In this document: positions 1-64,000 of the stretch, piece after piece | How positions within the stretch are numbered: position 1 is the stretch's first letter | Layout of the letters: each line of letters starts with the position of its first letter | The notes under the pieces: model-generated | Seen by the model: only the letters and a program-made list of their open reading frames with translations | Told to the model about the DNA's origin: nothing | Databases searched by the model: none | Source: a virus | Virus record (IMG/VR): IMGVR_UViG_3300032315_001715 | Coordinates: 124,001-188,000 of that record | Length of the DNA stretch: 64,000 nt | Direction: 5' to 3' (one strand) | Translations under genes and position numbers: made by a program

Positions 1-37
1 CAGCAACCAAGCTTACGATGTATTCCCGTTCAATCAT
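1..37 (-). CDS. 5' end of an unidentified CDS running off the left edge
   Basis: An ATG on the minus strand (35-37) overlaps the TGA stop of the tail-spike gene (34-36) in the ATGA arrangement used throughout this genome. The frame stays open to the window edge and reads MIEREYIVSLVA. Only 12 residues are visible, so no function can be assigned. The coupling to the spike gene suggests another late virion or tail gene. Confidence 0.4.
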   Translation of the reverse strand, partial: MIEREYIVSLVA

Positions 38-1728
38 GCCGGAGTACCATCGTCTAGGTTTATCCATGCGCCATTTTGATAGCCCTGGAATCTATTTGCC
101 GTGGTGTTATAGACCATGTCACCGTTGCTTGCCGTGATTAGATTTCTAGCGGTCGTGGTAAATGACGCCAGCCTAAACGGTGAGGATGTTACATCTACTC
201 GATTTGCTGCTGTAAGCAACAGATTGGTTGCCGACACGATTTCCGGTGTGCCAGCCGATGTGGTTATAACATTACCACCAACATAGAGATTTCCTGCGAT
301 ACCAACACCGCCTGCCACTTGCAGCGCACCGCTAGAGATGCTTGTTGACACCGTTGTGTTGCTGATGATTACTATGTTTGCGCCGTTAAATGTCCCGCTG
401 CCAGCTGGTCCGGTTGGTCCAGTTGCACCGCCGCTACCCGCTCCGCCGGCTGGCCCAGTTGGTCCAGTTGCACCGCCGCTACCCGCTCCGCCGGCTGGCC
501 CAGTTGGTCCAGTTGCACCCAGGCTTCCCGGTATGTTGATCACCTGCGGATCAAGCGTGATGTTGGTTGATCCAAGATCGATTACATTGAGAACCGTGTC
601 AAAAACGTCGCCAATGCTGGAACACAGTGATGTGCCTAAATCCCACAATATCGGGCTGTCAGACAGCGAAACACCGCAGTTCTTAAACGAGTTACCTATC
701 GATGTAATGCCCGGATTCGGGCTATACACCTGTATTCCTCCGGAATCAATCGTGTCAAACACCGACTGAGATACAGTTGTGTAAGAAGGACCGTCATACC
801 CCGTGGCAAGATAATCCGATCCCACGCAGATACCGGAATATAATTCGTAAAACCAACACCTCGACATCCTGGTGTGTTCTACCGGATCGTCTGCATAGAT
901 ACCATATGTGAAGTTGCCAAAGTCACAATCCACAAACTGTGAATCATAGGTAGGTGTTGCGTCGCCAATGCTTTGCAACCTCACCGCTGCATGCGCATCA
1001 GTTGTGAGATCGCCCGAAGAATACCCGCCGACAAATCGAATCGACTCAAGTCGAACTCCCTGGTATCTAACTAGATTACACGCATCGATCTTTAAACCGT
1101 CCGTGCTGAGTGTCATGTTTCCTAACAGGATCCGTGTTGGAAGCTGTGCGCTACCGAGGCCTATGTTAGCAGCGGTTTGACCGAGGCTGTCGGCGGTGAT
1201 AAACATTGATGATCCAGAAAAACCAGCATCTGCTACGATGATGGTTTTATCAATGCCGTCTCCTATCAACGTTACATATGGGTACAGTAATATTGGTTGT
1301 GAAATACGATAAATACCAGCCGGCATCCTAAGTAGAACGCGCAATCCGGCATTTGTTGGGGTTGTTGTGCCAGATCGTCCAAGCATCTCAGCAATAGCAG
1401 CATTGATAGCAATCGAATCGTCAGATTCTCCGTCGCCAGTAGCACCGAAATCTTTAACACTTGCTGCATCGTTGAGCTTTTGCCCAATCGACCGTATGGC
1501 GCTTGAATCCAAGGTCGTGTCAAAGGTACGGAACTTGGTTATGATTAGATCAGTGTTTGGACCGTGTTCTGTTAAAACCGCGGTATTTTGACCAAAGCCG
1601 GGTGCATTGCCAATGAAAAGTTCTCTGGTATCCAAGCACCAGCCGAACTCACCCTCGGCTAATGCCGGGGGCAAATCAGCCCTGAGACCTCGTCTCTGTT
1701 GCATTCTAGAGATTGATGTGATGGCCAT
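34..1728 (-). CDS. Tail spike/fibre with pectate-lyase-like beta-helix and collagen-like repeats
   Basis: This 564-residue protein is probably a receptor-binding or glycan-degrading tail spike or fibre. Residues 1-55 (RRG..ADLP..AEGEFGW.LDT.ELFIG) match the N-terminal domain common on phage fibres that bind the virion. From about residue 88, the VKDFGATGDGESDD segment is the classic start of a phage pectate_lyase_3 right-handed beta-helix. A Gly-Pro-Thr/Ala collagen-like stretch follows near residues 403-443. The C-terminus (about 530-564, GDMVYNTTANRFQGY.NG.W) is a small distal-fibre module. A late promoter motif lies 28 nt upstream and AGGAAG serves as ribosome site. The enzymatic specificity cannot be read. 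Confidence 0.8.
   Translation of the reverse strand: MAITSISRMQQRRGLRADLPPALAEGEFGWCLDTRELFIGNAPGFGQNTAVLTEHGPNTDLIITKFRTFDTTLDSSAIRSIGQKLNDAASVKDFGATGDGESDDSIAINAAIAEMLGRSGTTTPTNAGLRVLLRMPAGIYRISQPILLYPYVTLIGDGIDKTIIVADAGFSGSSMFITADSLGQTAANIGLGSAQLPTRILLGNMTLSTDGLKIDACNLVRYQGVRLESIRFVGGYSSGDLTTDAHAAVRLQSIGDATPTYDSQFVDCDFGNFTYGIYADDPVEHTRMSRCWFYELYSGICVGSDYLATGYDGPSYTTVSQSVFDTIDSGGIQVYSPNPGITSIGNSFKNCGVSLSDSPILWDLGTSLCSSIGDVFDTVLNVIDLGSTNITLDPQVINIPGSLGATGPTGPAGGAGSGGATGPTGPAGGAGSGGATGPTGPAGSGTFNGANIVIISNTTVSTSISSGALQVAGGVGIAGNLYVGGNVITTSAGTPEIVSATNLLLTAANRVDVTSSPFRLASFTTTARNLITASNGDMVYNTTANRFQGYQNGAWINLDDGTPA
402..517 (-). repeat. 45-bp tandem repeat encoding collagen-like Gly-X-Y
   Basis: A 45-nt unit recurs almost exactly: agttgcaccgccgct begins at 421 and 466, and agttgcacc again at 511. 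It encodes the 15-residue unit GATGPTGPAGGAGSG. The near-identity at DNA level indicates recent slippage or duplication. Copy number is therefore likely to vary between relatives, changing the length of a flexible or trimeric collagen-like stalk. Confidence 0.85.
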
Positions 1729-1755
1729 TTGTTTACTTCCTGGACGCGTATGGTA

Positions 1756-1762
1756 TATTTAG
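1756..1762 (-). promoter_or_regulatory. Late promoter motif CTAAATA (tail spike)
   Basis: The minus strand reads CTAAATA, close to the T4 late sigma gp55 box TATAAATA, 28 nt before the spike start codon. The same motif at the same distance precedes most virion genes here. Confidence 0.6.
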
Positions 1763-1780
1763 TTGAAAATCGTTTGTCGG

Positions 1781-1808
1781 TTGATCCTGTTCGAAAAGGT
1801 GCTATAAT
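1781..1808 (+). promoter_or_regulatory. Sigma70-like promoter TTGATC-N16-TATAAT
   Basis: TTGATC (1781-1786) and a perfect TATAAT (1803-1808) are separated by 16 nt. They lie just upstream of the AGGAGA ribosome site and ATG of the nucleotidyltransferase gene. This suggests early expression by host sigma70 RNA polymerase. Confidence 0.65.
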
Positions 1809-1828
1809 TTGCGCAAGGAGATAGCGAC

Positions 1829-2968
1829 ATGGTTGCCAATATCATCACGACAGCGTTGCTTGAGCTGCAAACGCTGTTCAACGCAAAGGGATTTGACATC
1901 CGCTTGGTTGGCGGCTGCGTTCGTGATCTCATAGCCGGCGTTGCTCCCAAGGACGTGGACCTTTGCACGGATGCAGATCCGGCAGAGCAGGTGCAGATCT
2001 ACCAGGATGCTGGCATCCGCTACATCGAGACCGGTATCGAACACGGTACGGTAACCGTGGTGTTGGATGGTATCCAATACGAGATCACCAGCCTGCGCTT
2101 GGATGTTGAGACCGACGGCCGGCGAGCCACGGTGGCATACACGCGCGATTGGATCAAGGATCTCGAGCGACGGGATTTCACCATCAATGCCATGAGCCTC
2201 ACCTTTGACGGCGAGCTAATTGACCCATTCAATGGGCTCAAGGACCTTCGCGAAGGCTTGGTTGCATTCGTGGGCGATGCCGAAACACGAATCCGCGAGG
2301 ACTACCTGCGCATCCTGCGTTGGTTCCGTTTCCGTGGTCGCTTTGGCATGAGCATGAGCTACTCCGCCCGGCGTGCCATCGAAAAGCTGGCACCGGGGTT
2401 GCAGGGCATCAGCCGCGAGCGTGTGTGGAGCGAGGTCAGCAAGATCATCGCCGGCAAGGATGGTCCTTACATCATGCTGGAGATGCATCAGATGGGCGTG
2501 GCCCGGTATATCGATCTTCCGGACGAGGTGGATTGGATTCATTTTGCCGAGGAGGTATCCGAGATCACTCGAAATCCGGTTACGCTCATGGTCGCGTTCT
2601 ACGACGAGGAAGCCGAGCAAATCCTTCGCAAGTGGAAGGCCAGCGGCGCGGAAATCCGCCTGGCCGAAAAGCTGAGATGGAGCACCGGCAGCCGCAAGGA
2701 CGTCAGCCCGTTTTATGCCATGGCGGTTCTCGGTTGGACCCGAGAGGATGCCCTCGAGCTTGCTGCCATCATTCAGATGGATGCGTTTGAGCGTGCGGTG
2801 CTAGCAGAATGGCCGGTGCCGGTGTTCCCGGTCAGCGGCAACGATCTCCTTGCCGCAGGCCTTGCACCCGGTCCGGAGTTCAGCCGGCGCATCGGCATCA
2901 TGAAGAATCGATGGGCCGATACCGGCTATACGGCCAGCAAGCAAGACCTGATGATCTTGTTTGATTAA
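1829..2968 (+). CDS. CCA-adding/poly(A) polymerase-type tRNA nucleotidyltransferase
   Basis: This 379-residue class II nucleotidyltransferase probably adds or repairs the 3' CCA of tRNAs, using CTP and ATP. The head domain shows GGCVRD (28-33), the metal-binding DVD (42-44), the ERRDFTINAM motif (113-121) that accepts incoming nucleotides, and the REDYLRILR..RF neck helix (156-168). The length is near the bacterial CCA enzyme norm. A sigma70-like promoter and a strong AGGAGA site precede it, and a hairpin follows. Its GC-rich codon use differs from the AT-richer neighbours, which hints at a separate origin. A poly(A) polymerase or CC-adding role cannot be excluded. A second, shorter homologue lies at 62382-63140. 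Confidence 0.9.
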   Translation: MVANIITTALLELQTLFNAKGFDIRLVGGCVRDLIAGVAPKDVDLCTDADPAEQVQIYQDAGIRYIETGIEHGTVTVVLDGIQYEITSLRLDVETDGRRATVAYTRDWIKDLERRDFTINAMSLTFDGELIDPFNGLKDLREGLVAFVGDAETRIREDYLRILRWFRFRGRFGMSMSYSARRAIEKLAPGLQGISRERVWSEVSKIIAGKDGPYIMLEMHQMGVARYIDLPDEVDWIHFAEEVSEITRNPVTLMVAFYDEEAEQILRKWKASGAEIRLAEKLRWSTGSRKDVSPFYAMAVLGWTREDALELAAIIQMDAFERAVLAEWPVPVFPVSGNDLLAAGLAPGPEFSRRIGIMKNRWADTGYTASKQDLMILFD

Positions 2969-2974
2969 CCCATT

Positions 2975-3005
2975 GCAAGTGCGGGAGATTTTCTCCCGTA
3001 CTTGC
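2975..3005 (+). terminator. Hairpin after the CCA enzyme gene
   Basis: GCAAGTGCGGGAG and CTCCCGTACTTGC form a 12-13 bp stem with one mismatch around an ATTTT loop, 7 nt after the stop codon. No long U tract follows, so it may be a processing or attenuating hairpin rather than a full terminator. Confidence 0.55.
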
Positions 3006-3020
3006 GGTGTTTGTCCTCTG

Positions 3021-3027
3021 GTAAATA
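3021..3027 (+). promoter_or_regulatory. Late promoter motif GTAAATA
   Basis: GTAAATA lies 18 nt before the GGAGGA ribosome site and ATG of the three-gene operon at 3046. It is the same box seen before gp15-like (60715) and the gp16-like gene (40238). Confidence 0.5.
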
Positions 3028-3045
3028 CCCACGGAGGATCAGTTG

Positions 3046-3564
3046 ATGCGCATATCTGAGATACTAGAAACCGCCGGAGTTGGATTGGTTGTACCCGGTG
3101 TTAACATGCCGAAGGGCATGCACCCAGATGAGATCCGGAGACAGGCGGCTAAGTTTGGCAACCAAGTTAGCAAGGACGGAGTCCCTCCTATTGCCAGTAC
3201 CAATGGCGACGATGCCTTAGAGGAAATCACCGACGACGATGTGATCGAGGGCTGGAGCAAGAAATACAAAAACAGCATCAATTGCAGCAATCCAAAAGGT
3301 TTTAGCCAGCGTGCCCATTGTGCTGCACGTCGCAAGAGACAACGAGGTGAAGCAACCAGCAGCCGTAGCGTAAATGAAACCGCGGTTGATGAATCTAACA
3401 CGCTGGTTGAAAAAAAGAAAAAGCCCAAGCCTACCAATCCGGCACTGTGGAGCAGAGCTAAATCGGCCGCCCGAAGCAAGTTTGAGGTGTACCCGTCTGC
3501 CTATGCCAACGCATGGGCGTCTAAATGGTATAAGAATCACGGCGGTGGATGGAGAATGGGATGA
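3046..3564 (+). CDS. DUF5872-like basic protein, candidate internal head protein
   Basis: The 172-residue product starts at the ATG 8 nt after GGAGGA; a TTG one codon earlier is less likely. It is Lys/Arg-rich and has two recognisable segments. One is near 62-102 (EGWSKKYKNSI-C--PKGFSQ-AHCAARRKRQRG). The other is a C-terminal segment (SRAKS.ARSKF.VYPSAYANAWASKWYK) typical of DUF5872 proteins in phages and viruses. The N-terminus MRISEILE-T resembles T4 capsid-targeting peptides that end in an (I/L)-x-E protease site. Function is unknown; packaging in the head and injection is an inference. It overlaps the next gene by ATGA. Confidence 0.75.
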   Translation: MRISEILETAGVGLVVPGVNMPKGMHPDEIRRQAAKFGNQVSKDGVPPIASTNGDDALEEITDDDVIEGWSKKYKNSINCSNPKGFSQRAHCAARRKRQRGEATSSRSVNETAVDESNTLVEKKKKPKPTNPALWSRAKSAARSKFEVYPSAYANAWASKWYKNHGGGWRMG

Positions 3565-3857
3565 GGATTTCAGATATAGATCCGTTGTTCGAAGCATACC
3601 AAGGTGGATTGCGCAAGTGGTTTAAACAAAAATGGGTGAACATCGGCAAGAAGAAGGGCGGTAAACATCCTGAGTGCGGTACCAGTGGTGAGGACAAAGC
3701 TTATGCCAAATGCGTACCGGCCGCCAAAGCCGCATCGATGAGCAGCAAGGACAAAGCGTCAGCAGTTAGGCGAAAACGGGCCGCACAGTCTGCGGCTGGT
3801 AGGTCAGGCAAAGACAAGCCGGGAAGCGGTAAGAAACCAATAAGAGTTAGAACCTAA
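3561..3857 (+). CDS. DUF6321-like Lys-rich small protein, candidate internal head protein
   Basis: This 98-residue basic protein is read from the ATG that overlaps the preceding stop (ATGA); an in-frame ATG four codons earlier also exists. The core has the DUF6321 pattern: W..IGKKKGGKHPECGTSG, then AKCVPAAKAASMS and SAVRRKRAAQ. The conserved Cys pair could bind metal. The N-terminus MRISDIDPLFE-A again ends in an L-x-E site. It is coupled on both sides to small genes with similar N-termini. Biochemical function is unknown. Confidence 0.75.
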   Translation: MRISDIDPLFEAYQGGLRKWFKQKWVNIGKKKGGKHPECGTSGEDKAYAKCVPAAKAASMSSKDKASAVRRKRAAQSAAGRSGKDKPGSGKKPIRVRT

Positions 3858-4036
3858 TGAAGATACGAGATTTAATCGCCGAATCTGCATATGACGGATC
3901 AAACATCAGTGTCACTGGAACCGAAAAATCCATGTTACAACGTAAGTTAAACATACGCCCTGGTACTCCAGAATGGTTTAAGCTTTGGTTTTCTAGACCA
4001 TATCTAACCAATGAAAAACCGGTCGATGATAACTAA
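3857..4036 (+). CDS. Small protein with T4-IP-like N-terminus
   Basis: A 59-residue ORF begins with an ATG sharing one base with the preceding TAA. The start MKIRDLIAE-S is very close to the capsid-targeting peptide of T4 internal proteins (MKTYQEFIAE-A). The C-terminal part contains RPGTPEWFKLWFSRPYLT, a recurrent phage motif of unknown role. It completes a three-gene coupled operon of small head-protein candidates. Confidence 0.65.
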   Translation: MKIRDLIAESAYDGSNISVTGTEKSMLQRKLNIRPGTPEWFKLWFSRPYLTNEKPVDDN

Positions 4037-4107
4037 ATCTTGGACTAATTTTTCAGCGATAACACCATTATCTTGCTAAATCATACCGCAATATAAACCC
4101 TCGTAAA

Positions 4108-4135
4108 TTGACCCAATTAGCCACGTCCGATAATA
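4108..4135 (+). promoter_or_regulatory. Possible sigma70-like promoter
   Basis: TTGACC (4108-4113) is followed by GATAAT (4129-4134) after 15 nt, or by ATAATA after 16 nt. It sits directly before the 2OG-oxygenase-like gene, which has no late motif. The short spacer limits confidence. Confidence 0.4.
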
Positions 4136-4144
4136 CTCATTTAC

Positions 4145-4735
4145 ATGCTTGAAGATCACAAAATCTGCTATTTTACAATAGAGTTGCCAAAGAACCCGAT
4201 ACGCCAGGGAACAACGTGGCCCGTTGCTGCGATCGGGAACAGCCTCGTGTCGAGGCATGGACAAGAGATTCTCTCGGATGAGATCAATGAAATATTTTCC
4301 AAATGCGGATTGATCCCGGATTCGGTATTGCTATGGACATGGAACAACCGTACCGACGGTTCTGATCATTATGCTATACACTCCGACGGACATTATACCA
4401 TGCACAATCAACGACATTGTGCGATGAACTGGCTTATCAGCGGAGCTAGCATGGTTGAATGGTGGAGCTTTAACGGAGCCACGCCAGTGTTGACCAATAA
4501 GGTCAACGAATCATTTTCATTAACGGAATGGCACTATAACAGCAGCGAGCCAACCAAGATCACCGAATGGAACGGTGAATCACCTGCGGTATTGAACATC
4601 AAACAACCGCACAGTGTTAGGGTGTTACCAAGCGCAACTGGTCCTAGAACCAGTGTAACCATTCGATTCAAGAAAAATCCACCAATTAGCGAAATGCTGC
4701 TGAGGCTTAATCAACGGATCATCAGGCTATCATGA
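4145..4735 (+). CDS. 2OG-Fe(II) oxygenase-like protein
   Basis: This 196-residue protein has the facial-triad order of the 2-oxoglutarate/Fe(II) dioxygenase or Asp/Asn beta-hydroxylase fold. H79-S-D81 lies within DHYAIHSDG, a distal H156 within QPHSVRV, and R168/R174 in RTSVTIRF could bind the 2OG carboxylate. It is separate from the 43-51 kb island but of the same broad class as three proteins there. It has a possible sigma70 promoter, and its 3' end lies in a hairpin shared with the convergent exonuclease gene. Substrate is unknown. Confidence 0.6.
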   Translation: MLEDHKICYFTIELPKNPIRQGTTWPVAAIGNSLVSRHGQEILSDEINEIFSKCGLIPDSVLLWTWNNRTDGSDHYAIHSDGHYTMHNQRHCAMNWLISGASMVEWWSFNGATPVLTNKVNESFSLTEWHYNSSEPTKITEWNGESPAVLNIKQPHSVRVLPSATGPRTSVTIRFKKNPPISEMLLRLNQRIIRLS

Positions 4736-4743
4736 TCCGTTGA
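4711..4743. terminator. Bidirectional hairpin between convergent genes
   Basis: TCAACGGATCAT (4711-4722) pairs perfectly with ATGATCCGTTGA (4732-4743) around a 9-nt loop. The stem contains the stop codon of the upstream plus-strand gene and abuts the stop of the minus-strand exonuclease. There is no U tract. Confidence 0.5.
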
Positions 4744-5430
4744 TCAGCCAACCTCATGATATTGTGCAACTCGTTGCCACCAAATATCGACATAAGTCTT
4801 AAACTCGTCACCTTGTAGAATCCAGCGTTGGGGTTCTAGGTCCTTTGAACACATGAGTATCACCCCCTGCTGTATGTCAGTTCCGTGGACCGCATTGTGT
4901 GCTGATGCATATGCAGCAAGCTGCACCTTGTAATCCTGGACCCTGTCATCGGTCTTGGGACGATTGGTTTGTTTGAAATCGATGATGCTGGGAATGCCTT
5001 GGTAGAGACCAACCATGTCAGTGGTACCAGCATATAATTCCGGGTAATATAACGGCGTTTCTAACCCCCATACCTCATCTAGGCATGGTTTGAGATATGT
5101 TTCCAATATCACTGCGGCCATTTTAAAACTATGACGATGATAAAAATTAGTACCCGGTATTGGATTTTCTCCGCGGAGATGTCGTTCTAAGAAACTATGC
5201 ATCAGGGTACCGCGAAAGGCCGCTTCCTGGGTGATCTCAGCGGCCTTTTTTTCGCCAATGCTTCGGCGCCAAGAAGCCAGTGCCTTTTTTGATTCCTCAG
5301 ATTTGGTTTTATCTAATATGGTAGTGACGCTCGGAAGTTTGTTACCGAAAGGATCTACATATTTTCGTCCGTCTGGACCGCCGTCTTCGCGTTTTAGTTT
5401 CGAATATGTGTGTCGTTCAACCAGTTTCAT
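4744..5430 (-). CDS. PD-(D/E)XK family exonuclease
   Basis: This 228-residue nuclease resembles the RecB/MGME1-type exonucleases of phages. Visible motifs are SVTTIL (34-39), RGTLMHSFLE (73-82), ELYAGTTDMVG (about 130-140), the catalytic IIDFKQ (148-153, D and K of the D...DxK core) and QLAAYASAH (169-177). It likely trims or degrades DNA in recombination, or degrades host DNA. It is convergent with the 2OG-like gene. The ribosome site is weak. Confidence 0.8.
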   Translation of the reverse strand: MKLVERHTYSKLKREDGGPDGRKYVDPFGNKLPSVTTILDKTKSEESKKALASWRRSIGEKKAAEITQEAAFRGTLMHSFLERHLRGENPIPGTNFYHRHSFKMAAVILETYLKPCLDEVWGLETPLYYPELYAGTTDMVGLYQGIPSIIDFKQTNRPKTDDRVQDYKVQLAAYASAHNAVHGTDIQQGVILMCSKDLEPQRWILQGDEFKTYVDIWWQRVAQYHEVG

Positions 5431-5451
5431 TTGTTGATTATACGATCCATT

Positions 5452-5973
5452 TCAGTCGAGCTGTAATATAAAACTCGCATTAAGACCATTTCTTCGTTGG
5501 CGTTCAAGCTCCTTAAACTCTCCCAAAGTTTTTACTCCGATATGTTGGCTCATCGACATCAGAGTTTGTGTTGTGTCGTTGTTAGATGTGATCGGAGAGT
5601 TAGTTAGATAGATGACCCCGCTAGCAAGCTGTGCCCAGTACCATCCTTCCTTGATTTCCAACAACGTTGACCCCGTTTTTAACCAGCCATCACCGATGCT
5701 AACGATCTTGAATACTTGGCATGATTGTTCGTCGCCGTTTGGTTGATCAACATGATCCCGTTGCATGAGATCGGCGACCTTTTCAGCTAGGGTGGCTTTC
5801 TTCTGTTCCTCTCCAAAAAGATTAATCAACAGCAAACCTCTTATCACGTCCGGTTTTTCATGTAATGCCCGGATATCGTCTTCGCTCATTGATCTAGATC
5901 TACGAATCAATTCCTGTATTCTTGGTTTCTTGCTGGCCAATAATAATTGATCAGGACCATACATGGATCTCAT
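5452..5973 (-). CDS. Hypothetical protein downstream of the GSGY-repeat virion protein
   Basis: The 173-residue protein is not recognised. The N-terminal half (1-75) is helical and charged, and the C-terminal half (80-150) looks beta-rich (VFKIVSIGDGWLKTGSTLLEIKEGWYWAQL). It starts 5 nt after the stop of the 830-residue virion gene, so it probably belongs to the late operon. No enzymatic motif is visible. Confidence 0.6.
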   Translation of the reverse strand: MRSMYGPDQLLLASKKPRIQELIRRSRSMSEDDIRALHEKPDVIRGLLLINLFGEEQKKATLAEKVADLMQRDHVDQPNGDEQSCQVFKIVSIGDGWLKTGSTLLEIKEGWYWAQLASGVIYLTNSPITSNNDTTQTLMSMSQHIGVKTLGEFKELERQRRNGLNASFILQLD

Positions 5974-5977
5974 CGGA

Positions 5978-8470
5978 TTACCAAAGAATCTTCCACATTA
6001 TCGTTGCATTTGTCGACGGATTCGTTAAACGATTGATCTGATAACCTAGATTGGTAAAATACGTGATGATGGTATCCATCCTATCAATGTATGGTCTTGA
6101 CAGCTGATTGTTGCTGAGTTCCTGATTCTTCCACGCTTTAAAATAATCACGGCTATCTGGATATAGCCTAATACCAAATGTACCAACTCCGGCCCCAATT
6201 GATGCTGTTGCGGTTGATTGGATTCCGCCGGTGATTTGCGGCGGTGCAAGCGTTATGTTAGGTGTTGTTTCATATCCGTCACCGCCCGAAGTAACCGCAA
6301 TATTTGCAATGCTGTAGCCTCGCTGCGGTATCGTAACCGGAGGTACCGGAGTTCCGATTTGATACGGTCCTGGTATGAGATATACCGTTGGATCGGCTGT
6401 ATAGTTAACACCTTGATCAATTACCACGATACGATCTATGGTCGTTGCAGCCAGAACGGATACAGCAAGCGCGTCTCCGTCGATGGTCACCGCTGGAGGT
6501 ACATTGTAACCAGAACCGTTGGTCAACACTGAGATCGATTGTAATGTGGTCGATGCTAGCTCGCCGACAGCATCGGCGTCGATGCCGTCGCCAGCAATAG
6601 TGATGATCGGCAGATTGGTATAACCTGATCCAGGTGTTATCACGTCGATCGAAGTGATCTGGTCACCGACGATGTTTGCGGTTGCGGTGGCGTTTACCGA
6701 TGCACCGCCACCGGTTATGGTAACCGTGGCATAACTATAACCGGAACCCGTACTAATCATGTTTATCGAGAACAGTGAGGTCGGCGATAGAATTGCGGAC
6801 GCGGTTGCACCAGATCCGTTGGAAACGGTAACGTTTGGTATCGAGGTATAAAGGGTTCCCGGCACCAACACATCAAACGTCGATACATTACCGGATGATA
6901 GTACCGCACTAACCACCGCGGCTGTACCCCCCGTTAACGGCGGCTCAACTGCCACCACCGGCGGAACCGAATAACCCGACCCAGCCGTTAACACTCCGAC
7001 ATCGTTAACTCCCATAACAAGATTAAATGCAGCCAGTGTTCCGCTACCCCCGTTTACCGGATTTGATTCCAATCCCGGAAGGGCGGTATATGAACCGCCG
7101 GATTCCAGGGAATAGCTTTGTATTCTCCCTTGTGTATCAACCGCAGTAACACGTATGTAGGAATTTTCAGTTGCAACTCCGCCAGCTATCAACAGGTAGT
7201 CATCCTTGCTATAGTTGATACCGGATGATGTCATTTGTACAGAAACGACCTTCATTGATACCGTTCCCGCAGCGGCCCCTGATCCAACCGCTGTTATCGT
7301 CACCGATGGTACCGACACATAGTAATCATTCTCAACGATTTCTATAGAGTTGACGCTCGACGGGGTCATGCTAGCAATGGCAGTTGCACCATTACCGCTA
7401 TCAAAGGTCACCGAGGTTACTCCTACGTAACCATATCCGGTGTTGGTGATCAACACGGAGGTTACTGCTCCGCCGGTAACCATTGCTACCGCTTCGGCAC
7501 CGACACCGGATGGGTCCTGTATGACCACCCGCGGGGGTGCGGTGTAGCCGAGGCCCGCTGATGATATGGAAATTTCCTTGATACCCATTGTAAGATTAAC
7601 CGTAGCACCGGTGCCACCGCCGGGTAACACGGTTGTGGTTGCCCCGACTAGACCCGGTATGACCGTATAGTTACCAGGATTTGACAACACCAATGATTGT
7701 ATTTCACCGTTGGCATTAACACCTGATACCAGGGCCGTTGCAGCAACGCCAGTACCGCCTACTACCGTTATTATGTCGCCGAGATGATAGTCCATACCAG
7801 AGTTGTTAATGCTTATCCCAACCGCCGTGTATCTTACGGTATCGATGGTTGCACCAGATCCCTGGGCCACGATTTGTACCGTCGGTTGATCAGAATAACC
7901 TGCACCACCGGTGGTGTTTGCAATTGCAACAACGCTGCCCCATGATGCTAGGTATGCTCTCGCTGTTGCCGATACCGTTGGATTTCCACCGGATATGGTT
8001 ACCAACGGCGGTTGTATGTATCCGCTACCTTGTTCAGTAATGGTTATCGCTGTCAGACCCGACGTTACGTCAATCGGAACCGGACGGCCGGATAATGCAT
8101 CCGCATAGCTTGCGGCTAGCTTTATGTGATCAGGATCAACATATATCGCATAGTAATACGCATTGCTTTTTAGAGGTGCAGGAAGGGCTACCGTGCTCGA
8201 TAGGGTTATCGTATCTCCAGTTGAAAAATTATGATTCGGTATGTAAAGCTGATCAGTTAAAGGATCTATGGTCCATACCTGGTTGAACAACGCCGCACTG
8301 TTGGTCATCGGGGTATTGTTTGAAACCGTAGCTTCAAACAACCCCAGCTTAACGGCATCAAGTATTACTGATTCGATACCCCGTGCTTCGTCGTGTACGG
8401 CTCGATCTCGAAGAGGACTGTTCCTGGCTTCGTCGGCAGTGAGAAATACGCATGATCTAGACGTTGCCAT
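5978..8470 (-). CDS. Large repetitive virion protein with GSGY-type beta repeats
   Basis: The 830-residue protein starts with an unusual N-terminal domain (FLTADEARNSPLRDRAVHDEARGIE) seen in tail-associated proteins. About residues 140-740 are many degenerate copies of GSGYxxxPxVxIxGG..A.A, each 25-40 residues. The C-terminal domain (FGIRLYPDSRDYFKAWKNQ...) ends in MWKILW. The repeats should form an extended beta structure, consistent with a fibre, baseplate-peripheral or adhesin-like virion part. AGGGGA precedes the start, which overlaps the stop of the previous gene. The same repeat type occurs in the sheath (52245-56279) and in 25253-26347. Confidence 0.7.
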   Translation of the reverse strand: MATSRSCVFLTADEARNSPLRDRAVHDEARGIESVILDAVKLGLFEATVSNNTPMTNSAALFNQVWTIDPLTDQLYIPNHNFSTGDTITLSSTVALPAPLKSNAYYYAIYVDPDHIKLAASYADALSGRPVPIDVTSGLTAITITEQGSGYIQPPLVTISGGNPTVSATARAYLASWGSVVAIANTTGGAGYSDQPTVQIVAQGSGATIDTVRYTAVGISINNSGMDYHLGDIITVVGGTGVAATALVSGVNANGEIQSLVLSNPGNYTVIPGLVGATTTVLPGGGTGATVNLTMGIKEISISSAGLGYTAPPRVVIQDPSGVGAEAVAMVTGGAVTSVLITNTGYGYVGVTSVTFDSGNGATAIASMTPSSVNSIEIVENDYYVSVPSVTITAVGSGAAAGTVSMKVVSVQMTSSGINYSKDDYLLIAGGVATENSYIRVTAVDTQGRIQSYSLESGGSYTALPGLESNPVNGGSGTLAAFNLVMGVNDVGVLTAGSGYSVPPVVAVEPPLTGGTAAVVSAVLSSGNVSTFDVLVPGTLYTSIPNVTVSNGSGATASAILSPTSLFSINMISTGSGYSYATVTITGGGASVNATATANIVGDQITSIDVITPGSGYTNLPIITIAGDGIDADAVGELASTTLQSISVLTNGSGYNVPPAVTIDGDALAVSVLAATTIDRIVVIDQGVNYTADPTVYLIPGPYQIGTPVPPVTIPQRGYSIANIAVTSGGDGYETTPNITLAPPQITGGIQSTATASIGAGVGTFGIRLYPDSRDYFKAWKNQELSNNQLSRPYIDRMDTIITYFTNLGYQINRLTNPSTNATIMWKILW

Positions 8471-8835
8471 TATATCTTGTCCCCTGCCTTAATAGCATTG
8501 GTAGCTACCTTTGCGGCTGTTTTTTCAACTTTTTCCTGATTTTTGGTCTTTTCATCCTTTGCAACCACTTCCGGTTCCTCTTTCTTAAGGATGATTTTCT
8601 CATTCGGAGGAATACCGTCGATCCGTTTGAAAACCTCGGAAAATCTTTCCGTTTGTAGGAGATCCTTGATCAGATTTGAATTGATCTGAAAATGCTGGCT
8701 GCGCAACATGGAAATAACGGTTGCCATGTCGAGCTCAGTTTTCTTATCCTGTAATGCTGTGATGATGAGATCCATTAGATCGATCGAAATCTCATCAGAC
8801 ACATCATCCTCAAATATGATCTCCTTGATCAACAC
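8470..8835 (-). CDS. Small charged protein, possible head/core component
   Basis: The 121-residue protein has a helical N-terminal two-thirds (ISIDLMDLIITALQDKK...LQTERFSEVFKRIDG) and a Lys/Glu-rich, Ala-rich tail. The start MLIKEIIFE-D contains an I-x-E processing-like site. It sits between two large virion candidates with 1-7 nt spacing. No known family is recognised. Confidence 0.6.
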   Translation of the reverse strand: MLIKEIIFEDDVSDEISIDLMDLIITALQDKKTELDMATVISMLRSQHFQINSNLIKDLLQTERFSEVFKRIDGIPPNEKIILKKEEPEVVAKDEKTKNQEKVEKTAAKVATNAIKAGDKI

Positions 8836-8841
8836 GACCAG

Positions 8842-11800
8842 TTATCCTCGTGCAGCACGATTGATGGCGCTGGTAAAGCTTTCCGGTTCAATCATTCTTG
8901 GATTATTGATCATGTCGGCCTTGAGTTCAAGCCAGTATGCTCGTGCATCTGCACTTTCAAACATCTTCTTGCTCTTTCGACCGCTCTTGGTGGTATAGAT
9001 CACACCATATGGTGTAATGTTTTTGACTTCTTCCAGTGCGGCAGCCTTGTTGAGGCTTTCAATTGTTCGTAGCATGCCGATCACACCTTCTTGCATCTGC
9101 TGGCGAATGGTGTTCTTAGCTGCGGCAATCGTCTTGTTAACAACTGCGATCCTGTCTAGTATCGAGTCGCCTTCGAGACCGTATCCCATCTGTAGAGGAT
9201 CAGATGCCGTACCTTCCTTGAGCAACGACTTGAATTCATTGCGATGTGCAAGCATTTGAGCTTCAAGCTGCTGTAGCTCAACCTTGGCTTCAGCAAGTGC
9301 CTTTCCGGTACTTACAAAGCTTTCGTCCTTCTTGCCGAACTGCTTCCATGCAGTTGCATAAAGAACTTCCTGCCAGCGATTGCCATAACGCTTTTTGAAA
9401 TCATCCTTGTTGCTCTTGATGAAATCCTCGGCCTTCTTGCCAGGGGGTGCAGTTTCTTCGACCTCAGATTCGTTGACCTGCTTTGACAGCTTCTTTATTG
9501 CTGCCTTTGCGTTTGCGATTTCCTTGTTGAGATCCTTATTGCCTAGGTTTACACCGCTGGCCTTTTGCTTCTCAAGCTTCTTCAGTTCGGCCTTCTTGTT
9601 GTTGAGATCTCTTGTCGAGGCGCTGATCTCGGAGTCTAGTGCTTCGTCAACCTCTTCCTTCTTGGTGTTGTCTGCTTTCTTGTTCTTTGCCTTGGCCTTC
9701 ATCTTTTCGATGTTTTTCTTGAAAGCATCTGGTATCTTGCCCTCGGTTAGCCCTGGATTTGCACGCATGATGCGAGCCTTCGGTAGGGTCATTTCTGATC
9801 CATCTGGCTTCTTAAGGGTTATCTTGTCTCCGTCAATTTTAATGATCTCGTATCTCGGTGTTGCCTTTGGATTGGTCACATTGACCTTTTTACCAACAGC
9901 TAGGCTTTCGGCAACCTCATCCTTTTTAGCACGACCGAGAGGTTCGGTTTCACCCTGGGCTGCTGTTGGCCCAGTTTCAGTGCCAATTGCAGCTAGATCG
10001 GCTGATATGTCACTATCATCACCTTCTTCGCCGCCCTCGGTACCAGCGCTTTCAATGTCCGATGTAGCGGCAGGTATTCCTCCACTGTTAAGGGTATCGA
10101 TGGCTGCGTCCATCGTTTCTTTGGTGTTGGTAGTAACCTTCAACAGCTCGTCCAGCGCAGCTTTAACGGTGCTGTTGAATCCCATAGCAACTTCTTGGCC
10201 AAACTGGCTACGCATGATGTTAACTAGCGGCATTAGATCCTCAACGCTCATCTTGGCAACGTCTTCAGCAATATCCTGAACATTGGTGCTCATGTCCTTG
10301 GCTGCTAGTATCGTTGATGCTTTGGCGAGGTCTTCTTGTTCAGAAAGATTTTGAATTGATTCAACGACTTCCTTGCGAGTGGCCTTTATGCCGTCTGCAA
10401 AATGATCGTCCATCGCATGCTGCTCAAACTGCACATAATCCATGTAGTGCTTGCATGAGCTGATGCATTCGCTAGCCGTGGTCAGCTTCATTGCGACCCA
10501 TCCCTCGAGCTTGTCTCCTGGCTTGATCATTTCAAATAGCTTGATTGAGTACTCCATGATCAGCATGAGGTTCTGTCGAGAAACACCGCCGCTGGTCTCG
10601 CCAAGGCCAGCATCCTCATCACCCTCTGGAAGTTCTTCTGGCTCAAACTTCTTGTAGTAATCGAGGTAATGATATACCTTATCAAGCAAACCTGCAGCCT
10701 TGGTAAGTGCGCCAGCGATCCACGGCTGTACCTCAGCTTGCGGATCGATCTGCTTCAACATGCTCATGGCATACTTGGAGTTACGATAAAGCTCACTGCG
10801 AGACATGCTAGCCTGGTATTCATAATGATGCGCATGTCCAACGGCCTTCCCGCCCGCTGGTAAAGTTAGTTGGCCTGTTGCAGCAGGAGCACCAGACGGC
10901 TCATCGATCATGTTTTCCATTATCGATTCATCGCCAGCACTTTCCTTGTTGTATTCCTTGTCCTTGGTCTTGGCAATCGCAGCAGGCTTTGGCATTCCGC
11001 CGGCAACCATTCGGGCAATTTGCACATCAGCGAAATCCTTATCACCGTCCTTGTCTTGGTCGACGCTGGCCTCGCTAACGGTAAGTCCGGCCTTCTTTGC
11101 GGTATTGGACACTATGTTTTGAAGTCTTGTTAGATCAGCCGGATCTAGATTGATCTTGGATGCCACCCGTGGCATTGCCTTCATGATAACTTGTAGATCG
11201 CTCTTGGTAATCCCTGTTGGTCCAAACGAGGTCTTCAATGTGGTGATTTTATCCCCAACCTTGCTGATGGCATTTAGATCAGCCAACACCGTTTCGTCCT
11301 TGCCGCCCATCATCGATGCATCGATGCCGGGATTTTGGCTATAGTCCATCATGGCCCTACCAAGCTCAGCAAAGAGATCCAGCATCGATGCTTGTTCCGA
11401 AAGTCCGCTCGGTGACTCGCTAACGGCAGCTTGCTTTGCAAACATTGCCTTGGCGTATGCCTTGACCTTTTGTTCGTTAGCTGTCAACGGAGACTGGAAT
11501 GCAGTGCCTTGGTTCACTAGCTTTTCACCAACGCGACTAAATGCGTTCATTTTTCTAAGGGTAGCGTCGTCGGTACCCCGTTGATCCTGTGACCATTGCA
11601 TCATAGCACGGCCAAGCGATATGTTGTCATTGAGATCTGGGCTCATAGTTTCTTCCATGCTTGTTTCGGTTGATTCGGCCATCCTGCGGCGACGCCTCTT
11701 TGGCGCAAGCTCCGTAAGCATGATCCTAACGGCCTCTAGGATCAGCATGCTCTTGATGTATTCTGGATTTTGTTGGTAGCTGTTGAAGCTGCTTTCCGAA

Positions 11801-11991
11801 ACGATCTCATCACGCTTGGTTTCCCAAGACGTTTTGCATTCGTTGAGGAATTCTTCCGTAGACGGTGAATCTAGGTTAATGCTCATTTGGACCCCATAAA
11901 CGTTCTTAAGGGTCGATATTATCTGATTAAGCCTGGCCTCGCCCGACGTTTCAAAGTAGTTAAGATACATTCTAACAGAACTCCCGGCCAT
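8842..11991 (-). CDS. Very large multidomain virion/internal protein
   Basis: The 1049-residue protein is modular. A helical N-terminus (1-100) ends in RRRRR. Next come repeated LGRAMMQWSQD and LGRAMMDYSQN units (about 125 and 211), a DKDGDKDFADVQIARM segment (about 310), a helical SRSELYRNSKYAMSML module (about 395), an acidic linker, a KOW-like segment (KKVNVTNP..YEIIKIDGDKITLKK, about 700) and a C-terminal KSNKDDFKKRYG..W segment. Composition is helical, polar and highly charged, as in internal or scaffold proteins. A perfect TATAAATA late box lies 26 nt upstream. An alternative start at 11970, preceded by GGGAG, is plausible. Confidence 0.65.
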   Translation of the reverse strand: MAGSSVRMYLNYFETSGEARLNQIISTLKNVYGVQMSINLDSPSTEEFLNECKTSWETKRDEIVSESSFNSYQQNPEYIKSMLILEAVRIMLTELAPKRRRRRMAESTETSMEETMSPDLNDNISLGRAMMQWSQDQRGTDDATLRKMNAFSRVGEKLVNQGTAFQSPLTANEQKVKAYAKAMFAKQAAVSESPSGLSEQASMLDLFAELGRAMMDYSQNPGIDASMMGGKDETVLADLNAISKVGDKITTLKTSFGPTGITKSDLQVIMKAMPRVASKINLDPADLTRLQNIVSNTAKKAGLTVSEASVDQDKDGDKDFADVQIARMVAGGMPKPAAIAKTKDKEYNKESAGDESIMENMIDEPSGAPAATGQLTLPAGGKAVGHAHHYEYQASMSRSELYRNSKYAMSMLKQIDPQAEVQPWIAGALTKAAGLLDKVYHYLDYYKKFEPEELPEGDEDAGLGETSGGVSRQNLMLIMEYSIKLFEMIKPGDKLEGWVAMKLTTASECISSCKHYMDYVQFEQHAMDDHFADGIKATRKEVVESIQNLSEQEDLAKASTILAAKDMSTNVQDIAEDVAKMSVEDLMPLVNIMRSQFGQEVAMGFNSTVKAALDELLKVTTNTKETMDAAIDTLNSGGIPAATSDIESAGTEGGEEGDDSDISADLAAIGTETGPTAAQGETEPLGRAKKDEVAESLAVGKKVNVTNPKATPRYEIIKIDGDKITLKKPDGSEMTLPKARIMRANPGLTEGKIPDAFKKNIEKMKAKAKNKKADNTKKEEVDEALDSEISASTRDLNNKKAELKKLEKQKASGVNLGNKDLNKEIANAKAAIKKLSKQVNESEVEETAPPGKKAEDFIKSNKDDFKKRYGNRWQEVLYATAWKQFGKKDESFVSTGKALAEAKVELQQLEAQMLAHRNEFKSLLKEGTASDPLQMGYGLEGDSILDRIAVVNKTIAAAKNTIRQQMQEGVIGMLRTIESLNKAAALEEVKNITPYGVIYTTKSGRKSKKMFESADARAYWLELKADMINNPRMIEPESFTSAINRAARG

Positions 11992-12016
11992 GCAAGGCCA
12001 CTTGCTTGATGGTACT

Positions 12017-12024
12017 TATTTATA
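12017..12024 (-). promoter_or_regulatory. Late promoter TATAAATA (perfect T4 consensus)
   Basis: The minus strand carries TATAAATA, identical to the T4 gp55-dependent late box, 26 nt upstream of the 1049-residue protein. Confidence 0.75.
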
Positions 12025-12044
12025 CCAATCAAGAGAGATGTTAG

Positions 12045-12356
12045 TTAGATTGAAAAGCTATTACCACACCCGCAAGTGCCGGTTGCTGCCGGTATATCAA
12101 CGGTAAAATATGAACCATCCAAGCTGACCTTGTAATCGACGGTTGCTGTGTCAATTATATCCAGGCTTGACTGATCTACGATCAATGATCCGGTACCACA
12201 AGCAAACTCAACATCGTCATCTGACACAGATTGATCAAAATCCCAGACCTTGTTAAAGCCTTGGCATCCGCCGGATTCGACGGATAACCTAACTAGCTTG
12301 CCATGCTGGCGGCACAGATCATTAATTTTAGTTTTAGCCGAATCGGTGAGTATCAT
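12045..12356 (-). CDS. IscA/HesB-type iron-sulfur cluster carrier
   Basis: The 103-residue protein (ATG overlapping the previous TGA) matches A-type Fe-S carriers in length and layout. ILTDSAKTKI opens it, the first ligand is C31 in ESGGCQGF, and the C-terminal pair C95-G-C97 lies in GTCGCGNSF. All three canonical Cys are present, so it should bind a cluster or iron and deliver it to apoproteins. It ends a small operon of head-protein candidates. Possible clients are a viral PD-(D/E)XK nuclease or the Rieske oxygenase of the island; neither link is proven. Confidence 0.88.
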   Translation of the reverse strand: MILTDSAKTKINDLCRQHGKLVRLSVESGGCQGFNKVWDFDQSVSDDDVEFACGTGSLIVDQSSLDIIDTATVDYKVSLDGSYFTVDIPAATGTCGCGNSFSI

Positions 12357-13000
12357 TTTACCAAATTCTTGATGTTCTTTTTCGCAGCCATGCAACGATC
12401 CAAGCTAGCTTGATATCTGCTTTCAAATATATCACGTTTTGATGCATCAACTGCTGTCGACATTTTCTTCTTGTACATCAAAGCGTCTACCTTGTGAGAA
12501 GAATACTGGTCATCCTGTTCGAACAGGGTGCGAACTTCTTGGCTGTTTGCAAATCGACCAGCGTTTAGCAATCTAACCACGCCAAGTGCCGTTTCGTACA
12601 GGCTTATGTCGTCGGCAATGGTGTCACTGGTCAGGCTGTTGTAGATGCTGTAAAACTGCTTACCAGCAATCCGTTTAGGATCATCTTTGATCATGATTTG
12701 ATATCTACCAACCTTAACGCCGGTTTCTAATCTCTCGGTATTAAGAGCTTCTGATATCTGCGGGGATGATGCACCTTCCGTGATCATACCGTCAACCACA
12801 TGATTGCTCAATGAATTGAGCCGCGTTAATACCGATGCCATTGCGTTTACATCTGACCGTGTTATCTGTCCAGGTCCGGCTAACTCAATTGCTGATTCAG
12901 CAAGCGCTGTTGATCTAGGAGCATCGGGCGGCGTTTCCCCGTTCATCAATTGCAGTATTCGAGCCATTGCATCTCGATCTTCCGGTGTTACGGCTGTCAT
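12353..13000 (-). CDS. Hypothetical protein, late operon
   Basis: The 215-residue protein is not recognised. It is largely helical, with a central segment GVKVGRYQIMIKDDPKRIAGKQFYSIYNS, an amphipathic region SLYETALGVVRLLNAGR, and a basic C-terminus. It is translationally coupled to the IscA-like gene (ATGA) and follows a 76-residue gene by 1 nt. It is probably virion-associated by position only. Confidence 0.6.
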   Translation of the reverse strand: MTAVTPEDRDAMARILQLMNGETPPDAPRSTALAESAIELAGPGQITRSDVNAMASVLTRLNSLSNHVVDGMITEGASSPQISEALNTERLETGVKVGRYQIMIKDDPKRIAGKQFYSIYNSLTSDTIADDISLYETALGVVRLLNAGRFANSQEVRTLFEQDDQYSSHKVDALMYKKKMSTAVDASKRDIFESRYQASLDRCMAAKKNIKNLVK

Positions 13001-13001
13001 A

Positions 13002-13232
13002 TTAGCTCTCCCATAGTTCCTCTAGATCATTGACCGTGAAGCACAGCTTATCCTCGAACATGATCCTCGTCAATAATCCCCGTCTAACCAATCCTCTTGC
13101 TAGCTCACTTTCGCGAGGATCGAGCAAATGTTTTGGCAATGGGTCAACGTGCCCTCGAACTCGTTCCATTACCACATTTTCTTCATTGCTGACCGGTTGT
13201 AATAGCCCGCCGCGTATTTCGATGAACTTCAT
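13002..13232 (-). CDS. Small hypothetical protein
   Basis: The 76-residue protein has a conserved-looking core, NVVMERVRGHVDPLPKHL, followed by ESELARGLVRRGLL and an acidic end (NDLEELWES). The layout suggests a small winged-helix-like or adaptor fold, but no family is recognised. It is packed between neighbours with 1-3 nt spacing. Confidence 0.6.
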   Translation of the reverse strand: MKFIEIRGGLLQPVSNEENVVMERVRGHVDPLPKHLLDPRESELARGLVRRGLLTRIMFEDKLCFTVNDLEELWES

Positions 13233-13235
13233 CTA

Positions 13236-13940
13236 TCACTCCGTTGGCGGATTTATTGTTTTCATTTTTTCGGCTGTGTTCTTGAGTAACATACCGATGC
13301 CAGTGGCCATTTCGATCTTGTCGTAAAGATCGTCGCTAACCTTTCCCTTGATATTTGCTACCTGGCTTTGCAATCCGACCATGATATCTCCCATGGTGGC
13401 AATCCTAGCAGCAGTGGCATTGTTCTTGAAGTCTCCAAGAAAATGCTTGTTGAACAAACCTGTAAACATATCAGCTTCTTCAATGATGTCCTCGGCAACT
13501 GGCGCTTGTTCTTCAGAAATGCTCGGATCAATGGTTGTTGGATTTGAAATACCAGCAAGTTGCATCATTCGATTGATGGGATTTAAGGGGGTCATGCCGC
13601 CCATCACCCCTTCGTCGATCTTGGTCAGCTTGTTTTCCCTGACCATCTTGGTCTTGCCATCATAAATGATACCGATGCAGGAATTTGGTCCCCTGGGTAT
13701 CGATATCTCGACCTCAGAGCCCTCGTAAATCACGATCTCACCCTTTTCCCAATCCTGCGAAACTGCTCCTTTGTTGGGCAAGTTCATCGCATGCTTGGCC
13801 TTGCGGCTCCATCTATCCTCAACAGAATTCCAAAGGGCGTCATCCCCGTCATTTTGTTCGACCATGATGTGTGGTGGTTTCACGATTGCCTCCTGATTAT
13901 TACCAGAAATATCTGCCATGTATTCGATTAGGGTTTTCAT
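13236..13940 (-). CDS. Hypothetical head/virion protein
   Basis: The 234-residue protein begins MKTLIEYMAD. It contains a small beta-barrel-like segment (KGEIVIYEGSEVEISIPRG....IGIIYDGKTKMVRE, about 66-103) and the short phage motif NRMMQLAGI (about 123-131), which recurs in other proteins here. The second half is helical and contains LFNKHFLGDFKNN. It is coupled by ATGA to the 52-residue gene upstream. Function is unknown. Confidence 0.6.
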   Translation of the reverse strand: MKTLIEYMADISGNNQEAIVKPPHIMVEQNDGDDALWNSVEDRWSRKAKHAMNLPNKGAVSQDWEKGEIVIYEGSEVEISIPRGPNSCIGIIYDGKTKMVRENKLTKIDEGVMGGMTPLNPINRMMQLAGISNPTTIDPSISEEQAPVAEDIIEEADMFTGLFNKHFLGDFKNNATAARIATMGDIMVGLQSQVANIKGKVSDDLYDKIEMATGIGMLLKNTAEKMKTINPPTE

Positions 13941-14095
13941 TTTCTTTCCTTGCTTATTGGGAACAAGGGCTTTGCTCGCTGGTCATACTCCGGATCTTTA
14001 TGTATCGGTGCAGCCTTGTGCGAAAGAACACCATCCTTTCGAACGATGACGATCTGCTTGGGAGTTGATTTTGCAAAAAGTTGATCTAACAACAT
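13937..14095 (-). CDS. 52-residue conserved-style small protein
   Basis: The short ORF starts at 14095 (MLLDQLFAKSTPKQIV) and ends in KERK-TGA, overlapping the next ATG by ATGA. It sits 25 nt after an ATAAATA late box, which supports it as the first gene of the 14.1-12.0 kb operon. No family is recognised. Confidence 0.6.
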   Translation of the reverse strand: MLLDQLFAKSTPKQIVIVRKDGVLSHKAAPIHKDPEYDQRAKPLFPISKERK

Positions 14096-14119
14096 GACCT
14101 TGGCTCTTACTTGATGAGA

Positions 14120-14126
14120 TATTTAT
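14120..14126 (-). promoter_or_regulatory. Late promoter motif ATAAATA
   Basis: ATAAATA on the minus strand, 25 nt before the 52-residue gene at 14095. It lies just after the terminator of the preceding transcription unit. Confidence 0.6.
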
Positions 14127-14131
14127 TGCAA

Positions 14132-14168
14132 AGACAAAAAGAAAGGCGCATCTCTGCGCCTTTCCTTC
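14132..14168 (-). terminator. Rho-independent terminator
   Basis: On the minus strand AAGGAAAGGCGCA, GAGA loop, then TGCGCCTTTCTTTTT gives a G/C-rich stem followed by a T-rich tract. It follows the stop of the 207-residue gene. Confidence 0.8.
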
Positions 14169-14190
14169 CTTGATTCCTTTTGGAAATCTA

Positions 14191-14814
14191 TTACAGCACT
14201 AGTGCGCGGATCGCGATGGTGTTGCGCAGGGTGGTTCCTGCACCGGTACCATCTGCATCGGTGTCGAAGGTTGTTCCGCCGAGTACCGGTGTTGCTAGAT
14301 CCTGCACTGTAACTCCGTTAAGAGCTGTCAACAGCTGATATCCCAGCTCGTTGCTCTGGGCAGCGCTGCTGACATTCCAGTAACCGGTCTTTTCCGTTGC
14401 GATCTTCACGGTAGTCACCGTGGCAGATGCGCTGTAAGTGTCGCCAAATGCCGTGCCGTTTAGATAGCCAGCATAGGTAGCAGTAGACGGGTTAGCGACG
14501 GTTGCAGCAGACACACTGATCGCAACTGGGTTCACGCGCTGTGCGAAGACCTGTAGCAACAGATCCAGGTTAGCCTGCTTGACCAGTGCATCCTCGTAGG
14601 TTGCCTGGGTTGAATAGGTCACCGGTGTACCTGCACCGTTGACCACGGTCACTGGCTGCCAGGTGGTGTACAGATTTTGGATGCCGCTTAGGTCAGCGAC
14701 TGGGGTGGTAACATTGGTCTGTGCCATCGGAACCAGGGTTGCGATTGCAAAGAAATCCATGTTACCAGTGAGGAATTCACCGGCCTGAACGCCGCCATTT
14801 ACCTTATCAGTCAT
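14191..14814 (-). CDS. Probable abundant virion protein (beta-rich)
   Basis: The 207-residue protein is Thr/Ala/Val-rich and Cys-free, with predicted beta strands and an N-terminus MTDKVNGGVQAGEFLTGNMDFF. It has the strongest expression signals in the window. An ATAAATA late box lies 40 nt upstream, AAGGAGATAAACT leads into ATG, and its own terminator follows. This monocistronic layout and composition fit a high-copy head or tail decoration protein. The exact location is unknown. Confidence 0.65.
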   Translation of the reverse strand: MTDKVNGGVQAGEFLTGNMDFFAIATLVPMAQTNVTTPVADLSGIQNLYTTWQPVTVVNGAGTPVTYSTQATYEDALVKQANLDLLLQVFAQRVNPVAISVSAATVANPSTATYAGYLNGTAFGDTYSASATVTTVKIATEKTGYWNVSSAAQSNELGYQLLTALNGVTVQDLATPVLGGTTFDTDADGTGAGTTLRNTIAIRALVL

Positions 14815-14853
14815 AGTTTATCTCCTTGTAAAGGTGCAATTTGCTTGCGTGAT

Positions 14854-14860
14854 TATTTAT
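14854..14860 (-). promoter_or_regulatory. Late promoter motif ATAAATA
   Basis: ATAAATA on the minus strand, 40 nt before the start of the 207-residue virion protein, giving room for its AAGGAG leader. Confidence 0.6.
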
Positions 14861-14874
14861 GTCTGACGGTCCAT

Positions 14875-16686
14875 TTACTGGCGTTTAGACCTCTTCTTCT
14901 TGGTTTTCGTCGGTGCGGTCCCAGCTGGACCAAAGAAGCTCTGCCCAGCCGGCATGCGTCGTATTACTGGCATCATTGGGCCACCGAGGCCGCTTGCAAC
15001 GCTAGCAATGCTACCAGATGACGTTGATCCCGCAGAGGACATCTCCCGTAGATCAGCAGACTTTGCAAATCCGGGCTTTGGAGTAAACGGCGGCGACGAC
15101 GGATCATTTAGATTTTGCCACTTGTTATCACCAACCTTTTTCAGCCGAACATCCACGTCCTTGCCGGTCTTTGGATCCTTGATCGTTCTATTAACCACGG
15201 TACCGATGGGATCCGTTCCGCGATTAACCGCCGTTGACGTTTGATCCGATACCACTTTCTCCCAATAGGCAACAAATGCATCCTTGCCTTTTTCCTTGAA
15301 GATCTTCTCAGCAGCAGCATCAATATCCGCAACACCGCTTTTGAATGGAACCTCAGCAGCCGGTGACCCGGCGCCTAAATCGCTTGCTATGTCATTTTGA
15401 TCAACACCAACCTTGGTCAGCACACCTTTGATCAGATCGTCTGAAATGCCACCTCGGCGTAGTATCTTAACGATGTTTGCACTATCGATTGGTCGGCCAG
15501 CTGCATTCCACAGCTTTTCCAGCTTGTCAGCGGTAACCTTGGTGGTAATGTTTTTTCCAATCTGTGCTGCTTTAGCAGCAGCTTTACCTGCAAGACCTTT
15601 AAGCGCATCAAGCGGTCCTTCTGACATGGAAAAGATCTCAAGTACCTGGGATTCGCTAAGATTGCCTGGTTTGGTTCTATCAACCGATGTTGCAGCGGCT
15701 GTTGCTCCTTGCACACCGGCAACGATCTGTCCTATGACTTTTCTGGTATTAGCAATGTCATCTCTTGCCTGTGCATACAGAGTTTGATTGTTTATCAAGG
15801 CATCGTCGATGACCTTTTGTAGCTCCGCGTTGGTTAATATTTCCTTCAATCGAGCCAATCCATTTGCACCGCGATTGAAGTTACCGTTACGCATCTCTTC
15901 AACCGATGCGTTGAACAGCACGCGGACCCTGGTTTGTAGCTCGGCTGGAATGAAGGAATTGAATTCAAACATGGTAACACCGTTGACCACATATCTCATT
16001 TCAACCCGTCGCAGGGAAACATATCCTGGTATCTTCGCCACGTCTAGCGTTAGATTCGAGAACATCTCAGCAACACCTTTGGCACCGAGGCCGGCAATGT
16101 AACCTATCACCCCTGTCTTGGCACCCCGTCCGACGGCTGTTGATAGTTTTTCTCCCTTGAGCAGTTCAACCGAACCCCGTAGTATTTGACCGGCGATGGC
16201 GCCAGCACCCGGTCCGCCACTGACGCTGGCCACGGCTGTTAGCACACCAACGACGAACGCTGTTTTTCCGGGATTTTCCTTGGCAAACTTACCAAGCGCA
16301 TCAACGCTTTTGATAACAGCCGAATCCTCGCCAAGCTTGTCGGTGATGGTTGATTTTAGTTTCTCAAATTTTTGATCGAAAAATTTAACAGGTGCGGTAT
16401 CCTGCAGCCATTTTCCGGCGGTTGACAGCAATTCCTGCGCACGAGTACCGGCATCAACGGTTTTACCAGCAAGAGTTCGATTTTTTCCTAGATCAGTAAC
16501 GGTCCGTTCAACATCGGAAAACACGTCCTTGATCTGAGAAGGACTTAACGTGGCTTCAATTAGGGGTCTAAAATGATTATACAATCCCTCGATCACCAAC
16601 CGTTGATCGGGAGTGGTACCAACACATACCGTTTCTAACAGTGCTGCCTTTCTTGGATTTGATTCGATCAGATTTTGATATCTCAT
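14875..16686 (-). CDS. Large candidate internal/ejected protein with glycine-rich hydrophobic segments
   Basis: The 603-residue protein starts MRYQNLIE-S, another L-x-E capsid-targeting-like peptide. Residues 142-168 (FVVGVLTAVASVSG then GAGAIAGQIL) and 190-203 (TGVIGYIAGLGAKG) are glycine-rich hydrophobic stretches able to insert in membranes. The rest is helical and charged, and the last 60 residues are Ser/Gly/Pro-rich with a basic KTKKKRSKRQ end. This fits an internal head protein ejected into the host envelope, though no family is recognised. It overlaps the downstream-coded partner by ATGA. Confidence 0.6.
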   Translation of the reverse strand: MRYQNLIESNPRKAALLETVCVGTTPDQRLVIEGLYNHFRPLIEATLSPSQIKDVFSDVERTVTDLGKNRTLAGKTVDAGTRAQELLSTAGKWLQDTAPVKFFDQKFEKLKSTITDKLGEDSAVIKSVDALGKFAKENPGKTAFVVGVLTAVASVSGGPGAGAIAGQILRGSVELLKGEKLSTAVGRGAKTGVIGYIAGLGAKGVAEMFSNLTLDVAKIPGYVSLRRVEMRYVVNGVTMFEFNSFIPAELQTRVRVLFNASVEEMRNGNFNRGANGLARLKEILTNAELQKVIDDALINNQTLYAQARDDIANTRKVIGQIVAGVQGATAAATSVDRTKPGNLSESQVLEIFSMSEGPLDALKGLAGKAAAKAAQIGKNITTKVTADKLEKLWNAAGRPIDSANIVKILRRGGISDDLIKGVLTKVGVDQNDIASDLGAGSPAAEVPFKSGVADIDAAAEKIFKEKGKDAFVAYWEKVVSDQTSTAVNRGTDPIGTVVNRTIKDPKTGKDVDVRLKKVGDNKWQNLNDPSSPPFTPKPGFAKSADLREMSSAGSTSSGSIASVASGLGGPMMPVIRRMPAGQSFFGPAGTAPTKTKKKRSKRQ

Positions 16687-17348
16687 GGGGTTGTTCCTTT
16701 GAGCTTGGCTAGCTCTTGTTTGATTTTATCGATCACGGTCTGGTCAAGCTTGCTAGCAGCAGGTTGGGGCTGCGTCGCCTCTGGTGATCTTGCTAGCTGT
16801 TGCTCTGGTTCATCGTCGGGCATTTCTTGTGATCGATCGCTACGTTCTAGCCATTTAATCGCACCCAGTTCTAGGAGATAGGTTACGGCAATTTCAGCAC
16901 GTTTTGCTGAATCCGTATCATCTGGTCCCCCGATCAGCTGCGAACTTTTAGACCAGGTCTGTTTCATCACATCGGTAGATATCCGCTGACTTGGTGCGGA
17001 TCCGCCGACTTGCTTGCTTGTTTGCTTGGAAATGAGATCAAGTATTTTTGATTGAACCGTTTGGTCCTTGAATATCTTGGTAATCTCGGTACCGGTTAAC
17101 CCGAGCTGATCAGGCATGGAAAGATACTTGTATAGAGTGTTCCATGTTACCGTGTCCCATTTTTGGCCATTACGGCCCATGTGCTGGGTGAAGTTTTTCT
17201 TAGCGTCAAGCAATACCTTTGAAACCTCAGCTTTTCCTCGATGACGCGCACTGACCACGCCGGCTAGGGCATTTCCAACCAATCCAACATAATCTTTCAG
17301 GCCTTCTTTAACCGACCCAGGATCCTCGCTAATTTGCCCGATTTTCAT
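16683..17348 (-). CDS. Hypothetical candidate internal protein
   Basis: The 221-residue protein begins MKIGQISE-D and has a helical basic core (LLDAKKNFTQHMGRNGQKWDTVTWNTLYKYL) and a variable Gln/Pro-rich linker near 165-195. It overlaps genes on both sides by ATGA, so it is made with the 603-residue protein and the 81-residue protein. Its function is unknown. Confidence 0.6.
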   Translation of the reverse strand: MKIGQISEDPGSVKEGLKDYVGLVGNALAGVVSARHRGKAEVSKVLLDAKKNFTQHMGRNGQKWDTVTWNTLYKYLSMPDQLGLTGTEITKIFKDQTVQSKILDLISKQTSKQVGGSAPSQRISTDVMKQTWSKSSQLIGGPDDTDSAKRAEIAVTYLLELGAIKWLERSDRSQEMPDDEPEQQLARSPEATQPQPAASKLDQTVIDKIKQELAKLKGTTP

Positions 17349-17590
17349 TCAGATTTCCTCAATTCTTTGATCTTTCTCATAAATTTTCGATCATCCTCAC
17401 TGAGAATGCTTCGATGCAATCGTTTTACCAAGTCATCTGCAACATCACTTGGATAGCTTTCTCGTATTAATCTAGCAAGATTAACAGCTGATGCTATTAT
17501 ATGGGTAGCTCGACTTTCGATGATGGTATGCTTGCTCTTTGCCGGAACAATCGTGTCAAGCTCGTCGATGATGTTTTTTAATAAGTCCAT
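17345..17590 (-). CDS. Small helical protein
   Basis: The 81-residue protein is wholly helical by appearance (LLKNIIDELDTIV, AVNLARLIRESYPSDVADDLVKRLHRSIL) with a basic end. It is first gene of the 17.6-14.9 kb late operon, 26 nt after an ATAAATA box. No family is recognised. Confidence 0.6.
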   Translation of the reverse strand: MDLLKNIIDELDTIVPAKSKHTIIESRATHIIASAVNLARLIRESYPSDVADDLVKRLHRSILSEDDRKFMRKIKELRKSE

Positions 17591-17615
17591 GATTAAATTC
17601 CGCGCGTTGGTTAAA

Positions 17616-17622
17616 TATTTAT
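17616..17622 (-). promoter_or_regulatory. Late promoter motif ATAAATA
   Basis: Minus-strand ATAAATA, 26 nt upstream of the 81-residue gene. It is one half of a divergent pair with the plus-strand box at 17641. Confidence 0.6.
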
Positions 17623-17640
17623 CCTAAAGTTGCTCGTCGC

Positions 17641-17647
17641 ATAAATA
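17641..17647 (+). promoter_or_regulatory. Late promoter motif ATAAATA
   Basis: Plus-strand ATAAATA, 30 nt before the start at 17677, whose leader contains a GGAGA ribosome site. Confidence 0.6.
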
Positions 17648-17676
17648 GTTCAAACGATCGTATCTGGAGATTACTG

Positions 17677-18471
17677 ATGAAACAACCGTTAGCAGAGGAC
17701 ATCCGAAGCATTCTTAATAAATTAGACGAGTATATCACCTCCGTGCAGGAAGATGACCGTGTTGATACCGACGAAACATTGGATGAACAAGGTGAGACTA
17801 GCAACCCAAAAAATCCAAAGGGCGATGATGCTGCAAATGAACCGGTGGACAAAATGCTCACCAAGCCAGCTGATCTAGAAAAGATCGTCGGAAACATCAA
17901 TGTCCAGTCATTGATCACCATGTTAGAGATTCCAGAAGACCATGTTGCCAATTTCAAGAGCGCAATAAACGCTCTCAGGCATGACGAGCCACGCCTCTCT
18001 CAAGCACAGGCCATGGCACTTGCCATCGCATTCAATCACATGATGACCCTCGGTTCTACCGAAAAGACCAAAATAGCGACCACAATCCGACCGGTCACGG
18101 GTGTTATCGAAAATTTGGATGATAATAAGCTCAAGTCTTACATTGCCAAGGATCAGTCGTCAGCTTCATCCCCCGATACCATTTCCCAAATGAAATCCAT
18201 GATCGATGCCGTGAAAAATCACGGCACTCCGACCGAGAAAAAAGAAATCGGTCTAAACGAAAACAGCGTTGAGATCATCGGCTATAACAGCGGACACGGC
18301 GAAAAGCTAGACGTGGTAGCACAGGATCCAAAGCGACGACGCAAGGTTGAAATGATCCAGCTACGACTGGGCGATCGCGGACAGCCAGAATTGGTATTCA
18401 AGGATACCGACGGAGACAAATACGTCGCCGATTGGAATACAAAATACGGATGGGTTGCAGATTTTGACTAA
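17677..18471 (+). CDS. Hypothetical candidate internal/core protein
   Basis: The 264-residue protein starts MKQPLAE-D, an L-x-E processing-like N-terminus. An acidic disordered segment (20-65) follows, then a helical domain (80-175) and a C-terminal beta-rich domain (VEIIGYNSGHGEKLDVV ... DGDKYVADWNTKYGWVADF). A late box precedes it and a strong hairpin follows. No known family is recognised. Confidence 0.6.
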   Translation: MKQPLAEDIRSILNKLDEYITSVQEDDRVDTDETLDEQGETSNPKNPKGDDAANEPVDKMLTKPADLEKIVGNINVQSLITMLEIPEDHVANFKSAINALRHDEPRLSQAQAMALAIAFNHMMTLGSTEKTKIATTIRPVTGVIENLDDNKLKSYIAKDQSSASSPDTISQMKSMIDAVKNHGTPTEKKEIGLNENSVEIIGYNSGHGEKLDVVAQDPKRRRKVEMIQLRLGDRGQPELVFKDTDGDKYVADWNTKYGWVADFD

Positions 18472-18474
18472 AAG

Positions 18475-18500
18475 AAAACCGGAGCATTGCTCCGGTTTTT
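18475..18500. terminator. Bidirectional rho-independent terminator
   Basis: AAAACCGGAGCA-T-TGCTCCGGTTTTT forms a perfect GC-rich stem flanked by A and T tracts. It separates the convergent 17677-18471 gene and the gp41 helicase gene and can work in both directions. Confidence 0.85.
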
Positions 18501-19914
18501 ATCTCCTCACTAATGCCGTTAAGCTACTAAGATCCTTGATGCTCTTGGTAACATCCATCTTTGGCGGATCTTTTTCTTCCTTCTTCGCCGCAGCAGCATT
18601 CTTCCTGCGAAGATCGGTAAACACGTCTGCTGACTTTCCGCCACCATTTATTATCTGTACGTCTTCCTCGCTGTCAAAGATTCGAAGAGTATTTGGATCA
18701 AATCCTAGATTTACCTTGCTACCAACACCACTGGAACTTCTGGTCTTGAGAAACTGTATTTGATACTGTCCCCGTTCCTTCATTGCTGCACTGGCAAAGA
18801 TTGATATCACGTTGTCAGCAGTTTGGATCTTGGAAATACCACCCGAGATATGGCTGTGATCGTGCTCCTGTTCCTGTACCGCACCTCGATTCAACTGTGC
18901 CGCGGTTTGTCCAATCATCTGGCGCTCGACCATCAATCCCCGAAGCTCCTCGGTGACAAACTTATCCTTAACGAACAAATTGCTAGGATCGATCTTCTTG
19001 TTGTTAGGGAACAACAGATCTAGATAATCAACCACCAACACATCGGGTCTCTTGCCGGTTTCAATTTCATAGTTTTTGAGGTATGCCTTGATGTCGTTGC
19101 AGGTGCTACCCTGTGGCATCTGTTTGACATGCATGCTACCGCTTTTCTTACCAGCCTGGGCAACCTTGATTTCGACCTCATCAATCCTTCGAAAGATTTC
19201 TTTTGTTGATATCTCACTTAGCATCGAGTCCATTCGCATTGAGCACAGTTCTTCGCTAAGTTCCAGCGAGATGTAGATCGCGTTGAGTCCTTGCTTGGCA
19301 AAATTGATTGCGATGTTTTGCAGGAAGAGAGACTTACCGACACCGGAACCGGCACACCATATGGTTATTTCTCCTCGATTTACACCGCCGTATAGCTTGT
19401 CATCAACGGACTTCCATCCGGTACTAATCTGTCCATTTTTGTCCTTGATCCGCATGAGACGCGCTCGCGGATCCTCAAAATAGTTGGTACCAAGATCACT
19501 CTGCAGGCTAATCAAAATGGCTTCTCGCACACGCCGCTCCAATTCCCCGTATTGCCCCTTTTCAATTAGATCAGTTGCACCCAAAACCGCGTTTGCTAGT
19601 GCTCTGTTTTTACAAAACTCCTCTATTTCATCTAAGAATGATTCTTGATGCTGCACGGCTATATCAGCAACATGGATGAATTTTAGTCCAGTTTCTGCGT
19701 TAACCTGTTCAATCTTTGGTAGAACGCTGTATTTTTCCGCATGCTTCAGCATGAATCTAACGGCTGGTCTAAGCCTGTTAACAAAATATTTGTCATTTAA
19801 TATGTTCTGACAGCGAGCAAACACTTCTTCGCTGCTGAGCAACACATCTATCAGCAACTTCTGCTTCTCTTCGGAGTATTCCTTGATTTCTTCTGGATCA
19901 GTTGATATAGCCAT
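18499..19914 (-). CDS. 41: Replicative DNA helicase, T4 gp41 type
   Basis: The 471-residue DnaB-family hexameric helicase moves 5'-3' on the lagging strand. The N-terminal domain (1-140) is helical. The RecA-like domain has Walker A AGSGVGKS (188-195), ISLELSEE (about 216-223) and the Walker B strand DVLVVDYLDLL (about 284-294). The MIGQTAAQLNRG region is typical of the sensor loop. Length equals T4 gp41 (475). It follows the primase gene by 1 nt, as expected for the primosome pair. Confidence 0.95.
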   Translation of the reverse strand: MAISTDPEEIKEYSEEKQKLLIDVLLSSEEVFARCQNILNDKYFVNRLRPAVRFMLKHAEKYSVLPKIEQVNAETGLKFIHVADIAVQHQESFLDEIEEFCKNRALANAVLGATDLIEKGQYGELERRVREAILISLQSDLGTNYFEDPRARLMRIKDKNGQISTGWKSVDDKLYGGVNRGEITIWCAGSGVGKSLFLQNIAINFAKQGLNAIYISLELSEELCSMRMDSMLSEISTKEIFRRIDEVEIKVAQAGKKSGSMHVKQMPQGSTCNDIKAYLKNYEIETGKRPDVLVVDYLDLLFPNNKKIDPSNLFVKDKFVTEELRGLMVERQMIGQTAAQLNRGAVQEQEHDHSHISGGISKIQTADNVISIFASAAMKERGQYQIQFLKTRSSSGVGSKVNLGFDPNTLRIFDSEEDVQIINGGGKSADVFTDLRRKNAAAAKKEEKDPPKMDVTKSIKDLSSLTALVRR

Positions 19915-19915
19915 G

Positions 19916-20959
19916 TTATCCTCTTAATAGTTGTCGTGTAAAACCGATCTTAAGCTGGCTGCTAGTTTTTGCATCTAGTATGCTGGCTAACGTATAAAGC
20001 CTTCCGTATATCTTGGATGCATCGGCAGCATCCTTGATTTTTTCTTCCCAATCAGGGAAGCTTACGCTCCATCGTTGTTCTAAGGCAATGTCGATTAGAT
20101 CCTGATTTTTTGCCTGTCGATCAGGAACCACTATCTTCTCCTTGTCGGTACTGTTGAGCCATGCGATCTGAGATTTGTTCAATGTGCTACCAAGTGCCCC
20201 AACTCCATTGGTCGCTATAGCGTCAAATGGTCCCTCGTGTATCAATACAAATTTTCTATTTTTGGCAAATATAGCATCGCCATTAAACAGATAGCCCGAA
20301 GGGATATCACTGTTGTGATATTTTGAGATACCACTAGGAGGTTTTCCAAAATATCGACCAGTCCAACCGACGATCTTATTTTTGTGCTTGAATGGGATGA
20401 TGATCCTATGATGTAGGTTTACCTTTTTCCCTGCTATGCCGGGAAAGTTAGGAGACCAAAAATATTCCCAGTTTTCTGAGACCGCACGACCTCGACCTAT
20501 TAGGTATTCCAAACACGATACCATGGCATCGGGCGGAGACTCTTCTGCCACCCAATCTGCGAATAATCTGGCTTCGGTCGGAAGCTTGACCTCAGGAAAA
20601 TCCTCAATCTTAAACCAATTGTTTTCTTCAATGGTTTCAAGCTCGCCACTGAGTTTTTTGCTGAGTATTTCTAACTTAGCTTGCTGTATCTGTTCTTGTG
20701 GGACACCGAGCCATCCCATCCATGCCTCAAATTGATGGCCAACATCCCCGCCCTTATAGCCTGTCTTGAATCCACAGTTATAACAGTTATAGACCATGGT
20801 GCCATCTGGCAATGCTAGGAAATTACCCCTGCTTCTGGTTTCAACAGCGTGTCCCCGATGATGGCAACATACCGAATTAAACTGCCACCATCCCTTGGTG
20901 TTTTGCCGGCGTTTCGGTGGTAAGTTGGTCTGTACCAATTGATGTAATAGGAGTGCCAT
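19916..20959 (-). CDS. 61: DNA primase, T4 gp61 type
   Basis: The 347-residue primase makes short RNA primers with gp41. The N-terminal zinc finger shows C31, C32-H-H34 and C59-x2-C62 (YNCYNCGF). The core contains the TOPRIM segment VLIHEGPFDAIA with the conserved Glu and a later IVVPDRQ strand supplying Asp. T4 gp61 is 342 residues. It is translated immediately upstream of the helicase gene. Confidence 0.92.
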   Translation of the reverse strand: MALLLHQLVQTNLPPKRRQNTKGWWQFNSVCCHHRGHAVETRSRGNFLALPDGTMVYNCYNCGFKTGYKGGDVGHQFEAWMGWLGVPQEQIQQAKLEILSKKLSGELETIEENNWFKIEDFPEVKLPTEARLFADWVAEESPPDAMVSCLEYLIGRGRAVSENWEYFWSPNFPGIAGKKVNLHHRIIIPFKHKNKIVGWTGRYFGKPPSGISKYHNSDIPSGYLFNGDAIFAKNRKFVLIHEGPFDAIATNGVGALGSTLNKSQIAWLNSTDKEKIVVPDRQAKNQDLIDIALEQRWSVSFPDWEEKIKDAADASKIYGRLYTLASILDAKTSSQLKIGFTRQLLRG

Positions 20960-20996
20960 AGGCGTATTTTATGTGCATCCTGTTGGTAGGCACAAG

Positions 20997-21815
20997 TTAG
21001 CTCTTGTATAGCACCTTGTCAAACGACCCCGTGTTAATAGGGTCAATCTTGTAAAACATTCGTATCCAATAATAATTTCCGGTCAGATTAAACACTTTGA
21101 TCCGTGGGCTATCCTGGGAAGTATATTGGAAGTAGTTGTTGATCGGCGTTAATGGTATATCAAACCAGTCACCAACCTGGGGTGCTTGGGTGGTTAGGCT
21201 GCCTTGTATCCAGAATTTTCCTTGAAAGTTGTTGGAAGTATATGCCACAATGGTGTGCATACCGTTGGTACGATTATCTTGTGCATCACCGACCAATGCA
21301 CCGGTGCTCCAAGTGTTTTCGTATTCTCCCATTGGGATCGGGGTAAAGGAAGTTGCCTTGATTTCCAGTGCAGGAGCCAACGATATGCTCATTCCTTCGA
21401 TCAATTCAAAGGTACCAAATGTGCTGCGATTGATATCAGTATAAAGATACTCTTGCTTACCGGTTACATCAGTTAACCGAATCGTATAACGATAATAGCC
21501 GGCTAGCCATGTTTCGATTTCACCAGTGTACAATGTTAACCGGCATTTACCGGTCTTATCATCGGTCGGTTGGACAGGCTTTTCAAGAAGAAGCTCCGGC
21601 TGCTCAACCCGTTGTATCAACGCTTCGATTTGGTACCCAACCAGATTTACTGGTTTGCGGTCATTGTTCCTCACTTGGAAATCAATGGTATTCGTTGCGC
21701 CTTTGTAAATCTTGGTGTTGTACTGTATCATCGGTCCATTTATGTTTGGGACATTCCTATCGGTTTGCCACAGCTGGACGTATTCCTTGAATTTGAATAA
21801 TACTTGGTCAGCCAT
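20997..21815 (-). CDS. Beta-rich virion protein
   Basis: The 272-residue protein is rich in aromatic residues and beta-strand patterns. Its N-terminal domain (about 35-145: NTIDFQVRNNDRKPVNLVGYQIEALIQR ... GYYRYTIRLTD) resembles the BppU/fibre N-terminal immunoglobulin-like modules on phage tails. A C-terminal domain has NNFQGKFWIQGSL and YYWIRMFYKI. The late box 26 nt upstream supports a structural role, probably in the tail or a fibre attachment. The precise homologue is not recognised. Confidence 0.6.
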   Translation of the reverse strand: MADQVLFKFKEYVQLWQTDRNVPNINGPMIQYNTKIYKGATNTIDFQVRNNDRKPVNLVGYQIEALIQRVEQPELLLEKPVQPTDDKTGKCRLTLYTGEIETWLAGYYRYTIRLTDVTGKQEYLYTDINRSTFGTFELIEGMSISLAPALEIKATSFTPIPMGEYENTWSTGALVGDAQDNRTNGMHTIVAYTSNNFQGKFWIQGSLTTQAPQVGDWFDIPLTPINNYFQYTSQDSPRIKVFNLTGNYYWIRMFYKIDPINTGSFDKVLYKS

Positions 21816-21840
21816 GGTTTACCGTTTTGCCTCACTGGAT

Positions 21841-21847
21841 TATTTAT
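21841..21847 (-). promoter_or_regulatory. Late promoter motif ATAAATA
   Basis: Minus-strand ATAAATA, 26 nt before the gene at 21815. The plus-strand box begins only 3 nt away, giving back-to-back late promoters. Confidence 0.6.
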
Positions 21848-21849
21848 CC

Positions 21850-21856
21850 ATAAATA
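21850..21856 (+). promoter_or_regulatory. Late promoter motif ATAAATA
   Basis: Plus-strand ATAAATA, 25 nt before the start at 21881. Confidence 0.6.
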
Positions 21857-21880
21857 TCATCACATTATCGGCAGGCACCC

Positions 21881-22255
21881 ATGACACCAGAAACTCACAA
21901 GATCTTACAAGAGAAGTTCCCATTTCTAACCATAGTCACGTACTTAAACAAAGAATACATCGGAATCATGCAGCATTCAGATGACAGCTTTGTCAGCTTA
22001 TACGTGCTAGATGGCGGTTTTACCCAACAGATGAAAAAAGATTTTCTAACCTGTGGGGAAACTTGGTGGTGGGAAAGCAATAGAACCATCCCGATCAATC
22101 TATTCCTCAGGGAAAGATTTAGAACGTTCAAGCCTTGGTTACGGACTTTCGCTAAAAAAGAAACCACCGTGATTGAAGGCCCGACGATAAACATGTTAGA
22201 CCTAATCAATCGACGGTTGAAAAAAAGAACCATTCAGTTGGTTAAGAACCCGTAA
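21881..22255 (+). CDS. Small hypothetical late protein
   Basis: The 124-residue protein combines a beta-rich N-terminal half (FLTIVTYLNKEYIGIMQ..DSFVSLYVLD) with a basic helical C-terminal half (FLRERFRTFKPWLRTFAKK). It is a single plus-strand gene amid minus-strand genes, with its own late box. A virion assembly or regulator role is possible, but no family is recognised. Confidence 0.6.
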   Translation: MTPETHKILQEKFPFLTIVTYLNKEYIGIMQHSDDSFVSLYVLDGGFTQQMKKDFLTCGETWWWESNRTIPINLFLRERFRTFKPWLRTFAKKETTVIEGPTINMLDLINRRLKKRTIQLVKNP

Positions 22256-22277
22256 TTAGTCCCCACCCAATTGCGAG

Positions 22278-22757
22278 TTAGTTTCCGAGTGACGTTACGG
22301 TCACAGTAGCCTTTAGCTTACCGTCCTTGTCAACAAAGACATTGGTCTTCTTACCGACCTTGGCTTCCTGCTTATGAGCATCTTCCAGCGCGTCGCTCCA
22401 CTTCTGCCAAATTTCCACGCTGCTCCATGCAAATAGCGCAGCGTCGTCTGGTTCAGCAAAACGCACCCAAGCTGTAACCACTTGCTTGCCATCCGTGTCA
22501 GATAGCTCTGCCGTGAGATTAAACTTGCCATTGCAGTTATACAGTGAATTAAACGTCGGTGCCCAGTCGTCCTTTTTGATTCCCGGACTACGAAATAAAT
22601 GTCCGGTCTTAATCTTGGTATCAAGACCGGCTAGAGGGTCTGCCGGATTGAATCCTTCAGTGAGGATCTCCTTGTAGGTGCCGCTGGTATTTGCCAGCGT
22701 GATGGTGGTACCAAACATATTGGTTTCGCGAACAAATTTAAGCTTCGAGGTTGCCAT
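22278..22757 (-). CDS. Hypothetical protein
   Basis: The 159-residue protein starts at MATSKLKF after GGAGATCATC. It has an N-terminal beta-rich part and a central TAWVRFAEPDDAALFAWSSV segment, followed by a basic helix and a beta C-terminus (KLKATVTVTSLGN). No enzyme motif is visible. It sits beside replication genes but may be structural. Confidence 0.55.
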   Translation of the reverse strand: MATSKLKFVRETNMFGTTITLANTSGTYKEILTEGFNPADPLAGLDTKIKTGHLFRSPGIKKDDWAPTFNSLYNCNGKFNLTAELSDTDGKQVVTAWVRFAEPDDAALFAWSSVEIWQKWSDALEDAHKQEAKVGKKTNVFVDKDGKLKATVTVTSLGN

Positions 22758-22783
22758 GATGATCTCCGTTTGTTTAACTTTAA

Positions 22784-23395
22784 CTAATCAGCGTGAAATG
22801 TCAATGCGTTTTCGACCAATAGATTAGCATGTACCTTGACCAACATGGCGTATGAAAATGCATGGGCTTTTTTAAAAGCATACGACCCGTCATTGGTTTC
22901 CGTCCAAATATCACCGGCTATTGACGAAAATCCCTCACGCTTGCATCGATCCACCAGGTGCTTTTTACCAGGTCGTATCAGCGCCAGTATCATGGCTATC
23001 TCCATAATGGATGCCGGTTTTAGATCCGATACCAGCTTATGGTGGTTACCAAGATGTATCAGCTGCGATGTGAACTCGTGGTGCTCCAGCAAGGTCCAAT
23101 CTAACTCCGCCGACATCAGTTCCAGCAAATGATTTTCGCTTTTGATCTTTTCGTAAACACCAACATTAAGTAGATCAAATTTGTACCAGCCGCGCTGCTC
23201 GGCAGTTTCATAGTGCATGCTAGCAAATCCGGTCATTGGATCGGTTGGAACTAGATGGAAGTAAACTCCGGTATTGTGTCGATCGATTTTGTTGTTTCGT
23301 ATCATGCTAGCCGGTGTGTGGTCAAGAACCGACAGTGCCTTGGTTCGATCAGCAAAATCGATATCGATATCGCCAGCATGGCGGGCGGTGGTCAT
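22784..23395 (-). CDS. Miniature DnaE (family C) DNA polymerase-like protein
   Basis: The 203-residue protein carries the palm/finger landmarks of bacterial Pol III alpha in the right order. G-D9-I-D11-I-D13-F corresponds to the FDxDF catalytic Asp pair. KFD74LL corresponds to the KFDFLGL third Asp. ALIRPG (139-143) and FKKAHAFSYA (174-183) correspond to the ALYRPGP and FNKSHAAAYA finger motifs. DnaE enzymes exceed 1000 residues and have PHP, thumb and beta-binding domains, all absent here. It may be a stripped polymerase, a nucleotide-binding accessory or a decoy. It overlaps its upstream neighbour by ATGA near replication genes. Confidence 0.75.
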   Translation of the reverse strand: MTTARHAGDIDIDFADRTKALSVLDHTPASMIRNNKIDRHNTGVYFHLVPTDPMTGFASMHYETAEQRGWYKFDLLNVGVYEKIKSENHLLELMSAELDWTLLEHHEFTSQLIHLGNHHKLVSDLKPASIMEIAMILALIRPGKKHLVDRCKREGFSSIAGDIWTETNDGSYAFKKAHAFSYAMLVKVHANLLVENALTFHAD

Positions 23396-23694
23396 TGGTA
23401 ACTGATCTTGTTATCTAGCTCAGATACGGTTTCTGCAATCACACGATCCGTTCGATTGATCCTTGAGTGCAGTTGCCTAATCTCTTGTTCAAGTATAGAT
23501 ATTTTAGACTGCATGATCTTGACCATGTTCTCAACATCAACTATCACCGACGGATCAACCACAACAACCCGATTACCATCAATCGTTACCTCCGTTAGCT
23601 TACCGTTGCGGCGAAACAACGCACCTTTTTTTACGGCCATATGTTCCGTATCATCATCCATATCGTTATACATGCTGGCTAAGTTTTCGTCCAT
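23392..23694 (-). CDS. Small coiled-coil protein
   Basis: The 100-residue protein has a short beta segment (GALFRRNGKLTEVTIDGNRVVVVD) followed by a clear coiled coil (about 58-98: VENMVKIMQSKISILEQEIRQL...). It overlaps the mini-DnaE gene start, so the two are translationally coupled. A structural or partner role for the polymerase-like protein is an inference. Confidence 0.55.
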   Translation of the reverse strand: MDENLASMYNDMDDDTEHMAVKKGALFRRNGKLTEVTIDGNRVVVVDPSVIVDVENMVKIMQSKISILEQEIRQLHSRINRTDRVIAETVSELDNKISYQ

Positions 23695-23697
23695 CTG

Positions 23698-24384
23698 TTA
23701 CATCCCACTTTCTCTTAGTGCTGTTCGTATGAAATCACAGCTATCCGGATATCGATTGAATTTGATCTTCCACGGCCCAGGCGCTGCACATCCCTTGATC
23801 ATTGCTATCTGTTCCGGTGTACATCTTTCGAAAAGTTCCACGGCACTGTCAACATTATATAGCACCCATGGTGATATCCTGCCGCTTTTGATCCACATGG
23901 TTGCTTGATTTGGATTCACCTTTCGAAAAAAATCATACCAAGGTTCTCCGGTCTGCATGCTCCATTCGTTCATTAACAGGACATTTCTCTCTAATGCCTG
24001 TTCGGCGGTTTCCTGTCTGGTTAGCTCCCTGATATATTGCTCGTAAACAAAATCATGCGTCCATTTATCTATCGGAAGATTGTTTTTGATCACGTAATCA
24101 ATCAGCTTTGCGGGTTCAACGGCATTTAGATCTCGCATGTGTCGACCAAATTTCATGAAAGCGTTGTGGTACTGGCTGTCTATGAAATTGCGATAACTGC
24201 TGCGATATTCCTTGCTTTTGCCAAAGCTGTTAAGCTCATAAAATCGACTCCATGCCATGAATCCAAGCCGTGCATGCAGCTCATCCTTTTGGAACCATCG
24301 TCGTTTTTTTTCACAGCTATGATTTACCAAAGACATTTCTTTGACAAATTCTCTCTTGCAAAATTCGCAGGCGTGCTTGGTCAT
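23698..24384 (-). CDS. C2H2-type zinc-finger protein of unknown function
   Basis: The 228-residue protein starts at the ATG overlapping the previous TGA. It opens with CEFCKREFVKEMSLVNHSC, a Cys2-His-Cys zinc-finger pattern. The rest is helical and aromatic (ARLGFMAWSRFYELNSFGK..., FVYEQYIRELTRQETAEQAL) and ends with a DNA-replication-style segment FIRTALRESGM. Placement between the gp62-like gene and the DnaE-like gene suggests a role in replication or late transcription; this is inferred. Confidence 0.6.
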   Translation of the reverse strand: MTKHACEFCKREFVKEMSLVNHSCEKKRRWFQKDELHARLGFMAWSRFYELNSFGKSKEYRSSYRNFIDSQYHNAFMKFGRHMRDLNAVEPAKLIDYVIKNNLPIDKWTHDFVYEQYIRELTRQETAEQALERNVLLMNEWSMQTGEPWYDFFRKVNPNQATMWIKSGRISPWVLYNVDSAVELFERCTPEQIAMIKGCAAPGPWKIKFNRYPDSCDFIRTALRESGM

Positions 24385-24881
24385 GCCGTTTGCTTCTTCC
24401 AAGCCTCCACCAGTTCCTTGACCTTTGCATCATTTACACCGCTTGACTTGACGAATTCGGTCCAACTTTTGGTATCATGTTGCGACCGAATGATCTCAAG
24501 CTCGTCATCACTAAGATCCGGCCATATTTCCAATAACCAAGAATCAATCTTGCTACTGGTCCGTCGGCCTCGTTTGGTTGCCATCCAAGGTCGATATTGC
24601 TTGCCTCCAAGACCCGTTAAACACAGCAGGAGATGTTGCAATTCCGGATGCTTGCCGAGTTCCCAGAGACCAATGTTCACTAGATCATTTGTTGCAATGA
24701 TCGAATATGCTGCGTTGCTGTTTTGATCAGTTAACGAGCTCATGTACCGCATGAGGACCAGCGGGGAATAACCCTTCTTTTCTTCTTCCGTTAGCCGGGA
24801 ATAAAAACCGAGATCTCGTCGATCCAGTGCTTGTAATACCGACATTAAATCAAGCTTGTAAGCTTTTTTAGCTGCCATCAT
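24381..24881 (-). CDS. 62: Probable clamp-loader small subunit, T4 gp62-like
   Basis: The 166-residue protein follows the gp62 pattern: SPLVLMRYMSSL, then AAYSIIATNDLVNIGLWEL..HPELQHLLLCL and GGKQYRPWM, with a helical C-terminal domain. In T4, gp62 partners gp44 to load the gp45 clamp. The match is by layout and motif spacing, not a strong identity. Position among primase, helicase and polymerase-like genes supports it. The gp44 and gp45 genes are not in the window. Confidence 0.55.
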   Translation of the reverse strand: MMAAKKAYKLDLMSVLQALDRRDLGFYSRLTEEEKKGYSPLVLMRYMSSLTDQNSNAAYSIIATNDLVNIGLWELGKHPELQHLLLCLTGLGGKQYRPWMATKRGRRTSSKIDSWLLEIWPDLSDDELEIIRSQHDTKSWTEFVKSSGVNDAKVKELVEAWKKQTA

Positions 24882-25090
24882 GATTTCCCATCATCAATAC
24901 GATCCCAGCAATCCCACCACGGACCGTGCATCGCCGTTCTTTCCCTTGATTCAACAGACACGGCCGAATCAAATTTGGTTTCAGGATCATCCAAATGTTT
25001 TGAAGCCTCTGCCCATGAGAGATCCTCGTGTATGATCTCTCGCCTGTCATCTCTGATATAATATCGAAAAATTTGAAACCTGTCTGGCAT
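24878..25090 (-). CDS. Small hypothetical protein
   Basis: The 70-residue protein (MPDRFQIFRYYIRDDRREI...) has an acidic C-terminus with WWDCWDRID. It overlaps the gp62-like start by ATGA, supporting it over the overlapping frame. The pattern resembles a small phage-conserved nucleic-acid-related protein, but no family is named. Confidence 0.6.
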   Translation of the reverse strand: MPDRFQIFRYYIRDDRREIIHEDLSWAEASKHLDDPETKFDSAVSVESRERTAMHGPWWDCWDRIDDGKS

Positions 25091-25175
25091 TTTAACACCT
25101 CATCGAAGCTACATTGTTACTTAAGGCCATTGATATCGCAAGAGCCAAATATCGGTACATTTATCTGTTGAGCAG

Positions 25176-25182
25176 CTAAATA
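25176..25182 (+). promoter_or_regulatory. Late promoter motif CTAAATA
   Basis: Plus-strand CTAAATA, 71 nt before the start at 25253. The resulting leader of about 60 nt contains a small GC-rich hairpin (GCGG..CCGC) and ends in AAGGAG. Confidence 0.55.
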
Positions 25183-25252
25183 GAATTAACGTTGTAACGA
25201 TTATGCGGTTCCCAGCCGCGTAGCCCTAGAACGGCAACAAAGGAGAAACAAC

Positions 25253-26347
25253 ATGGGACGCCCCGTTAACAAGAGATATATCGGCAACACCAGCCAGTCT
25301 GGACAGCAGATACAAGCCACCGCATATTTTGGCGGTGCCACCGGACCAGTGACCGCTTGGATCAACAAGCAGGTTGCTACCAATACCTATGAGATGATCG
25401 CCCAAGACGGACTGTCTAGGGGAAGAGTGCAGCTATCCCAGGGAGGAGTTGCATTGCAGCCGGGCGAGGCCAACATCACCGTGACGCCATACGGTGCCGG
25501 TGGGTCCGGAGCCGTAGCAGCAAATTCCAACCTCGGTGTCAACACAGCATCAGTGGCCACGGCCGGAACCGGTGATACCACACGCTTCTATGTTCCAGGA
25601 GAGATCATCTATCCAAGCAGCGGCACGGCATCTGCGCGAGCCAATCTAACCGTCTCCGGAGTAACCCTAGGCAGCGCAATCGCAAATGCCGGGTCCGGAC
25701 CTGGATACACCGCAGGGGATCAATTTATCTGGGGCTATGCCGGATACGAGACCCCAGTTGTTGTCACGGTTGCTAGCACCACCGGCAACGGCAACATAAA
25801 CGGATTAACATACACCACACCCGGGTATGTCACCAACGTCAGCGTGACCAATACCACACCTTATAGCAGCCGCGTTACCGCCAATGCATGGGCCACCGGC
25901 GCCACGTTTAATGTTCGCTGGGACGTTGCATCACTGTCCATCACCGATAGCGGCGACTACAGTTCTGCCCCAGCAAATCCCGTTGCCCTTACCGGCAGCG
26001 CCAAGGGAACCGGTGCAACCGCAACCGTTGGTTGGGAAGTTGCATCGGTAAGAATGACCAACGGCGGCAGCGGATATCAGTACGTTGTTGTTGATATTGC
26101 TGGCGATGCGCAAGCACTTGGCACCGTCAATGCAGCCGGAAGCGTAAGCGGTGTTACCGTTACACACCCAGGAAGTGGTTATACCAACTCGGCGCCGGCA
26201 GTTACGATTTCCCCGCTAGCAAGCGTTGAGTATGCCGCCGAGATAAGGAATCTCACGGTAACCACCTTTACTAACAATAACACATACGAGTGGGTCGATA
26301 GCACCGGTACGCCAACCAGCGGACAGGCCAAGCTGCAAACCTCGTAA
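25253..26347 (+). CDS. Beta-rich virion protein with GSGY repeats
   Basis: The 364-residue protein is Gly/Thr/Ser/Val-rich with almost no Cys. Its N-terminus (MGRPVNKRYIGNTSQSGQQI) and repeat units GPGYTAGDQF, GGSGYQYVVVDI and GSGYTNSAPAVTIS match the GSGY module in the 830-residue protein and the sheath insert. A strong AAGGAG site, its own late promoter and a terminator indicate high-level monocistronic expression. A head-surface or tail decoration role is likely. Confidence 0.65.
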   Translation: MGRPVNKRYIGNTSQSGQQIQATAYFGGATGPVTAWINKQVATNTYEMIAQDGLSRGRVQLSQGGVALQPGEANITVTPYGAGGSGAVAANSNLGVNTASVATAGTGDTTRFYVPGEIIYPSSGTASARANLTVSGVTLGSAIANAGSGPGYTAGDQFIWGYAGYETPVVVTVASTTGNGNINGLTYTTPGYVTNVSVTNTTPYSSRVTANAWATGATFNVRWDVASLSITDSGDYSSAPANPVALTGSAKGTGATATVGWEVASVRMTNGGSGYQYVVVDIAGDAQALGTVNAAGSVSGVTVTHPGSGYTNSAPAVTISPLASVEYAAEIRNLTVTTFTNNNTYEWVDSTGTPTSGQAKLQTS

Positions 26348-26388
26348 ACACATGCCCTGACCCAAAAGGTCCAGGCAGACTCGGCGAG

Positions 26389-26423
26389 CCCCCGATGATT
26401 AGCCCGAGCGAAATCATCGGGGG
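26389..26423. terminator. Terminator hairpin between convergent genes
   Basis: CCCCCGATGATT (26389-26400) pairs with AATCATCGGGGG (26412-26423) over an 11-nt loop, followed by TTCTG. It lies between the plus-strand virion gene and the convergent minus-strand gene. Confidence 0.75.
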
Positions 26424-26432
26424 TTCTGCTGA

Positions 26433-26933
26433 TTAGAACATTTTACGTATGTCTAGATTATCCGGAATCTTGTTGGTATCCTTGACAAAAAACGCACATA
26501 TTGGATTATCGCCTTCTTCAAGCGGTATGGTAAGCAGGTGACCATTTTTGAGCTTGGGAAAATACCATTTAACGTCTGGCCAGGTGTTGATTATTTCTAT
26601 CCTTAGAAATTTCGGCATGTATCCCTTGATCGGGTTAAAGCAAAATGCATCAAAATCCTTATCCATGAGATATACCAATGGCATGATTTCTAAATCTCCT
26701 AGATTCATATCGCCAATGATCAAGCTCCAATCAAGCGGCATCTGTATGTTATGATGCCCGATGCGCAGGTCTATGCAGGGACTATGGAAGCTCTCGAGAA
26801 AAATCAAAGGGAGAAAGTAATAGTCCACATCATGTTGATTTGAGTAGTCTAAAACACAGTATCGTACATCATCCACTTTATCTGGTATTTGATTTATCAA
26901 ATACGCCTTGTTTTCGTTGGTTAATATCCTAAT
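26433..26933 (-). CDS. Conserved phage protein of unknown function
   Basis: The product resembles a protein family common in T4-like phages, with PLIFLESFHSPCIDLRIGHHNIQMPLDW, GDLEIMPL and DVKWYFPKLKNGHLL. No ATG opens the reading frame before the conserved part. A TTG at 26900 preceded by AAGG is possible. An ATT at 26933, 6 nt after a strong AGGAGA, gives MRILTNENKAYL... and a full-length protein of 166 residues, and is chosen here. Enzymatic function is unknown. Confidence 0.55.
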   Translation of the reverse strand: MRILTNENKAYLINQIPDKVDDVRYCVLDYSNQHDVDYYFLPLIFLESFHSPCIDLRIGHHNIQMPLDWSLIIGDMNLGDLEIMPLVYLMDKDFDAFCFNPIKGYMPKFLRIEIINTWPDVKWYFPKLKNGHLLTIPLEEGDNPICAFFVKDTNKIPDNLDIRKMF

Positions 26934-27057
26934 GGTACGTCTCCTGCTAGATATAACTATAGCTTAAATGCCTAAGAATTATATTTACGCAGGTAAACGT
27001 ACCATCGGATGTTATATGGTCATCGATCTAACTGATCAAGCTGATAATTTTCAGAGG

Positions 27058-29607
27058 TTAATAGGTAATCTTTGTCTGGGTAAACGGATACTCAACCGAC
27101 TCGTAGAACTTCTTCCGCTTTAAAAGGTGGCGGTTAGAAAACTTGCACTTGCTTGATACGTCGAATATCTCAACGGCTTCCTTGTCATCAGCCTTTCGGA
27201 GTCCTCGTCCAATGCTCTGGATCACGCGCACAAAGCTCTTACCAGGTTCGATGAGAACCAAGTTGAATATTCGATTGATGCTGATGCCTGTGCTGGTGGT
27301 GCCATATGTGGCGATCATTATGGCATTATCAGCCAAGTTAATCTCCTTGTATGCCTCCTTGCGTTTGGTACTCTTCATCTGTCCACTAATAAAGGTCGAA
27401 CCATCGATGAGCTCGTGTAATATGTCACCGGTCTCGATCCTATCCACCAAGATCAGTGTGTTACCGCTTTCGGATATCTCCTGTATCTTTCCAGCCAGCC
27501 ACGTTAATCGATCTCGGTTGGTAACAAGATACTTGAGCTCGCTCTGATAGTCGTTGTAAACGACCGCATCCTGTGTTTGCAAGATGTTCACATGGCACTG
27601 GGCTAGATATCCTTTATCTTGCAATTCCTTGGCACTGAGCTTGCCAATGATTGGCCCGATGGCGCTGTAAAGACTGACCTGGTTGTATTCCTCTTCCGGA
27701 ATGGTACCAGTTAATCCCCAACGAATAGGTATGTTGGAAAATACCGTGGTTAATAGATTATGCAACACATTCATGTTCTTCACGCTGTGGACTTCGTCGC
27801 AAATTACCGCAACCAATCCGTCCAGAAACACCGTTAGCTGGTCGTCGTCAAGCGCATCCTTGCTTTTCTTGTCAAGGACCATGAGGCTCTGCCAGGTGCA
27901 GATCGTGTGCGTACGAGTGTATTCCTTGCGATCACCATATAGCACGCCAACGTCGAGACCGATGTTTCGATAATCCTCTTCCGTTTGCTGCACGAGATTT
28001 TTGTTCGGAACGATGACTATGGTACGCCCATATTGCTCGGCTAACTTGCTGAGGCTTGCGGTAATGATCGTATTATGAGTTACAACATATCCATCTGTTA
28101 GATATAGATGGTCTGGATGGTCGACCATAATACACCGAACCGGCTCGTTAGATACCTTTTTGATATCAATAATATGAAGCATTGGCGCCCGTCTCACAAC
28201 TCTAGATGATACACGGTCAATCTTCCTGGGCATTGTAACCAGTATACCAGGCGTTGGATGGTATATAGACACGTTATAAATATCCTTGCAAGGTGTCATT
28301 TCTCCCTTATAACGATACATCCGATTGGTGCCTGCGGTGACATTAGCAATACCCCCGATGCTATGGAGCAGTTTTGCAAATCCATCGGCCAATTGTTGGC
28401 TAGTTGTTGTGAACGAAATGCATCCACGTTTGTCAACATATCCGTCAGTATCCAGAAGACCTTGTACCAACGACAGTCTTTGCGAATAGCTACTATTGAG
28501 ATATATAGGCGGTATAAACTTGGTATGACTATACGCCCCCTTTAGGCCAAGTTCTTCGATACGTGCCTTGTAGATGTGGTATGTTGGTTTTTTGATATCG
28601 GGCTGTGCATTGATATCACGCATCCATTCAGATCTTGCTTCCATATGAAGCTCATTTGAGCCAAATGAAATACTATAATCATATCGATCCTTGTGTTTTA
28701 GAACATATCTTGGGTCAAGCTTAGATGAGATCTTATCGACAATGAACTGATCAGCCGTTGAGATGCCAAAATTATCTCTAAATGATCCATCTCCGAGTAA
28801 TGCTCCTAGTAAGTACGGATCAATTGGTAAGTCTATATCGTTCGTCGTATCGAATACCATCGTTGGTAACGGGACTGACAGCGTCCGTTGATTGGTCCGT
28901 TGATACTCAATGATCTCCTTCAAGGAGATCACCTTCCATTTTTCAGTCCAATTGTGATTATGTACCTTCCATAAGTGCTCATCGCATGATCGTACCTTGC
29001 GACCGTCCTCAAATGTGATCTCATACACATCCTTTGGATCATGATCAAAGATTCCACTGACAACAGCCGAAGATCCGTCGGGTATCGCGACGAGATCACC
29101 TATCATGATATCTCCCATTGCCTTCCAACCACCAGGAACCTTAACGAGGCTCGATAGAGGTTGAGCCTTACCTGCCGATGTTGGGGCAATGCTGATGCCT
29201 TGCAGATTGCCAACGCACTCATTGATGGCCTGTATTTGATAGTCTCGTAGCATGATCGGTTGGCCGGCCATTCGATGGTCCGCCGGCCAGTTGATATGGC
29301 TTAGAAAGTTCTCGTTAACCTCGTGGAATTCAAACTCGTGCTTGGCACGATGATCCTGTATTTCAATTTCGTACCCGTTGTCGATAACAACCGGCAATAT
29401 CTTATCCAACAGGTTAAGATAGGTGCGGCCACCTAGGGTGCAAAAGCTCTGGGTGCCGTCCCATCTGCCCAAACGATAAGCCGGGCTATATCTTGCATGT
29501 GGGAGGAAATACTTGACCGCGTTAACACACGCTCGCCTGGTTACAAGATCCAAGCCGTCAATCTTTGCTGTACATTCGTCGACTATGACTATTTCTGCTT
29601 TTTTCAC
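27058..29607 (-). CDS. uvsW: UvsW-like superfamily 2 helicase interrupted by an intein
   Basis: The 849-residue precursor starts with GTG after GAGGATT. The N-extein has the UvsW domain (1-115), followed by the RDYQ motif (121-124). The Walker A motif APTSAGK-T is split at residue 147 by a 365-residue intein (148-512). Downstream come the DEVH box, the WGLTGTIPEEE motif and the C-terminal helicase domain. The mature protein would be 484 residues, close to T4 UvsW (503). UvsW remodels recombination intermediates and R-loops. Without splicing the ATP site is broken, so activity depends on the intein. Confidence 0.92.
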   Translation of the reverse strand: MKKAEIVIVDECTAKIDGLDLVTRRACVNAVKYFLPHARYSPAYRLGRWDGTQSFCTLGGRTYLNLLDKILPVVIDNGYEIEIQDHRAKHEFEFHEVNENFLSHINWPADHRMAGQPIMLRDYQIQAINECVGNLQGISIAPTSAGKAQPLSSLVKVPGGWKAMGDIMIGDLVAIPDGSSAVVSGIFDHDPKDVYEITFEDGRKVRSCDEHLWKVHNHNWTEKWKVISLKEIIEYQRTNQRTLSVPLPTMVFDTTNDIDLPIDPYLLGALLGDGSFRDNFGISTADQFIVDKISSKLDPRYVLKHKDRYDYSISFGSNELHMEARSEWMRDINAQPDIKKPTYHIYKARIEELGLKGAYSHTKFIPPIYLNSSYSQRLSLVQGLLDTDGYVDKRGCISFTTTSQQLADGFAKLLHSIGGIANVTAGTNRMYRYKGEMTPCKDIYNVSIYHPTPGILVTMPRKIDRVSSRVVRRAPMLHIIDIKKVSNEPVRCIMVDHPDHLYLTDGYVVTHNTIITASLSKLAEQYGRTIVIVPNKNLVQQTEEDYRNIGLDVGVLYGDRKEYTRTHTICTWQSLMVLDKKSKDALDDDQLTVFLDGLVAVICDEVHSVKNMNVLHNLLTTVFSNIPIRWGLTGTIPEEEYNQVSLYSAIGPIIGKLSAKELQDKGYLAQCHVNILQTQDAVVYNDYQSELKYLVTNRDRLTWLAGKIQEISESGNTLILVDRIETGDILHELIDGSTFISGQMKSTKRKEAYKEINLADNAIMIATYGTTSTGISINRIFNLVLIEPGKSFVRVIQSIGRGLRKADDKEAVEIFDVSSKCKFSNRHLLKRKKFYESVEYPFTQTKITY
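28072..29166 (-). mobile_element. Ala1 intein with LAGLIDADG homing endonuclease in the UvsW Walker A motif
   Basis: The 365-residue intein begins AQPLSSLVKVPGGW-MGDI-GD and ends LTDGYVVTHN, followed by Thr as +1 residue. Ala at position 1 replaces the usual Cys/Ser, as in the alternative splicing mechanism of class 2 inteins. Blocks C and E, LLGALLGDGSF (about 119-129) and LVQGLLDTDGYV (about 233-244), are the two LAGLIDADG motifs, each with an Asp. The HEN domain therefore looks intact. The terminal His-Asn for cyclisation is present. Insertion between GK and T of a P-loop is a classic conserved target site. Confidence 0.92.
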
Positions 29608-29663
29608 CGTTCAATCCTCACAATCACTGTAGTATTATATAGTGCTTGCTGGATATAAGCGAC

Positions 29664-30698
29664 TTACACAGCCTTTAGCACGTTCTTGTCGGCAAACTTG
29701 CGCCATCGATCTGGCATGGCCTTGCGGAGATCAGCGGTTTTCAAGATCGATCTAAGGCTTACTTCTCGTAGGCGATCAGCATTGCTGATCACATACTCCA
29801 TGACCTCTTCGGTTTCAGAAGGACCAAATCCATGTCCACCGAGCATGTTATTGCTGTCAACCACATTGCGGATGTGTATCATCTTTTCACGGATGGTCTT
29901 GATACCCAGGCTCATGTAGTGGCAGCGTGATACGATAGCTTCGAGATGATTTTGTATCCTCGGGCTCCGCACATGATTAAAATCGATATTGGTGATGAAA
30001 ATGATCGAACCTCGATATTCAAAGCTGTTGGGGATATCCTTGCGATCCAGAACATAGCTGTTGGTATTCCAATGTATGGTACGAACAGCTTTGCTATCCA
30101 GGGCAGCTTTGAGAATGTTCAGCGCATCCTCATCGTACAATATGCCATCGCAGTCATCAAATACCAGCACGTTGCAAGTGTCCTTGTGATGCCAGAGCTT
30201 TTCGTAAAGCACGCTAGCACTCATAGCCCCGTGGAAAAATTCATACATGCTGGGTGTACCACGTAGAGCAGCCAAGGTTTCTAGCTCCCCCTTGAGGGTG
30301 TGTTCAACCGTATGGCTCTTACCAACGCCGGCTGGTCCGCTCACTACCAATCCCTTGACAATCCCTGATGCAATCGCGGTGGTCATGTCTCGAAGGATTT
30401 CAAATGTTTCATTGATCTCAGTTCGGATCTCGTCGTCGGTCTTGTCGACCACAGCAGCATCACCCGATGCAGAAGCCGTTTCTAGATCGGTTTTCTCGGC
30501 CGGTTCATAGCTTTCCACACCGTTGGTTAGATATACCCGGGCTCTTCCATTTCGCATGTCCTGGTATGTGGACCCATCAACGACAATGTAGGTACCGTCA
30601 CGATCCTTGTTTGGCTGCTGTAACAGCATAAACACCCGGCCGCTAACATCCAGATCTTGTCTGGTTCTTCCAGAAATAACTCGAACGTAGAGTTGCAT
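29664..30698 (-). CDS. AAA+ ATPase of unknown role
   Basis: The 344-residue protein is read from the ATG 10 nt after AGGAGA; an ORF extension of 10 residues is unlikely. An N-terminal beta-rich domain (1-90) precedes an AAA+ core with Walker A GPAGVGKS (about 135-142), Walker B VLVFDDCDG (about 178-186), sensor 1 SIIFITNIDF and a C-terminal lid ending in DRWRKF. It sits among recombination and repair genes. It could be a clamp-loader-like remodeler or packaging-related ATPase; no specific family is identified. Confidence 0.75.
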   Translation of the reverse strand: MQLYVRVISGRTRQDLDVSGRVFMLLQQPNKDRDGTYIVVDGSTYQDMRNGRARVYLTNGVESYEPAEKTDLETASASGDAAVVDKTDDEIRTEINETFEILRDMTTAIASGIVKGLVVSGPAGVGKSHTVEHTLKGELETLAALRGTPSMYEFFHGAMSASVLYEKLWHHKDTCNVLVFDDCDGILYDEDALNILKAALDSKAVRTIHWNTNSYVLDRKDIPNSFEYRGSIIFITNIDFNHVRSPRIQNHLEAIVSRCHYMSLGIKTIREKMIHIRNVVDSNNMLGGHGFGPSETEEVMEYVISNADRLREVSLRSILKTADLRKAMPDRWRKFADKNVLKAV

Positions 30699-30740
30699 TG
30701 TGATTTTGTCTCCTAGACTAGTTGTCACTGTTGAAGTTCA

Positions 30741-30768
30741 ATTCTAGTGCCGGATCTCGGCTAGTCAA
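30741..30768 (-). promoter_or_regulatory. Sigma70-like promoter TTGACT-N16-TAGAAT
   Basis: On the minus strand TTGACT (30763-30768) and TAGAAT (30741-30746) are separated by 16 nt, before the AAA+ ATPase gene. It overlaps the 3' end of the glycosylase gene. Confidence 0.55.
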
Positions 30769-31186
30769 CCAACAACTTGGTTTTCCTTGGATCTGGTAAA
30801 CCGAGATACCTACAAAGCTCGTGGTCGGTTGGTATTATATCCCTGCGACCGTTGAAGAAAATCTCATAGCTATCGCTGCCATATCGTCCGATGCCATACA
30901 GCTTCGTAGCATCAATACCGTCCCAGGTTTTCCAGTCCTCGCTCATACGACGTAGTGTATTTGCACGTCGATTGTACATACCCAACGGTTTGATAACCTC
31001 GATTACATACCCAACACCGGCAACCAAGAACTCGTCAGCGGTTGACCATTTATGCAAAAACTCCGGTAACACGGTTTTGACCTGTTTGCGTCCGGTTTGG
31101 TTCAGCATGATCACGGCAACGAAATGTTGCCATGTCCCGGATATTTGTTCCTGCACCATTAGATCATCGCGCAATGGTTTAATCAT
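30761..31186 (-). CDS. MBD4-like HhH-GPD DNA glycosylase
   Basis: The 141-residue protein matches the catalytic domain of mammalian MBD4 almost from end to end. LQEQ-like VQEQ precedes FVAVIMLNQT (22-31), then VIKPLGMYNRRANTL (64-78). The helix-hairpin-helix LYGIGRYGSDSYEIF (97-110) follows, and the catalytic Asp in IPTDHEL (D121) aligns with MBD4 D560. It should remove uracil or thymine from mismatches in DNA. It overlaps the uvsY start by ATGA, placing it in the recombination-repair operon. Confidence 0.88.
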   Translation of the reverse strand: MIKPLRDDLMVQEQISGTWQHFVAVIMLNQTGRKQVKTVLPEFLHKWSTADEFLVAGVGYVIEVIKPLGMYNRRANTLRRMSEDWKTWDGIDATKLYGIGRYGSDSYEIFFNGRRDIIPTDHELCRYLGLPDPRKTKLLVD

Positions 31187-31650
31187 CCGCCCTTGGTCCC
31201 TAGATTAACGTCTTCCATGCCGACGATACGAAGCTTGGTGATGTTACCAATTTGGTAGTGTTTGATCTCAAGACCTTTCATCACCGCTAGATACTTGTTT
31301 CGTATCAGGCTAACTTCGTTGATCAACACGCTCATGCTGCCTATATCATCCTCGCCATCGATGTATTTTTCAATGGCACGATCAGATAGGTCACGTTGAT
31401 ATCTCTCGAGATATCGTCGATAATGATCACTGCGCATCTTGTCATACTTGACGTTGAGATGCTTGAGTATTGCTTCAATTTCTTGCAACTGCCCAAATCT
31501 GTAGGAAGTTATGCCGCTTAATTCCTGCGCATTTTTCTCTAGACTACCGGAAATCCTTGTTTCATTTTTAGCTAAATTGAGCTCATTCTCATAATAAGAA
31601 ATCGCAGCAGGGATTTCTCCAAAATCGTTGACTACGCGGGAATACCACAT
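31183..31650 (-). CDS. uvsY: UvsY recombination mediator
   Basis: The 155-residue protein has the UvsY core: LEKNAQELSGITSYRFGQLQEIEAIL, then the KMRSDHYRRYLERYQRDLSDR helix and EKYIDGEDDI, ending with ITKLRIVGMEDV. UvsY loads UvsX recombinase onto gp32-coated ssDNA. T4 UvsY is 137 residues. It is coupled to the glycosylase gene and close to uvsX. Confidence 0.92.
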   Translation of the reverse strand: MWYSRVVNDFGEIPAAISYYENELNLAKNETRISGSLEKNAQELSGITSYRFGQLQEIEAILKHLNVKYDKMRSDHYRRYLERYQRDLSDRAIEKYIDGEDDIGSMSVLINEVSLIRNKYLAVMKGLEIKHYQIGNITKLRIVGMEDVNLGTKGG

Positions 31651-31656
31651 GCTATC

Positions 31657-31884
31657 TTACTTTATAAATTTGCTATAAATTTCCCACATCTTCCAATCTA
31701 GCATTTTAAGCATGATAAGAGATCTAGTGTGGACCTCAAGCTGTAACCATGGTAAAGAATCTGCGTCCTTTTCTTCGATGGCCGTCTTGATCCGATCAAC
31801 GAGTTCGTCTATATTTGACCAATCGTCCCTGGTTGATTTTTCAATTCCAGCCAAATTCTTAGATTTCTTAAAATCAGTCTTCAT
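31657..31884 (-). CDS. Small hypothetical protein near uvsY
   Basis: The 75-residue protein is helical and charged (LVDRIKTAIEEKDADSLPWLQLEVHTRSLIMLKMLDWKMWEIYSKF). It lies 6 nt upstream of uvsY and overlaps the acidic 77-residue gene by 11 nt. T4 also carries small uvsY-linked genes; homology is not established. Confidence 0.55.
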   Translation of the reverse strand: MKTDFKKSKNLAGIEKSTRDDWSNIDELVDRIKTAIEEKDADSLPWLQLEVHTRSLIMLKMLDWKMWEIYSKFIK

Positions 31885-32107
31885 ATTCTATCCCATTGTC
31901 ATAATCTTGATCATCGTCGGCAAAATGCTCTAACGCATGATCAATGTGTTCGTCCTCTCCCCTAATATCTTCCAGATCAGATATTTCTATTTCCTGATCC
32001 AAAAATATCTTGAGATATTTTACGGCAAGATCATTTCTCTTTGATGCTGGGAGCTGTTCCATGAACAGCTCCCAGATCTCAAGAACAACTTCTTCTGAGA
32101 TTTCCAT
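31874..32107 (-). CDS. Small acidic protein downstream of uvsX
   Basis: The 77-residue protein has a helical N-terminus (EEVVLEIWELFMEQLPASKRNDLAVKYLKIF) and a strongly acidic C-terminus (EDIRGEDEHIDHALEHFADDDQDYDNGIEYED region). It lies 11 nt after the uvsX stop on the same strand. Its composition suggests protein binding. Function is unknown. Confidence 0.6.
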   Translation of the reverse strand: MEISEEVVLEIWELFMEQLPASKRNDLAVKYLKIFLDQEIEISDLEDIRGEDEHIDHALEHFADDDQDYDNGIEYED

Positions 32108-32118
32108 TTGTTGATTCC

Positions 32119-33192
32119 TTATTCAGAACTTGTATCAGTATCGCTTGGTTCTGACTCCTGAATCTCTACTACCTTGGTCTCATCCCATTCATTCATGATG
32201 AGATCGAGCAGTTCATTCGGGATGGCAGAACGGAAATACTTATGCTCTTTGCCGGACCTGTCAATATATTTCATCTTGGTAGAATCCTTGGCCAAGATAC
32301 CTTTCTTCTCGAAGAGGTCGATGAGCCCGCTGTAGGGATCCATACCTGTTTCCCAGGGAATCTTGATCTCAACGTTTTCGAACGGCTTGTTATACCTGGT
32401 CTTCATGATCTTGCAAGCTGCTCGAATACCACGAACGTCGGTAACCTTCTTACCGTCCTCGTCTTCCTTCAGTTTTCTCTTCTGCATGGCCACTACGATC
32501 GAGCTCGCATAAACAAAGCCTTGTCCACCAGAAATCTTGTCATCTGGATCAAACATGTCTTGGCTTGCATAGCTATGGTTCGTTACGGCTAGACCGACTT
32601 CGTATTCACCAAACATGTTCACACAGTTGCGCACCAGTGCTGCAAGTGCCTTGGGCTTACGTCCCATATCACCCTTGAGCTCTCCGGCTTCAAACTGATT
32701 CACGTCGGTAGGTGTAAGCAACATCCCAAGGCTATCTAGAACGAATAGGATCTTCGGCCTCTGGCTTTCCTCAACACTGTCGTATCTAGCCTTGTAATCC
32801 TTCATGAAGTCGCTCATCAACCTAGCAACATCATCAATCATGGCCATGTTGACCTTGAGCAGCTTTTCTTCCGAAGTATCAACACCCAGTGCTAGCAGCC
32901 ACTTTTCATCAAGAGCGTTTTCGGTATCAATCAACACAACAAATATACCCTGTTGCTGTGCAGCTCTAACCATGTTGCCCGAACAGATAAAGCTCTTACC
33001 GGAGCCGCTCTGTCCAGCAAACATGGTTACCTTACCGAGAGGAATACCGTGCTTAAAATTGCTAGAAATACAATAGTTTAGGGCATAATTGCCCGTGCTG
33101 ATCCACACCTTTGGATCATGGAATCCCAGCGAAATGCCGGGAATATTCTTAGTCAGATCCTTGCGGAACTTTGATAAATCAAACGGACGCAT
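32119..33192 (-). CDS. uvsX: UvsX RecA-like recombinase
   Basis: The 357-residue recombinase has Walker A GQSGSGKS (60-67), the VVLIDTENALD strand and LFVLDSLGML Walker B. It also has L1/L2 loop regions (DVNQFEAGELKGDMGRKPKAL and DDKISGGQGFVYASS) and an acidic C-terminus. T4 UvsX is 391 residues. It drives strand exchange in recombination-dependent replication and repair. AAGGAAAGAC leads into the start codon. Confidence 0.95.
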   Translation of the reverse strand: MRPFDLSKFRKDLTKNIPGISLGFHDPKVWISTGNYALNYCISSNFKHGIPLGKVTMFAGQSGSGKSFICSGNMVRAAQQQGIFVVLIDTENALDEKWLLALGVDTSEEKLLKVNMAMIDDVARLMSDFMKDYKARYDSVEESQRPKILFVLDSLGMLLTPTDVNQFEAGELKGDMGRKPKALAALVRNCVNMFGEYEVGLAVTNHSYASQDMFDPDDKISGGQGFVYASSIVVAMQKRKLKEDEDGKKVTDVRGIRAACKIMKTRYNKPFENVEIKIPWETGMDPYSGLIDLFEKKGILAKDSTKMKYIDRSGKEHKYFRSAIPNELLDLIMNEWDETKVVEIQESEPSDTDTSSE

Positions 33193-33276
33193 GTCTTTCC
33201 TTTCGTTGTTGTTGTGCCAATCGTCTAGCTTCCTTGAAACAAGTTATGATCAGATCTAGCGGTCTTACTAAAAGAC

Positions 33277-33300
33277 GTGGGGGATGCATGCATCCCCCAC
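33277..33300 (-). terminator. Perfect 24-bp palindrome between gp32 and uvsX
   Basis: GTGGGGGATGCATGCATCCCCCAC is perfectly self-complementary and on the minus strand is followed by GTCTTTTAG. It sits just after the gp32 stop, so it probably ends or attenuates the gp32 transcript before uvsX. It could also protect the 3' end of the gp32 mRNA. Confidence 0.75.
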
Positions 33301-33308
33301 TGATCTGT

Positions 33309-34406
33309 TTACTTCTGTTGCTGGCGCTTGCGGATGGCAGCAAGAATGTCTTCTGGAGACTGCATCTTCGGCTTTTCGGCCTGTGCTACGGGTTCAGATG
33401 ACTTTTCTTCCCACGGTACGGTAACGCTTTCCTCGGCCATCGGCTTGTTGGCAACCCTGTTCAGGATGCTAGCTGCGGTCACTGCTGGTGCTGGTGCTGG
33501 TGCCGGAGCAGGATTAACCGAACGTGCTGCCATCTGCACGGTGGTTCGACCAGTTGCCTCACCGGAATCGCCGTTGTTATCCAGTCGCATACCGTTTGGA
33601 CGATAGAACTGTCCCCAACGATCAGCATCATACAGTTCCTCATTTACCGATGCGGTAAACAGTTCCATGATAGCATTGAGATGGTCCTCGTCGGGCTTCT
33701 TTGGCATGTACTGGGAAAGATTCCACAGCCCGTGCGTGCTGATTGCAGCCCGTTCAGACTCGGTTAGGGGACGAGAACGAGGGCTCAAGCTTCCCGGCTT
33801 GATCCAGCCGCTGTCGTCGTAGTTAGCCCACTGTCCCTGCTTCTTCTTTGCCAAGAAGAAGTCCATGCCATGATCGTAGTCAACCGGGCTGTGCTCGATC
33901 TCCTGGACCATGAGGATCTTCTTGATGCATTCAAAGATGCTGGGATTGATGATAAATCTACGGATTGGATTTTCCGGGGTTTGATCCTGTTGGTTTGGAT
34001 TGTCTGTGACAAATCCCTGGAAGAGAAAGCTCTTCTTGCGATAATACTTGCGAGCCATGTCTTCAAGACTCTTGTCCTTCCACCAAGGCCGAATCTCGGC
34101 ATTGATCGGACAGCTACCAGCCTTCCACATGTCAGTGCAAGGGACCTGAACTTCAACCGGCTTACCGTCATTCTGGCCCTTGACGCCAGGGAACGGAAGC
34201 TTGATGATCAGTCTTTCCAACCAGAAGAAATCATTGTTTTCATCTCCATCGGGTAGAAGACGTAGCGTTGCTACGGTATTATCGGGATTGTTCCAAAAAG
34301 GATATACGGCATTGTCGCCGCCAAAGCTACCGCCATTCTTAGCGCGGTCCTTGTTTGCTTGCTGCGCAAGCAGCTTTGCTTGTATTTCTTTAAGTGTGAG
34401 TGCCAT
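33309..34406 (-). CDS. 32: gp32 single-stranded DNA-binding protein
   Basis: The 365-residue protein has the T4 gp32 order. A basic LAST-like N-terminus (KEIQAKLLAQQANKDRAKNGG) opens it. The OB-fold core contains VYPFWNNPDNTVATLRLLPDGD and PFPGVKG, with Cys of the zinc site in VPCTDMWKAGSCPI. The C-terminal region is an Ala/Pro-rich linker with an acidic/Lys end. It coats ssDNA in replication and recombination. The long leader contains a hairpin as in the autoregulated T4 gene. Length exceeds T4 gp32 (301) through the linker. Confidence 0.95.
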   Translation of the reverse strand: MALTLKEIQAKLLAQQANKDRAKNGGSFGGDNAVYPFWNNPDNTVATLRLLPDGDENNDFFWLERLIIKLPFPGVKGQNDGKPVEVQVPCTDMWKAGSCPINAEIRPWWKDKSLEDMARKYYRKKSFLFQGFVTDNPNQQDQTPENPIRRFIINPSIFECIKKILMVQEIEHSPVDYDHGMDFFLAKKKQGQWANYDDSGWIKPGSLSPRSRPLTESERAAISTHGLWNLSQYMPKKPDEDHLNAIMELFTASVNEELYDADRWGQFYRPNGMRLDNNGDSGEATGRTTVQMAARSVNPAPAPAPAPAVTAASILNRVANKPMAEESVTVPWEEKSSEPVAQAEKPKMQSPEDILAAIRKRQQQK

Positions 34407-34444
34407 TTTATGTGCCTTTCATGTGCCTATTATGAGTTTGGATG

Positions 34445-34472
34445 CCAGGGAGTCATCTTTCTGTCTCCCTGG
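34445..34472 (-). promoter_or_regulatory. Hairpin/pseudoknot candidate in the gp32 mRNA leader
   Basis: On the minus strand CCAGGGAG, a 12-nt loop (acagaaagatga) and CTCCCTGG form an 8-bp stem 39-66 nt before the gp32 start, just after the late-promoter start. The loop AUGA can pair with UCAU about 10 nt downstream, which would make an H-type pseudoknot. A/U-rich unstructured RNA follows up to the start codon. T4 gp32 represses its own translation by nucleating on a leader pseudoknot in this position. Confidence 0.5.
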
Positions 34473-34481
34473 TAACAGCTT

Positions 34482-34489
34482 TATTTATA
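34482..34489 (-). promoter_or_regulatory. Late promoter TATAAATA before gp32
   Basis: A perfect TATAAATA on the minus strand, 76 nt before the gp32 start. Transcription from it would begin directly ahead of the leader hairpin. Confidence 0.7.
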
Positions 34490-34526
34490 CCGCTAGCTCC
34501 AGTCAATTAACGATCTGGAACATTTT

Positions 34527-36437
34527 TTAGATTCCGGCAAGATTTCTGAGTCTGGTCAAGAAGGAAACCTCATTAACGCTGCCCTCTTCTGACATGATCA
34601 TACCATGTGTTTCCATGTAATCCATGACATCGTCTGATGAGATACCTAGGTACAACTTTTCAATTGACCCTGCATAGTTATGTGCCTGGGCCATGGTGAT
34701 CGGTGCCGTTACTCCCAGCTCTTTTAGATGCAGCTCAATGTTAGCTTCCGTTGCTTCGGCCCTCTGAGAATCAAGATGATCAGGATCCTCGTCCCATTCG
34801 GACATCGCGTCGTGTTCCGCAACGCTCGGCTCTGCCGTGCTGCCATACTTGGTTCGAAACTTTTCGATGGCAATGTTACCCCGGCGGTCATACGGTTCGT
34901 TAATGTTTTCGATGTGCTTCCATCCGGATCCCTGCTGCTGGTACACGTCGTATTCGTGCTTGACCACATCACCGTAGTCGTCCTCGTCGTGCATGAGGAC
35001 ATACTCACCAACACGATCGATGATTTCGCCTGGGATTCCTGGAATGTAAATCTGGCGTTCTGCTTCGCTCATGGTATCGTGTGCTTCTTGTTCAGCATCC
35101 GCCGAATCCATTCCGGTGCTTTCTAGATCAGATACCTCATCCTGCTCGGCATCCTCTGAAAAGATCGACTCCAGGGAATATGATGACAAGAATTCCTCAA
35201 GTTCAACTTCTTCTGGCATTGACGATTCCCTGGGAATAAAGCTCATGCCGCTGGCAAATGCTTCCTTGACCATTGCTAGATCGCTTTCGCACGGCTCGTC
35301 TCCATTTGAAATCATCTCAGCGATTTCCGACAATCTCGCTGACACTCTAGCATCGGAACATGCATCAGCAAGCTCCATGATCTGGTGGTACATCCGCTCA
35401 GCTGCACTAGGTTGCACAGCAGTTGATAGATCAGGTTGGCGATTCCACGAAAAGGTCATAGGAGTCAGCTCCGGTTGAGGAGTCTTGACGATATAAGATG
35501 CTGCTTTACCAAAATCACCGTACCGAGGATCTTCTTGGTCACAGCCGCATGTTTTGGCCAACGTCTCATGTAGGCGTTCGATTGCTGCAAGATCAACCAC
35601 CGCGCTTTCATCCAACAGCTCTTGGGTTGCTGTGGCATATCCCTTTGGCCCGTGCATGCTCTTTAGTCGCCGATTGATTGCGTCCATGCTTTCTCGTATA
35701 GAAAGCACCCAGGTTGATGCTCCTTCAAACAATCTAAGTTCGTTTTTGGATCTACGCAAGCTGCTGTAATCTTCGCTCAATGAAAAGATCTTTTGTGCCA
35801 CCGCATCGTGATTGGTACCACCGTTGCTGATATGCCTAGCAAATGCTCGAGCACCGGCCATGTGCAGGTGCGGATAGGCAAATCGTTCCCCAAGCCTGTT
35901 TTCAACAAACAGTGCTCGTATGTGTCGCGTGCGAGCACCGTGTTTTTCCTCGTTAACCGTTTCGGTATGACGTATGATTAGCTTGGCGTCTCCGATGCGC
36001 TGGAAGGAGCTTTTTGTGGTGCCAAACACCTTGCTAACGTCCTTGCTTTCCTTGATGTTGTTCACTGCTTCCTCCCTGGGATCTATTGCTTTATCGAAAT
36101 CTTGCCAATTAACCTTGATACCTTCCCTTTGTCCGACAGCAAGCCTGATATGGCCGATCAGTTTTTTGACCATTTCAAAATCACGATCATCCTTGATTTC
36201 TGGTGTTTTGATATCAACGTGGCTACTTTGACCCTCGTCCCTGATTGCAACCAAAACCGTAAAGGTTTCCAAATCTGCACTTTTGCTTTCAAAGGTGGGC
36301 AAAAACCGATTTGCTTTGGTTGGTTCAAGGGTTTCTCTGCCCTGTTCGTCATACATTGGCAGCTTCACCAAACCACGACCGGGGGCCTTGATGATCCCGT
36401 AAAGCTTTTTTCGTATGAGTTTCCAGTTGAAAGCCAT
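34527..36437 (-). CDS. Large hypothetical late protein
   Basis: The 636-residue protein is not identified. The N-terminal region (1-210) contains KSADLETFTVLVAIRDEG, VKKLIGHIRLAVGQ and RTRHIRALFVENRLGERFAYPHLHMAGARAFARH, which looks like a folded nucleic-acid or virion domain. The middle is helical, followed by a long acidic stretch. A second folded part (about 470-560) has DEDDYGDVVKHEYDVYQQQG. The C-terminus ends in FLTRLRNLAGI, a short motif seen in other phage proteins. It follows gp17 by a late promoter that overlaps the gp17 stop. Confidence 0.6.
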   Translation of the reverse strand: MAFNWKLIRKKLYGIIKAPGRGLVKLPMYDEQGRETLEPTKANRFLPTFESKSADLETFTVLVAIRDEGQSSHVDIKTPEIKDDRDFEMVKKLIGHIRLAVGQREGIKVNWQDFDKAIDPREEAVNNIKESKDVSKVFGTTKSSFQRIGDAKLIIRHTETVNEEKHGARTRHIRALFVENRLGERFAYPHLHMAGARAFARHISNGGTNHDAVAQKIFSLSEDYSSLRRSKNELRLFEGASTWVLSIRESMDAINRRLKSMHGPKGYATATQELLDESAVVDLAAIERLHETLAKTCGCDQEDPRYGDFGKAASYIVKTPQPELTPMTFSWNRQPDLSTAVQPSAAERMYHQIMELADACSDARVSARLSEIAEMISNGDEPCESDLAMVKEAFASGMSFIPRESSMPEEVELEEFLSSYSLESIFSEDAEQDEVSDLESTGMDSADAEQEAHDTMSEAERQIYIPGIPGEIIDRVGEYVLMHDEDDYGDVVKHEYDVYQQQGSGWKHIENINEPYDRRGNIAIEKFRTKYGSTAEPSVAEHDAMSEWDEDPDHLDSQRAEATEANIELHLKELGVTAPITMAQAHNYAGSIEKLYLGISSDDVMDYMETHGMIMSEEGSVNEVSFLTRLRNLAGI

Positions 36438-36461
36438 GTTAAACTCCGTAAATGCGTTGGA

Positions 36462-36468
36462 TATTTAG
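36462..36468 (-). promoter_or_regulatory. Late promoter CTAAATA overlapping the gp17 stop codon
   Basis: Minus-strand CTAAATA contains the TAA stop of gp17 (36465-36467) and lies 25 nt before the 636-residue gene. Its ribosome site is CGGAG. Confidence 0.6.
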
Positions 36469-38066
36469 CTAATCATTATCGAGAACGGCATTGGGTCACG
36501 ATGATCGTTGGCTTCATCGCCATCAAACACATCTTTCATCATTTCGCCAACACGATCGTCCCAGTTGGTGACCATCTGCATCATTCGAACACACAGCATG
36601 GTGCTCATCACGCAGTCATCATTCTCTCCGGATTTAGCCGCAAAACTGTCTCCCTTTGCTACAAAGAACTTGAGCTGGCGTACCAACATCTTGCTTTGTA
36701 TCTTAAGCTTGTTGCTTTCGACCAAGCTTTTCAGCTTGGTACAAGCACTGGATTTGCTTCGACCATTGGTATTGAGCCCCTTGCGTAGTCTCACCGTACC
36801 CGGACGCCGGGGCTCGTGTAGGAATTGACCGCTGAAATTTTCCTCGCCGATGTCGCTGACGGTTTGCAATGCAGCTTCGCCCCATGAGTTGTTTTCCAGG
36901 GTGAAGTATATTTCCGGTTCTCCCTTGAATCCAGTTTTCTTGATTTCCTGGTAAATGGCATTGATGATGGTTTGCATGGTTCGAACTTGATTTGGTATGC
37001 CAACCTTGTTGGAATTCCATTCAGCTATCTGCATCATATCAGGTAGGCTCCATACCTGTATGCAAGCACCATCCTTGCCGACTCCGGCACTGGGATCCAA
37101 GCTTACGAGATAAATGCGATCCGATGTTACCTTGTCATACCACCGAACGTCGCCGTGGGTCTTGAGTATCGGATCAACCCCTCGCAATCGTTGCAGCGTT
37201 AGGCTGCTGATAAGCGAACTCTCTTCACCTGCAAACACACATTCGTATTCTCGTTGGAACTTTTCCAGTCCTATTTTTGCACGCTCGGTTGCTGCCCATT
37301 GTTCATCTCGACCCGGGACTTCGCTGTAGTGTGCCGTGACCGCCTTGAATCCATTAACTCCCATGCCGCCCGGTATGTCATTGCCGTCCTCATCAACCGT
37401 TGCTGTAGCACCGTGCCATATCTCAGCAAACATGTCCTCATCAGACGCCGGTGTTGATGTAATGATGCATTTACCACCAGTTGCTAGGGTCGGTGCCATT
37501 GCTGACCAAAATTCGGTTGCCATCCTTGGCTTAACGAACGCAAACTCGTCCAAATAAAGCAAGCTAATCGCCAATCCTCGACCAGAGTCCGGAGTTGTAG
37601 TCGTTGCGATTATTCGACTGCCGTTGTCAAATCGTATGCTGGTCACGTTATATTCAACAACGCCCGGCCGTATATAATTTGGTAACTCCTCGTATGCATA
37701 CTTGATGCGCATCATGATCTCATTAGCAGCCTTGAACTTGTTTGCTGCGATCAGCACGGTTACATCCGGGTTAAACGATGCATACCAAAGCAGGTATCCC
37801 GCCGCGGTTGTTGTCTTGCCACTCTGTCGCGGGATCATTGCGATGGTATTTCTAAATGACCAATATGTTTTTACTAAATCTTTTTGGAATGGATATGCTT
37901 CAAACGGTATCTTACCCTTGGTAGGATGCTGGATGAACATGTGCTTTTCCATGAAATAGATCGGATCCTGCGCGCAGCGGACGAATTCCTGTATCTGTTC
38001 CGGAGTGTATGTCGTTGGTTGATTTGCGGGCTTGAGCTTCTCAAAGTCCGTGTTATTCTTTGCCAT
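36465..38066 (-). CDS. 17: Terminase large subunit, T4 gp17 type
   Basis: The 533-residue packaging motor and nuclease has the adenine/Q motif (PFQKDLVKTY), Walker A IPRQSGKTT (about 78-86), Walker B LLYLDEFAFV and the coupling TSTPAS. The RNase-H-like nuclease domain has SLDPSAGVGKDGA, the ENNSWG region and DDCVMST. T4 gp17 is 610 residues. It docks on the portal and cuts the concatemer. A GAGGA ribosome site precedes the start. Confidence 0.95.
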   Translation of the reverse strand: MAKNNTDFEKLKPANQPTTYTPEQIQEFVRCAQDPIYFMEKHMFIQHPTKGKIPFEAYPFQKDLVKTYWSFRNTIAMIPRQSGKTTTAAGYLLWYASFNPDVTVLIAANKFKAANEIMMRIKYAYEELPNYIRPGVVEYNVTSIRFDNGSRIIATTTTPDSGRGLAISLLYLDEFAFVKPRMATEFWSAMAPTLATGGKCIITSTPASDEDMFAEIWHGATATVDEDGNDIPGGMGVNGFKAVTAHYSEVPGRDEQWAATERAKIGLEKFQREYECVFAGEESSLISSLTLQRLRGVDPILKTHGDVRWYDKVTSDRIYLVSLDPSAGVGKDGACIQVWSLPDMMQIAEWNSNKVGIPNQVRTMQTIINAIYQEIKKTGFKGEPEIYFTLENNSWGEAALQTVSDIGEENFSGQFLHEPRRPGTVRLRKGLNTNGRSKSSACTKLKSLVESNKLKIQSKMLVRQLKFFVAKGDSFAAKSGENDDCVMSTMLCVRMMQMVTNWDDRVGEMMKDVFDGDEANDHRDPMPFSIMIS

Positions 38067-38078
38067 GAGTCCTCGTCA

Positions 38079-38327
38079 TTACGAATTTAAGTTGATGATC
38101 TCATCAACCGAGCGCCAAGTTTTACGGCGCCCATCAGCTATACTTAGCAGCACTTCGAATATGACAGCATCTATGTTGTGTTTCCAATGATATAGGAAAC
38201 GATTGGTTCGTAAAAGATCGGGAAGGTGATCCTCATAACCCCACGTAAATTCTTGCAACAAAGTGGGATGCTTTGGCATGTAATATATTATCTGTAATAA
38301 TACAGGCCTTACGTTGGTTATAAGCAT
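38079..38327 (-). CDS. Conserved small protein upstream of gp17
   Basis: The 82-residue protein shows the segment VRPVLLQIIYYMPKHPTLLQEF and W..D.LPDLLRTNRFLYHWK, known as a conserved small protein near packaging genes of T4-like phages. The role is unknown. It starts after GGAGG with a short 4-nt spacer; a GTG one codon earlier would have no spacer. Confidence 0.6.
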   Translation of the reverse strand: MLITNVRPVLLQIIYYMPKHPTLLQEFTWGYEDHLPDLLRTNRFLYHWKHNIDAVIFEVLLSIADGRRKTWRSVDEIINLNS

Positions 38328-38347
38328 CACTCCTCCATTTTCTTGTC

Positions 38348-38917
38348 CTATTTCAGCGCCGGCTGGCGCTTGATGGTGCTCATTGGGCTGTGGCTGCCGT
38401 CATCAACGACTGGCTTACCGGCCAACGGATCTTTGTCGAAATCCTCAATGTCGGGATCGCTCAGCGGGCTCATAATGCCGTCGTCGTTTTCCCGCGACTC
38501 TTCAGCTAGAAACAATCGATATGCGTCTGATAGATTCATATAAATTGATCGTGCTGCTTCGTTGATCGGATCGTTTAGAGTATTGTCTCCATTCTTACCG
38601 AAGTGCTGAGGCAGGCGATCAGCGGTCCATGTGTAGGTATCTGCATCAACCTCATTACCGGTATCAGACTGTCTGTTATGGCCATAATCAAACTCCGCCG
38701 TTTCTTCAGCGAGGTCGTCACCCATATCATCAACAGCGGTTGGCGCAGCCGGAGGATCCACCGGCTCCATGACCGGAGGTGCTGACATCGGTACTGCTAC
38801 CGGTGCGGCCTTTAGACCTGCTAGCTGCACTATGCGTGCAACTTCGTCAGCGTCAACGCTGTCAACATCAATATTAGTTGTATCGCTCGTTACTTTGAGC
38901 TGATAATGTCTGTCCAT
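38348..38917 (-). CDS. Hypothetical protein with acidic disordered middle
   Basis: The 189-residue protein has a short N-terminal motif DADEVARIVQLAGL (LAG-type, recurring here), an Ala/Pro/acidic disordered region (40-90), then TYTWTADRLPQHFGKNGDN and helical IYMNLSDAYRLFLAEES. It lies between the small packaging genes and a candidate internal protein with 1-nt spacing. Function is not known. Confidence 0.6.
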   Translation of the reverse strand: MDRHYQLKVTSDTTNIDVDSVDADEVARIVQLAGLKAAPVAVPMSAPPVMEPVDPPAAPTAVDDMGDDLAEETAEFDYGHNRQSDTGNEVDADTYTWTADRLPQHFGKNGDNTLNDPINEAARSIYMNLSDAYRLFLAEESRENDDGIMSPLSDPDIEDFDKDPLAGKPVVDDGSHSPMSTIKRQPALK

Positions 38918-38918
38918 G

Positions 38919-39710
38919 TCACTTTTTCTCCATTGGCTTTAGCACCTGCTCGGCCTTGCCGGTCTTCGGGTCCTTGAAGAACTTGACCTGCGGGATAGCG
39001 TCATCAGACATGGTGCCTGTATTGTTCAACCACTTGCTGTCAACCGGGGTAGAATCATCTCCCTTGGTGATTGGCATTGGTGCACCCTTGATGTGGGTAT
39101 TGAAATTTGTGGTATCCTGACGTGGCTCACCCGGCGCGATGTCCTCCATCTGTATCCAACTAAACAACGGAGCTGGCGGATCAACTTCCATCGTTGGACG
39201 AGAATCTGCAACTCCTGCTAGATATGTCAGCAGCTTGTTGTTGTATTCATTGCCAAACAAGTCGTCGGTCTTTGGTTGCTCAGCATCAGTATATTCGCGA
39301 TCGGTGCTGAGACGTGCTGCTGATATTTCGTTCTTTTTATCCGCCTCCGCATTTGCCTTGCGTTCCCAGGCATCAAACTGAGAATACATCTCAATTGGTT
39401 CGTTTTGGCTTCGAACAACCATCATCTTTTCACTGACGTTTGCAGCATCCTTGAGATCCTGCAATAAAATGTATTGGCTTATCGGTACTCCGAGAACAAC
39501 CTTCATTGAATGCACATTGCGATTTTGTACGTCTATGAAATCCTTGTGATTATCGTCAACCACAACCGGCGCTATCAGTTCCTTGAGATCGTATTTTTTT
39601 AGCCACGATTCGATGGTCCCAACCTGTTCGTCAGCAGGCTTGGTTGCAAACTTGATAAAATAAACGTAGGACTTGGCGCTTTCTGCGAGATAATCCCTGA
39701 AATTCTTCAT
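38919..39710 (-). CDS. Candidate internal head protein with T4-like capsid-targeting peptide
   Basis: The 263-residue protein starts MKNFRDYLAE-S, near-identical in pattern to the T4 IP/CTS sequence MKTYQEFIAE-A with an L-A-E cleavage site. The rest has a folded N-terminal domain (YVYFIKFATKP.DEQVGTIESWLKKYDLKELIAP...) and a disordered C-terminal half. A late ATAAATA box overlaps the stop of the gp16-like gene upstream. Packaging in the head is inferred. Confidence 0.65.
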   Translation of the reverse strand: MKNFRDYLAESAKSYVYFIKFATKPADEQVGTIESWLKKYDLKELIAPVVVDDNHKDFIDVQNRNVHSMKVVLGVPISQYILLQDLKDAANVSEKMMVVRSQNEPIEMYSQFDAWERKANAEADKKNEISAARLSTDREYTDAEQPKTDDLFGNEYNNKLLTYLAGVADSRPTMEVDPPAPLFSWIQMEDIAPGEPRQDTTNFNTHIKGAPMPITKGDDSTPVDSKWLNNTGTMSDDAIPQVKFFKDPKTGKAEQVLKPMEKK

Positions 39711-39731
39711 ATGCTTAGGCTCCTATGTCCT

Positions 39732-40205
39732 TTATTTATCACCACCATTCATTTGACGGAGGTGTTTTAGTATTTCGTTTCTATCGAGAGCAACTGCTGT
39801 ACCTTCAACCGTGTTACCGTTGTCCTGCCCGCCCATTCGATCTATCCGCATTTTATCAAGCTGTAGCTTGAGCATTTTGAGCTTCTTTTCTACCTTGAGA
39901 TTCTTAGCATCAACGGCTATCTTCAACATTTGGCTTGATGAGCTGAATATCTCTCCAGCATGCTTGACCTCAACGTTCATACCAAGTTCCTGCAGATCCT
40001 TGTGTGCTTGCTTGGCAAGCTCAGCTAATTCGTCCATTTCCTCGTCGTGCTGATCAAAATGGTCGATCTTGTCAAACTCTTTACCGATCTCTTCAGCATG
40101 CTCCAACGCAGCATGCACGTCCTCGCTGGTAGCAGGTAACTCTTTGACCAGATCTAAGTCCGGTAGTTCGAATATTTCTTCTAGCTTGTCGAATTGCTTG
40201 CTCAT
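39732..40205 (-). CDS. 16: Probable terminase small subunit, gp16-like
   Basis: The 157-residue protein follows gp16 layout: an acidic N-terminus with LPDLDLV, a long central helix (ELAELAKQAHKDLQELGM) and the coiled coil SSSSQMLKIAVDAKNLKVEKKLKMLKLQLDKM. T4 gp16 is 164 residues with the same helical oligomerisation core. Location just upstream of gp17 in the late order supports it, with three small genes between. Sequence identity is weak. Confidence 0.6.
   Translation of the reverse strand: MSKQFDKLEEIFELPDLDLVKELPATSEDVHAALEHAEEIGKEFDKIDHFDQHDEEMDELAELAKQAHKDLQELGMNVEVKHAGEIFSSSSQMLKIAVDAKNLKVEKKLKMLKLQLDKMRIDRMGGQDNGNTVEGTAVALDRNEILKHLRQMNGGDK
39733..39739 (-). promoter_or_regulatory. 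Late promoter ATAAATA overlapping the gp16-like stop
   Basis: Minus-strand ATAAATA includes the TAA stop of the gp16-like gene and lies 23 nt before the MKNFRDYLAE gene. Confidence 0.6.
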
Positions 40206-40237
40206 GGGATTTCTTCTTTGGGTTATATAGCCGTTGG

Positions 40238-40244
40238 TATTTAC
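40238..40244 (-). promoter_or_regulatory. Late promoter motif GTAAATA
   Basis: Minus-strand GTAAATA (context GTAAATACC) is 33 nt before the gp16-like start. The 100-nt gap 40206-40305 holds nothing else recognisable. Confidence 0.45.
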
Positions 40245-40305
40245 GACAAATACATCACCAACACGCTACGACCGGCACATATCAGGAATCAAACCCAACT
40301 GCTGC

Positions 40306-40752
40306 TTATTTTCTTTTGATCTGGGAACCCTTCTTGATGTAGATATCGTCTTCGGTTAATATTCGGAATACCAACCCATTCTTTTTACAATACATCATTG
40401 CTGCTGCCCATTTAGCGGTATTGACCAGCAATGCCGCTTTATCTCGCTTGCTTTTGGCATTTTCAGCAATGGCTTCTTTTTTCGGCTTAACTTCGACCAG
40501 CTCGGCTCGACGCTTACCAAATTTATCCTGATAAACGATCAAAAAATCCGGTATGTACATGCTTTTCCTACCGGTCAACGGATGAACATACGGTATTGAT
40601 ATGCTTTCACTGGCCCAGTTAATCACGTTTGGATGTTGATCTAGTAATGTCATGACCGTTAATTCCCACGAGCTTCGGTAGAACGGTCTTGCGTTGCCGA
40701 TCAGCTTTTGTGGATTTTTGGGTATGAATGCGTCTTGGCTATATTTGCTCAT
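40306..40752 (-). CDS. 4: Head completion protein gp4-like, TnsA-fold nuclease
   Basis: The 148-residue protein is the T4 gp4 (gp50/65) head completion type. FYRSSWELTVM, NWASESISIPY, the SMYIPDFLIVY strand with catalytic Asp and AELVEVKPKKEA (E-x-K) form a TnsA-like PD-(D/E)XK site. T4 gp4 is 150 residues. It finishes the DNA-filled head before tail joining. It is coupled by ATGA to the 159-residue gene. Confidence 0.9.
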   Translation of the reverse strand: MSKYSQDAFIPKNPQKLIGNARPFYRSSWELTVMTLLDQHPNVINWASESISIPYVHPLTGRKSMYIPDFLIVYQDKFGKRRAELVEVKPKKEAIAENAKSKRDKAALLVNTAKWAAAMMYCKKNGLVFRILTEDDIYIKKGSQIKRK

Positions 40753-41228
40753 GGTTCATCCGTTATAGCTGCCGATATGCTGCCTCGCAGAGTTGGATTG
40801 TTGGTCCAGCTCGGTACTCTTACTGATTGCAATACTCCGACCTGTGATCCTTTTGGCTTAAACGAATTATATGCCTGTATCAGTTCCAAGCTTATTGAGT
40901 CGTTGGTCAACAGCGTGCTCACTGATACACCGCGCACGGCAGAAACATATGCAGCAACGGATGCGATGGCTTCTACCATTTCGGGCGGCACGTTTGACCT
41001 CGAATAGTATCCCCGAGCAGCATCCAATGCTCGAGACTTTATCTTTGGATCATTAACCCGTTGCGGGTTGGCAAGTAGGCTCGATGATGCCGGTAATGCA
41101 TCTATGCTCTTTCCGGTTAGATCATCAACGAACTGCCATCCACCGTTGTCTTGGGTTACCGATATCTGACCGCTGCGCTGTGCTAGCTGTTGGGTAATGG
41201 TCTGTGAGGTAAAATTTGTGGTTGCCAT
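40749..41228 (-). CDS. Structural protein candidate, tail/baseplate region
   Basis: The 159-residue protein contains SVTQDNGGWQFVDDLTGKSIDALPASSSLLANPQRV and ISLELIQAYNSFKPKGSQVGVL. The second half may be membrane-neutral and helical. It lies between gp4-like and gp54-like genes and shares their operon. It is probably a virion component; no defined T4 counterpart is recognised. Confidence 0.55.
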   Translation of the reverse strand: MATTNFTSQTITQQLAQRSGQISVTQDNGGWQFVDDLTGKSIDALPASSSLLANPQRVNDPKIKSRALDAARGYYSRSNVPPEMVEAIASVAAYVSAVRGVSVSTLLTNDSISLELIQAYNSFKPKGSQVGVLQSVRVPSWTNNPTLRGSISAAITDEP

Positions 41229-41242
41229 GGTTCGCGCCTTTA

Positions 41243-42658
41243 TTAGCCAGCTATCAGTTGTCTGAGCCGATTTACCCTATCTTGGTCTTCGGCAGAAAGT
41301 GTTGGCCTAATCGTTCGGCCATCGACCGTTACGCTTGTTACTATGTTACCGCCAACGATGTTTCCGGAAATGCGCGATGCTCGGGTTCCCGGAGGTATTA
41401 GCCCGGCTGCAACAGCAGCTTCATTAAGCAGCTCGACCTGCCGGCGCGTTTCGGCACTCCGTTGGGCTATCTGACGATCTATGGATGCACCGAGTCCGGA
41501 ATTTACATTTGATCGCACCGGTGCTACGGGATTGGCAGGCGGTATTGGTTCCGTACCGGTAACATTTCCCAGGGGATCATATGTAGGCCTCATCGGAGTA
41601 CCGGGAACAACCGTCGATGATCTCGGCGGGATAGGCCGTCCTGGTTCCGTACCAGTGACATTTCCCAGGGGATCATAGTTGATGATTGGTGGTCCGAATT
41701 CTGGAACTCCGGCGCCTGCGATTGATCCGTTTGGTAGTGTCGGTGTTACCAACAATGCATTCTCATCGGGTGCTGTACCGGCTGCCCCTCGCTGCTGTGT
41801 GTCCAGAAATGCATTCTCGTCTGGCGCCGTGCCAGCTGCTCCGCGTTGAGATCTAACGGCTGGTTGGGTTGAAAATATGCGAGGTTGGGGCGGTGTTGGT
41901 ATATTTGGGAGAACCCCTGGTATGTCCAATGAATCAATTGGTTGCCATCCAAATACTGTCGAATCCACAACCGGTTGACCAAATGCTTCGTATTCAATGG
42001 CCTCGTATTTGAAGCTTATATTAACCTCTTCTGGTTCTTCGCTGGAATAGTCCCGTTGCTGCCAGTCGATGGTTGTTATTTTTGGATTGATGTAGCTAAA
42101 TGCTGTGTAGGTATTGGCATAAAATCCATAAACCGTGATACGATCAAAGAATTGGGTATCGTTGCTAAGGGGTCTCAGGCCCCATCCACTATCGTCGGTA
42201 AATTTTGCATCAACCGGACTTTGGCTGTAGGCATTTTGATTTCTCTTTACTCGGCTATCACCAAAATAAAATGTGAAATAGTCTATCCATGTTGCTAGAA
42301 CCGAATCATCAACTGAATCATACAGTCGTATCGATGCTTCGCCATAATCAATCTTGGTATATATCACCTTTTTCTTGTTATAGTGATTAAGCTCCTGTGT
42401 GGTAAGCGTTATCTTTGGTTTATCAACCTGCTTTACCTTGAAACTTAGGCTTCTATTACCATCATAGCCGTTTAACACCGCATTATTGGTCATGGATTTG
42501 CCGGCCGCCGACAGCTCAAACTTCGTATAAAACATGAACCGCATGCGAGGGACCGCAGTAACCAGTTGACCCGGATTGTTTAATCCAAAAACTCTGGATG
42601 CTATCCTAGGTGATCGAAGCCTTATTTTGCCGTCAGTTTGGGAAAGATTAGCTACCAT
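41243..42658 (-). CDS. 54: gp54-like baseplate/tail-tube initiator
   Basis: The 471-residue protein (start at the ATG five nt after a late box) resembles the T4-like gp54 family related to gp19 tube protein. VPRMRFMFYTKFEL, FKVKQVDKPKITL, ELNHYNKKKVIYTKI, ASIRLYDSVDDS, WIDYFTFYFGDSR and FFDRITVYGFYAN stand in order. The N-terminal 230 residues match this tube-initiator fold. The C-terminal 240 residues are Pro/Gly-rich linker (two copies of TYDPLGNVTGTEP-like units) and a helix. It would nucleate the tail tube on the baseplate. An upstream ATG at 42673 is possible. Confidence 0.7.
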   Translation of the reverse strand: MVANLSQTDGKIRLRSPRIASRVFGLNNPGQLVTAVPRMRFMFYTKFELSAAGKSMTNNAVLNGYDGNRSLSFKVKQVDKPKITLTTQELNHYNKKKVIYTKIDYGEASIRLYDSVDDSVLATWIDYFTFYFGDSRVKRNQNAYSQSPVDAKFTDDSGWGLRPLSNDTQFFDRITVYGFYANTYTAFSYINPKITTIDWQQRDYSSEEPEEVNISFKYEAIEYEAFGQPVVDSTVFGWQPIDSLDIPGVLPNIPTPPQPRIFSTQPAVRSQRGAAGTAPDENAFLDTQQRGAAGTAPDENALLVTPTLPNGSIAGAGVPEFGPPIINYDPLGNVTGTEPGRPIPPRSSTVVPGTPMRPTYDPLGNVTGTEPIPPANPVAPVRSNVNSGLGASIDRQIAQRSAETRRQVELLNEAAVAAGLIPPGTRASRISGNIVGGNIVTSVTVDGRTIRPTLSAEDQDRVNRLRQLIAG

Positions 42659-42663
42659 ATAGA

Positions 42664-42670
42664 TATTTAT
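42664..42670 (-). promoter_or_regulatory. Late promoter ATAAATA, 5 nt before the gp54-like start
   Basis: Minus-strand ATAAATA ends 5 nt before ATG 42658. Late transcription would begin at or near the start codon, giving a leaderless message. Confidence 0.5.
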
Positions 42671-42676
42671 CATGGT

Positions 42677-42704
42677 AAGGGCGGTGTAAAAATACACCGC
42701 CCTT
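42677..42704 (-). terminator. Strong hairpin after tail tube gene
   Basis: AAGGGCGGTGTA and TACACCGCCCTT form a perfect 12-bp stem over a 4-nt loop, 45 nt after the gp19 stop. No U tract follows, yet the stem is very stable and is followed directly by the next late promoter. Confidence 0.7.
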
Positions 42705-42748
42705 GCTATACACACACCAAATTTTTATTAAGTCTAATGAAATACTAA

Positions 42749-43363
42749 TTAGCCATTAACAAAAAGAGGAACAGCCAATTCATTACCTTGAGTTGCGTTG
42801 TCGTAGCGAATTGTCAAAGTAATCATTGTCGGGTCAGAGCTAGAATAATCCATTTGATCATACTGTACCTGCTCAAGGAAGCAGCCCTCGAGGAACCATT
42901 CTTCAATAACGTTGGCAGGATATGCCATGGTACCATCGAGAGTTTGCATCAAGCATCCAAACTTGTAATTAACATGGGAACGAGCAGCACTCTGGCTAAA
43001 ATGATTCATCTGCTTTTGCAGTTGAGCGCTCACCAACCCAGAAACGCTATTGGTAATGTCGTCACGAAGGGCTATCTCAACGGTCTGCCATTCTGGCTTG
43101 TTAGCATAGTATGCAATGTTGTTGTAGCTGTGCAAGGCGGTATTGTTGTGCTGTAGCTGTGGTCGACCAGCTGTAGCAACCTGTTTGGTAAAATCGATCG
43201 GATTAATACCAGTTTGGCCAAAGCCCAACATCTGAACCCTGAACCGATGCTTTAGTTTTGGCATCAAGATCCCGCCTGTTAGGCCGGCCGAGTTACTAGG
43301 TACCCCGAATCGATTTAAGGTTCCGGTTTGCGTTATCGGATTTTGATTTGGAATGAGTGACAT
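42749..43363 (-). CDS. 19: Tail tube protein gp19-like
   Basis: The 204-residue protein is a T4-like tail tube subunit. KLKHRFRVQMLGFGQ and DFTKQVATAGRPQLQ match the tube family. Then come KPEWQTVEIALRDDITNSVSGLV, QKQMNHFSQSAARSHVNYKFG and VIEEWFLEGCFLEQVQYDQMDYSSSDPTMITLTIRYD. T4 gp19 is 163 residues. It polymerises inside the sheath (52245-56279). A GGAGG site and ATAAATA box precede it. Confidence 0.9.
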   Translation of the reverse strand: MSLIPNQNPITQTGTLNRFGVPSNSAGLTGGILMPKLKHRFRVQMLGFGQTGINPIDFTKQVATAGRPQLQHNNTALHSYNNIAYYANKPEWQTVEIALRDDITNSVSGLVSAQLQKQMNHFSQSAARSHVNYKFGCLMQTLDGTMAYPANVIEEWFLEGCFLEQVQYDQMDYSSSDPTMITLTIRYDNATQGNELAVPLFVNG

Positions 43364-43393
43364 GGTATTAACCTCCGTGTGTATGTTGTAAGT

Positions 43394-43400
43394 TATTTAT
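43394..43400 (-). promoter_or_regulatory. Late promoter ATAAATA before tail tube
   Basis: Minus-strand ATAAATA, 31 nt before the gp19 start, with GGAGGT between. Confidence 0.6.
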
Positions 43401-43417
43401 TCCAGGAGGTGTTTTTA

Positions 43418-44017
43418 TCACCGGCTGCTTGACAGGTCTGGATCGCAAGTGAGGGCAACAGGGTTCCCATTAGACTTCATCAATCGATCCCAGGTGGTTG
43501 CATGGCACAGATCGAGGATTATGTGTGTTCGTATTTCATTGCCGTTGTTCACCGCGCTGTGCTGCGTTCGATTATTGATCTCGTAGATATGCCCGGGTTC
43601 TAGATGCTGGGAAAAATCCCTCCATAGTTGCAGGCATTTTTCATTGGTTTTTACCGGAACATGTATCCTATGGCAGTGCTCGTGGAACCATGCTGGATCT
43701 CGATGCCATCCCAGCTGAACCCCTGGCATCAATGTAGCAACTTCCCCTCGTAAAAACACATGGTTGTCAAACATGGATATCACTTGATCGCATACCGGTT
43801 TGCACAATTCAAGCAGGGTTCGTTGATCATCGGTAAGGTGATAATCTCTCGACTTGATCGGAAACGGAAACACCACCAACTTTCCGTCCTTTAATGGCGG
43901 TTCGTGTCTAGCATATTCCTCTTGTATCCAGTTCATCATGTTGCATTGATGAGCAATCGGTTCTATAATTGATATGTCAATCGTTGTTAGGTGCTTAACA
44001 AAGCCATCAAAATCCAT
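43418..44017 (-). CDS. Aspartyl/asparaginyl beta-hydroxylase-like 2OG-Fe(II) oxygenase
   Basis: The 199-residue protein has the Asp/Asn beta-hydroxylase layout. GWH105RD107 and HRIHVPVKTN come first. The distal H153 lies in NNRTQHSAVNNG, and R163 in EIRTHIILD is the likely 2OG-carboxylate ligand. Substrate is unknown. It overlaps the divergent GNAT-like gene by 2 nt and opens the metabolic island on the tail-tube side. It could share the metabolite or peptide substrate of the island. Confidence 0.8.
   Translation of the reverse strand: MDFDGFVKHLTTIDISIIEPIAHQCNMMNWIQEEYARHEPPLKDGKLVVFPFPIKSRDYHLTDDQRTLLELCKPVCDQVISMFDNHVFLRGEVATLMPGVQLGWHRDPAWFHEHCHRIHVPVKTNEKCLQLWRDFSQHLEPGHIYEINNRTQHSAVNNGNEIRTHIILDLCHATTWDRLMKSNGNPVALTCDPDLSSSR
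43941..43969 (+). promoter_or_regulatory. Sigma70-like promoter TTGCAT-N17-TATAAT for the island operon
   Basis: TTGCAT (43941-43946) and perfect TATAAT (43964-43969), 17 nt apart, lie inside the antisense hydroxylase gene. Transcription would start about 40 nt before ATG 44016. No late box precedes this operon. Confidence 0.6.
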
Positions 44018-44654
44018 GGAAATCTCCGATCAAAACTTCTCAAGTATATATGAATGCGAACAGATAGCAAGTGATAACATCACACAATCAACATGGAATG
44101 ATTTGGTACGATTTGTAGAATTACAAACGTCTAAGTCTCCCAACCATGTTGCATTGTCGAACATGACCAACGAAGCACCGGCAGGTTTGCTGCATAATAT
44201 CGCGTCGAAAGCACGATGGACCAGCGACGTCGGAGAAATCGCACTGTTGCGGGCAAATGGTCAAATCATTGGGATCAGCTGCGTTGAATTCAGCGAGCTG
44301 CATTGCCAGCTTTCAGTCGGCGGAGCTAGATGTTGGCTGGATGATCAACATCGATCAAAACAGCTGATGAGCAGATATCTGTTAGACGCTAATCTGCGAT
44401 GGAGCCAAAATCGCCAATTATCAGGCATGCTGCTGACCTTTAACCATTACAATAAATGGATATATAATGGCATCAATCGAGCTGCTAATGGAAAAGCCGT
44501 TGGCATTGGATCGGTTTGGAGCAATTGGTGGGACGATTGCAAACCATTACCAAATCCAATAACCGTAAGATACACCAAACAATGGTGTGTGATCAAACCG
44601 CTAGCTAACCACGGACTAGACAACATCATCCAGGAGATTTTGAATTCCCAATGA
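44016..44654 (+). CDS. GNAT-like acyltransferase candidate
   Basis: The 212-residue protein (ATG 44016, after the proposed sigma70 start; an ATG at 43974 would leave no leader) has the GNAT-like order. A beta segment GEIALLRANGQIIGISCVEF is followed by a weakly conserved acetyl-CoA loop and helix (LDDQHRSKQLMSRYLLDANLRW), then GMLLTFNHYNKWIYN. This suggests transfer of an acyl group to an amine. First gene of the six-gene island run, overlapping the PP-loop gene by ATGA. Fold assignment is tentative. Confidence 0.45.
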   Translation: MEISDQNFSSIYECEQIASDNITQSTWNDLVRFVELQTSKSPNHVALSNMTNEAPAGLLHNIASKARWTSDVGEIALLRANGQIIGISCVEFSELHCQLSVGGARCWLDDQHRSKQLMSRYLLDANLRWSQNRQLSGMLLTFNHYNKWIYNGINRAANGKAVGIGSVWSNWWDDCKPLPNPITVRYTKQWCVIKPLANHGLDNIIQEILNSQ

Positions 44655-45595
44655 CTGATCTGTATTCAAAATTTGAACTATCAAAAAATAACCATATTCG
44701 ATATTGGTTTAATAACGATTGTAATCAAATATATAGGAATCTCGCCAATGAAAGCTCGCACATGAGCCTCGGCGGCGCCATTAGCAAGACAACCGTTTCA
44801 TTTCTAGACTCATTAATGAATTCTGCCCGAGAAATTGGTGGAAAACATCATGGTGAGTTCCATCTGTTTCTCAGTGGCGGTCTTGACAGCGAGTTAGCAT
44901 TTCGATCATTCATTAGAGCCGGTGTTAGATTTCGTCCAGTGATTGTAAAATTTTCAAATAATCTCAACATCGAGGATGTTGTTGGTGCGATTACATTGTG
45001 TGCAACAGCTAACAAGGATCCTATCATTGTTGATTTTGATCCACTTGAGTTTTTTCTATCTGAAGATTGGAAGCGGATTGCTGTTAGCTACCAAGCACAC
45101 ACGTTTTATCAACAACTATTGATAAAGATCGCTGAGAATCTAGCCGCACCAATGATAACCATCGATGAGATTGAGATCAGCCGGGGTGACAGGGGTATTT
45201 GGAAATTCGTAAAGAAGGAGGACCAAGACGGTTGTTGGCATCGATTCGTCGAAAAAACCGGAATTCCGGCATACAATAATTTCTACACATACGATCCTCG
45301 TACCATCATCGCATTCATGTCTAGCCGTCGAATCAAATCTCTAATCAACAACGATGTTCACGGAAAGCTATCTTGGAACAGCAGCAAAAATGAGGTATAT
45401 TTCGAGTTGACAAGATTAAATATGGCCAAAAGACACAAGCGCCATGGCATGGAAAGAATGATGCATATCTGGGAATACGTTGAGAACGCAACATGTTTAT
45501 TAATGCCCGGCAGCCCGAGGACGTTTGAATATTCGGCCATACCTCTCCAAGCCAATCTACGAACCATGGAAGAGATGACATGCAATACCATATAA
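44651..45595 (+). CDS. PP-loop ATPase related to asparagine synthetase
   Basis: The 314-residue protein has the adenylating P-loop FLSGGLDSELAF (SGGLDS 75-80) of asparagine-synthetase/ATP-pyrophosphatase enzymes. It then has a VVGAITLCATA helix and KDPIIVDFDP strand. No glutaminase N-domain or ThiI/TilS features are apparent. It would activate a carboxyl or amide by AMP and join it to an amine. It is coupled to the GNAT genes on both sides, so it may build an amide bond in the island product. Confidence 0.7.
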   Translation: MTDLYSKFELSKNNHIRYWFNNDCNQIYRNLANESSHMSLGGAISKTTVSFLDSLMNSAREIGGKHHGEFHLFLSGGLDSELAFRSFIRAGVRFRPVIVKFSNNLNIEDVVGAITLCATANKDPIIVDFDPLEFFLSEDWKRIAVSYQAHTFYQQLLIKIAENLAAPMITIDEIEISRGDRGIWKFVKKEDQDGCWHRFVEKTGIPAYNNFYTYDPRTIIAFMSSRRIKSLINNDVHGKLSWNSSKNEVYFELTRLNMAKRHKRHGMERMMHIWEYVENATCLLMPGSPRTFEYSAIPLQANLRTMEEMTCNTI

Positions 45596-46152
45596 GATGG
45601 ATCACCCACAACGATGCCAATAATGTTATGGCATTGTCTAAACACATATATGAAACCGACAAGGAATCATATCCCACCAATCTCAACGTATCCAACCCAA
45701 ACATTCTATCTGCATTTTTCGTATCAGAAGACATCACCGGATCATATAATCGCCGCGCTATTGGAATCTTCGACAACAACCAACGCCTTGTTGCTGCTAC
45801 CGGTACCAGGAAGATGGATTTCATACCGGTCTGGGTCCTAAGCTGGACACTGAGCAGCATTAAAACCGCACAGTTTGGATCCATCTGGCAAAAACAGCTT
45901 GGAATGCTTACGGACGATTTTGAAAGTCGAGGTATTAACGAATTTTACGTGGTAAGCCCTGCTAGCAGGGAGCTTGCTTACAAGAAAATGATGAGATTCA
46001 TGAGAAAACGCTACTGGACCTTCGCCGAGCTTAACATCAGTGCTGGTACCAAGCCTTCCCACGGATTGCATTGGATTATCATGGGAAATCAACTGTATTC
46101 GTATGATATAAACATTCGACGATATATCTTAAAAAGGGGGGACAATGATTAA
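45580..46152 (+). CDS. GNAT-like acyltransferase candidate
   Basis: The 190-residue protein has beta segments RAIGIFDNNQRLVAATGTRKM and a helix-strand pattern INEFYVVSPASRELAYKKMMRFMRKRYWTF suggestive of an N-acyltransferase fold. It overlaps the PP-loop gene by 16 nt and the desaturase gene by 8 nt. No catalytic motif is decisive, so this assignment is provisional. It could supply or use an acyl chain acted on by the desaturase. Confidence 0.4.
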   Translation: MQYHIRWITHNDANNVMALSKHIYETDKESYPTNLNVSNPNILSAFFVSEDITGSYNRRAIGIFDNNQRLVAATGTRKMDFIPVWVLSWTLSSIKTAQFGSIWQKQLGMLTDDFESRGINEFYVVSPASRELAYKKMMRFMRKRYWTFAELNISAGTKPSHGLHWIIMGNQLYSYDINIRRYILKRGDND

Positions 46153-47011
46153 CTGGATCAAATACACATGGCAAACATATAAGGTTACCGGGCAGATCCC
46201 ATACATTATTTCAATTTGGTTGCCTTTTCATCTTCTTTTAGTAGCTGGTATTGTTTTAGCCATCACAGCGTGGTCGTGGACTTATCTGGTGTATTTTGTA
46301 ATCGGATGGACCATTTTTGGTGGTCTCGGCACGGCAGTGATGCTGCATCGCCACGTGTCCCATCGTTCGATCGTCGTTAGAACCTGGATGAAACCAGGCT
46401 TATATTGGATCGGATGCTTGGCTGCACAGGGATCACCAATTTGGTGGGCCGCGTTGCATCGAGGCTACCATCACGCACATTCTGATAAAGACAAGGACAT
46501 ACACAGCCCAATCAATGGGTTCTGGCATGCATACATGGGCTGGATGTTTGGAATCAAACACGATTCAGTTAACCTCAAATACGGAGTCGAGCTGCTGAGA
46601 GATAAGCAGTTAATATGGTTCCATAAGAACTACAACATGGTGGTATGGGGATCAATTGTCGTGATGGCACTGATAGACCCTATGTTTTGTCTGTGGTTTT
46701 ATATCATACCAGCTATGGTTGGTTTACATACTGATAGCCTTGTAAACAGCGTGTGTCACACCATGGGTGCCGGATATCGACCGTTCGACACCAAGGATCG
46801 TAGCCAAAATGTTTGGTATCTCGGATATCTAGGCTGGGGCCAAGGTTGGCACAATAATCATCATTCTGATCCAAGAAGCTATGACTTTGGTACCACCGTT
46901 AGCAAAAAATGGTGGGAATTTGATCCGTGCATGTTATGGGTTCCAATCATATCGCCCTGGGCAGAAACTAAGAAAATTTGGGCACAATGGAGGAATTCAT
47001 GCGCTGGATAG
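46145..47011 (+). CDS. Delta-9-type fatty-acid/acyl-lipid desaturase
   Basis: The 288-residue membrane di-iron desaturase has three histidine boxes. They are H68-R-H-V-S-H73, H105-RGYHH-AHSD (105-113) and H236-N-N-H-H240. Long hydrophobic segments at about 25-57 and 165-195 flank them, with the box-2 tail DKDKDIHSP. It would insert a double bond in an acyl chain in the membrane using O2 and an electron donor. It is the clearest membrane enzyme of the island and overlaps the next gene by 13 nt. Confidence 0.9.
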   Translation: MINWIKYTWQTYKVTGQIPYIISIWLPFHLLLVAGIVLAITAWSWTYLVYFVIGWTIFGGLGTAVMLHRHVSHRSIVVRTWMKPGLYWIGCLAAQGSPIWWAALHRGYHHAHSDKDKDIHSPINGFWHAYMGWMFGIKHDSVNLKYGVELLRDKQLIWFHKNYNMVVWGSIVVMALIDPMFCLWFYIIPAMVGLHTDSLVNSVCHTMGAGYRPFDTKDRSQNVWYLGYLGWGQGWHNNHHSDPRSYDFGTTVSKKWWEFDPCMLWVPIISPWAETKKIWAQWRNSCAG

Positions 47012-47628
47012 CAATAGGAGCTACCGTTGAAAACGTTGTAATTGCTGCACACGACGAAATAACACTGCTAGAAACCATAGCCGAGCATGATTTCGACGTC
47101 ATCGTAAAGATATATGGATTGTCTGATGGTGAGTATAACGAAATCAAATCAGGCAACTATGAGTATCGAATTCGATTCAATAATCTAAGAAGCGTTTATC
47201 TTGAACGCATTGGTCGCAGCGAGGAAACCAAACAGCTATCTAGAATTTATACCAAACGAATACAACAAATGGTTGCAATGCGGGGTCGATACGAACATGC
47301 GTTCAACAAACACCGAGCGTTGCTGAGCCAGCAGTATGAAATTTATGAATCCAAGGCCATGGAAGCCAAGGACATCATCAACAACCAGAATAGCGCATTT
47401 TTTCTCGATGGGTATGTTAAGGATTATGCCGAGGAAGCCAACATGGATGTGTTGGCAGCAGCAACACTGATCTGGGCCAAATACACCAACTGGCACGAAT
47501 ATCTTCGAAAGATCGAGCGACTTCGCCTGCGGCATTTCAATGCACTCAAGACCGCCAAGACTGATGAGGATTTCCTTGCGCTTGCTGCCCAGGTCGACAA
47601 AGACTTCTTTATTAACATGCTGATGTAA
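46999..47628 (+). CDS. Unknown island protein, helical
   Basis: The 209-residue protein is read from the ATG 5 nt after GGAGG; upstream TTG and ATG codons are less likely. It is mainly helical (EETKQLSRIYTKRIQQMVAM, MDVLAAATLIWAKYTNW, YLRKIERLRLRHFNALKTAK). No known motif is seen. The high Lys/Arg/Tyr content and the operon position suggest an accessory of the pathway, possibly carrier or binding protein. This is inference. Confidence 0.6.
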   Translation: MRWIAIGATVENVVIAAHDEITLLETIAEHDFDVIVKIYGLSDGEYNEIKSGNYEYRIRFNNLRSVYLERIGRSEETKQLSRIYTKRIQQMVAMRGRYEHAFNKHRALLSQQYEIYESKAMEAKDIINNQNSAFFLDGYVKDYAEEANMDVLAAATLIWAKYTNWHEYLRKIERLRLRHFNALKTAKTDEDFLALAAQVDKDFFINMLM

Positions 47629-47638
47629 AGGAACGGCC

Positions 47639-48718
47639 ATGGAATTAGTTTATTACACCCCTAACAAGCTGTATTCTTATCAAGATATTCGAAGGATTGA
47701 TCCGATGCAGGTGTCGTTTTCACAGATGTTTAATCCAAGCATCAGCTTGATGGATCGAACAGGATCAATTAATTGTCCACCTGTGTCGGTTAAGATCCTA
47801 GATAGTTTCCCGGAATGGACATCGCCGCCAAGCTTCGAGGAACTATGTTACTCGAGGTATGATTCGATATTGCAGCAAGCATTATCCTCCAACAAGACCG
47901 TGGTGATCTTCTATTCCGGTGGGATCGACAGCACGCTGATAGCGGCATTAGCAATCGCACATCCGGATTTCCATCGCCATCGAAATAATCTGCTGTTGGC
48001 GTTTAGCGAGGAAAGCATCAAAGAAAATCCAAAATTTTGGTATGACCGATTGTTGCCAGCGTTTGGGCATCGGATCATAAATTCAAACGGATATCATACG
48101 CATATATCTGACCCAAACAATGTATGCATCACCGGTGAATTTGCTGACAACATTTTTGGTAGCCTAACGGTTAAAAGCTACATGGATGTTAGTGGCGACT
48201 TTGATGCTATACAAAAGCCTTTTGCAGATACTGGAAGATTTTGGCTCTTAAAGAAAATCACCAGTCCTGCTGATCGAGATCGATGTGGTGATATGATGGA
48301 CAAGATCTTCGCAACCAGTCCCAGACCAATGGTGTCAAATCATGATTGCCTGTGGTGGTTGAATTTTGTGCTAAAGTGGCAAGCTGTTAAATTCAGGCTA
48401 GCTAGCCATGCACCTACACCCGATATGGTTGATCTCATGGCTAAAAATGTGGTCCATTTTTTTGAAACCAAGGAGTTTCAAAACTGGGCGGTGATGACCG
48501 ATGAACCAAAGGTTGAAAAGGATTGGTACAGCTATAAGCTGCCAGCAAAGAAGCTAATACATTCAATCAATGGCGACGATTATTATCTACGCTGGAAGAC
48601 CAAGTATCCTAGCATACCCGGATTGACCAGGTATGCTAATACACACGATTTCATATATTGGGACGAACCCAATGATCGATATGTTGCATCAAAGGATTAT
48701 CTATTACCTCTGAAGTGA
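47639..48718 (+). CDS. Asparagine-synthetase-like PP-loop amidotransferase
   Basis: The 359-residue protein has SGGIDS (93-98) and the AsnB-specific motif TGEFADNIFG (165-174, TGEGADELFG in AsnB). The glutaminase N-domain is absent; residues 1-60 are a short beta-rich module. Such C-domains are used for carboxyl adenylation and amide or lactam formation. It is last in the island run, after AAGGAA, and converges with the 2OG oxygenase gene. Amine source and substrate are unknown. Confidence 0.75.
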   Translation: MELVYYTPNKLYSYQDIRRIDPMQVSFSQMFNPSISLMDRTGSINCPPVSVKILDSFPEWTSPPSFEELCYSRYDSILQQALSSNKTVVIFYSGGIDSTLIAALAIAHPDFHRHRNNLLLAFSEESIKENPKFWYDRLLPAFGHRIINSNGYHTHISDPNNVCITGEFADNIFGSLTVKSYMDVSGDFDAIQKPFADTGRFWLLKKITSPADRDRCGDMMDKIFATSPRPMVSNHDCLWWLNFVLKWQAVKFRLASHAPTPDMVDLMAKNVVHFFETKEFQNWAVMTDEPKVEKDWYSYKLPAKKLIHSINGDDYYLRWKTKYPSIPGLTRYANTHDFIYWDEPNDRYVASKDYLLPLK

Positions 48719-49446
48719 TCGTAAAGGCCGGTTCGATTTAAAAAGTCATCTGAGAACACGCCGTCGATCCTTAGGCTCCAATTGGCAAACTGGCAGGGTT
48801 CTGAACCGTGCCAGTTTGCGTTATCAAAATATATCACCCGAGAATCGGTATAGTGTTTGGTACCGTCGTTATCTAACACGAAGAATCGCTTGAGGGAGTT
48901 CAAGGTTAACCATATGAATTCGTTTCGATGGCTTCGAGGATTGGGATAATCCCGATGTGTTACGGTTTTAACGCCCGGTTCGTTGATGAACATCACCACA
49001 CGACCGTATTCGTTAAATACATTTTGGGAATCAATCCATTCAAATAGAAATTTGAAATCATTGGTAACGGGGGTATCAATGCAACTATCGTGCAGATGTT
49101 TCGTGCTGTAATGGTCCTGTTTCATCACACGGATATACATCGCTTGGTTCAAGCTAACCACCGGATGCATGTATTTGCAATAGGTGTAAAATCTACCAAG
49201 GCTTCCCAGCTTCGTGGCAATCTGTCTTGCATCTGAGGTTGGATCCCCTACCAAACCTTTTGCAAAGTCACCAAGCTCAATTTGTGTTTGATCATATAGA
49301 TTTGCTTGCACACCAACCAAACTGGTATAAATTTGTTCAGGATATTTGGCAATGGCATATGCAAACGCAGATTGGTGCTGTTCAAGCGCAGAAATATCTA
49401 TGTGGGTTGATAGATCAACCCACGGTTGATCGTTGACAAGATGCAT
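48697..49446 (-). CDS. 2OG-Fe(II)-oxygenase-like protein
   Basis: The 249-residue protein starts at the ATG preceded by GGAGAG. The longer ORF reading from 49536 is unlikely. Core motifs are VKTVTH164RD166, the distal H213 in NANWHGSEPC, and R226 in NWSLRIDG. The strand VMFINEPG-VKTVT-HRD is typical for beta-hydroxylase relatives. A divergent sigma70-like promoter with the Rieske gene lies just upstream. Function in the island is probably hydroxylation. Confidence 0.7.
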   Translation of the reverse strand: MHLVNDQPWVDLSTHIDISALEQHQSAFAYAIAKYPEQIYTSLVGVQANLYDQTQIELGDFAKGLVGDPTSDARQIATKLGSLGRFYTYCKYMHPVVSLNQAMYIRVMKQDHYSTKHLHDSCIDTPVTNDFKFLFEWIDSQNVFNEYGRVVMFINEPGVKTVTHRDYPNPRSHRNEFIWLTLNSLKRFFVLDNDGTKHYTDSRVIYFDNANWHGSEPCQFANWSLRIDGVFSDDFLNRTGLYDHFRGNR

Positions 49447-49473
49447 GTTACTCTCCGAAATTGATGTTGACTT

Positions 49474-49502
49474 TTGGCATGTCTGCCTACATCGTTTATA
49501 AT
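49474..49502 (+). promoter_or_regulatory. Sigma70-like promoter TTGGCA-N17-TATAAT for the Rieske gene
   Basis: TTGGCA (49474-49479) and TATAAT (49497-49502) with a 17-nt spacer, 28 nt before the Rieske ATG. Near-perfect consensus. Confidence 0.65.
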
Positions 49503-49524
49503 TAAATACATACAGATAAGTCAA
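49495..49524 (-). promoter_or_regulatory. Divergent sigma70-like promoter TTGACT-N18-TATAAA
   Basis: On the minus strand TTGACT (49519-49524) and TATAAA (49495-49500) with an 18-nt spacer drive the 2OG gene at 49446. It shares its -10 with the plus-strand promoter, so the two overlap. Confidence 0.5.
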
Positions 49525-49529
49525 ACCAG

Positions 49530-50555
49530 ATGTCATTAATCATTGATCCACGTAGTTATCATCAACAAGAAGACCACACACAATGGCCTTCTAGATTCCC
49601 AGCATGGTTGACTACAACGCAGGATTTATCCCCCGGAAGCTATGTGGTTCCTGATCACGATCACTCGATAGTCATGTTGGGAGGAGAACAACCTCGATGC
49701 ATGGCCAACGTCTGTACTCACAAACGATCCGTCATTCTCAAGGGAAGGGGACAGATCGGATCGGTGATGACCTGCCCGATACATAAATGGACATGGAGCT
49801 TAACCGGAAAGCTACGCGGCGCTAGGGGTTTTGAAAAAAGCTGCGAAATGGATCTCGAGGAACACCCGATACACACATGGCAAAGCCATATTTTTGGCGG
49901 AAATCAAAGCTGGCAAGAGGACATTGGATCTCTTGGCGATCTTGCCAAATGGTTGGATATACAGGACTATCAGTGGCATAGCGGATCAAGATTAAGCTAC
50001 GCATTTGATTGGAAGATTTTCATGGAAATCTTCCTAGATCTCTACCATGTTGCACCGTATCATCCTGGACTTCGAAGCTTAACCGATTGCAACACATTTG
50101 ATTGGATATTTGGCAAGCATTGGAGCTGTCAAACCGCTAAGTTTAACAGGGATTGGCCAAATGAGCTTGGTTATAGGGAGTTGTATAAGCTTTATCAGAA
50201 ATCAGGTCACTACGATTCGGCGATATATGGTGCGGTATGGTTGGGAATCTATCCAAACATCATGATCGAATACTATCCGGGATCAATCGTTGTTAGTACG
50301 GTATGGCCTGACGGACAAGGTAAGTGCGTTAACCATCTTGATTTTTATTATGAAACGTGGTTGTTGGAAAAATTTCCAGAGTTTCCTGCGGTATTCCAAA
50401 ATACGTTCATGACAACCGCCGACGAGGATGAAGAAATCGGGCTTAGGATGCAAGAAGGGTTATCATTGACCAAGACCCCATTTAAATCAATGAACCACAA
50501 GATTGAGGAAGCTGGGTATCAGCATTTCCATCAATGGTTACAAACGTATCTTTAG
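49530..50555 (+). CDS. Rieske non-heme iron oxygenase (ring-hydroxylating/demethylase-type alpha subunit)
   Basis: The 341-residue protein has the Rieske cluster C62-T-H64 and C82-P-I-H85. The mononuclear iron site is at D170-LYH173-VAPYH178, with a carboxylate near D298/D300 in TTADEDEEIGL. The C-terminal EEAGYQHFHQWL segment also fits. This is a complete Rieske oxygenase catalytic subunit, which hydroxylates or demethylates small substrates with O2 and an external reductase. No reductase or ferredoxin is visible, so host electron transfer would be needed. A sigma70-like promoter precedes it. Confidence 0.92.
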   Translation: MSLIIDPRSYHQQEDHTQWPSRFPAWLTTTQDLSPGSYVVPDHDHSIVMLGGEQPRCMANVCTHKRSVILKGRGQIGSVMTCPIHKWTWSLTGKLRGARGFEKSCEMDLEEHPIHTWQSHIFGGNQSWQEDIGSLGDLAKWLDIQDYQWHSGSRLSYAFDWKIFMEIFLDLYHVAPYHPGLRSLTDCNTFDWIFGKHWSCQTAKFNRDWPNELGYRELYKLYQKSGHYDSAIYGAVWLGIYPNIMIEYYPGSIVVSTVWPDGQGKCVNHLDFYYETWLLEKFPEFPAVFQNTFMTTADEDEEIGLRMQEGLSLTKTPFKSMNHKIEEAGYQHFHQWLQTYL

Positions 50556-51097
50556 ATAGAGCAAGCTACCAAATGTATTCGAGGTGTCCATCCGCCGTTG
50601 AAAACAAAGTGCTCTTTGGCGGTATGGACCCTGTACCAGTGACCATCAGATGGTAAATGATAACATATTGATCTTATTGAACTTTTTTCAAAGCATTCGC
50701 CAAATATTGCATTAAGGTTAGTGTCGATCGCTAGGTGATATCTATATCCGTCGTCCTTATGCATCGTTAGTCCGGTCTTGGGCATTAGTCGCATGAATCT
50801 AACCCTGCCCCATTTTACCCCAAGTGTCGATGAGAGATTTTTCAGTACACCCCTGGTATAATCAGGACATTGATCGTTCCATTGATCAAAATCAGATTCA
50901 ACGGCTAAGGTCTTTTTGGCAACGGTATCATATATCCACCCAGTGCAGTCTTTCCATTGGTCTGATGCATTAATTCGATGCCTAAGCCCAATTTGATTAT
51001 TTGATTCCCACGATGTCATTGACAACATCCGTTGAAGATCAGAACGAATCTGATCAAGATCAACGGTACCTTCTATTTTTTTGATAAAATCACTCAT
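50552..51097 (-). CDS. 2OG-Fe(II)/beta-hydroxylase-like protein
   Basis: The 181-residue protein has H113-K-D115 in LTMHKDDGYRYHLAI, distal H163 in AKEHFVFNGGW and R173 in PRIHLVA. The phage pattern of a short beta-hydroxylase-like oxygenase is clear. It overlaps the methyltransferase-like gene (start 51677) by 8 nt, so the two are co-translated, and it meets the Rieske 3' end. Substrate unknown; a modification step of the island product is likely. Confidence 0.7.
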   Translation of the reverse strand: MSDFIKKIEGTVDLDQIRSDLQRMLSMTSWESNNQIGLRHRINASDQWKDCTGWIYDTVAKKTLAVESDFDQWNDQCPDYTRGVLKNLSSTLGVKWGRVRFMRLMPKTGLTMHKDDGYRYHLAIDTNLNAIFGECFEKSSIRSICYHLPSDGHWYRVHTAKEHFVFNGGWTPRIHLVACSI

Positions 51098-51677
51098 GAT
51101 TCTTTCTACCTATGATCATGTATCTAGAAAAATTCCACGTCGGATAATTGAAATCAAGCTGGCCTTTATACATCATCGGGGATAGACCATAGTTTGAGAC
51201 AAATGATTCTAGATCATCATAGCAATCATGATGATCGTCATGCGGCATGTTATTGCTTTGCAATACCATCATGGTACCAGACGGTATGCGATCATACCAA
51301 TCCCTGGAATGAAAATGTTCGGTGCTGGTATTAATCACGATATCCGGTGGTGGTCCATATTCTCCGCTGATTGGATCTATGGAATTACAGTCTCGGGTAA
51401 ATGCCTTGAATTTCCAACCTTGCCATATCCAATTTTCCATCAGGCTATCAGCTGTTGATTCACAGCTCGGATCAACATCAAAGCTCCTGATGTGTGATAT
51501 TGGCATGATCTGCCTTGCTAGCAACAGCATTCCGGTCATAGCGTGCCATCCACCGTATAACCAAATTATCTGCGGGCGATCGTACTGCATCCGTTCCAAT
51601 TGAGAACAAAGCCATAACTTGCTTGATATCTGGCCGCTGCTAAAAGCATCCCTACTGACAAGAAACTGATCAGCCAT
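51090..51677 (-). CDS. Class I SAM-methyltransferase-like protein
   Basis: The 195-residue protein has a Rossmann-like order: motif I IIWLYGGWHA (37-46), motif II IRSFDVDP (63-70) and the post-II strand DIVINTSTEHF (112-121), followed by a SGTMMVLQSNN strand. The classic GxGxG loop is changed to YGGWHAMTG. It probably binds SAM or NAD and methylates a small molecule. It is coupled to the 2OG-like gene. Confidence 0.6.
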   Translation of the reverse strand: MADQFLVSRDAFSSGQISSKLWLCSQLERMQYDRPQIIWLYGGWHAMTGMLLLARQIMPISHIRSFDVDPSCESTADSLMENWIWQGWKFKAFTRDCNSIDPISGEYGPPPDIVINTSTEHFHSRDWYDRIPSGTMMVLQSNNMPHDDHHDCYDDLESFVSNYGLSPMMYKGQLDFNYPTWNFSRYMIIGRKNHE

Positions 51678-51966
51678 GACCGACCTGGCCGTACGTATTA
51701 TAGCTCACTTTTTCAATTGTCGACGAGAAGCTCTTTTCGAATATTGTCTGGGCTACCCGGAGATACTCGTTGCGATATTTTTCGGGTATCTGTCCAATGA
51801 TCAGCCCTAAATTTGTAGCAACCGCAGATACAACAACACCAATGGACTGATCCGGTGGGATCGTTTCGATCATCTGCTGATATAACTCTGATATGTATTC
51901 ATACATATCCTCATTTATCGCGAGTTGGATATCCGTAATGTCACTATGATCGTCGTTAGTTGCCAT
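51670..51966 (-). CDS. Small hypothetical protein
   Basis: The 98-residue protein is helical, with IAINEDMYEYISELYQQMIETIPPD-like N-half and a hydrophobic helix (IGVVVSAVATNLGLIIGQIP) that could be membrane-associated. It overlaps the methyltransferase-like start by 8 nt. Function is unknown. Confidence 0.5.
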   Translation of the reverse strand: MATNDDHSDITDIQLAINEDMYEYISELYQQMIETIPPDQSIGVVVSAVATNLGLIIGQIPEKYRNEYLRVAQTIFEKSFSSTIEKVSYNTYGQVGHG

Positions 51967-51969
51967 TGT

Positions 51970-52173
51970 CTATTGCTTCTTCTTTTTGTAACGAGTTAGC
52001 AAGGCTGATATAGTTTCAGCATTTCCTTGCTCTTCAGGGTGATTCTGTAATAACCATTCTTCAACTTCCATGCAGGTACGTTGATTTGTTGCTACCAGTC
52101 GAAGCATTTGGATCGCTTCTTCAAGTCGTAATTCTAAGATTTGTATTTTGCTTTCAGGAGACTTCTTAACCAT
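51970..52173 (-). CDS. Small coiled-coil protein
   Basis: The 67-residue protein is a helical/coiled-coil peptide (SKIQILELRLEEAIQMLRLVATN) with a basic tail KKKKQ. It precedes the 98-residue gene by 3 nt and lies after the sheath terminator. Role unknown. Confidence 0.5.
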   Translation of the reverse strand: MVKKSPESKIQILELRLEEAIQMLRLVATNQRTCMEVEEWLLQNHPEEQGNAETISALLTRYKKKKQ

Positions 52174-52212
52174 AAACAGATTATTACCGTCTGATCAAGG
52201 AAAATCAACCTT

Positions 52213-52239
52213 AAAAAAAGGGTCCTTTCGGACCCTTTT
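52213..52239 (-). terminator. Rho-independent terminator after the tail sheath gene
   Basis: On the minus strand AAAAGGGTCC-GAAA-GGACCCTTTTTTT forms a GC-rich stem with a T tract, 6 nt after the sheath stop. Confidence 0.88.
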
Positions 52240-52244
52240 CTTTG

Positions 52245-55200
52245 TTACGCAGAACCTCCTGGTAGAGGATCGCCAGTATTGAGTATCCTGATCGGGATAT
52301 AGATGAACTCAATCGCCTTTTCTGGCTTGATCGCAATATCAATCCACAGCTCGTTCCTGTCAATTCTTTCAGCGGTGTTGTTGCTGTCGTCGCAAACCAC
52401 GGCAAAGTCGTACACTGCCCGCAGAGTTTGCAGGTTGCGCATGAAGGAATTAAACGTAGCAACGACGTTCTGGCGCGTTTGCTGATCGTTAGGCTCAAAG
52501 AGGAACGGTTTTGCAAGTATATCTAGGTTGTATTTGAGATAGTTAATCAGCCGTACAACGTTGATTCGATCCAGTGCCGTGGGCACCGGGCTTAGGGTCT
52601 TCTGACCATATACCACAAGTCCTCGACCTGGAATGAACGCGATCGGATTGATCTTGTTGGCGTAGAGAACATCGCGCTGGCCTTGATTCAACCGGACCAC
52701 GCTGTATTCTTCCTCGGCATTGAGATATCCAACGCTTGCTACACCGGTAACCAATCCTCGGTTGAATCCTGCCGGAGCAAACCACGGATATGCAACCTGA
52801 TCGCTGTATGCTATGGTACGAAGGGCCATCATCGCCGCCGGTACCATTACTTCATTACCGTTGAGATCCGTTCCAAGACCCCAAGGATAGTAAAGGGCTG
52901 CATACGGAGTGCTGCTGGTTAGTCCATCTGGACCATTGCTTGCTGCACCGTTCTGATTGTTAGCCCATTCCGTGAACGCGGTGCCAGTTGGTTCTAGCGT
53001 TGCAGGTGTGTCAGCTACGATAAACGCAACTTCCTTCTTGTCAACATTTAGGGTGATCATTTCATCCAAGCATTCAACATATCCGGGGGTTGAAATGAGG
53101 TTGAAATAGGTTTCTTCGGCACGTGCTTCCTCGTTACCACTAATCGCACCCTGCAACCCGCGCACGATGACAGCCCTCTGTGCTGCATCGCCCATGTACG
53201 GTGCACCGTTGAGCTGATTGCCACTTTCGGTAACCCAACGGTCACGATAAGAATATGTCGTCGGTAGGTAGTTCTTTCGGAACACCTTGACGTTGTTGGT
53301 GCTGTAACGGGTATTAAACAACATCATACCGGCTGGATACAACATTGCATCTGGGCAATCTGGATCAACATAATCGCTGGTAACCATATCACTTTCAATT
53401 TGGCTGCCAGTTGCGGTGCCGTTAGCATTTGGACGTGCATCGGCAAACACGATCCCCTTGCTGGTGGTTCGATCGGTGTTATCGACCAACACCCAGCTTG
53501 CATCCATGCTGCTGTATCGATAGATTGCCGGATATGTCGATACGTTGGTATCAATCCAGATATCGTAATCAACCAATGCACCAAGAGTGCTTTGCTCAAG
53601 AGGAGCCTCGCTTGACAATATCGGTCCGTTTGGATCAGTTGCTGGATATGCATTCCTATAGCCAAGCCACTGTGTTCCGTTATTGACCATGATATCGGCA
53701 CGCAACGTTGTATTGTACCAAAGTGTGCCATCAACCGGAGTACCGCTCGGAGCAGACGCTGATGGAGTATAATCTAGGTCAACCCACGAAGTTCCATCCC
53801 ATTCCTTGATGACATGCGATGCTTCGGCCGGAGATGTGTTGTCGCTGTTATACAGCACAAACACGCTGCCGATTTGCTTGAGACTACCAAATGCAACATC
53901 AGCTGCCGACGTCGACGAATACATGGGAACCGTACCGGTGTTCGGCCTAATGTTTAGGGACCGCCATGCAGCTCCGGTATAGGTCTTAACCGAGTAGTTT
54001 GCACCTTGGTTTCCCGGCGTGGTGTTGATCCACACATTGGTAGCAGCGATGCTGGATAGATCAGACGGTACAGTTAACCCTGGTGAATAACCCTGGTAAA
54101 CCAGCGAACGACCAAAGGTTACACCTGCAGCAATTCCGGCTCCTGCCAATGGGCTTTCCCTGATATCCTCAAGGATAAAACTGGTGCCATTGGTGTTGGT
54201 AAGTTTCAGCATGTTGTCGGTGGTCTTGCTTGCTACGATCGGACCGTTAGGGAATCCAACCGTATTGATTTCTGCAATCAATCCATCCAAGGTATTGTTA
54301 GGAAGGGCCGGAACGTGGATTATCACCGGGCCGCTGCCTGCGTCAATGCTGAAACTCACGCTCTGCAACCAGTCATCTATAAGATTAAACGTTGCGCCGA
54401 CTCCACCACCGGTGACCGACACCGGATTAGTTGGGTATATCGTATAGCTACCAGGAGTGGTAACAGTTACAGTGTTTACACCCCATACCAAGTCAACCGT
54501 TGCACTATCTCCGCCGCCGGAGGTCGAAGTTGCTGATACGTTTGTGGTAGGAGCAACAGCACCGGTATATTGACCAGCCTGGACAATGCTCAGCCCGGTA
54601 ATACCGTTCGATCCATCAATGCTGTCAACCTTCAATATCACCGGTGTTGCAAATCCAGCTCCGCTAAAGGTCAGCGTGTCATTAACATCGTATCCGCTAC
54701 CTGGGACGTTTGGAGTGCCTCCGACGACCTTAATGCTAGCGACTGTCAATACCGTTGCCGTGCTAAAGGTACCTCCAGCAACCGTCAACGCATCACTAAC
54801 CGCGTATCCGCTGCCAGCTGCTACCGAGGTAGCGCTTGCGGTCTTCAGCGTTGCTGCGGTAAACGTTGGATTGCTAACGGTGCCGGTTACGCTGGCCCAA
54901 TAGGTGTTGGTAGGAAGTATTCCTGCATTCCTCCACGGTGTTCCGACGCCATACTGATCACTGAGATCATTAACGATGATGTCGGTCGAATCATAGTTGG
55001 TTATGCGTAGATATTTTTGGCTACCAACGGTGTACACAGATGCCACGGCATTAACACTGGCCGTGTTAAGTGCAGTGTTGATTGCACCGACAAATCCAGT
55101 CAGCGTGCCACCAGATGGTACCGTAATCGTTGCTGTGCTCACTGCACCGATCGTGATCTTGCACTGAGTGCCGGCGGTAAATGTTGGATTTGCAACGGTT

Positions 55201-56279
55201 CCAGTTAACACACGCGGAGCAGCTTCTCGCCATCCGTATCCAGGATATGTATCATCGGTGCTGCCAACCTTGAACCACCAATTAGCCGTACCAGTGTTGG
55301 TGTTGACAGATATCTTTTCCCAGATCTCATTCTTGTAGCTACCGTCAGCCGCTTCGAGGGTATTCACGGCAAAATCACCAGAGGCGCCAAAGATCGTGGT
55401 AGGTAACACAACGTTGTCAGGCAGTGCTGTAAATCCTAAATCGGTTAGGATTCCGGCGGTTGAGCCGCCAAGAACAATGTCCTGTATCATGTTCGAGGTA
55501 ACCAGCCTTAGGCTAAACACGTCCCCGTAATCAGACGCCGATGGCGAATACTTTTCAGATCGAACAAAGACCTGTGCGCGAACCTGCTGTGTAGCAAGTG
55601 CTGGACTTCCGTTGATCTTGCTAGCCACGGTCGAAATGCTCATCCCTGCGGTTAGTGGCAAGGAAACACCGTTAACAATGAGATTTCCGTTGGCATTAAT
55701 GCAGCTACCAGATCCGCTGGTAATCTTCACAGTTGCATTACCTTGCACGATCTTTTCGAGATTTAAGCTAGAATTAATAACCAATGGCGTGCGGGCCTGC
55801 CAGCTAAATGCCGGGTTTGGATTACCATTGCTACGGAAGATGCCAAACGTGGACGAGCTTAGGTCAAGCCAATTTTGTCCGGCAGTTACAGGACCGGTCG
55901 GTTCGGTCGAAGTTGGGATCAACTGTCCAAGATCAACATTGGCGCGGACCACATATGCTTGATTGGCAATTCCGAGGTACTCATACAAGGTGAAAAGTCC
56001 AAGCTCGTTAAGCTGATTGCCCTGCTGCACGGTGCCAGCTGAGCTGTAAAACTGCGGATTGCCAAACGTCTGCAACGCATCTCGCTGGCTGGTAATCAAC
56101 CATAGCTTGCCGGCATTTTCTGCGGTGGTTCCAGGAGCAACGGACGTCGCACTACCTGGTTGCAGCTTGTTCTGCTTGGTAGCGATTACGATAAATGGTA
56201 CGGTGCCCGGTCCAGCTGGGCCATATTGGCTTTCGTCGGTTACGGTAACGCTTACACCTGGAGAAACTAAAATAGCCAT
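52245..56279 (-). CDS. 18: Tail sheath protein gp18, greatly enlarged
   Basis: The 1344-residue sheath is twice the T4 gp18 length (659). The conserved N-terminus MAILVSPGVSVTVTDESQYG and the C-terminal contractile domain from about residue 1000 (VAFIVADTPATLEPTG... VNVVRLINYLKYNLD..AKPFLFEPND) are standard. Between them lies an insertion of about 360-900 with small repeated domains. These include GSGY repeats (near 489, 527 and 568), TGTVxNPTFTA modules, and a fibre-type unit LWYNTTLRADIMVNNGTQW. The insert probably decorates the outside of the sheath. GAGGTAACAA and a late box precede it. Confidence 0.95.
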   Translation of the reverse strand: MAILVSPGVSVTVTDESQYGPAGPGTVPFIVIATKQNKLQPGSATSVAPGTTAENAGKLWLITSQRDALQTFGNPQFYSSAGTVQQGNQLNELGLFTLYEYLGIANQAYVVRANVDLGQLIPTSTEPTGPVTAGQNWLDLSSSTFGIFRSNGNPNPAFSWQARTPLVINSSLNLEKIVQGNATVKITSGSGSCINANGNLIVNGVSLPLTAGMSISTVASKINGSPALATQQVRAQVFVRSEKYSPSASDYGDVFSLRLVTSNMIQDIVLGGSTAGILTDLGFTALPDNVVLPTTIFGASGDFAVNTLEAADGSYKNEIWEKISVNTNTGTANWWFKVGSTDDTYPGYGWREAAPRVLTGTVANPTFTAGTQCKITIGAVSTATITVPSGGTLTGFVGAINTALNTASVNAVASVYTVGSQKYLRITNYDSTDIIVNDLSDQYGVGTPWRNAGILPTNTYWASVTGTVSNPTFTAATLKTASATSVAAGSGYAVSDALTVAGGTFSTATVLTVASIKVVGGTPNVPGSGYDVNDTLTFSGAGFATPVILKVDSIDGSNGITGLSIVQAGQYTGAVAPTTNVSATSTSGGGDSATVDLVWGVNTVTVTTPGSYTIYPTNPVSVTGGGVGATFNLIDDWLQSVSFSIDAGSGPVIIHVPALPNNTLDGLIAEINTVGFPNGPIVASKTTDNMLKLTNTNGTSFILEDIRESPLAGAGIAAGVTFGRSLVYQGYSPGLTVPSDLSSIAATNVWINTTPGNQGANYSVKTYTGAAWRSLNIRPNTGTVPMYSSTSAADVAFGSLKQIGSVFVLYNSDNTSPAEASHVIKEWDGTSWVDLDYTPSASAPSGTPVDGTLWYNTTLRADIMVNNGTQWLGYRNAYPATDPNGPILSSEAPLEQSTLGALVDYDIWIDTNVSTYPAIYRYSSMDASWVLVDNTDRTTSKGIVFADARPNANGTATGSQIESDMVTSDYVDPDCPDAMLYPAGMMLFNTRYSTNNVKVFRKNYLPTTYSYRDRWVTESGNQLNGAPYMGDAAQRAVIVRGLQGAISGNEEARAEETYFNLISTPGYVECLDEMITLNVDKKEVAFIVADTPATLEPTGTAFTEWANNQNGAASNGPDGLTSSTPYAALYYPWGLGTDLNGNEVMVPAAMMALRTIAYSDQVAYPWFAPAGFNRGLVTGVASVGYLNAEEEYSVVRLNQGQRDVLYANKINPIAFIPGRGLVVYGQKTLSPVPTALDRINVVRLINYLKYNLDILAKPFLFEPNDQQTRQNVVATFNSFMRNLQTLRAVYDFAVVCDDSNNTAERIDRNELWIDIAIKPEKAIEFIYIPIRILNTGDPLPGGSA

Positions 56280-56311
56280 TTGTTACCTCATTGAAAATGG
56301 AGTTGTGCTAT

Positions 56312-56318
56312 TATTTAG
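56312..56318 (-). promoter_or_regulatory. Late promoter CTAAATA before sheath
   Basis: Minus-strand CTAAATA, 33 nt before the gp18 start. Confidence 0.6.
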
Positions 56319-56384
56319 TAAACCACCACTAAAAACCGGCGTCATTTCCAAATGTCTTTCCAAAGCTATGTTGATTACCAACTT

Positions 56385-56391
56385 CTAAATA
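56385..56391 (+). promoter_or_regulatory. Late promoter motif CTAAATA
   Basis: Plus-strand CTAAATA, 16 nt before the dNMP-kinase ATG. The leader would be very short, and no clear ribosome site is seen. Confidence 0.35.
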
Positions 56392-56406
56392 AGACAAAAT
56401 CATGTC

Positions 56407-57015
56407 ATGAGCAAAAATCTAATCGGACTGGTTGGTTTCATCGGTAGCGGCAAGGGCACCGTTGGTGATCATCTCGTAGTAACCCACGGATATCAATCGG
56501 CTAGCTTTGCTAGTTCCCTTAAGGATGCCGTATCGTCGATCTTTTCGTGGCCAAGGCACCTATTGGAAGGCGACAACACTGAAAGCCGAGAATGGCGAGA
56601 GCGTGAGGATCAATATTGGTCAACCCAGTTACAAAAACGCATAACCCCTAGATGGGTATTGCAATACATGGGCACAGATGTACTTCGAAATAATTTTCAT
56701 GAAGATATTTGGTTACATAGCCTAGAGAAGAGATTAATCGATTCAAGCAAACCAACAGTCATTACCGATGTGCGATTCCCAAATGAAATTTCAATGGTCA
56801 CACGGCTTGGCGGTGAAATCTGGTGGATCAAACGAGACCCAGGACCAGTATGGGAATATACCGCTGTCACTGATAAAAGGCTGATGAAATCAGTTTATCC
56901 AGAGGTTCATTCTAGCGAGTACGAATGGCTGGGTACGACCGATCTGAAGATCCTAGAGAACAACGGTTCGATAGAAGATCTACATTCCAATATCGATCAG
57001 TATCTCGCAAAATGA
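56407..57015 (+). CDS. 1: Deoxynucleoside monophosphate kinase, T4 gp1-like
   Basis: The 202-residue kinase has P-loop GFIGSGKGT (10-18), the LLEGDNTESREWRER dNMP-binding region and QYMGTDVLR, then ITDVRFPNEI. It supplies dNDPs for replication. T4 gp1 is 241 residues. It overlaps the SLOG-like gene by ATGA and is divergent from the sheath gene. Confidence 0.9.
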   Translation: MSKNLIGLVGFIGSGKGTVGDHLVVTHGYQSASFASSLKDAVSSIFSWPRHLLEGDNTESREWREREDQYWSTQLQKRITPRWVLQYMGTDVLRNNFHEDIWLHSLEKRLIDSSKPTVITDVRFPNEISMVTRLGGEIWWIKRDPGPVWEYTAVTDKRLMKSVYPEVHSSEYEWLGTTDLKILENNGSIEDLHSNIDQYLAK

Positions 57016-57575
57016 CCGGATTATGCTTTAGCGGGGGAGCTAAGGGAGCCGATCATGCATGGGGGTTGATGGCACTTGATCGAGGACATGATCTCATACA
57101 TTTCACCTTTCAAGGGCATTCTTCCGTTGACAAGGATCATTCCAACACTCTCACAAGAGCCGAACTTGATAGCGCAGACGAGCATGTTGCACTTGCAGCT
57201 AAGAGCATGAAACGCAAATGGCCTAGCAAGAATCCACACGTAAATGATCTGTTGCGGCGCAACTACTCCCAGATTCGCTGGGCTGAACGAGTCTATGCCA
57301 TTGCTAATTTGATGCCAGATGACAAGAGTATGTTGAGAATTTCTGGAGGAACCGCATGGGCATGCCAGATGTATGTGGATCGCTGGTACAGCGGTCGAGA
57401 TCTCAAGGAATGTGAGCTATATTTTTACGATATGGAATCCAACAAGTGGATGCAATGGTGGGAGACCTGGAAGGCGATTGAACGCCCTCCGGTCCCCCAC
57501 GGTCGTTACGCCGCGATCGGTAGCCGAGAAATGACCGATGCTGGGATACGTGCGATCTTTGACGCCTACGGGTGA
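57012..57575 (+). CDS. SLOG/DprA-like nucleotide-binding protein
   Basis: The 187-residue protein has CFSGGAKGADHAWG near the N-terminus, a SLOG/Rossmann glycine-rich motif, and the matching strand RISGGTAWACQMYVD and the late Rossmann strand YAAIGSREMTDAG. SLOG proteins bind nucleotide ligands or process nucleotides; some act in DNA uptake, nucleotide signalling or defence. Here it is translationally coupled to the dNMP kinase, suggesting nucleotide metabolism. The exact ligand is unknown. Confidence 0.65.
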   Translation: MTGLCFSGGAKGADHAWGLMALDRGHDLIHFTFQGHSSVDKDHSNTLTRAELDSADEHVALAAKSMKRKWPSKNPHVNDLLRRNYSQIRWAERVYAIANLMPDDKSMLRISGGTAWACQMYVDRWYSGRDLKECELYFYDMESNKWMQWWETWKAIERPPVPHGRYAAIGSREMTDAGIRAIFDAYG

Positions 57576-58051
57576 AGATTAAGGCCCTCAAACAGGCAGC
57601 AAAAGCGGATGTCGTTGCGATCACCGCAGAACCATGCGCAGGTGACTTCCTCACGAACCATGAGGATTTTGCCATCCGACATCTTCTTAATGGCCTTGGC
57701 CGCTGACTCGGGAATGAGATCAGCAACCTCGGCATTCTCAACGAAGAACGGATAACTGGGGTCCGTCACAGTGTTGAACACCACCACGTCATCGCCGGCA
57801 TTCTCCGCCTCCTGTCCGCGCTGGATGATGTCAGACAGGGTTGCACCAAGGACCAAGGTGGTGTTAAAGTAGACCGCACCTTGGGCAATACCGTCCTTCA
57901 CATAGTCTTGCACCAGCTGTCGCTTGCCATGCTTGGCCATCATCTGGACGCCGGCATGATGCACCTGTGCAGCAGCCTTGCCCGGATTCATGCTGGGCAG
58001 ATCGGTCCTCAACAGGACATACACTACCAACTCCTTTGTATTTTCTTCCAT
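57566..58051 (-). CDS. Peptidyl-tRNA hydrolase PTH2-like
   Basis: The 161-residue protein has the PTH2-type N-terminus VVYVLLRTDLPSMNPGKAAAQVHHAG, where the Lys and His of the catalytic lobe stand. The C-terminal part has a VREEVTCAWFCGDRN segment in place of the usual TCLAIGP. It might release stalled peptidyl-tRNAs; activity is uncertain as family residues are diverged. Starts after a promoter-poor AT-rich leader and is convergent with the SLOG gene with a 10-nt overlap. Confidence 0.6.
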   Translation of the reverse strand: MEENTKELVVYVLLRTDLPSMNPGKAAAQVHHAGVQMMAKHGKRQLVQDYVKDGIAQGAVYFNTTLVLGATLSDIIQRGQEAENAGDDVVVFNTVTDPSYPFFVENAEVADLIPESAAKAIKKMSDGKILMVREEVTCAWFCGDRNDIRFCCLFEGLNLHP

Positions 58052-58109
58052 GTTATTCTCCTATCAATTTTCAAAGAATAACACGGATCATTATATCGGT
58101 CAACCGGAT

Positions 58110-58862
58110 TTATCCAATGACGATCATCGGTGGCATCGAGCTATCAATGTAGAGATCGATTTCTTTCTCGAGCTGTTCAAACATTGCGGCTGCTTCCTGC
58201 TTTAGGGCATCACCTTTGAGTGTGGTGCCGCCTTGCGGACCAATGATGGTGTTGAACTTGCTGTATGCCTCGCCTAGCATTTGCTTGCACCAAGCGAGCG
58301 TATAACTGCGGATCCATGGTCGTATGTACGGATCCTGTAGGATCTGATCATCTGGTTTGACCTTCATGACCCAGAGCACAACTGTTTCGCCGCCGGTTGG
58401 TTTGCGGATCAGCTGTAGCTTCTTGGTAACAGGGTCAAACGTAAAGTTCATGTGTGCTCCAAACATCCTACCAGCCTGCTTGAGATAGTCGTTAAACAGT
58501 TCGTATGTCAACAACCCTGCTGTGTAGCCGCCGCCCGCACCAGCTTGCAGCAAATACAGATTGGTATATGCCAACGAGAATGGGTCAAGAGATGTGCCGC
58601 CTCCGACCTCACCGAGCCCACGACGAAATACCTGCCGCACCTGCACGATCTCATCTGGCAATGTGTAGACATTGACCTCGTAGAGGATCTTGAGGAACAT
58701 ATAAGCCTCTTCCATGGAGTTACCTGCTCGCTGACGATAACGATCAAACGCAAGATTTGCCGCGGTCTCGAAATGCTCAGGATCAAGCTCAATGTCGACC
58801 ATCTGGCCACCCATCATTAACCTGACCTCGTTTATCAATTGTTGTCGTAATGGTGTTGCCAT
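58110..58862 (-). CDS. Virion neck/adaptor-type structural protein
   Basis: The 250-residue protein starts MATPLRQQLINEVRLMMGG after AAGGGG. LDPEHFETAANLAFDRYRQRAGNSMEEAY, VYTLPDEIVQVRQVFRRG, and the C-terminal GGTTLKGDALKQEAAAM are conserved across many T4-like and other phages. It probably is a virion structural or adaptor protein; no T4 number is safe. Longer ORF readings run over the late promoter and are unlikely. Confidence 0.7.
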   Translation of the reverse strand: MATPLRQQLINEVRLMMGGQMVDIELDPEHFETAANLAFDRYRQRAGNSMEEAYMFLKILYEVNVYTLPDEIVQVRQVFRRGLGEVGGGTSLDPFSLAYTNLYLLQAGAGGGYTAGLLTYELFNDYLKQAGRMFGAHMNFTFDPVTKKLQLIRKPTGGETVVLWVMKVKPDDQILQDPYIRPWIRSYTLAWCKQMLGEAYSKFNTIIGPQGGTTLKGDALKQEAAAMFEQLEKEIDLYIDSSMPPMIVIG

Positions 58863-58879
58863 GATAAGCCCCTTTCCGT

Positions 58880-58886
58880 TATTTAT
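58880..58886 (-). promoter_or_regulatory. Late promoter motif ATAAATA
   Basis: Minus-strand ATAAATA, 18 nt before the 58862 start. It forms a divergent late pair with the box at 58895. Confidence 0.6.
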
Positions 58887-58894
58887 TGGGCTCG

Positions 58895-58901
58895 ATAAAT
58901 A
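58895..58901 (+). promoter_or_regulatory. Late promoter motif ATAAATA
   Basis: Plus-strand ATAAATA, 26 nt before the GTG start at 58927, with AAGGAG in the leader. Confidence 0.6.
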
Positions 58902-58926
58902 ACAGACAACTAAAAAGGAGCCGCCC

Positions 58927-60045
58927 GTGCCACCACTCTCTTTATGGAAAGGCCTAGCTGTAAAAACCAATGACTACAAGTTCATTGATCGCATCGTGGC
59001 AGAGCAATATTCGGTCGGAGGGACGGAATTTTACATACACAAGTATCTGGGAGTTGCTGACCAGGGCACTGCTGATAATTTAAGCCTTAATGTGGATCAA
59101 AGCGGGGGCAATGATCCAACATTAACCATACAGGATGTTCTCAACATGGAGATCAGGGATCGAAAATATGACAGCGACGTGTATAGCATGAAGGGCCATT
59201 ACACCGTATCTGACACGGAATTTGATCTACGCCAGTTTGGATTGTTCCTCAGCAATGAAACCATATTCCTAACATTTCATCTCAACAGGATGGTTGATCA
59301 GATTGGTCGAAAGCTGATGTCAGGCGATGTGATCGAGATATTGCATCAACGCGACGATTTGGTGCTGGGTTCACCAGCTGCAATCAGCAAGTTTTATGTT
59401 GTTGAAGAAGGCACACGCCCGGCCGAGGGCTACAGCCCAACGTGGTGGCCGCACTTATGGCGAGTCAAATGCAATCCAATAACCGATAGCCAGGAATTCC
59501 GAGATATCATGGATCGTCCAATACTGGATGCCAGCGGAGATCTCATACCAAGCGGTGATTGTGACGGAGGCTTCCTAACCAACAAGGATGCCATGAGCAC
59601 CAAGCCAGCCGAGGATCAGATCTCCGACGCCATTGTCGAAGCAGCTGAGCAAGAAGTTCCGTTTCGATATTTTCAATCACAGCATTTTTATATCCTACCA
59701 GGACAGAATCCAAATTTTCTGGGGCAGGACATATGGACCGGAGATGGCATACCACCAAACGGCAGCGCACCAGTGGCCAGTGGCAGCACCTGGCCTGCTA
59801 CACCTCTTAACGGCGATTACTTTCTTCGAAATGATTATAATCCTCCGCAACTGTTCCAAAGAGAAAGCGGGAAATGGGTGCGTGTACAGACCAACTGGCG
59901 CAACAAGTGGCAGCCGGCCACGCAGACCTTGGTCAGCTTCATCAACAATACCAACACCACCGTGCTAACTGACGGGACAACCATACAGCAACAACAAAAT
60001 CTACGCACGGCAATCAAGCCAAAGCTTGATCCAGACATCATTTAA
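58927..60045 (+). CDS. 14: Neck protein, gp14-like
   Basis: The 372-residue protein starts with GTG after AAGGAG. NDYKFIDRIVAEQYSVGGTEFYIHKYLG, MEIRDRKYDSDVYSMKGHYTV, FDLRQFGLFLSNETIFLTFHLN and WWPHLWRVKCNPITDSQEF match gp14-type neck proteins, and a small repeated module follows (about 270-340). T4 gp14 is 256 residues. It joins the head to the tail. The neck-type family seems sure, the gp14 number less so. Confidence 0.65.
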   Translation: MPPLSLWKGLAVKTNDYKFIDRIVAEQYSVGGTEFYIHKYLGVADQGTADNLSLNVDQSGGNDPTLTIQDVLNMEIRDRKYDSDVYSMKGHYTVSDTEFDLRQFGLFLSNETIFLTFHLNRMVDQIGRKLMSGDVIEILHQRDDLVLGSPAAISKFYVVEEGTRPAEGYSPTWWPHLWRVKCNPITDSQEFRDIMDRPILDASGDLIPSGDCDGGFLTNKDAMSTKPAEDQISDAIVEAAEQEVPFRYFQSQHFYILPGQNPNFLGQDIWTGDGIPPNGSAPVASGSTWPATPLNGDYFLRNDYNPPQLFQRESGKWVRVQTNWRNKWQPATQTLVSFINNTNTTVLTDGTTIQQQQNLRTAIKPKLDPDII

Positions 60046-60057
60046 AAGGAAACCATC

Positions 60058-60681
60058 ATGTCTTTTGTTTTCGATTTCACACCAGAAAAGCTATCCAAGT
60101 GCATCAACAATCCAAATGCCGAGAAATGGTTTGCTGCGTTATATGAAATATTACCGACCTATCAAATCAACACCAAGCTGCGAGTAGCAGGTTGGCTTAG
60201 CCAGACAGGACATGAGAGTGGAGATTTCCGTGCCGTGCAAGAGAATCTCAACTATGGTGCCAAGGGATTACGGGCGACATTTCCCAAGTATTTTCCAACT
60301 GACGACCTTGCCGCAACGTATCAACGCCAGCCAGAAAAGATCGCCAACAAGGTATATGGTGGCCGCATGGGCAACGGTCCAGAAAGCAGCGGAGACGGAT
60401 GGAAATTCCGCGGTAGAGGACTGATACAGGTTACCGGAAAGGAAAACTATCTACGTTGTTCACAAGCATTATATGGTACTGACATGCTCATGCAGACTCC
60501 CGAGCTGTTGCAGGACATTGATGGAGCCGTGCGGTCAGCCTGCTGGTACTGGAATAGCCGAAACATCAACGTTGACGCTGATCGATCTGATGTGATGGCA
60601 ATGACCAAGAAGATCAACGGCGGCACCCACGGCCTTGATGATCGCCAGCGTCGATATGCCATCTGCATGCAAGTTCTGTAA
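60058..60681 (+). CDS. GH19-type endolysin
   Basis: The 207-residue protein is a glycoside hydrolase 19 / chitinase-like lysozyme. VAGWLSQTGHESGDF (43-57) has catalytic Glu in HESGDF, NLNYGAKGL and NKVYGGRMGNG follow, then WKFRGRGLIQVTGKENY and CWYWNSRNINV. Such phage endolysins cut peptidoglycan at lysis. The start follows AAAAGGA, 12 nt after the neck gene. No signal peptide is visible, so a holin is needed. A virion-bound role is possible. Confidence 0.92.
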   Translation: MSFVFDFTPEKLSKCINNPNAEKWFAALYEILPTYQINTKLRVAGWLSQTGHESGDFRAVQENLNYGAKGLRATFPKYFPTDDLAATYQRQPEKIANKVYGGRMGNGPESSGDGWKFRGRGLIQVTGKENYLRCSQALYGTDMLMQTPELLQDIDGAVRSACWYWNSRNINVDADRSDVMAMTKKINGGTHGLDDRQRRYAICMQVL

Positions 60682-60693
60682 AATTTTACAGAA
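60674..60693. terminator. Perfect 20-nt palindrome over the endolysin stop
   Basis: TTCTGTAAAATTTTACAGAA is perfectly self-complementary and covers the endolysin stop. It may form a small 3' end hairpin or be a binding site. The next late motif lies 21 nt later. Confidence 0.4.
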
Positions 60694-60714
60694 ACTCCGT
60701 CGCTAATAGGTTCG

Positions 60715-60721
60715 GTAAATA
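60715..60721 (+). promoter_or_regulatory. Late motif GTAAATA, 5 nt before gp15-like ATG
   Basis: GTAAATA ends 5 nt before the ATG at 60727. There is no ribosome site, as with the gp54-like gene, so the mRNA may be leaderless. Confidence 0.5.
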
Positions 60722-60726
60722 CCAGC

Positions 60727-62382
60727 ATGCAATATTGGTATTCAGCGCAGCTACGGCAGTATCGACTTCAGTTTATCCGGGCATTCAGCGGGTTTAACGT
60801 TAAGACCGGCAGAAACGGTCCAAACAACACCGAGGAACTCATCAAGGTTCCCTGTCGGTACGGCGATCCATCAAGGATCGCCGCATCGATAGTCAAGGGT
60901 AACAGTGAAAACAAGGTACTATCAGTACCATTCATTACCTGTTTTATCAGCTCGTTGAACATGAACGCATCTCGGCGGCAAGATCCACAGTTAGTACAAA
61001 AGGTGCAGGTAAACGAGCGCCTATATGACGAAGAACTAGGCCGATACACCAACGAGATAGGCAATCGCTATACTGTGGAGCGGCACATGCCAGTCCCGTA
61101 TGACGTCACCATGCAGGTCGACATATGGACCAACAATCTCGACATCAAGGAGCAGCTACTAGAGCAGATAATCGTTCTTTATAACCCGGCCATTGACATA
61201 CAGACCTCCGTAAATCCACTTGATTGGACGGTTCTCAGCTATATTGAAATGCAGGACAACATCACATGGACCAGCCGATCGATCCCAGTTGGTACCGAAA
61301 ATCCAATTGATGTGGCAACTTTTATGTTCAAGGTTCCGATATGGATCAACCCTCCGGCCAAGGTCAAGAAGCAATCCTTGATACATCAAATCGTTACCAA
61401 CATAGTGCAGGGAGAGAAAAATCCCAGGGCAATGGAATGGACCGAATACGAGTTTTTCTCAAGAACCATAACCACACCGGGCGATGCAACCATCAAGGTC
61501 CATCCAAACTTGGATGGCACTTATCGAGTGTTGTTGTGTGATAGCTCTGGATCGACCGTTGACAAGGAAAGGTTGCCAACGGTAACATTTTCGATGGATT
61601 CTCCGCAGTTCACCTCAGGACTGAGTTTTAAATGGAATGATCACACATGCATCATCACCAGCAGTGACATCAATCAAGTTGTCAAGGATATCCGCACGGC
61701 AATAATCGGTAGCGATCTGAACTGTGTCATTTACAACGACACCTCTTTGCAGTTTATCAACACGGTAGGTGGTGATAATACCTTTGCGGACATCGCTCCG
61801 GGCAGCCTTGCTGCACTGGGATTGCAAGCCGTTACCTATCCAGGAGGTAACTTAGCTTGGTGGAGATTGCTGACCTTGTACGGCAGCATCAAACCATACA
61901 GCAGTTATGGATCAAACGCTAGCCAGATACGCCTAAAGACCATTGAAGACATAGATCAAACCAACACCGATGTCGTTGGATGGATAGATATAGATACGGT
62001 TGATCAAAATCAAATCATATGGACACCGGACTCTGAAACATACCCAACACCGACATTGCCTGCCGTTAGTGCCATTGTTGACCCACACACCAGCGGGCCA
62101 AACATAAACCTACCAGAAGCCGCCATTGGCCAACGATATCTGTTAACCGAGGATGCATCAGAAAGCAGCGTTGCGTGGGGTGCAATGACCAGCAAGGCCA
62201 ACGATATCGTGGAATTTAACGGATCAAACTGGCAAGTGTCGTGGAATGCCGGAGATAACGCCAGTGCATTGGAGTACGTGTTAAACACGAGATCCAATCG
62301 AACATACAGATGGCTTAATGGTTATTGGACCACTGTCATCGAGCCAAAGTATCTGCAAGGGTACTGGAGGATCAGCATGTGA
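60727..62382 (+). CDS. 15: Tail sheath stabiliser/completion protein, gp15-like
   Basis: The 551-residue protein begins with the gp15-type core. MQYWYSAQLRQYRLQFIRAF, KVPCRYGDPSRIAASI and PFITCFISSLNMNASRRQDP come first, then MPVPYDVTMQVDIWTNNLDIKEQLLEQI and MFKVPIWINPPAKVKKQ. T4 gp15 is 272 residues. The extra 280 C-terminal residues have beta modules and a tail-fibre-style unit (GQRYLLTEDASESSVAWG). gp15 caps the tail sheath and joins the head neck. It is followed by the second CCA-type gene by TGATG. Confidence 0.78.
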   Translation: MQYWYSAQLRQYRLQFIRAFSGFNVKTGRNGPNNTEELIKVPCRYGDPSRIAASIVKGNSENKVLSVPFITCFISSLNMNASRRQDPQLVQKVQVNERLYDEELGRYTNEIGNRYTVERHMPVPYDVTMQVDIWTNNLDIKEQLLEQIIVLYNPAIDIQTSVNPLDWTVLSYIEMQDNITWTSRSIPVGTENPIDVATFMFKVPIWINPPAKVKKQSLIHQIVTNIVQGEKNPRAMEWTEYEFFSRTITTPGDATIKVHPNLDGTYRVLLCDSSGSTVDKERLPTVTFSMDSPQFTSGLSFKWNDHTCIITSSDINQVVKDIRTAIIGSDLNCVIYNDTSLQFINTVGGDNTFADIAPGSLAALGLQAVTYPGGNLAWWRLLTLYGSIKPYSSYGSNASQIRLKTIEDIDQTNTDVVGWIDIDTVDQNQIIWTPDSETYPTPTLPAVSAIVDPHTSGPNINLPEAAIGQRYLLTEDASESSVAWGAMTSKANDIVEFNGSNWQVSWNAGDNASALEYVLNTRSNRTYRWLNGYWTTVIEPKYLQGYWRISM

Positions 62383-63140
62383 TGCAGACATCCCTGTTTG
62401 AAATCAAAGGATCAATAGATGCCGAGTCGTTCGGCGCGATCTTCACACCAAATATCAAAAAAGTCATTAGGGTGGTAAGAAAGTACGGATTTGATATTCG
62501 CGTGATCGGAGGGGCCGTTAGGGACTTTCTTCGCGGCAAAATGCCAAGAGATGTGGATTTTGCGACCAATGCCGAGCCGGCTGAACTGATGTTCATTTTT
62601 GATCTCGAGGGCATCGAACATGACGATTGGGGCATTGCACACGGTACCATCAAGGCTGTTTTTGGTGATGAGGTGATTGATGTGACGTCAATCACGTATA
62701 AGCTGCGAATTTCCGGTGATCGTATCAAGATAGATCGCAAGGCATCCTGGGAAACTGATGCTGCACGCAGGGATCTAACCATCAACGCAATGAGCGTTGA
62801 TATGTACGGTAATTTATATGATTATCGAAACGGCCAAAAGGATTTAGCCGAACAATTGGTTAAATTCAATCCCGATGCGCAGGACAAGATCGACCAGGAC
62901 CCATATACCATATTGCGATGGTTCAAGGCACTGGATTTGTTTGACGATCCAAAGTGGTTGAAAAAAGACAAGATGATCATCATGTCAAATGCCAGCAAGG
63001 TTTCGCGGGTTAAAAAAGAAAAACGCACGAGCAAGCTGCTAGCGTCACTGAAGCAGTCCAAAAAATGGCCAAAAATTCTCAAGCTCATGTGCGATACCGG
63101 GGTTGCAAAACAACTTGATCTAACTTGCACCGATGAATAA
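62382..63140 (+). CDS. Second CCA/poly(A)-type nucleotidyltransferase (short)
   Basis: The 252-residue protein starts at the ATG sharing one base with the gp15-like TGA. Motifs are GGAVRD (43-48), DVD (57-59) and ARRDLTINAM (128-137), then TILRWFKAL. It lacks much of the body and tail domains of the 379-residue homologue at 1829-2968, so it may be a poly(A)/CC-adding or nucleotide-tagging enzyme. The C-terminus is basic (SKVSRVKKEKRTSKLL). It is translated with a virion gene, which is unusual. Confidence 0.85.
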   Translation: MQTSLFEIKGSIDAESFGAIFTPNIKKVIRVVRKYGFDIRVIGGAVRDFLRGKMPRDVDFATNAEPAELMFIFDLEGIEHDDWGIAHGTIKAVFGDEVIDVTSITYKLRISGDRIKIDRKASWETDAARRDLTINAMSVDMYGNLYDYRNGQKDLAEQLVKFNPDAQDKIDQDPYTILRWFKALDLFDDPKWLKKDKMIIMSNASKVSRVKKEKRTSKLLASLKQSKKWPKILKLMCDTGVAKQLDLTCTDE

Positions 63141-63159
63141 CAATTGATATACTTGGTCC

Positions 63160-64000
63160 ATGGCGGACCGCACACAGCAAGATCTCATCATTTCAGCATA
63201 TACCAACTATGATTGGTCAAAACTAAAGTATTGGGCAAACAGCATCGATCGATGCGGGTTTACCGGGGATAAGGTCATGATCGTTTATAACAGCGATCCG
63301 GCAACAGTGCAAAAATTAGTTGATCTTGGATTTAAGATCTGGGCCTTTAATCGAGATTCAACTACCGGTAATTTTTTCTGGCCAACCGAACTAATCATAG
63401 TGGTGCAGAGATTTTACCATATGTGGTATTATCTAAATCAGCTTCCAGACGACCATTATCGATATGTCATTACCACCGATGCCAAGGATGTAGTATTCCA
63501 AACCAATCCGGTAAAATGGCTGGAAAACAATCTAGGCAACAAGGACATCGTGGCTAGCTGCGAAAGCATTCGCTACATGCACGAACCATGGGGCGATGAC
63601 AACCTAAATGGTAGCTATCCCATGGTACACCAACAGATGAGAAAAAATCCAATCTGGAATTGCGGAGTACAAGCAGGCCGACAGCGTGCTATCAAGGAGC
63701 TATGGCTACATATATGGTTAATGTGCAAGGCTGGCGGTAGGCCAAATCCTGACCAAGCCGCATATAACGTTCTTCTGGATACCAAAGCATGGAGCGAAAT
63801 AACCAAGTTCTCGATGAGCGAGGATGGGTGGGCTTGCCAGGCAGGTACCACCGTTGATCCAAAAAAGATCAATGATTATCGGTCACATCTGCTGGAAGCA
63901 GAACCAGTTTGGCACGACGGGCTTGCCAAGACCAGCCAGAATCATACACATTCCATCCTGCATCAGTGGGATCGCATACCAACATGGCTTCCGGATATTG
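63160..64000 (+). CDS. Glycosyltransferase-like protein, runs off the right edge
   Basis: At least 280 residues are encoded; the 3' end is beyond the window. The N-terminus (ISAYTNYDWSKLKYWANSIDRCGFTGDKVMIVYN) is a Rossmann/GT-A start. YVITTDAKDVVFQTNP carries a DxKD acidic motif, and NPIWNCGVQAG, GGRPNPDQAAYNVLL and HDGLAK follow. The pattern is that of phage-coded glycosyltransferases acting on surface glycans or DNA. Acceptor is unknown. The leader has no clear ribosome site. Confidence 0.6.
   Translation, partial: MADRTQQDLIISAYTNYDWSKLKYWANSIDRCGFTGDKVMIVYNSDPATVQKLVDLGFKIWAFNRDSTTGNFFWPTELIIVVQRFYHMWYYLNQLPDDHYRYVITTDAKDVVFQTNPVKWLENNLGNKDIVASCESIRYMHEPWGDDNLNGSYPMVHQQMRKNPIWNCGVQAGRQRAIKELWLHIWLMCKAGGRPNPDQAAYNVLLDTKAWSEITKFSMSEDGWACQAGTTVDPKKINDYRSHLLEAEPVWHDGLAKTSQNHTHSILHQWDRIPTWLPDI

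Follow-up and report, generated by a model that had tools for sequence, protein, structure and literature searches.

The closest described relatives of the enzyme reported here are the carnitine monooxygenase CntA/YeaW, a group Va Rieske oxygenase, and the group Vb enzymes Stc2 (stachydrine demethylase) and GbcA. According to the excerpts of PMC7948474 at hand, Tyr203 of CntA grips the quaternary ammonium group through a pi-cation contact and can be replaced by Phe with retention of activity, mutants of Glu205 are inactive, Glu205Asp included, and group Va enzymes carry an aromatic residue at CntA position 203 where group Vb enzymes have Asn. Among phage-borne auxiliary metabolic genes, the nearest precedent is provided by the cyanophage lipid desaturases, which are named in an entry of the reference list of PMC11480375. 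The usual view of phage auxiliary genes is that each adds one enzyme in support of a host pathway.

The gene considered here lies in a 64,000-nucleotide stretch of viral DNA (the window), comprising bases 124001-188000 of a 452,799-base virus record (IMG/VR record IMGVR_UViG_3300032315_001715), a jumbo phage. It is a complete open reading frame (gene i, 49530-50555, plus strand) with an ATG start and no internal stop, and its 341-residue product matches the Pfam families PF00848 (Ring_hydroxyl_A, 1e-27) and PF00355 (Rieske, 8.9e-10), both above the curated cut-offs, and no PHROG family at E <= 0.1. In an alignment of 24 rows (20 viral and 4 from Legionellaceae), the [2Fe-2S] ligands of the CxH...CxxH motif (C62, H64, C82 and H85), the mononuclear iron ligands H173, H178 and D300, and the bridging residue D170 are invariant; the latter four align with His208, His213, Asp323 and Glu205 of CntA. 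The AlphaFold2 model (mean pLDDT 91.1) contains the Rieske and SRPBCC-type catalytic fold, with CntA as the top Foldseek match (E 1.9e-21) and a VIA-align Z of 30.2 against CntA (2.6 A over 320 residues, 18% identity); stachydrine demethylase and terephthalate dioxygenase rank within 1 Z unit of CntA. The product is thus the catalytic subunit of a Rieske oxygenase, and it is best read as a single-subunit-type monooxygenase that is predicted to work. The original prediction of a complete enzyme with both iron sites intact is borne out, and no ligand of either site is degenerate. It is the only Rieske-domain match (E <= 1) in the whole record. A sigma-70-like promoter match (TTGGCA-17-TATAAT, 11/12; 49474-49502, plus strand) 27 bp before the ATG is only a hint of a possible promoter, because the region is not richer in promoter-like sites than its shuffles (18 found versus 24.4 expected).

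The substrate pocket was compared with CntA through an Acinetobacter CntA-like protein (L087, annotated frame) as the alignment reference, which places F168, D170, F190, E247 and L270 of the window protein at CntA positions Tyr203, Glu205, Tyr225, Asn270 and Tyr295, respectively. The aromatic residue typical of group Va is therefore present as F168, whereas none of the three carboxylate contacts of CntA (Tyr225, Asn270, Tyr295) and not the bridging Glu205 is kept. An aromatic residue at position 203 occurs in 20/20 phage rows, in 29/29 bacterial rows and in all outgroup rows, so that it does not separate the phage and bacterial family from the outgroups. Glu at the Asn270 position is found in all 20 phage rows and in 28 of the 29 bacterial rows. 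As far as residue identities can tell, the family would keep the cation-gripping aromatic and swap the carboxylate contacts for an invariant Glu, an arrangement that would suit a cation lacking the carboxylate of carnitine. Because F168 occupies the ammonium grip of CntA and the invariant E247 the place of Asn270, a cationic amine group is probably the part of the substrate likeliest to be bound in the predicted F168/E247 pocket. The bridging Asp is not common to all phage copies: it is present in 20/20 rows of the tree described below, but nine of eleven further phage loci with the full motif have Glu (L202, L204-L207, L209, L213, L215 and L223).

The window enzyme hence resembles CntA/YeaW in fold, iron ligands and the aromatic at 203, but it differs in its low identity, in Asp for Glu205 and Glu for Asn270, in the loss of the carboxylate-binding tyrosines, and in that no CntB-type reductase was found in the phage record. 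The fold of the group Vb enzymes is likewise similar (Stc2, Z about 29), and GbcA is the best NCBIfam model, at 32.2 bits against a cut-off of 670 bits; in contrast to the Asn given for position 203 of Stc2 and GbcA in the excerpted text of PMC7948474, the window enzyme has Phe. It is a member of neither the CntA nor the GbcA family. The closest cellular proteins form a single-copy Rieske subfamily of Burkholderiales and Legionellaceae (31-36% identity) that shares the E247 signature in the 28 bacterial rows noted above but mostly has a bridging Glu (24/29 rows) and, in many members, adjoins dxs and ispA. A chlorophyll oxygenase of the PaO/CAO type was rejected since the PaO C-terminal domain, which we take to be PF08417, is absent from the Pfam matches at E <= 0.1. 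An aromatic dioxygenase was also rejected: among the families in the fold list it ranks below or ties with the quaternary-amine enzymes. No beta-subunit of a multi-subunit aromatic dioxygenase was seen among the ten window proteins scanned with Pfam. Of the classes first proposed (betaine demethylase, PaO/CAO type or aromatic dioxygenase), the quaternary-ammonium monooxygenases are thus nearest by fold, but the protein belongs to a separate subfamily.

It had further been claimed that no ferredoxin or reductase accompanies the oxygenase, and this held for the whole record, in which Fer2, NAD_binding_1 and Flavodoxin_1 gave no match at E <= 10; control searches for these domains were positive in 11-13 of 14 known genomes. 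Fer2 was above its cut-off in none of 25 Rieske virus records, which may be fragments, and the one weak match (0.0104) holds a stop. Since the enzyme is intact and the record contains none of these redox partners, electrons would have to come from a host ferredoxin or reductase, which would tie use of the gene to aerobic hosts with a fitting ferredoxin. An IscA-like open reading frame is present in the window (12045-12395, minus strand), and the phage carries two IscA-like genes (G000:C1:136060-136356 and 351688-351990). The suggestion that this carrier helps to load the Rieske cluster was abandoned, because IscA matches are commoner in control phages in which no Rieske gene is known (19/26 records) than in Rieske virus records (12/26), in a comparison of a hand-chosen control set with records of differing length. 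IscA adjoins the Rieske gene in three loci (L023, L025 and L026), and it is a background gene of these phages.

The Rieske gene is truly viral. PHROG matches nearby include a terminase, a UvsX-like recombinase, a DnaB-like helicase, a tail tube and a tail sheath, and further phage genes around it encode an ssDNA-binding protein and a primase. The tail tube gene (42749-43363, minus strand; phrog_4542, 7.2e-47) and the tail sheath gene (52245-56279, minus strand; 1344 amino acids; phrog_10581, 2.3e-257) flank the neighborhood on the left and right. The sheath is nearest to that of Agrobacterium phage Atu_ph07 (42.7%), so the description of the virus as T4-type holds in the broad sense of its UvsX-like, helicase, terminase, tube and sheath genes but has to be qualified for a jumbo phage of this affinity. 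A second contig (L002) is identical to the window over 19,797 bp, and in an independent phage (L001; 77% identity at the protein level) the genes between tail tube and sheath stand in the same order. The gene is under purifying selection in phages, with a pN/pS of 0.181 between the window and L001; three further phage pairs give 0.022 to 0.171, and two of the four pairs (window/L001 and L023/L024) have a saturated dS. That the gene represents bacterial contamination, a chimera or decayed cargo is therefore extremely unlikely: phage genes flank it in independent contigs, all iron ligands are retained, synteny and selection speak against it, and nothing was found in its favor.

Between the tail tube gene and gene j, the window virus carries 7,188 bp (43364-50551) where nine empty related loci, some of them near-duplicates, have only 19-128 bp between the tail tube and gene j or k, identifying the block as an insert. 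Gene i is the edge gene of this insert and adjoins the 2-oxoglutarate (2OG) oxygenase gene j (50552-51097, minus strand; Asp_Arg_Hydrox, PF05118, 1.1e-8), which is part of the backbone in the window lineage, as some relatives have gene j without the insert. Beyond it lies gene k (51090-51677, minus strand), a widespread neighbor conserved in 68 viral loci, in some of them beside tail genes. The first gene of the insert is gene a (43418-44017, minus strand), an Asp/Asn-hydroxylase-like 2OG oxygenase (TIGR04531, 4.8e-5, below cut-off; its L001 homologue matches PF05118 at 9.7e-8). Six genes on one strand follow, of which b to f overlap their neighbors by 4 to 34 bp. Gene b (43974-44654, plus strand) is probably GNAT-like, judging from a distant homologue (L111:6613-7074; Acetyltransf_1, 4.7e-5) with 22% identity in the alignment, and gene d (45580-46152, plus strand) appears GNAT-like by eye only and has no Pfam match; both assignments are weak. 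Gene c (44651-45595, plus strand) would be a second PP-loop protein, for which the SGGxDS motif is the sole basis in the window (its L004 homologue matches Asn_synthase at 0.028, below cut-off). Gene e (46145-47011, plus strand) encodes a membrane fatty acid desaturase with hydrophobic segments and His boxes (PF00487, 2.4e-14), gene f (46978-47628, plus strand) has no Pfam match and travels with the cassette, and gene g (47639-48718, plus strand) encodes an asparagine-synthetase-type PP-loop ATP-pyrophosphatase of 359 amino acids. Gene h (48697-49446, minus strand; the frame could start at 49536) is an accessory gene that looks 2OG-oxygenase-like by eye only and has no Pfam or NCBIfam match. 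Genes a, h and j lie on the strand opposite to b-g. The original prediction had thus missed that the Rieske gene is not an isolated auxiliary gene but belongs to a multi-enzyme cassette that has been inserted.

The SGGIDS motif of gene g is invariant in 15 rows, and its model (pLDDT 87.7) is closest to the hydroxyamidotransferase TsnB9 (Z 13.4, 4.8 A over 260 residues), followed by asparagine, beta-lactam and carbapenam synthetases at Z 10-12 and the next family at 7.4, with weak Foldseek E-values (6.8e-4). The Pfam match is confined to the synthase domain and, at 20.7 against a cut-off of 21, narrowly misses the threshold. The protein resembles these enzymes in the fold of the synthetase domain (Z 10-13), but it shares just 12-15% identity with them and, unlike them, lacks the glutaminase domain, which was not found at the N-terminus of its 359 residues. 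The best inference from the model is that gene g may catalyze ATP-dependent adenylation and amide formation.

The block is mobile and is common to other aquatic phages in rearranged form, in which a TauD gene is often present and the Rieske gene absent. In one locus (L118), the window backbone is found with genes b-g but lacks the Rieske gene. A search with gene g returned 23 viral loci, and profiles of the cassette genes were run on 95 loci (L090-L184), made up of the gene-g loci and further ones. Genes c, e, f and g, partly with d, h, j and k, occur together without a Rieske match in L094-L097, L100-L104, L107 and L110-L111, where their order takes three or more forms, and gene h was found by its own profile in the cassettes of L094-L101. 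In the profile matrix, the desaturase is present in 16 of 22 gene-g loci and the Rieske gene in three (L090, L092 and L093); with L001, the 23rd locus, which has both and was scanned under other locus names, the Rieske gene is found in 4/23. TauD oxygenases lie in or adjoin the Rieske-less block in L094 and L104, and a TauD gene stands beside the Rieske gene in L003. L094 also has a PF04116 fatty acid hydroxylase near its block, and the block of L104 encodes a radical SAM protein. More generally, the Rieske-less PP-loop/desaturase blocks of L094-L111 are accompanied by TauD, short-chain dehydrogenase, radical SAM or ThyX-like genes. Viewed from the Rieske gene, a PP-loop gene, a desaturase gene or both lie within 3 kb in 10 of 29 non-redundant phage loci; such genes number 19 inside this distance and 6 at 3-9 kb. 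The ten loci come from differing phage backgrounds, namely the window lineage, L017 and L006/L007 (both PP-loop), L025 (desaturase), L191 (PP-loop, Rieske, desaturase, desaturase) and L227 (two desaturases, Rieske, PP-loop). The other 19, several of them on short contigs, have neither gene within that distance, and the Rieske enzyme must therefore often act without the cassette. Gene g had no match at E <= 1e-10 in 398 cellular genomes, a search run without a positive control and hence no proof of absence.

Scans of IMG/VR with growing alignments found 4, 6, 25 and then 43 viral contigs with a Rieske relative (29 after removal of duplicates and clustering at 90%). In a set of 50,697 phage records, the window protein found only six matches, which belong to a single assembly, 'Acinetobacter phage MD-2021a', and the protein of L026 as query added one human faecal phage contig with a partial match of 31.6%. 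The one MD-2021a match opened (region H1) lies in a bacterial carnitine-type gene row with a YeaV transporter, oxidoreductases and a semialdehyde dehydrogenase, and these CAKLQH/CAKLQF records resemble bacterial contigs labelled phage. The supposed rarity of Rieske oxygenases in phages therefore applies to sequenced phages but not to metagenomic viruses. In the titles and abstracts searched, which mostly leave out subscription papers and preprints, no paper on a phage Rieske oxygenase or on this cassette was recognizable.

The nearest cellular sequences are from Legionellaceae (33-34%) and Burkholderiales (about 32-33%). A sample of 398 genomes from the phylum to which the Legionella genome G026 belongs contains 34 with a single match each (E <= 1e-20, 31-36% identity), and dxs and ispA lie beside the gene in 15 of the 20 loci fetched from these 34; the Legionellaceae copies and the other five lack these neighbors. 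On a named Mitsuaria plasmid the order is dxs, polyprenyl synthetase, xseB, Rieske, and a single-copy Rieske oxygenase beside xseB-ispA-dxs is seen in the bacterial loci L012-L014 and L060-L078. In Caballeronia grimmiae (L015) the homologue directly follows IucA/IucC siderophore genes. A phylogenetic tree was built from 57 rows; five identical viral rows had been removed, L002 (identical to the window) was not entered, L031 gave no full reading frame, and the loci found later (L191-L227) are not in it. The phage rows form two main groups among the bacterial rows. Clade A (L019, L020, L022-L028 and L034; support 100/100) adjoins three bacterial rows, and the window group (window, L001, L003, L004, L006, L007 and L017; support 100/99) sits inside a set (97/88) shared with Legionellaceae and further bacterial rows. 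A single viral capture was rejected, as the phage label has to change three times or more on the tree. One of these changes depends on the very long row L007_v2 and comes with a long-branch warning; two or more captures of the Rieske gene probably occurred.

Our preferred reading, to which we assign a probability of just under one half (about 0.48), is that the Rieske enzyme serves as a swappable, host-driven tailoring monooxygenase of a mobile phage biosynthetic cassette for an amide-bearing lipid or small molecule. It rests on the insertion at a defined site, the recurring PP-loop, desaturase and 2OG neighbors, the intact iron sites, the CntA-like fold and the purifying selection. The PP-loop proteins would form amide bonds through ATP-dependent adenylation, the desaturase would edit an acyl chain, and a 2OG, TauD or Rieske oxygenase in an exchangeable slot would hydroxylate or dealkylate the product, with a host ferredoxin or reductase feeding electrons to the Rieske enzyme, so that an amide-bearing lipid or small molecule would be built or remodelled in the infected cell. 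As with the cyanophage desaturases cited above from a reference list, a membrane desaturase is phage-borne and the metabolic genes are host-derived, but here the desaturase shares a single mobile block with genes for amide-ligase-type, 2OG and Rieske enzymes. Against this reading, the bacterial relatives adjoin isoprenoid genes and not such cassettes, few gene-g loci include a Rieske gene, and most Rieske loci have no PP-loop or desaturase gene nearby. It is a possible but doubtful extension that aquatic phages share a mobile cluster whose product, made during infection, is a novel natural product or amide-bearing lipid. The cluster would comprise two PP-loop proteins, at least one of them an amide ligase of the asparagine-synthetase type, proteins resembling acyltransferases, a membrane desaturase and a Rieske/TauD/2OG slot whose occupant can be exchanged, and the Rieske enzyme would oxidize a cationic group of the product. 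With its demand for oxygen, its insertion between virion genes and its interchangeable oxygenase, the multi-enzyme cassette suggests that phages produce or remodel a compound that is theirs and not the host's. If this is true, secondary or lipid metabolism directed by a virus could be put to the test here.

The 19 of 29 loci without cassette-type neighbors would also be expected if the enzyme acted alone, demethylating or cleaving a quaternary or tertiary amine of the choline, betaine or carnitine kind and thereby supplying carbon and nitrogen or altering osmolytes, with its neighbors unrelated. CntA and stachydrine demethylase are indeed the closest folds, and an aromatic residue occupies the Tyr203 position, at which Phe supports activity in CntA; however, the three carboxylate contacts are F, E and L in the window enzyme, Asp takes the place of the bridging Glu205, a change that kills CntA (both mutants in the excerpts of PMC7948474), identity to CntA is 18%, and no transporter or aldehyde dehydrogenase was seen adjoining, unlike in the bacterial relatives L084 and L087. 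We consider such stand-alone amine oxidation unlikely. The bacterial homologues suggest another role, in which the phage gene would replace or boost the single-copy host gene, whose xseB-ispA-dxs site hints at isoprenoid-linked or other housekeeping oxidation. The placement of phage rows among bacterial ones, the single gene in each of the 34 genomes and its frequent dxs and ispA neighbors agree with this, but identities of only 31-36%, the Legionellaceae copies and the five fetched loci without dxs or ispA, and the different neighbors of the phage copies do not, and we give this account little credence as well. Lastly, the Rieske enzyme might oxidize a modified base in DNA or tRNA, given that it stands among GTP-cyclohydrolase-, QueD- and QueE-like genes (by eye) in L020, L021 and L028 and near nrdA and a thyX-like gene in L023-L026. 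Genes of all these types are, however, common in phages, the window cassette holds a membrane desaturase, and gene g folds as an asparagine-synthetase-type protein and not as QueC, making a role in nucleic acid or nucleotide modification highly improbable.

In the phage contig L007, a second, divergent Rieske oxygenase (10997-11872) directly follows the first and precedes another PP-loop gene, and a relative of this second enzyme is present in L227. At about 13-19 kb, both L007 and L017 contain two TctA-like transporter genes, each with a gene for a TctC-like binding protein, together with nrdA- and nrdB-like genes.
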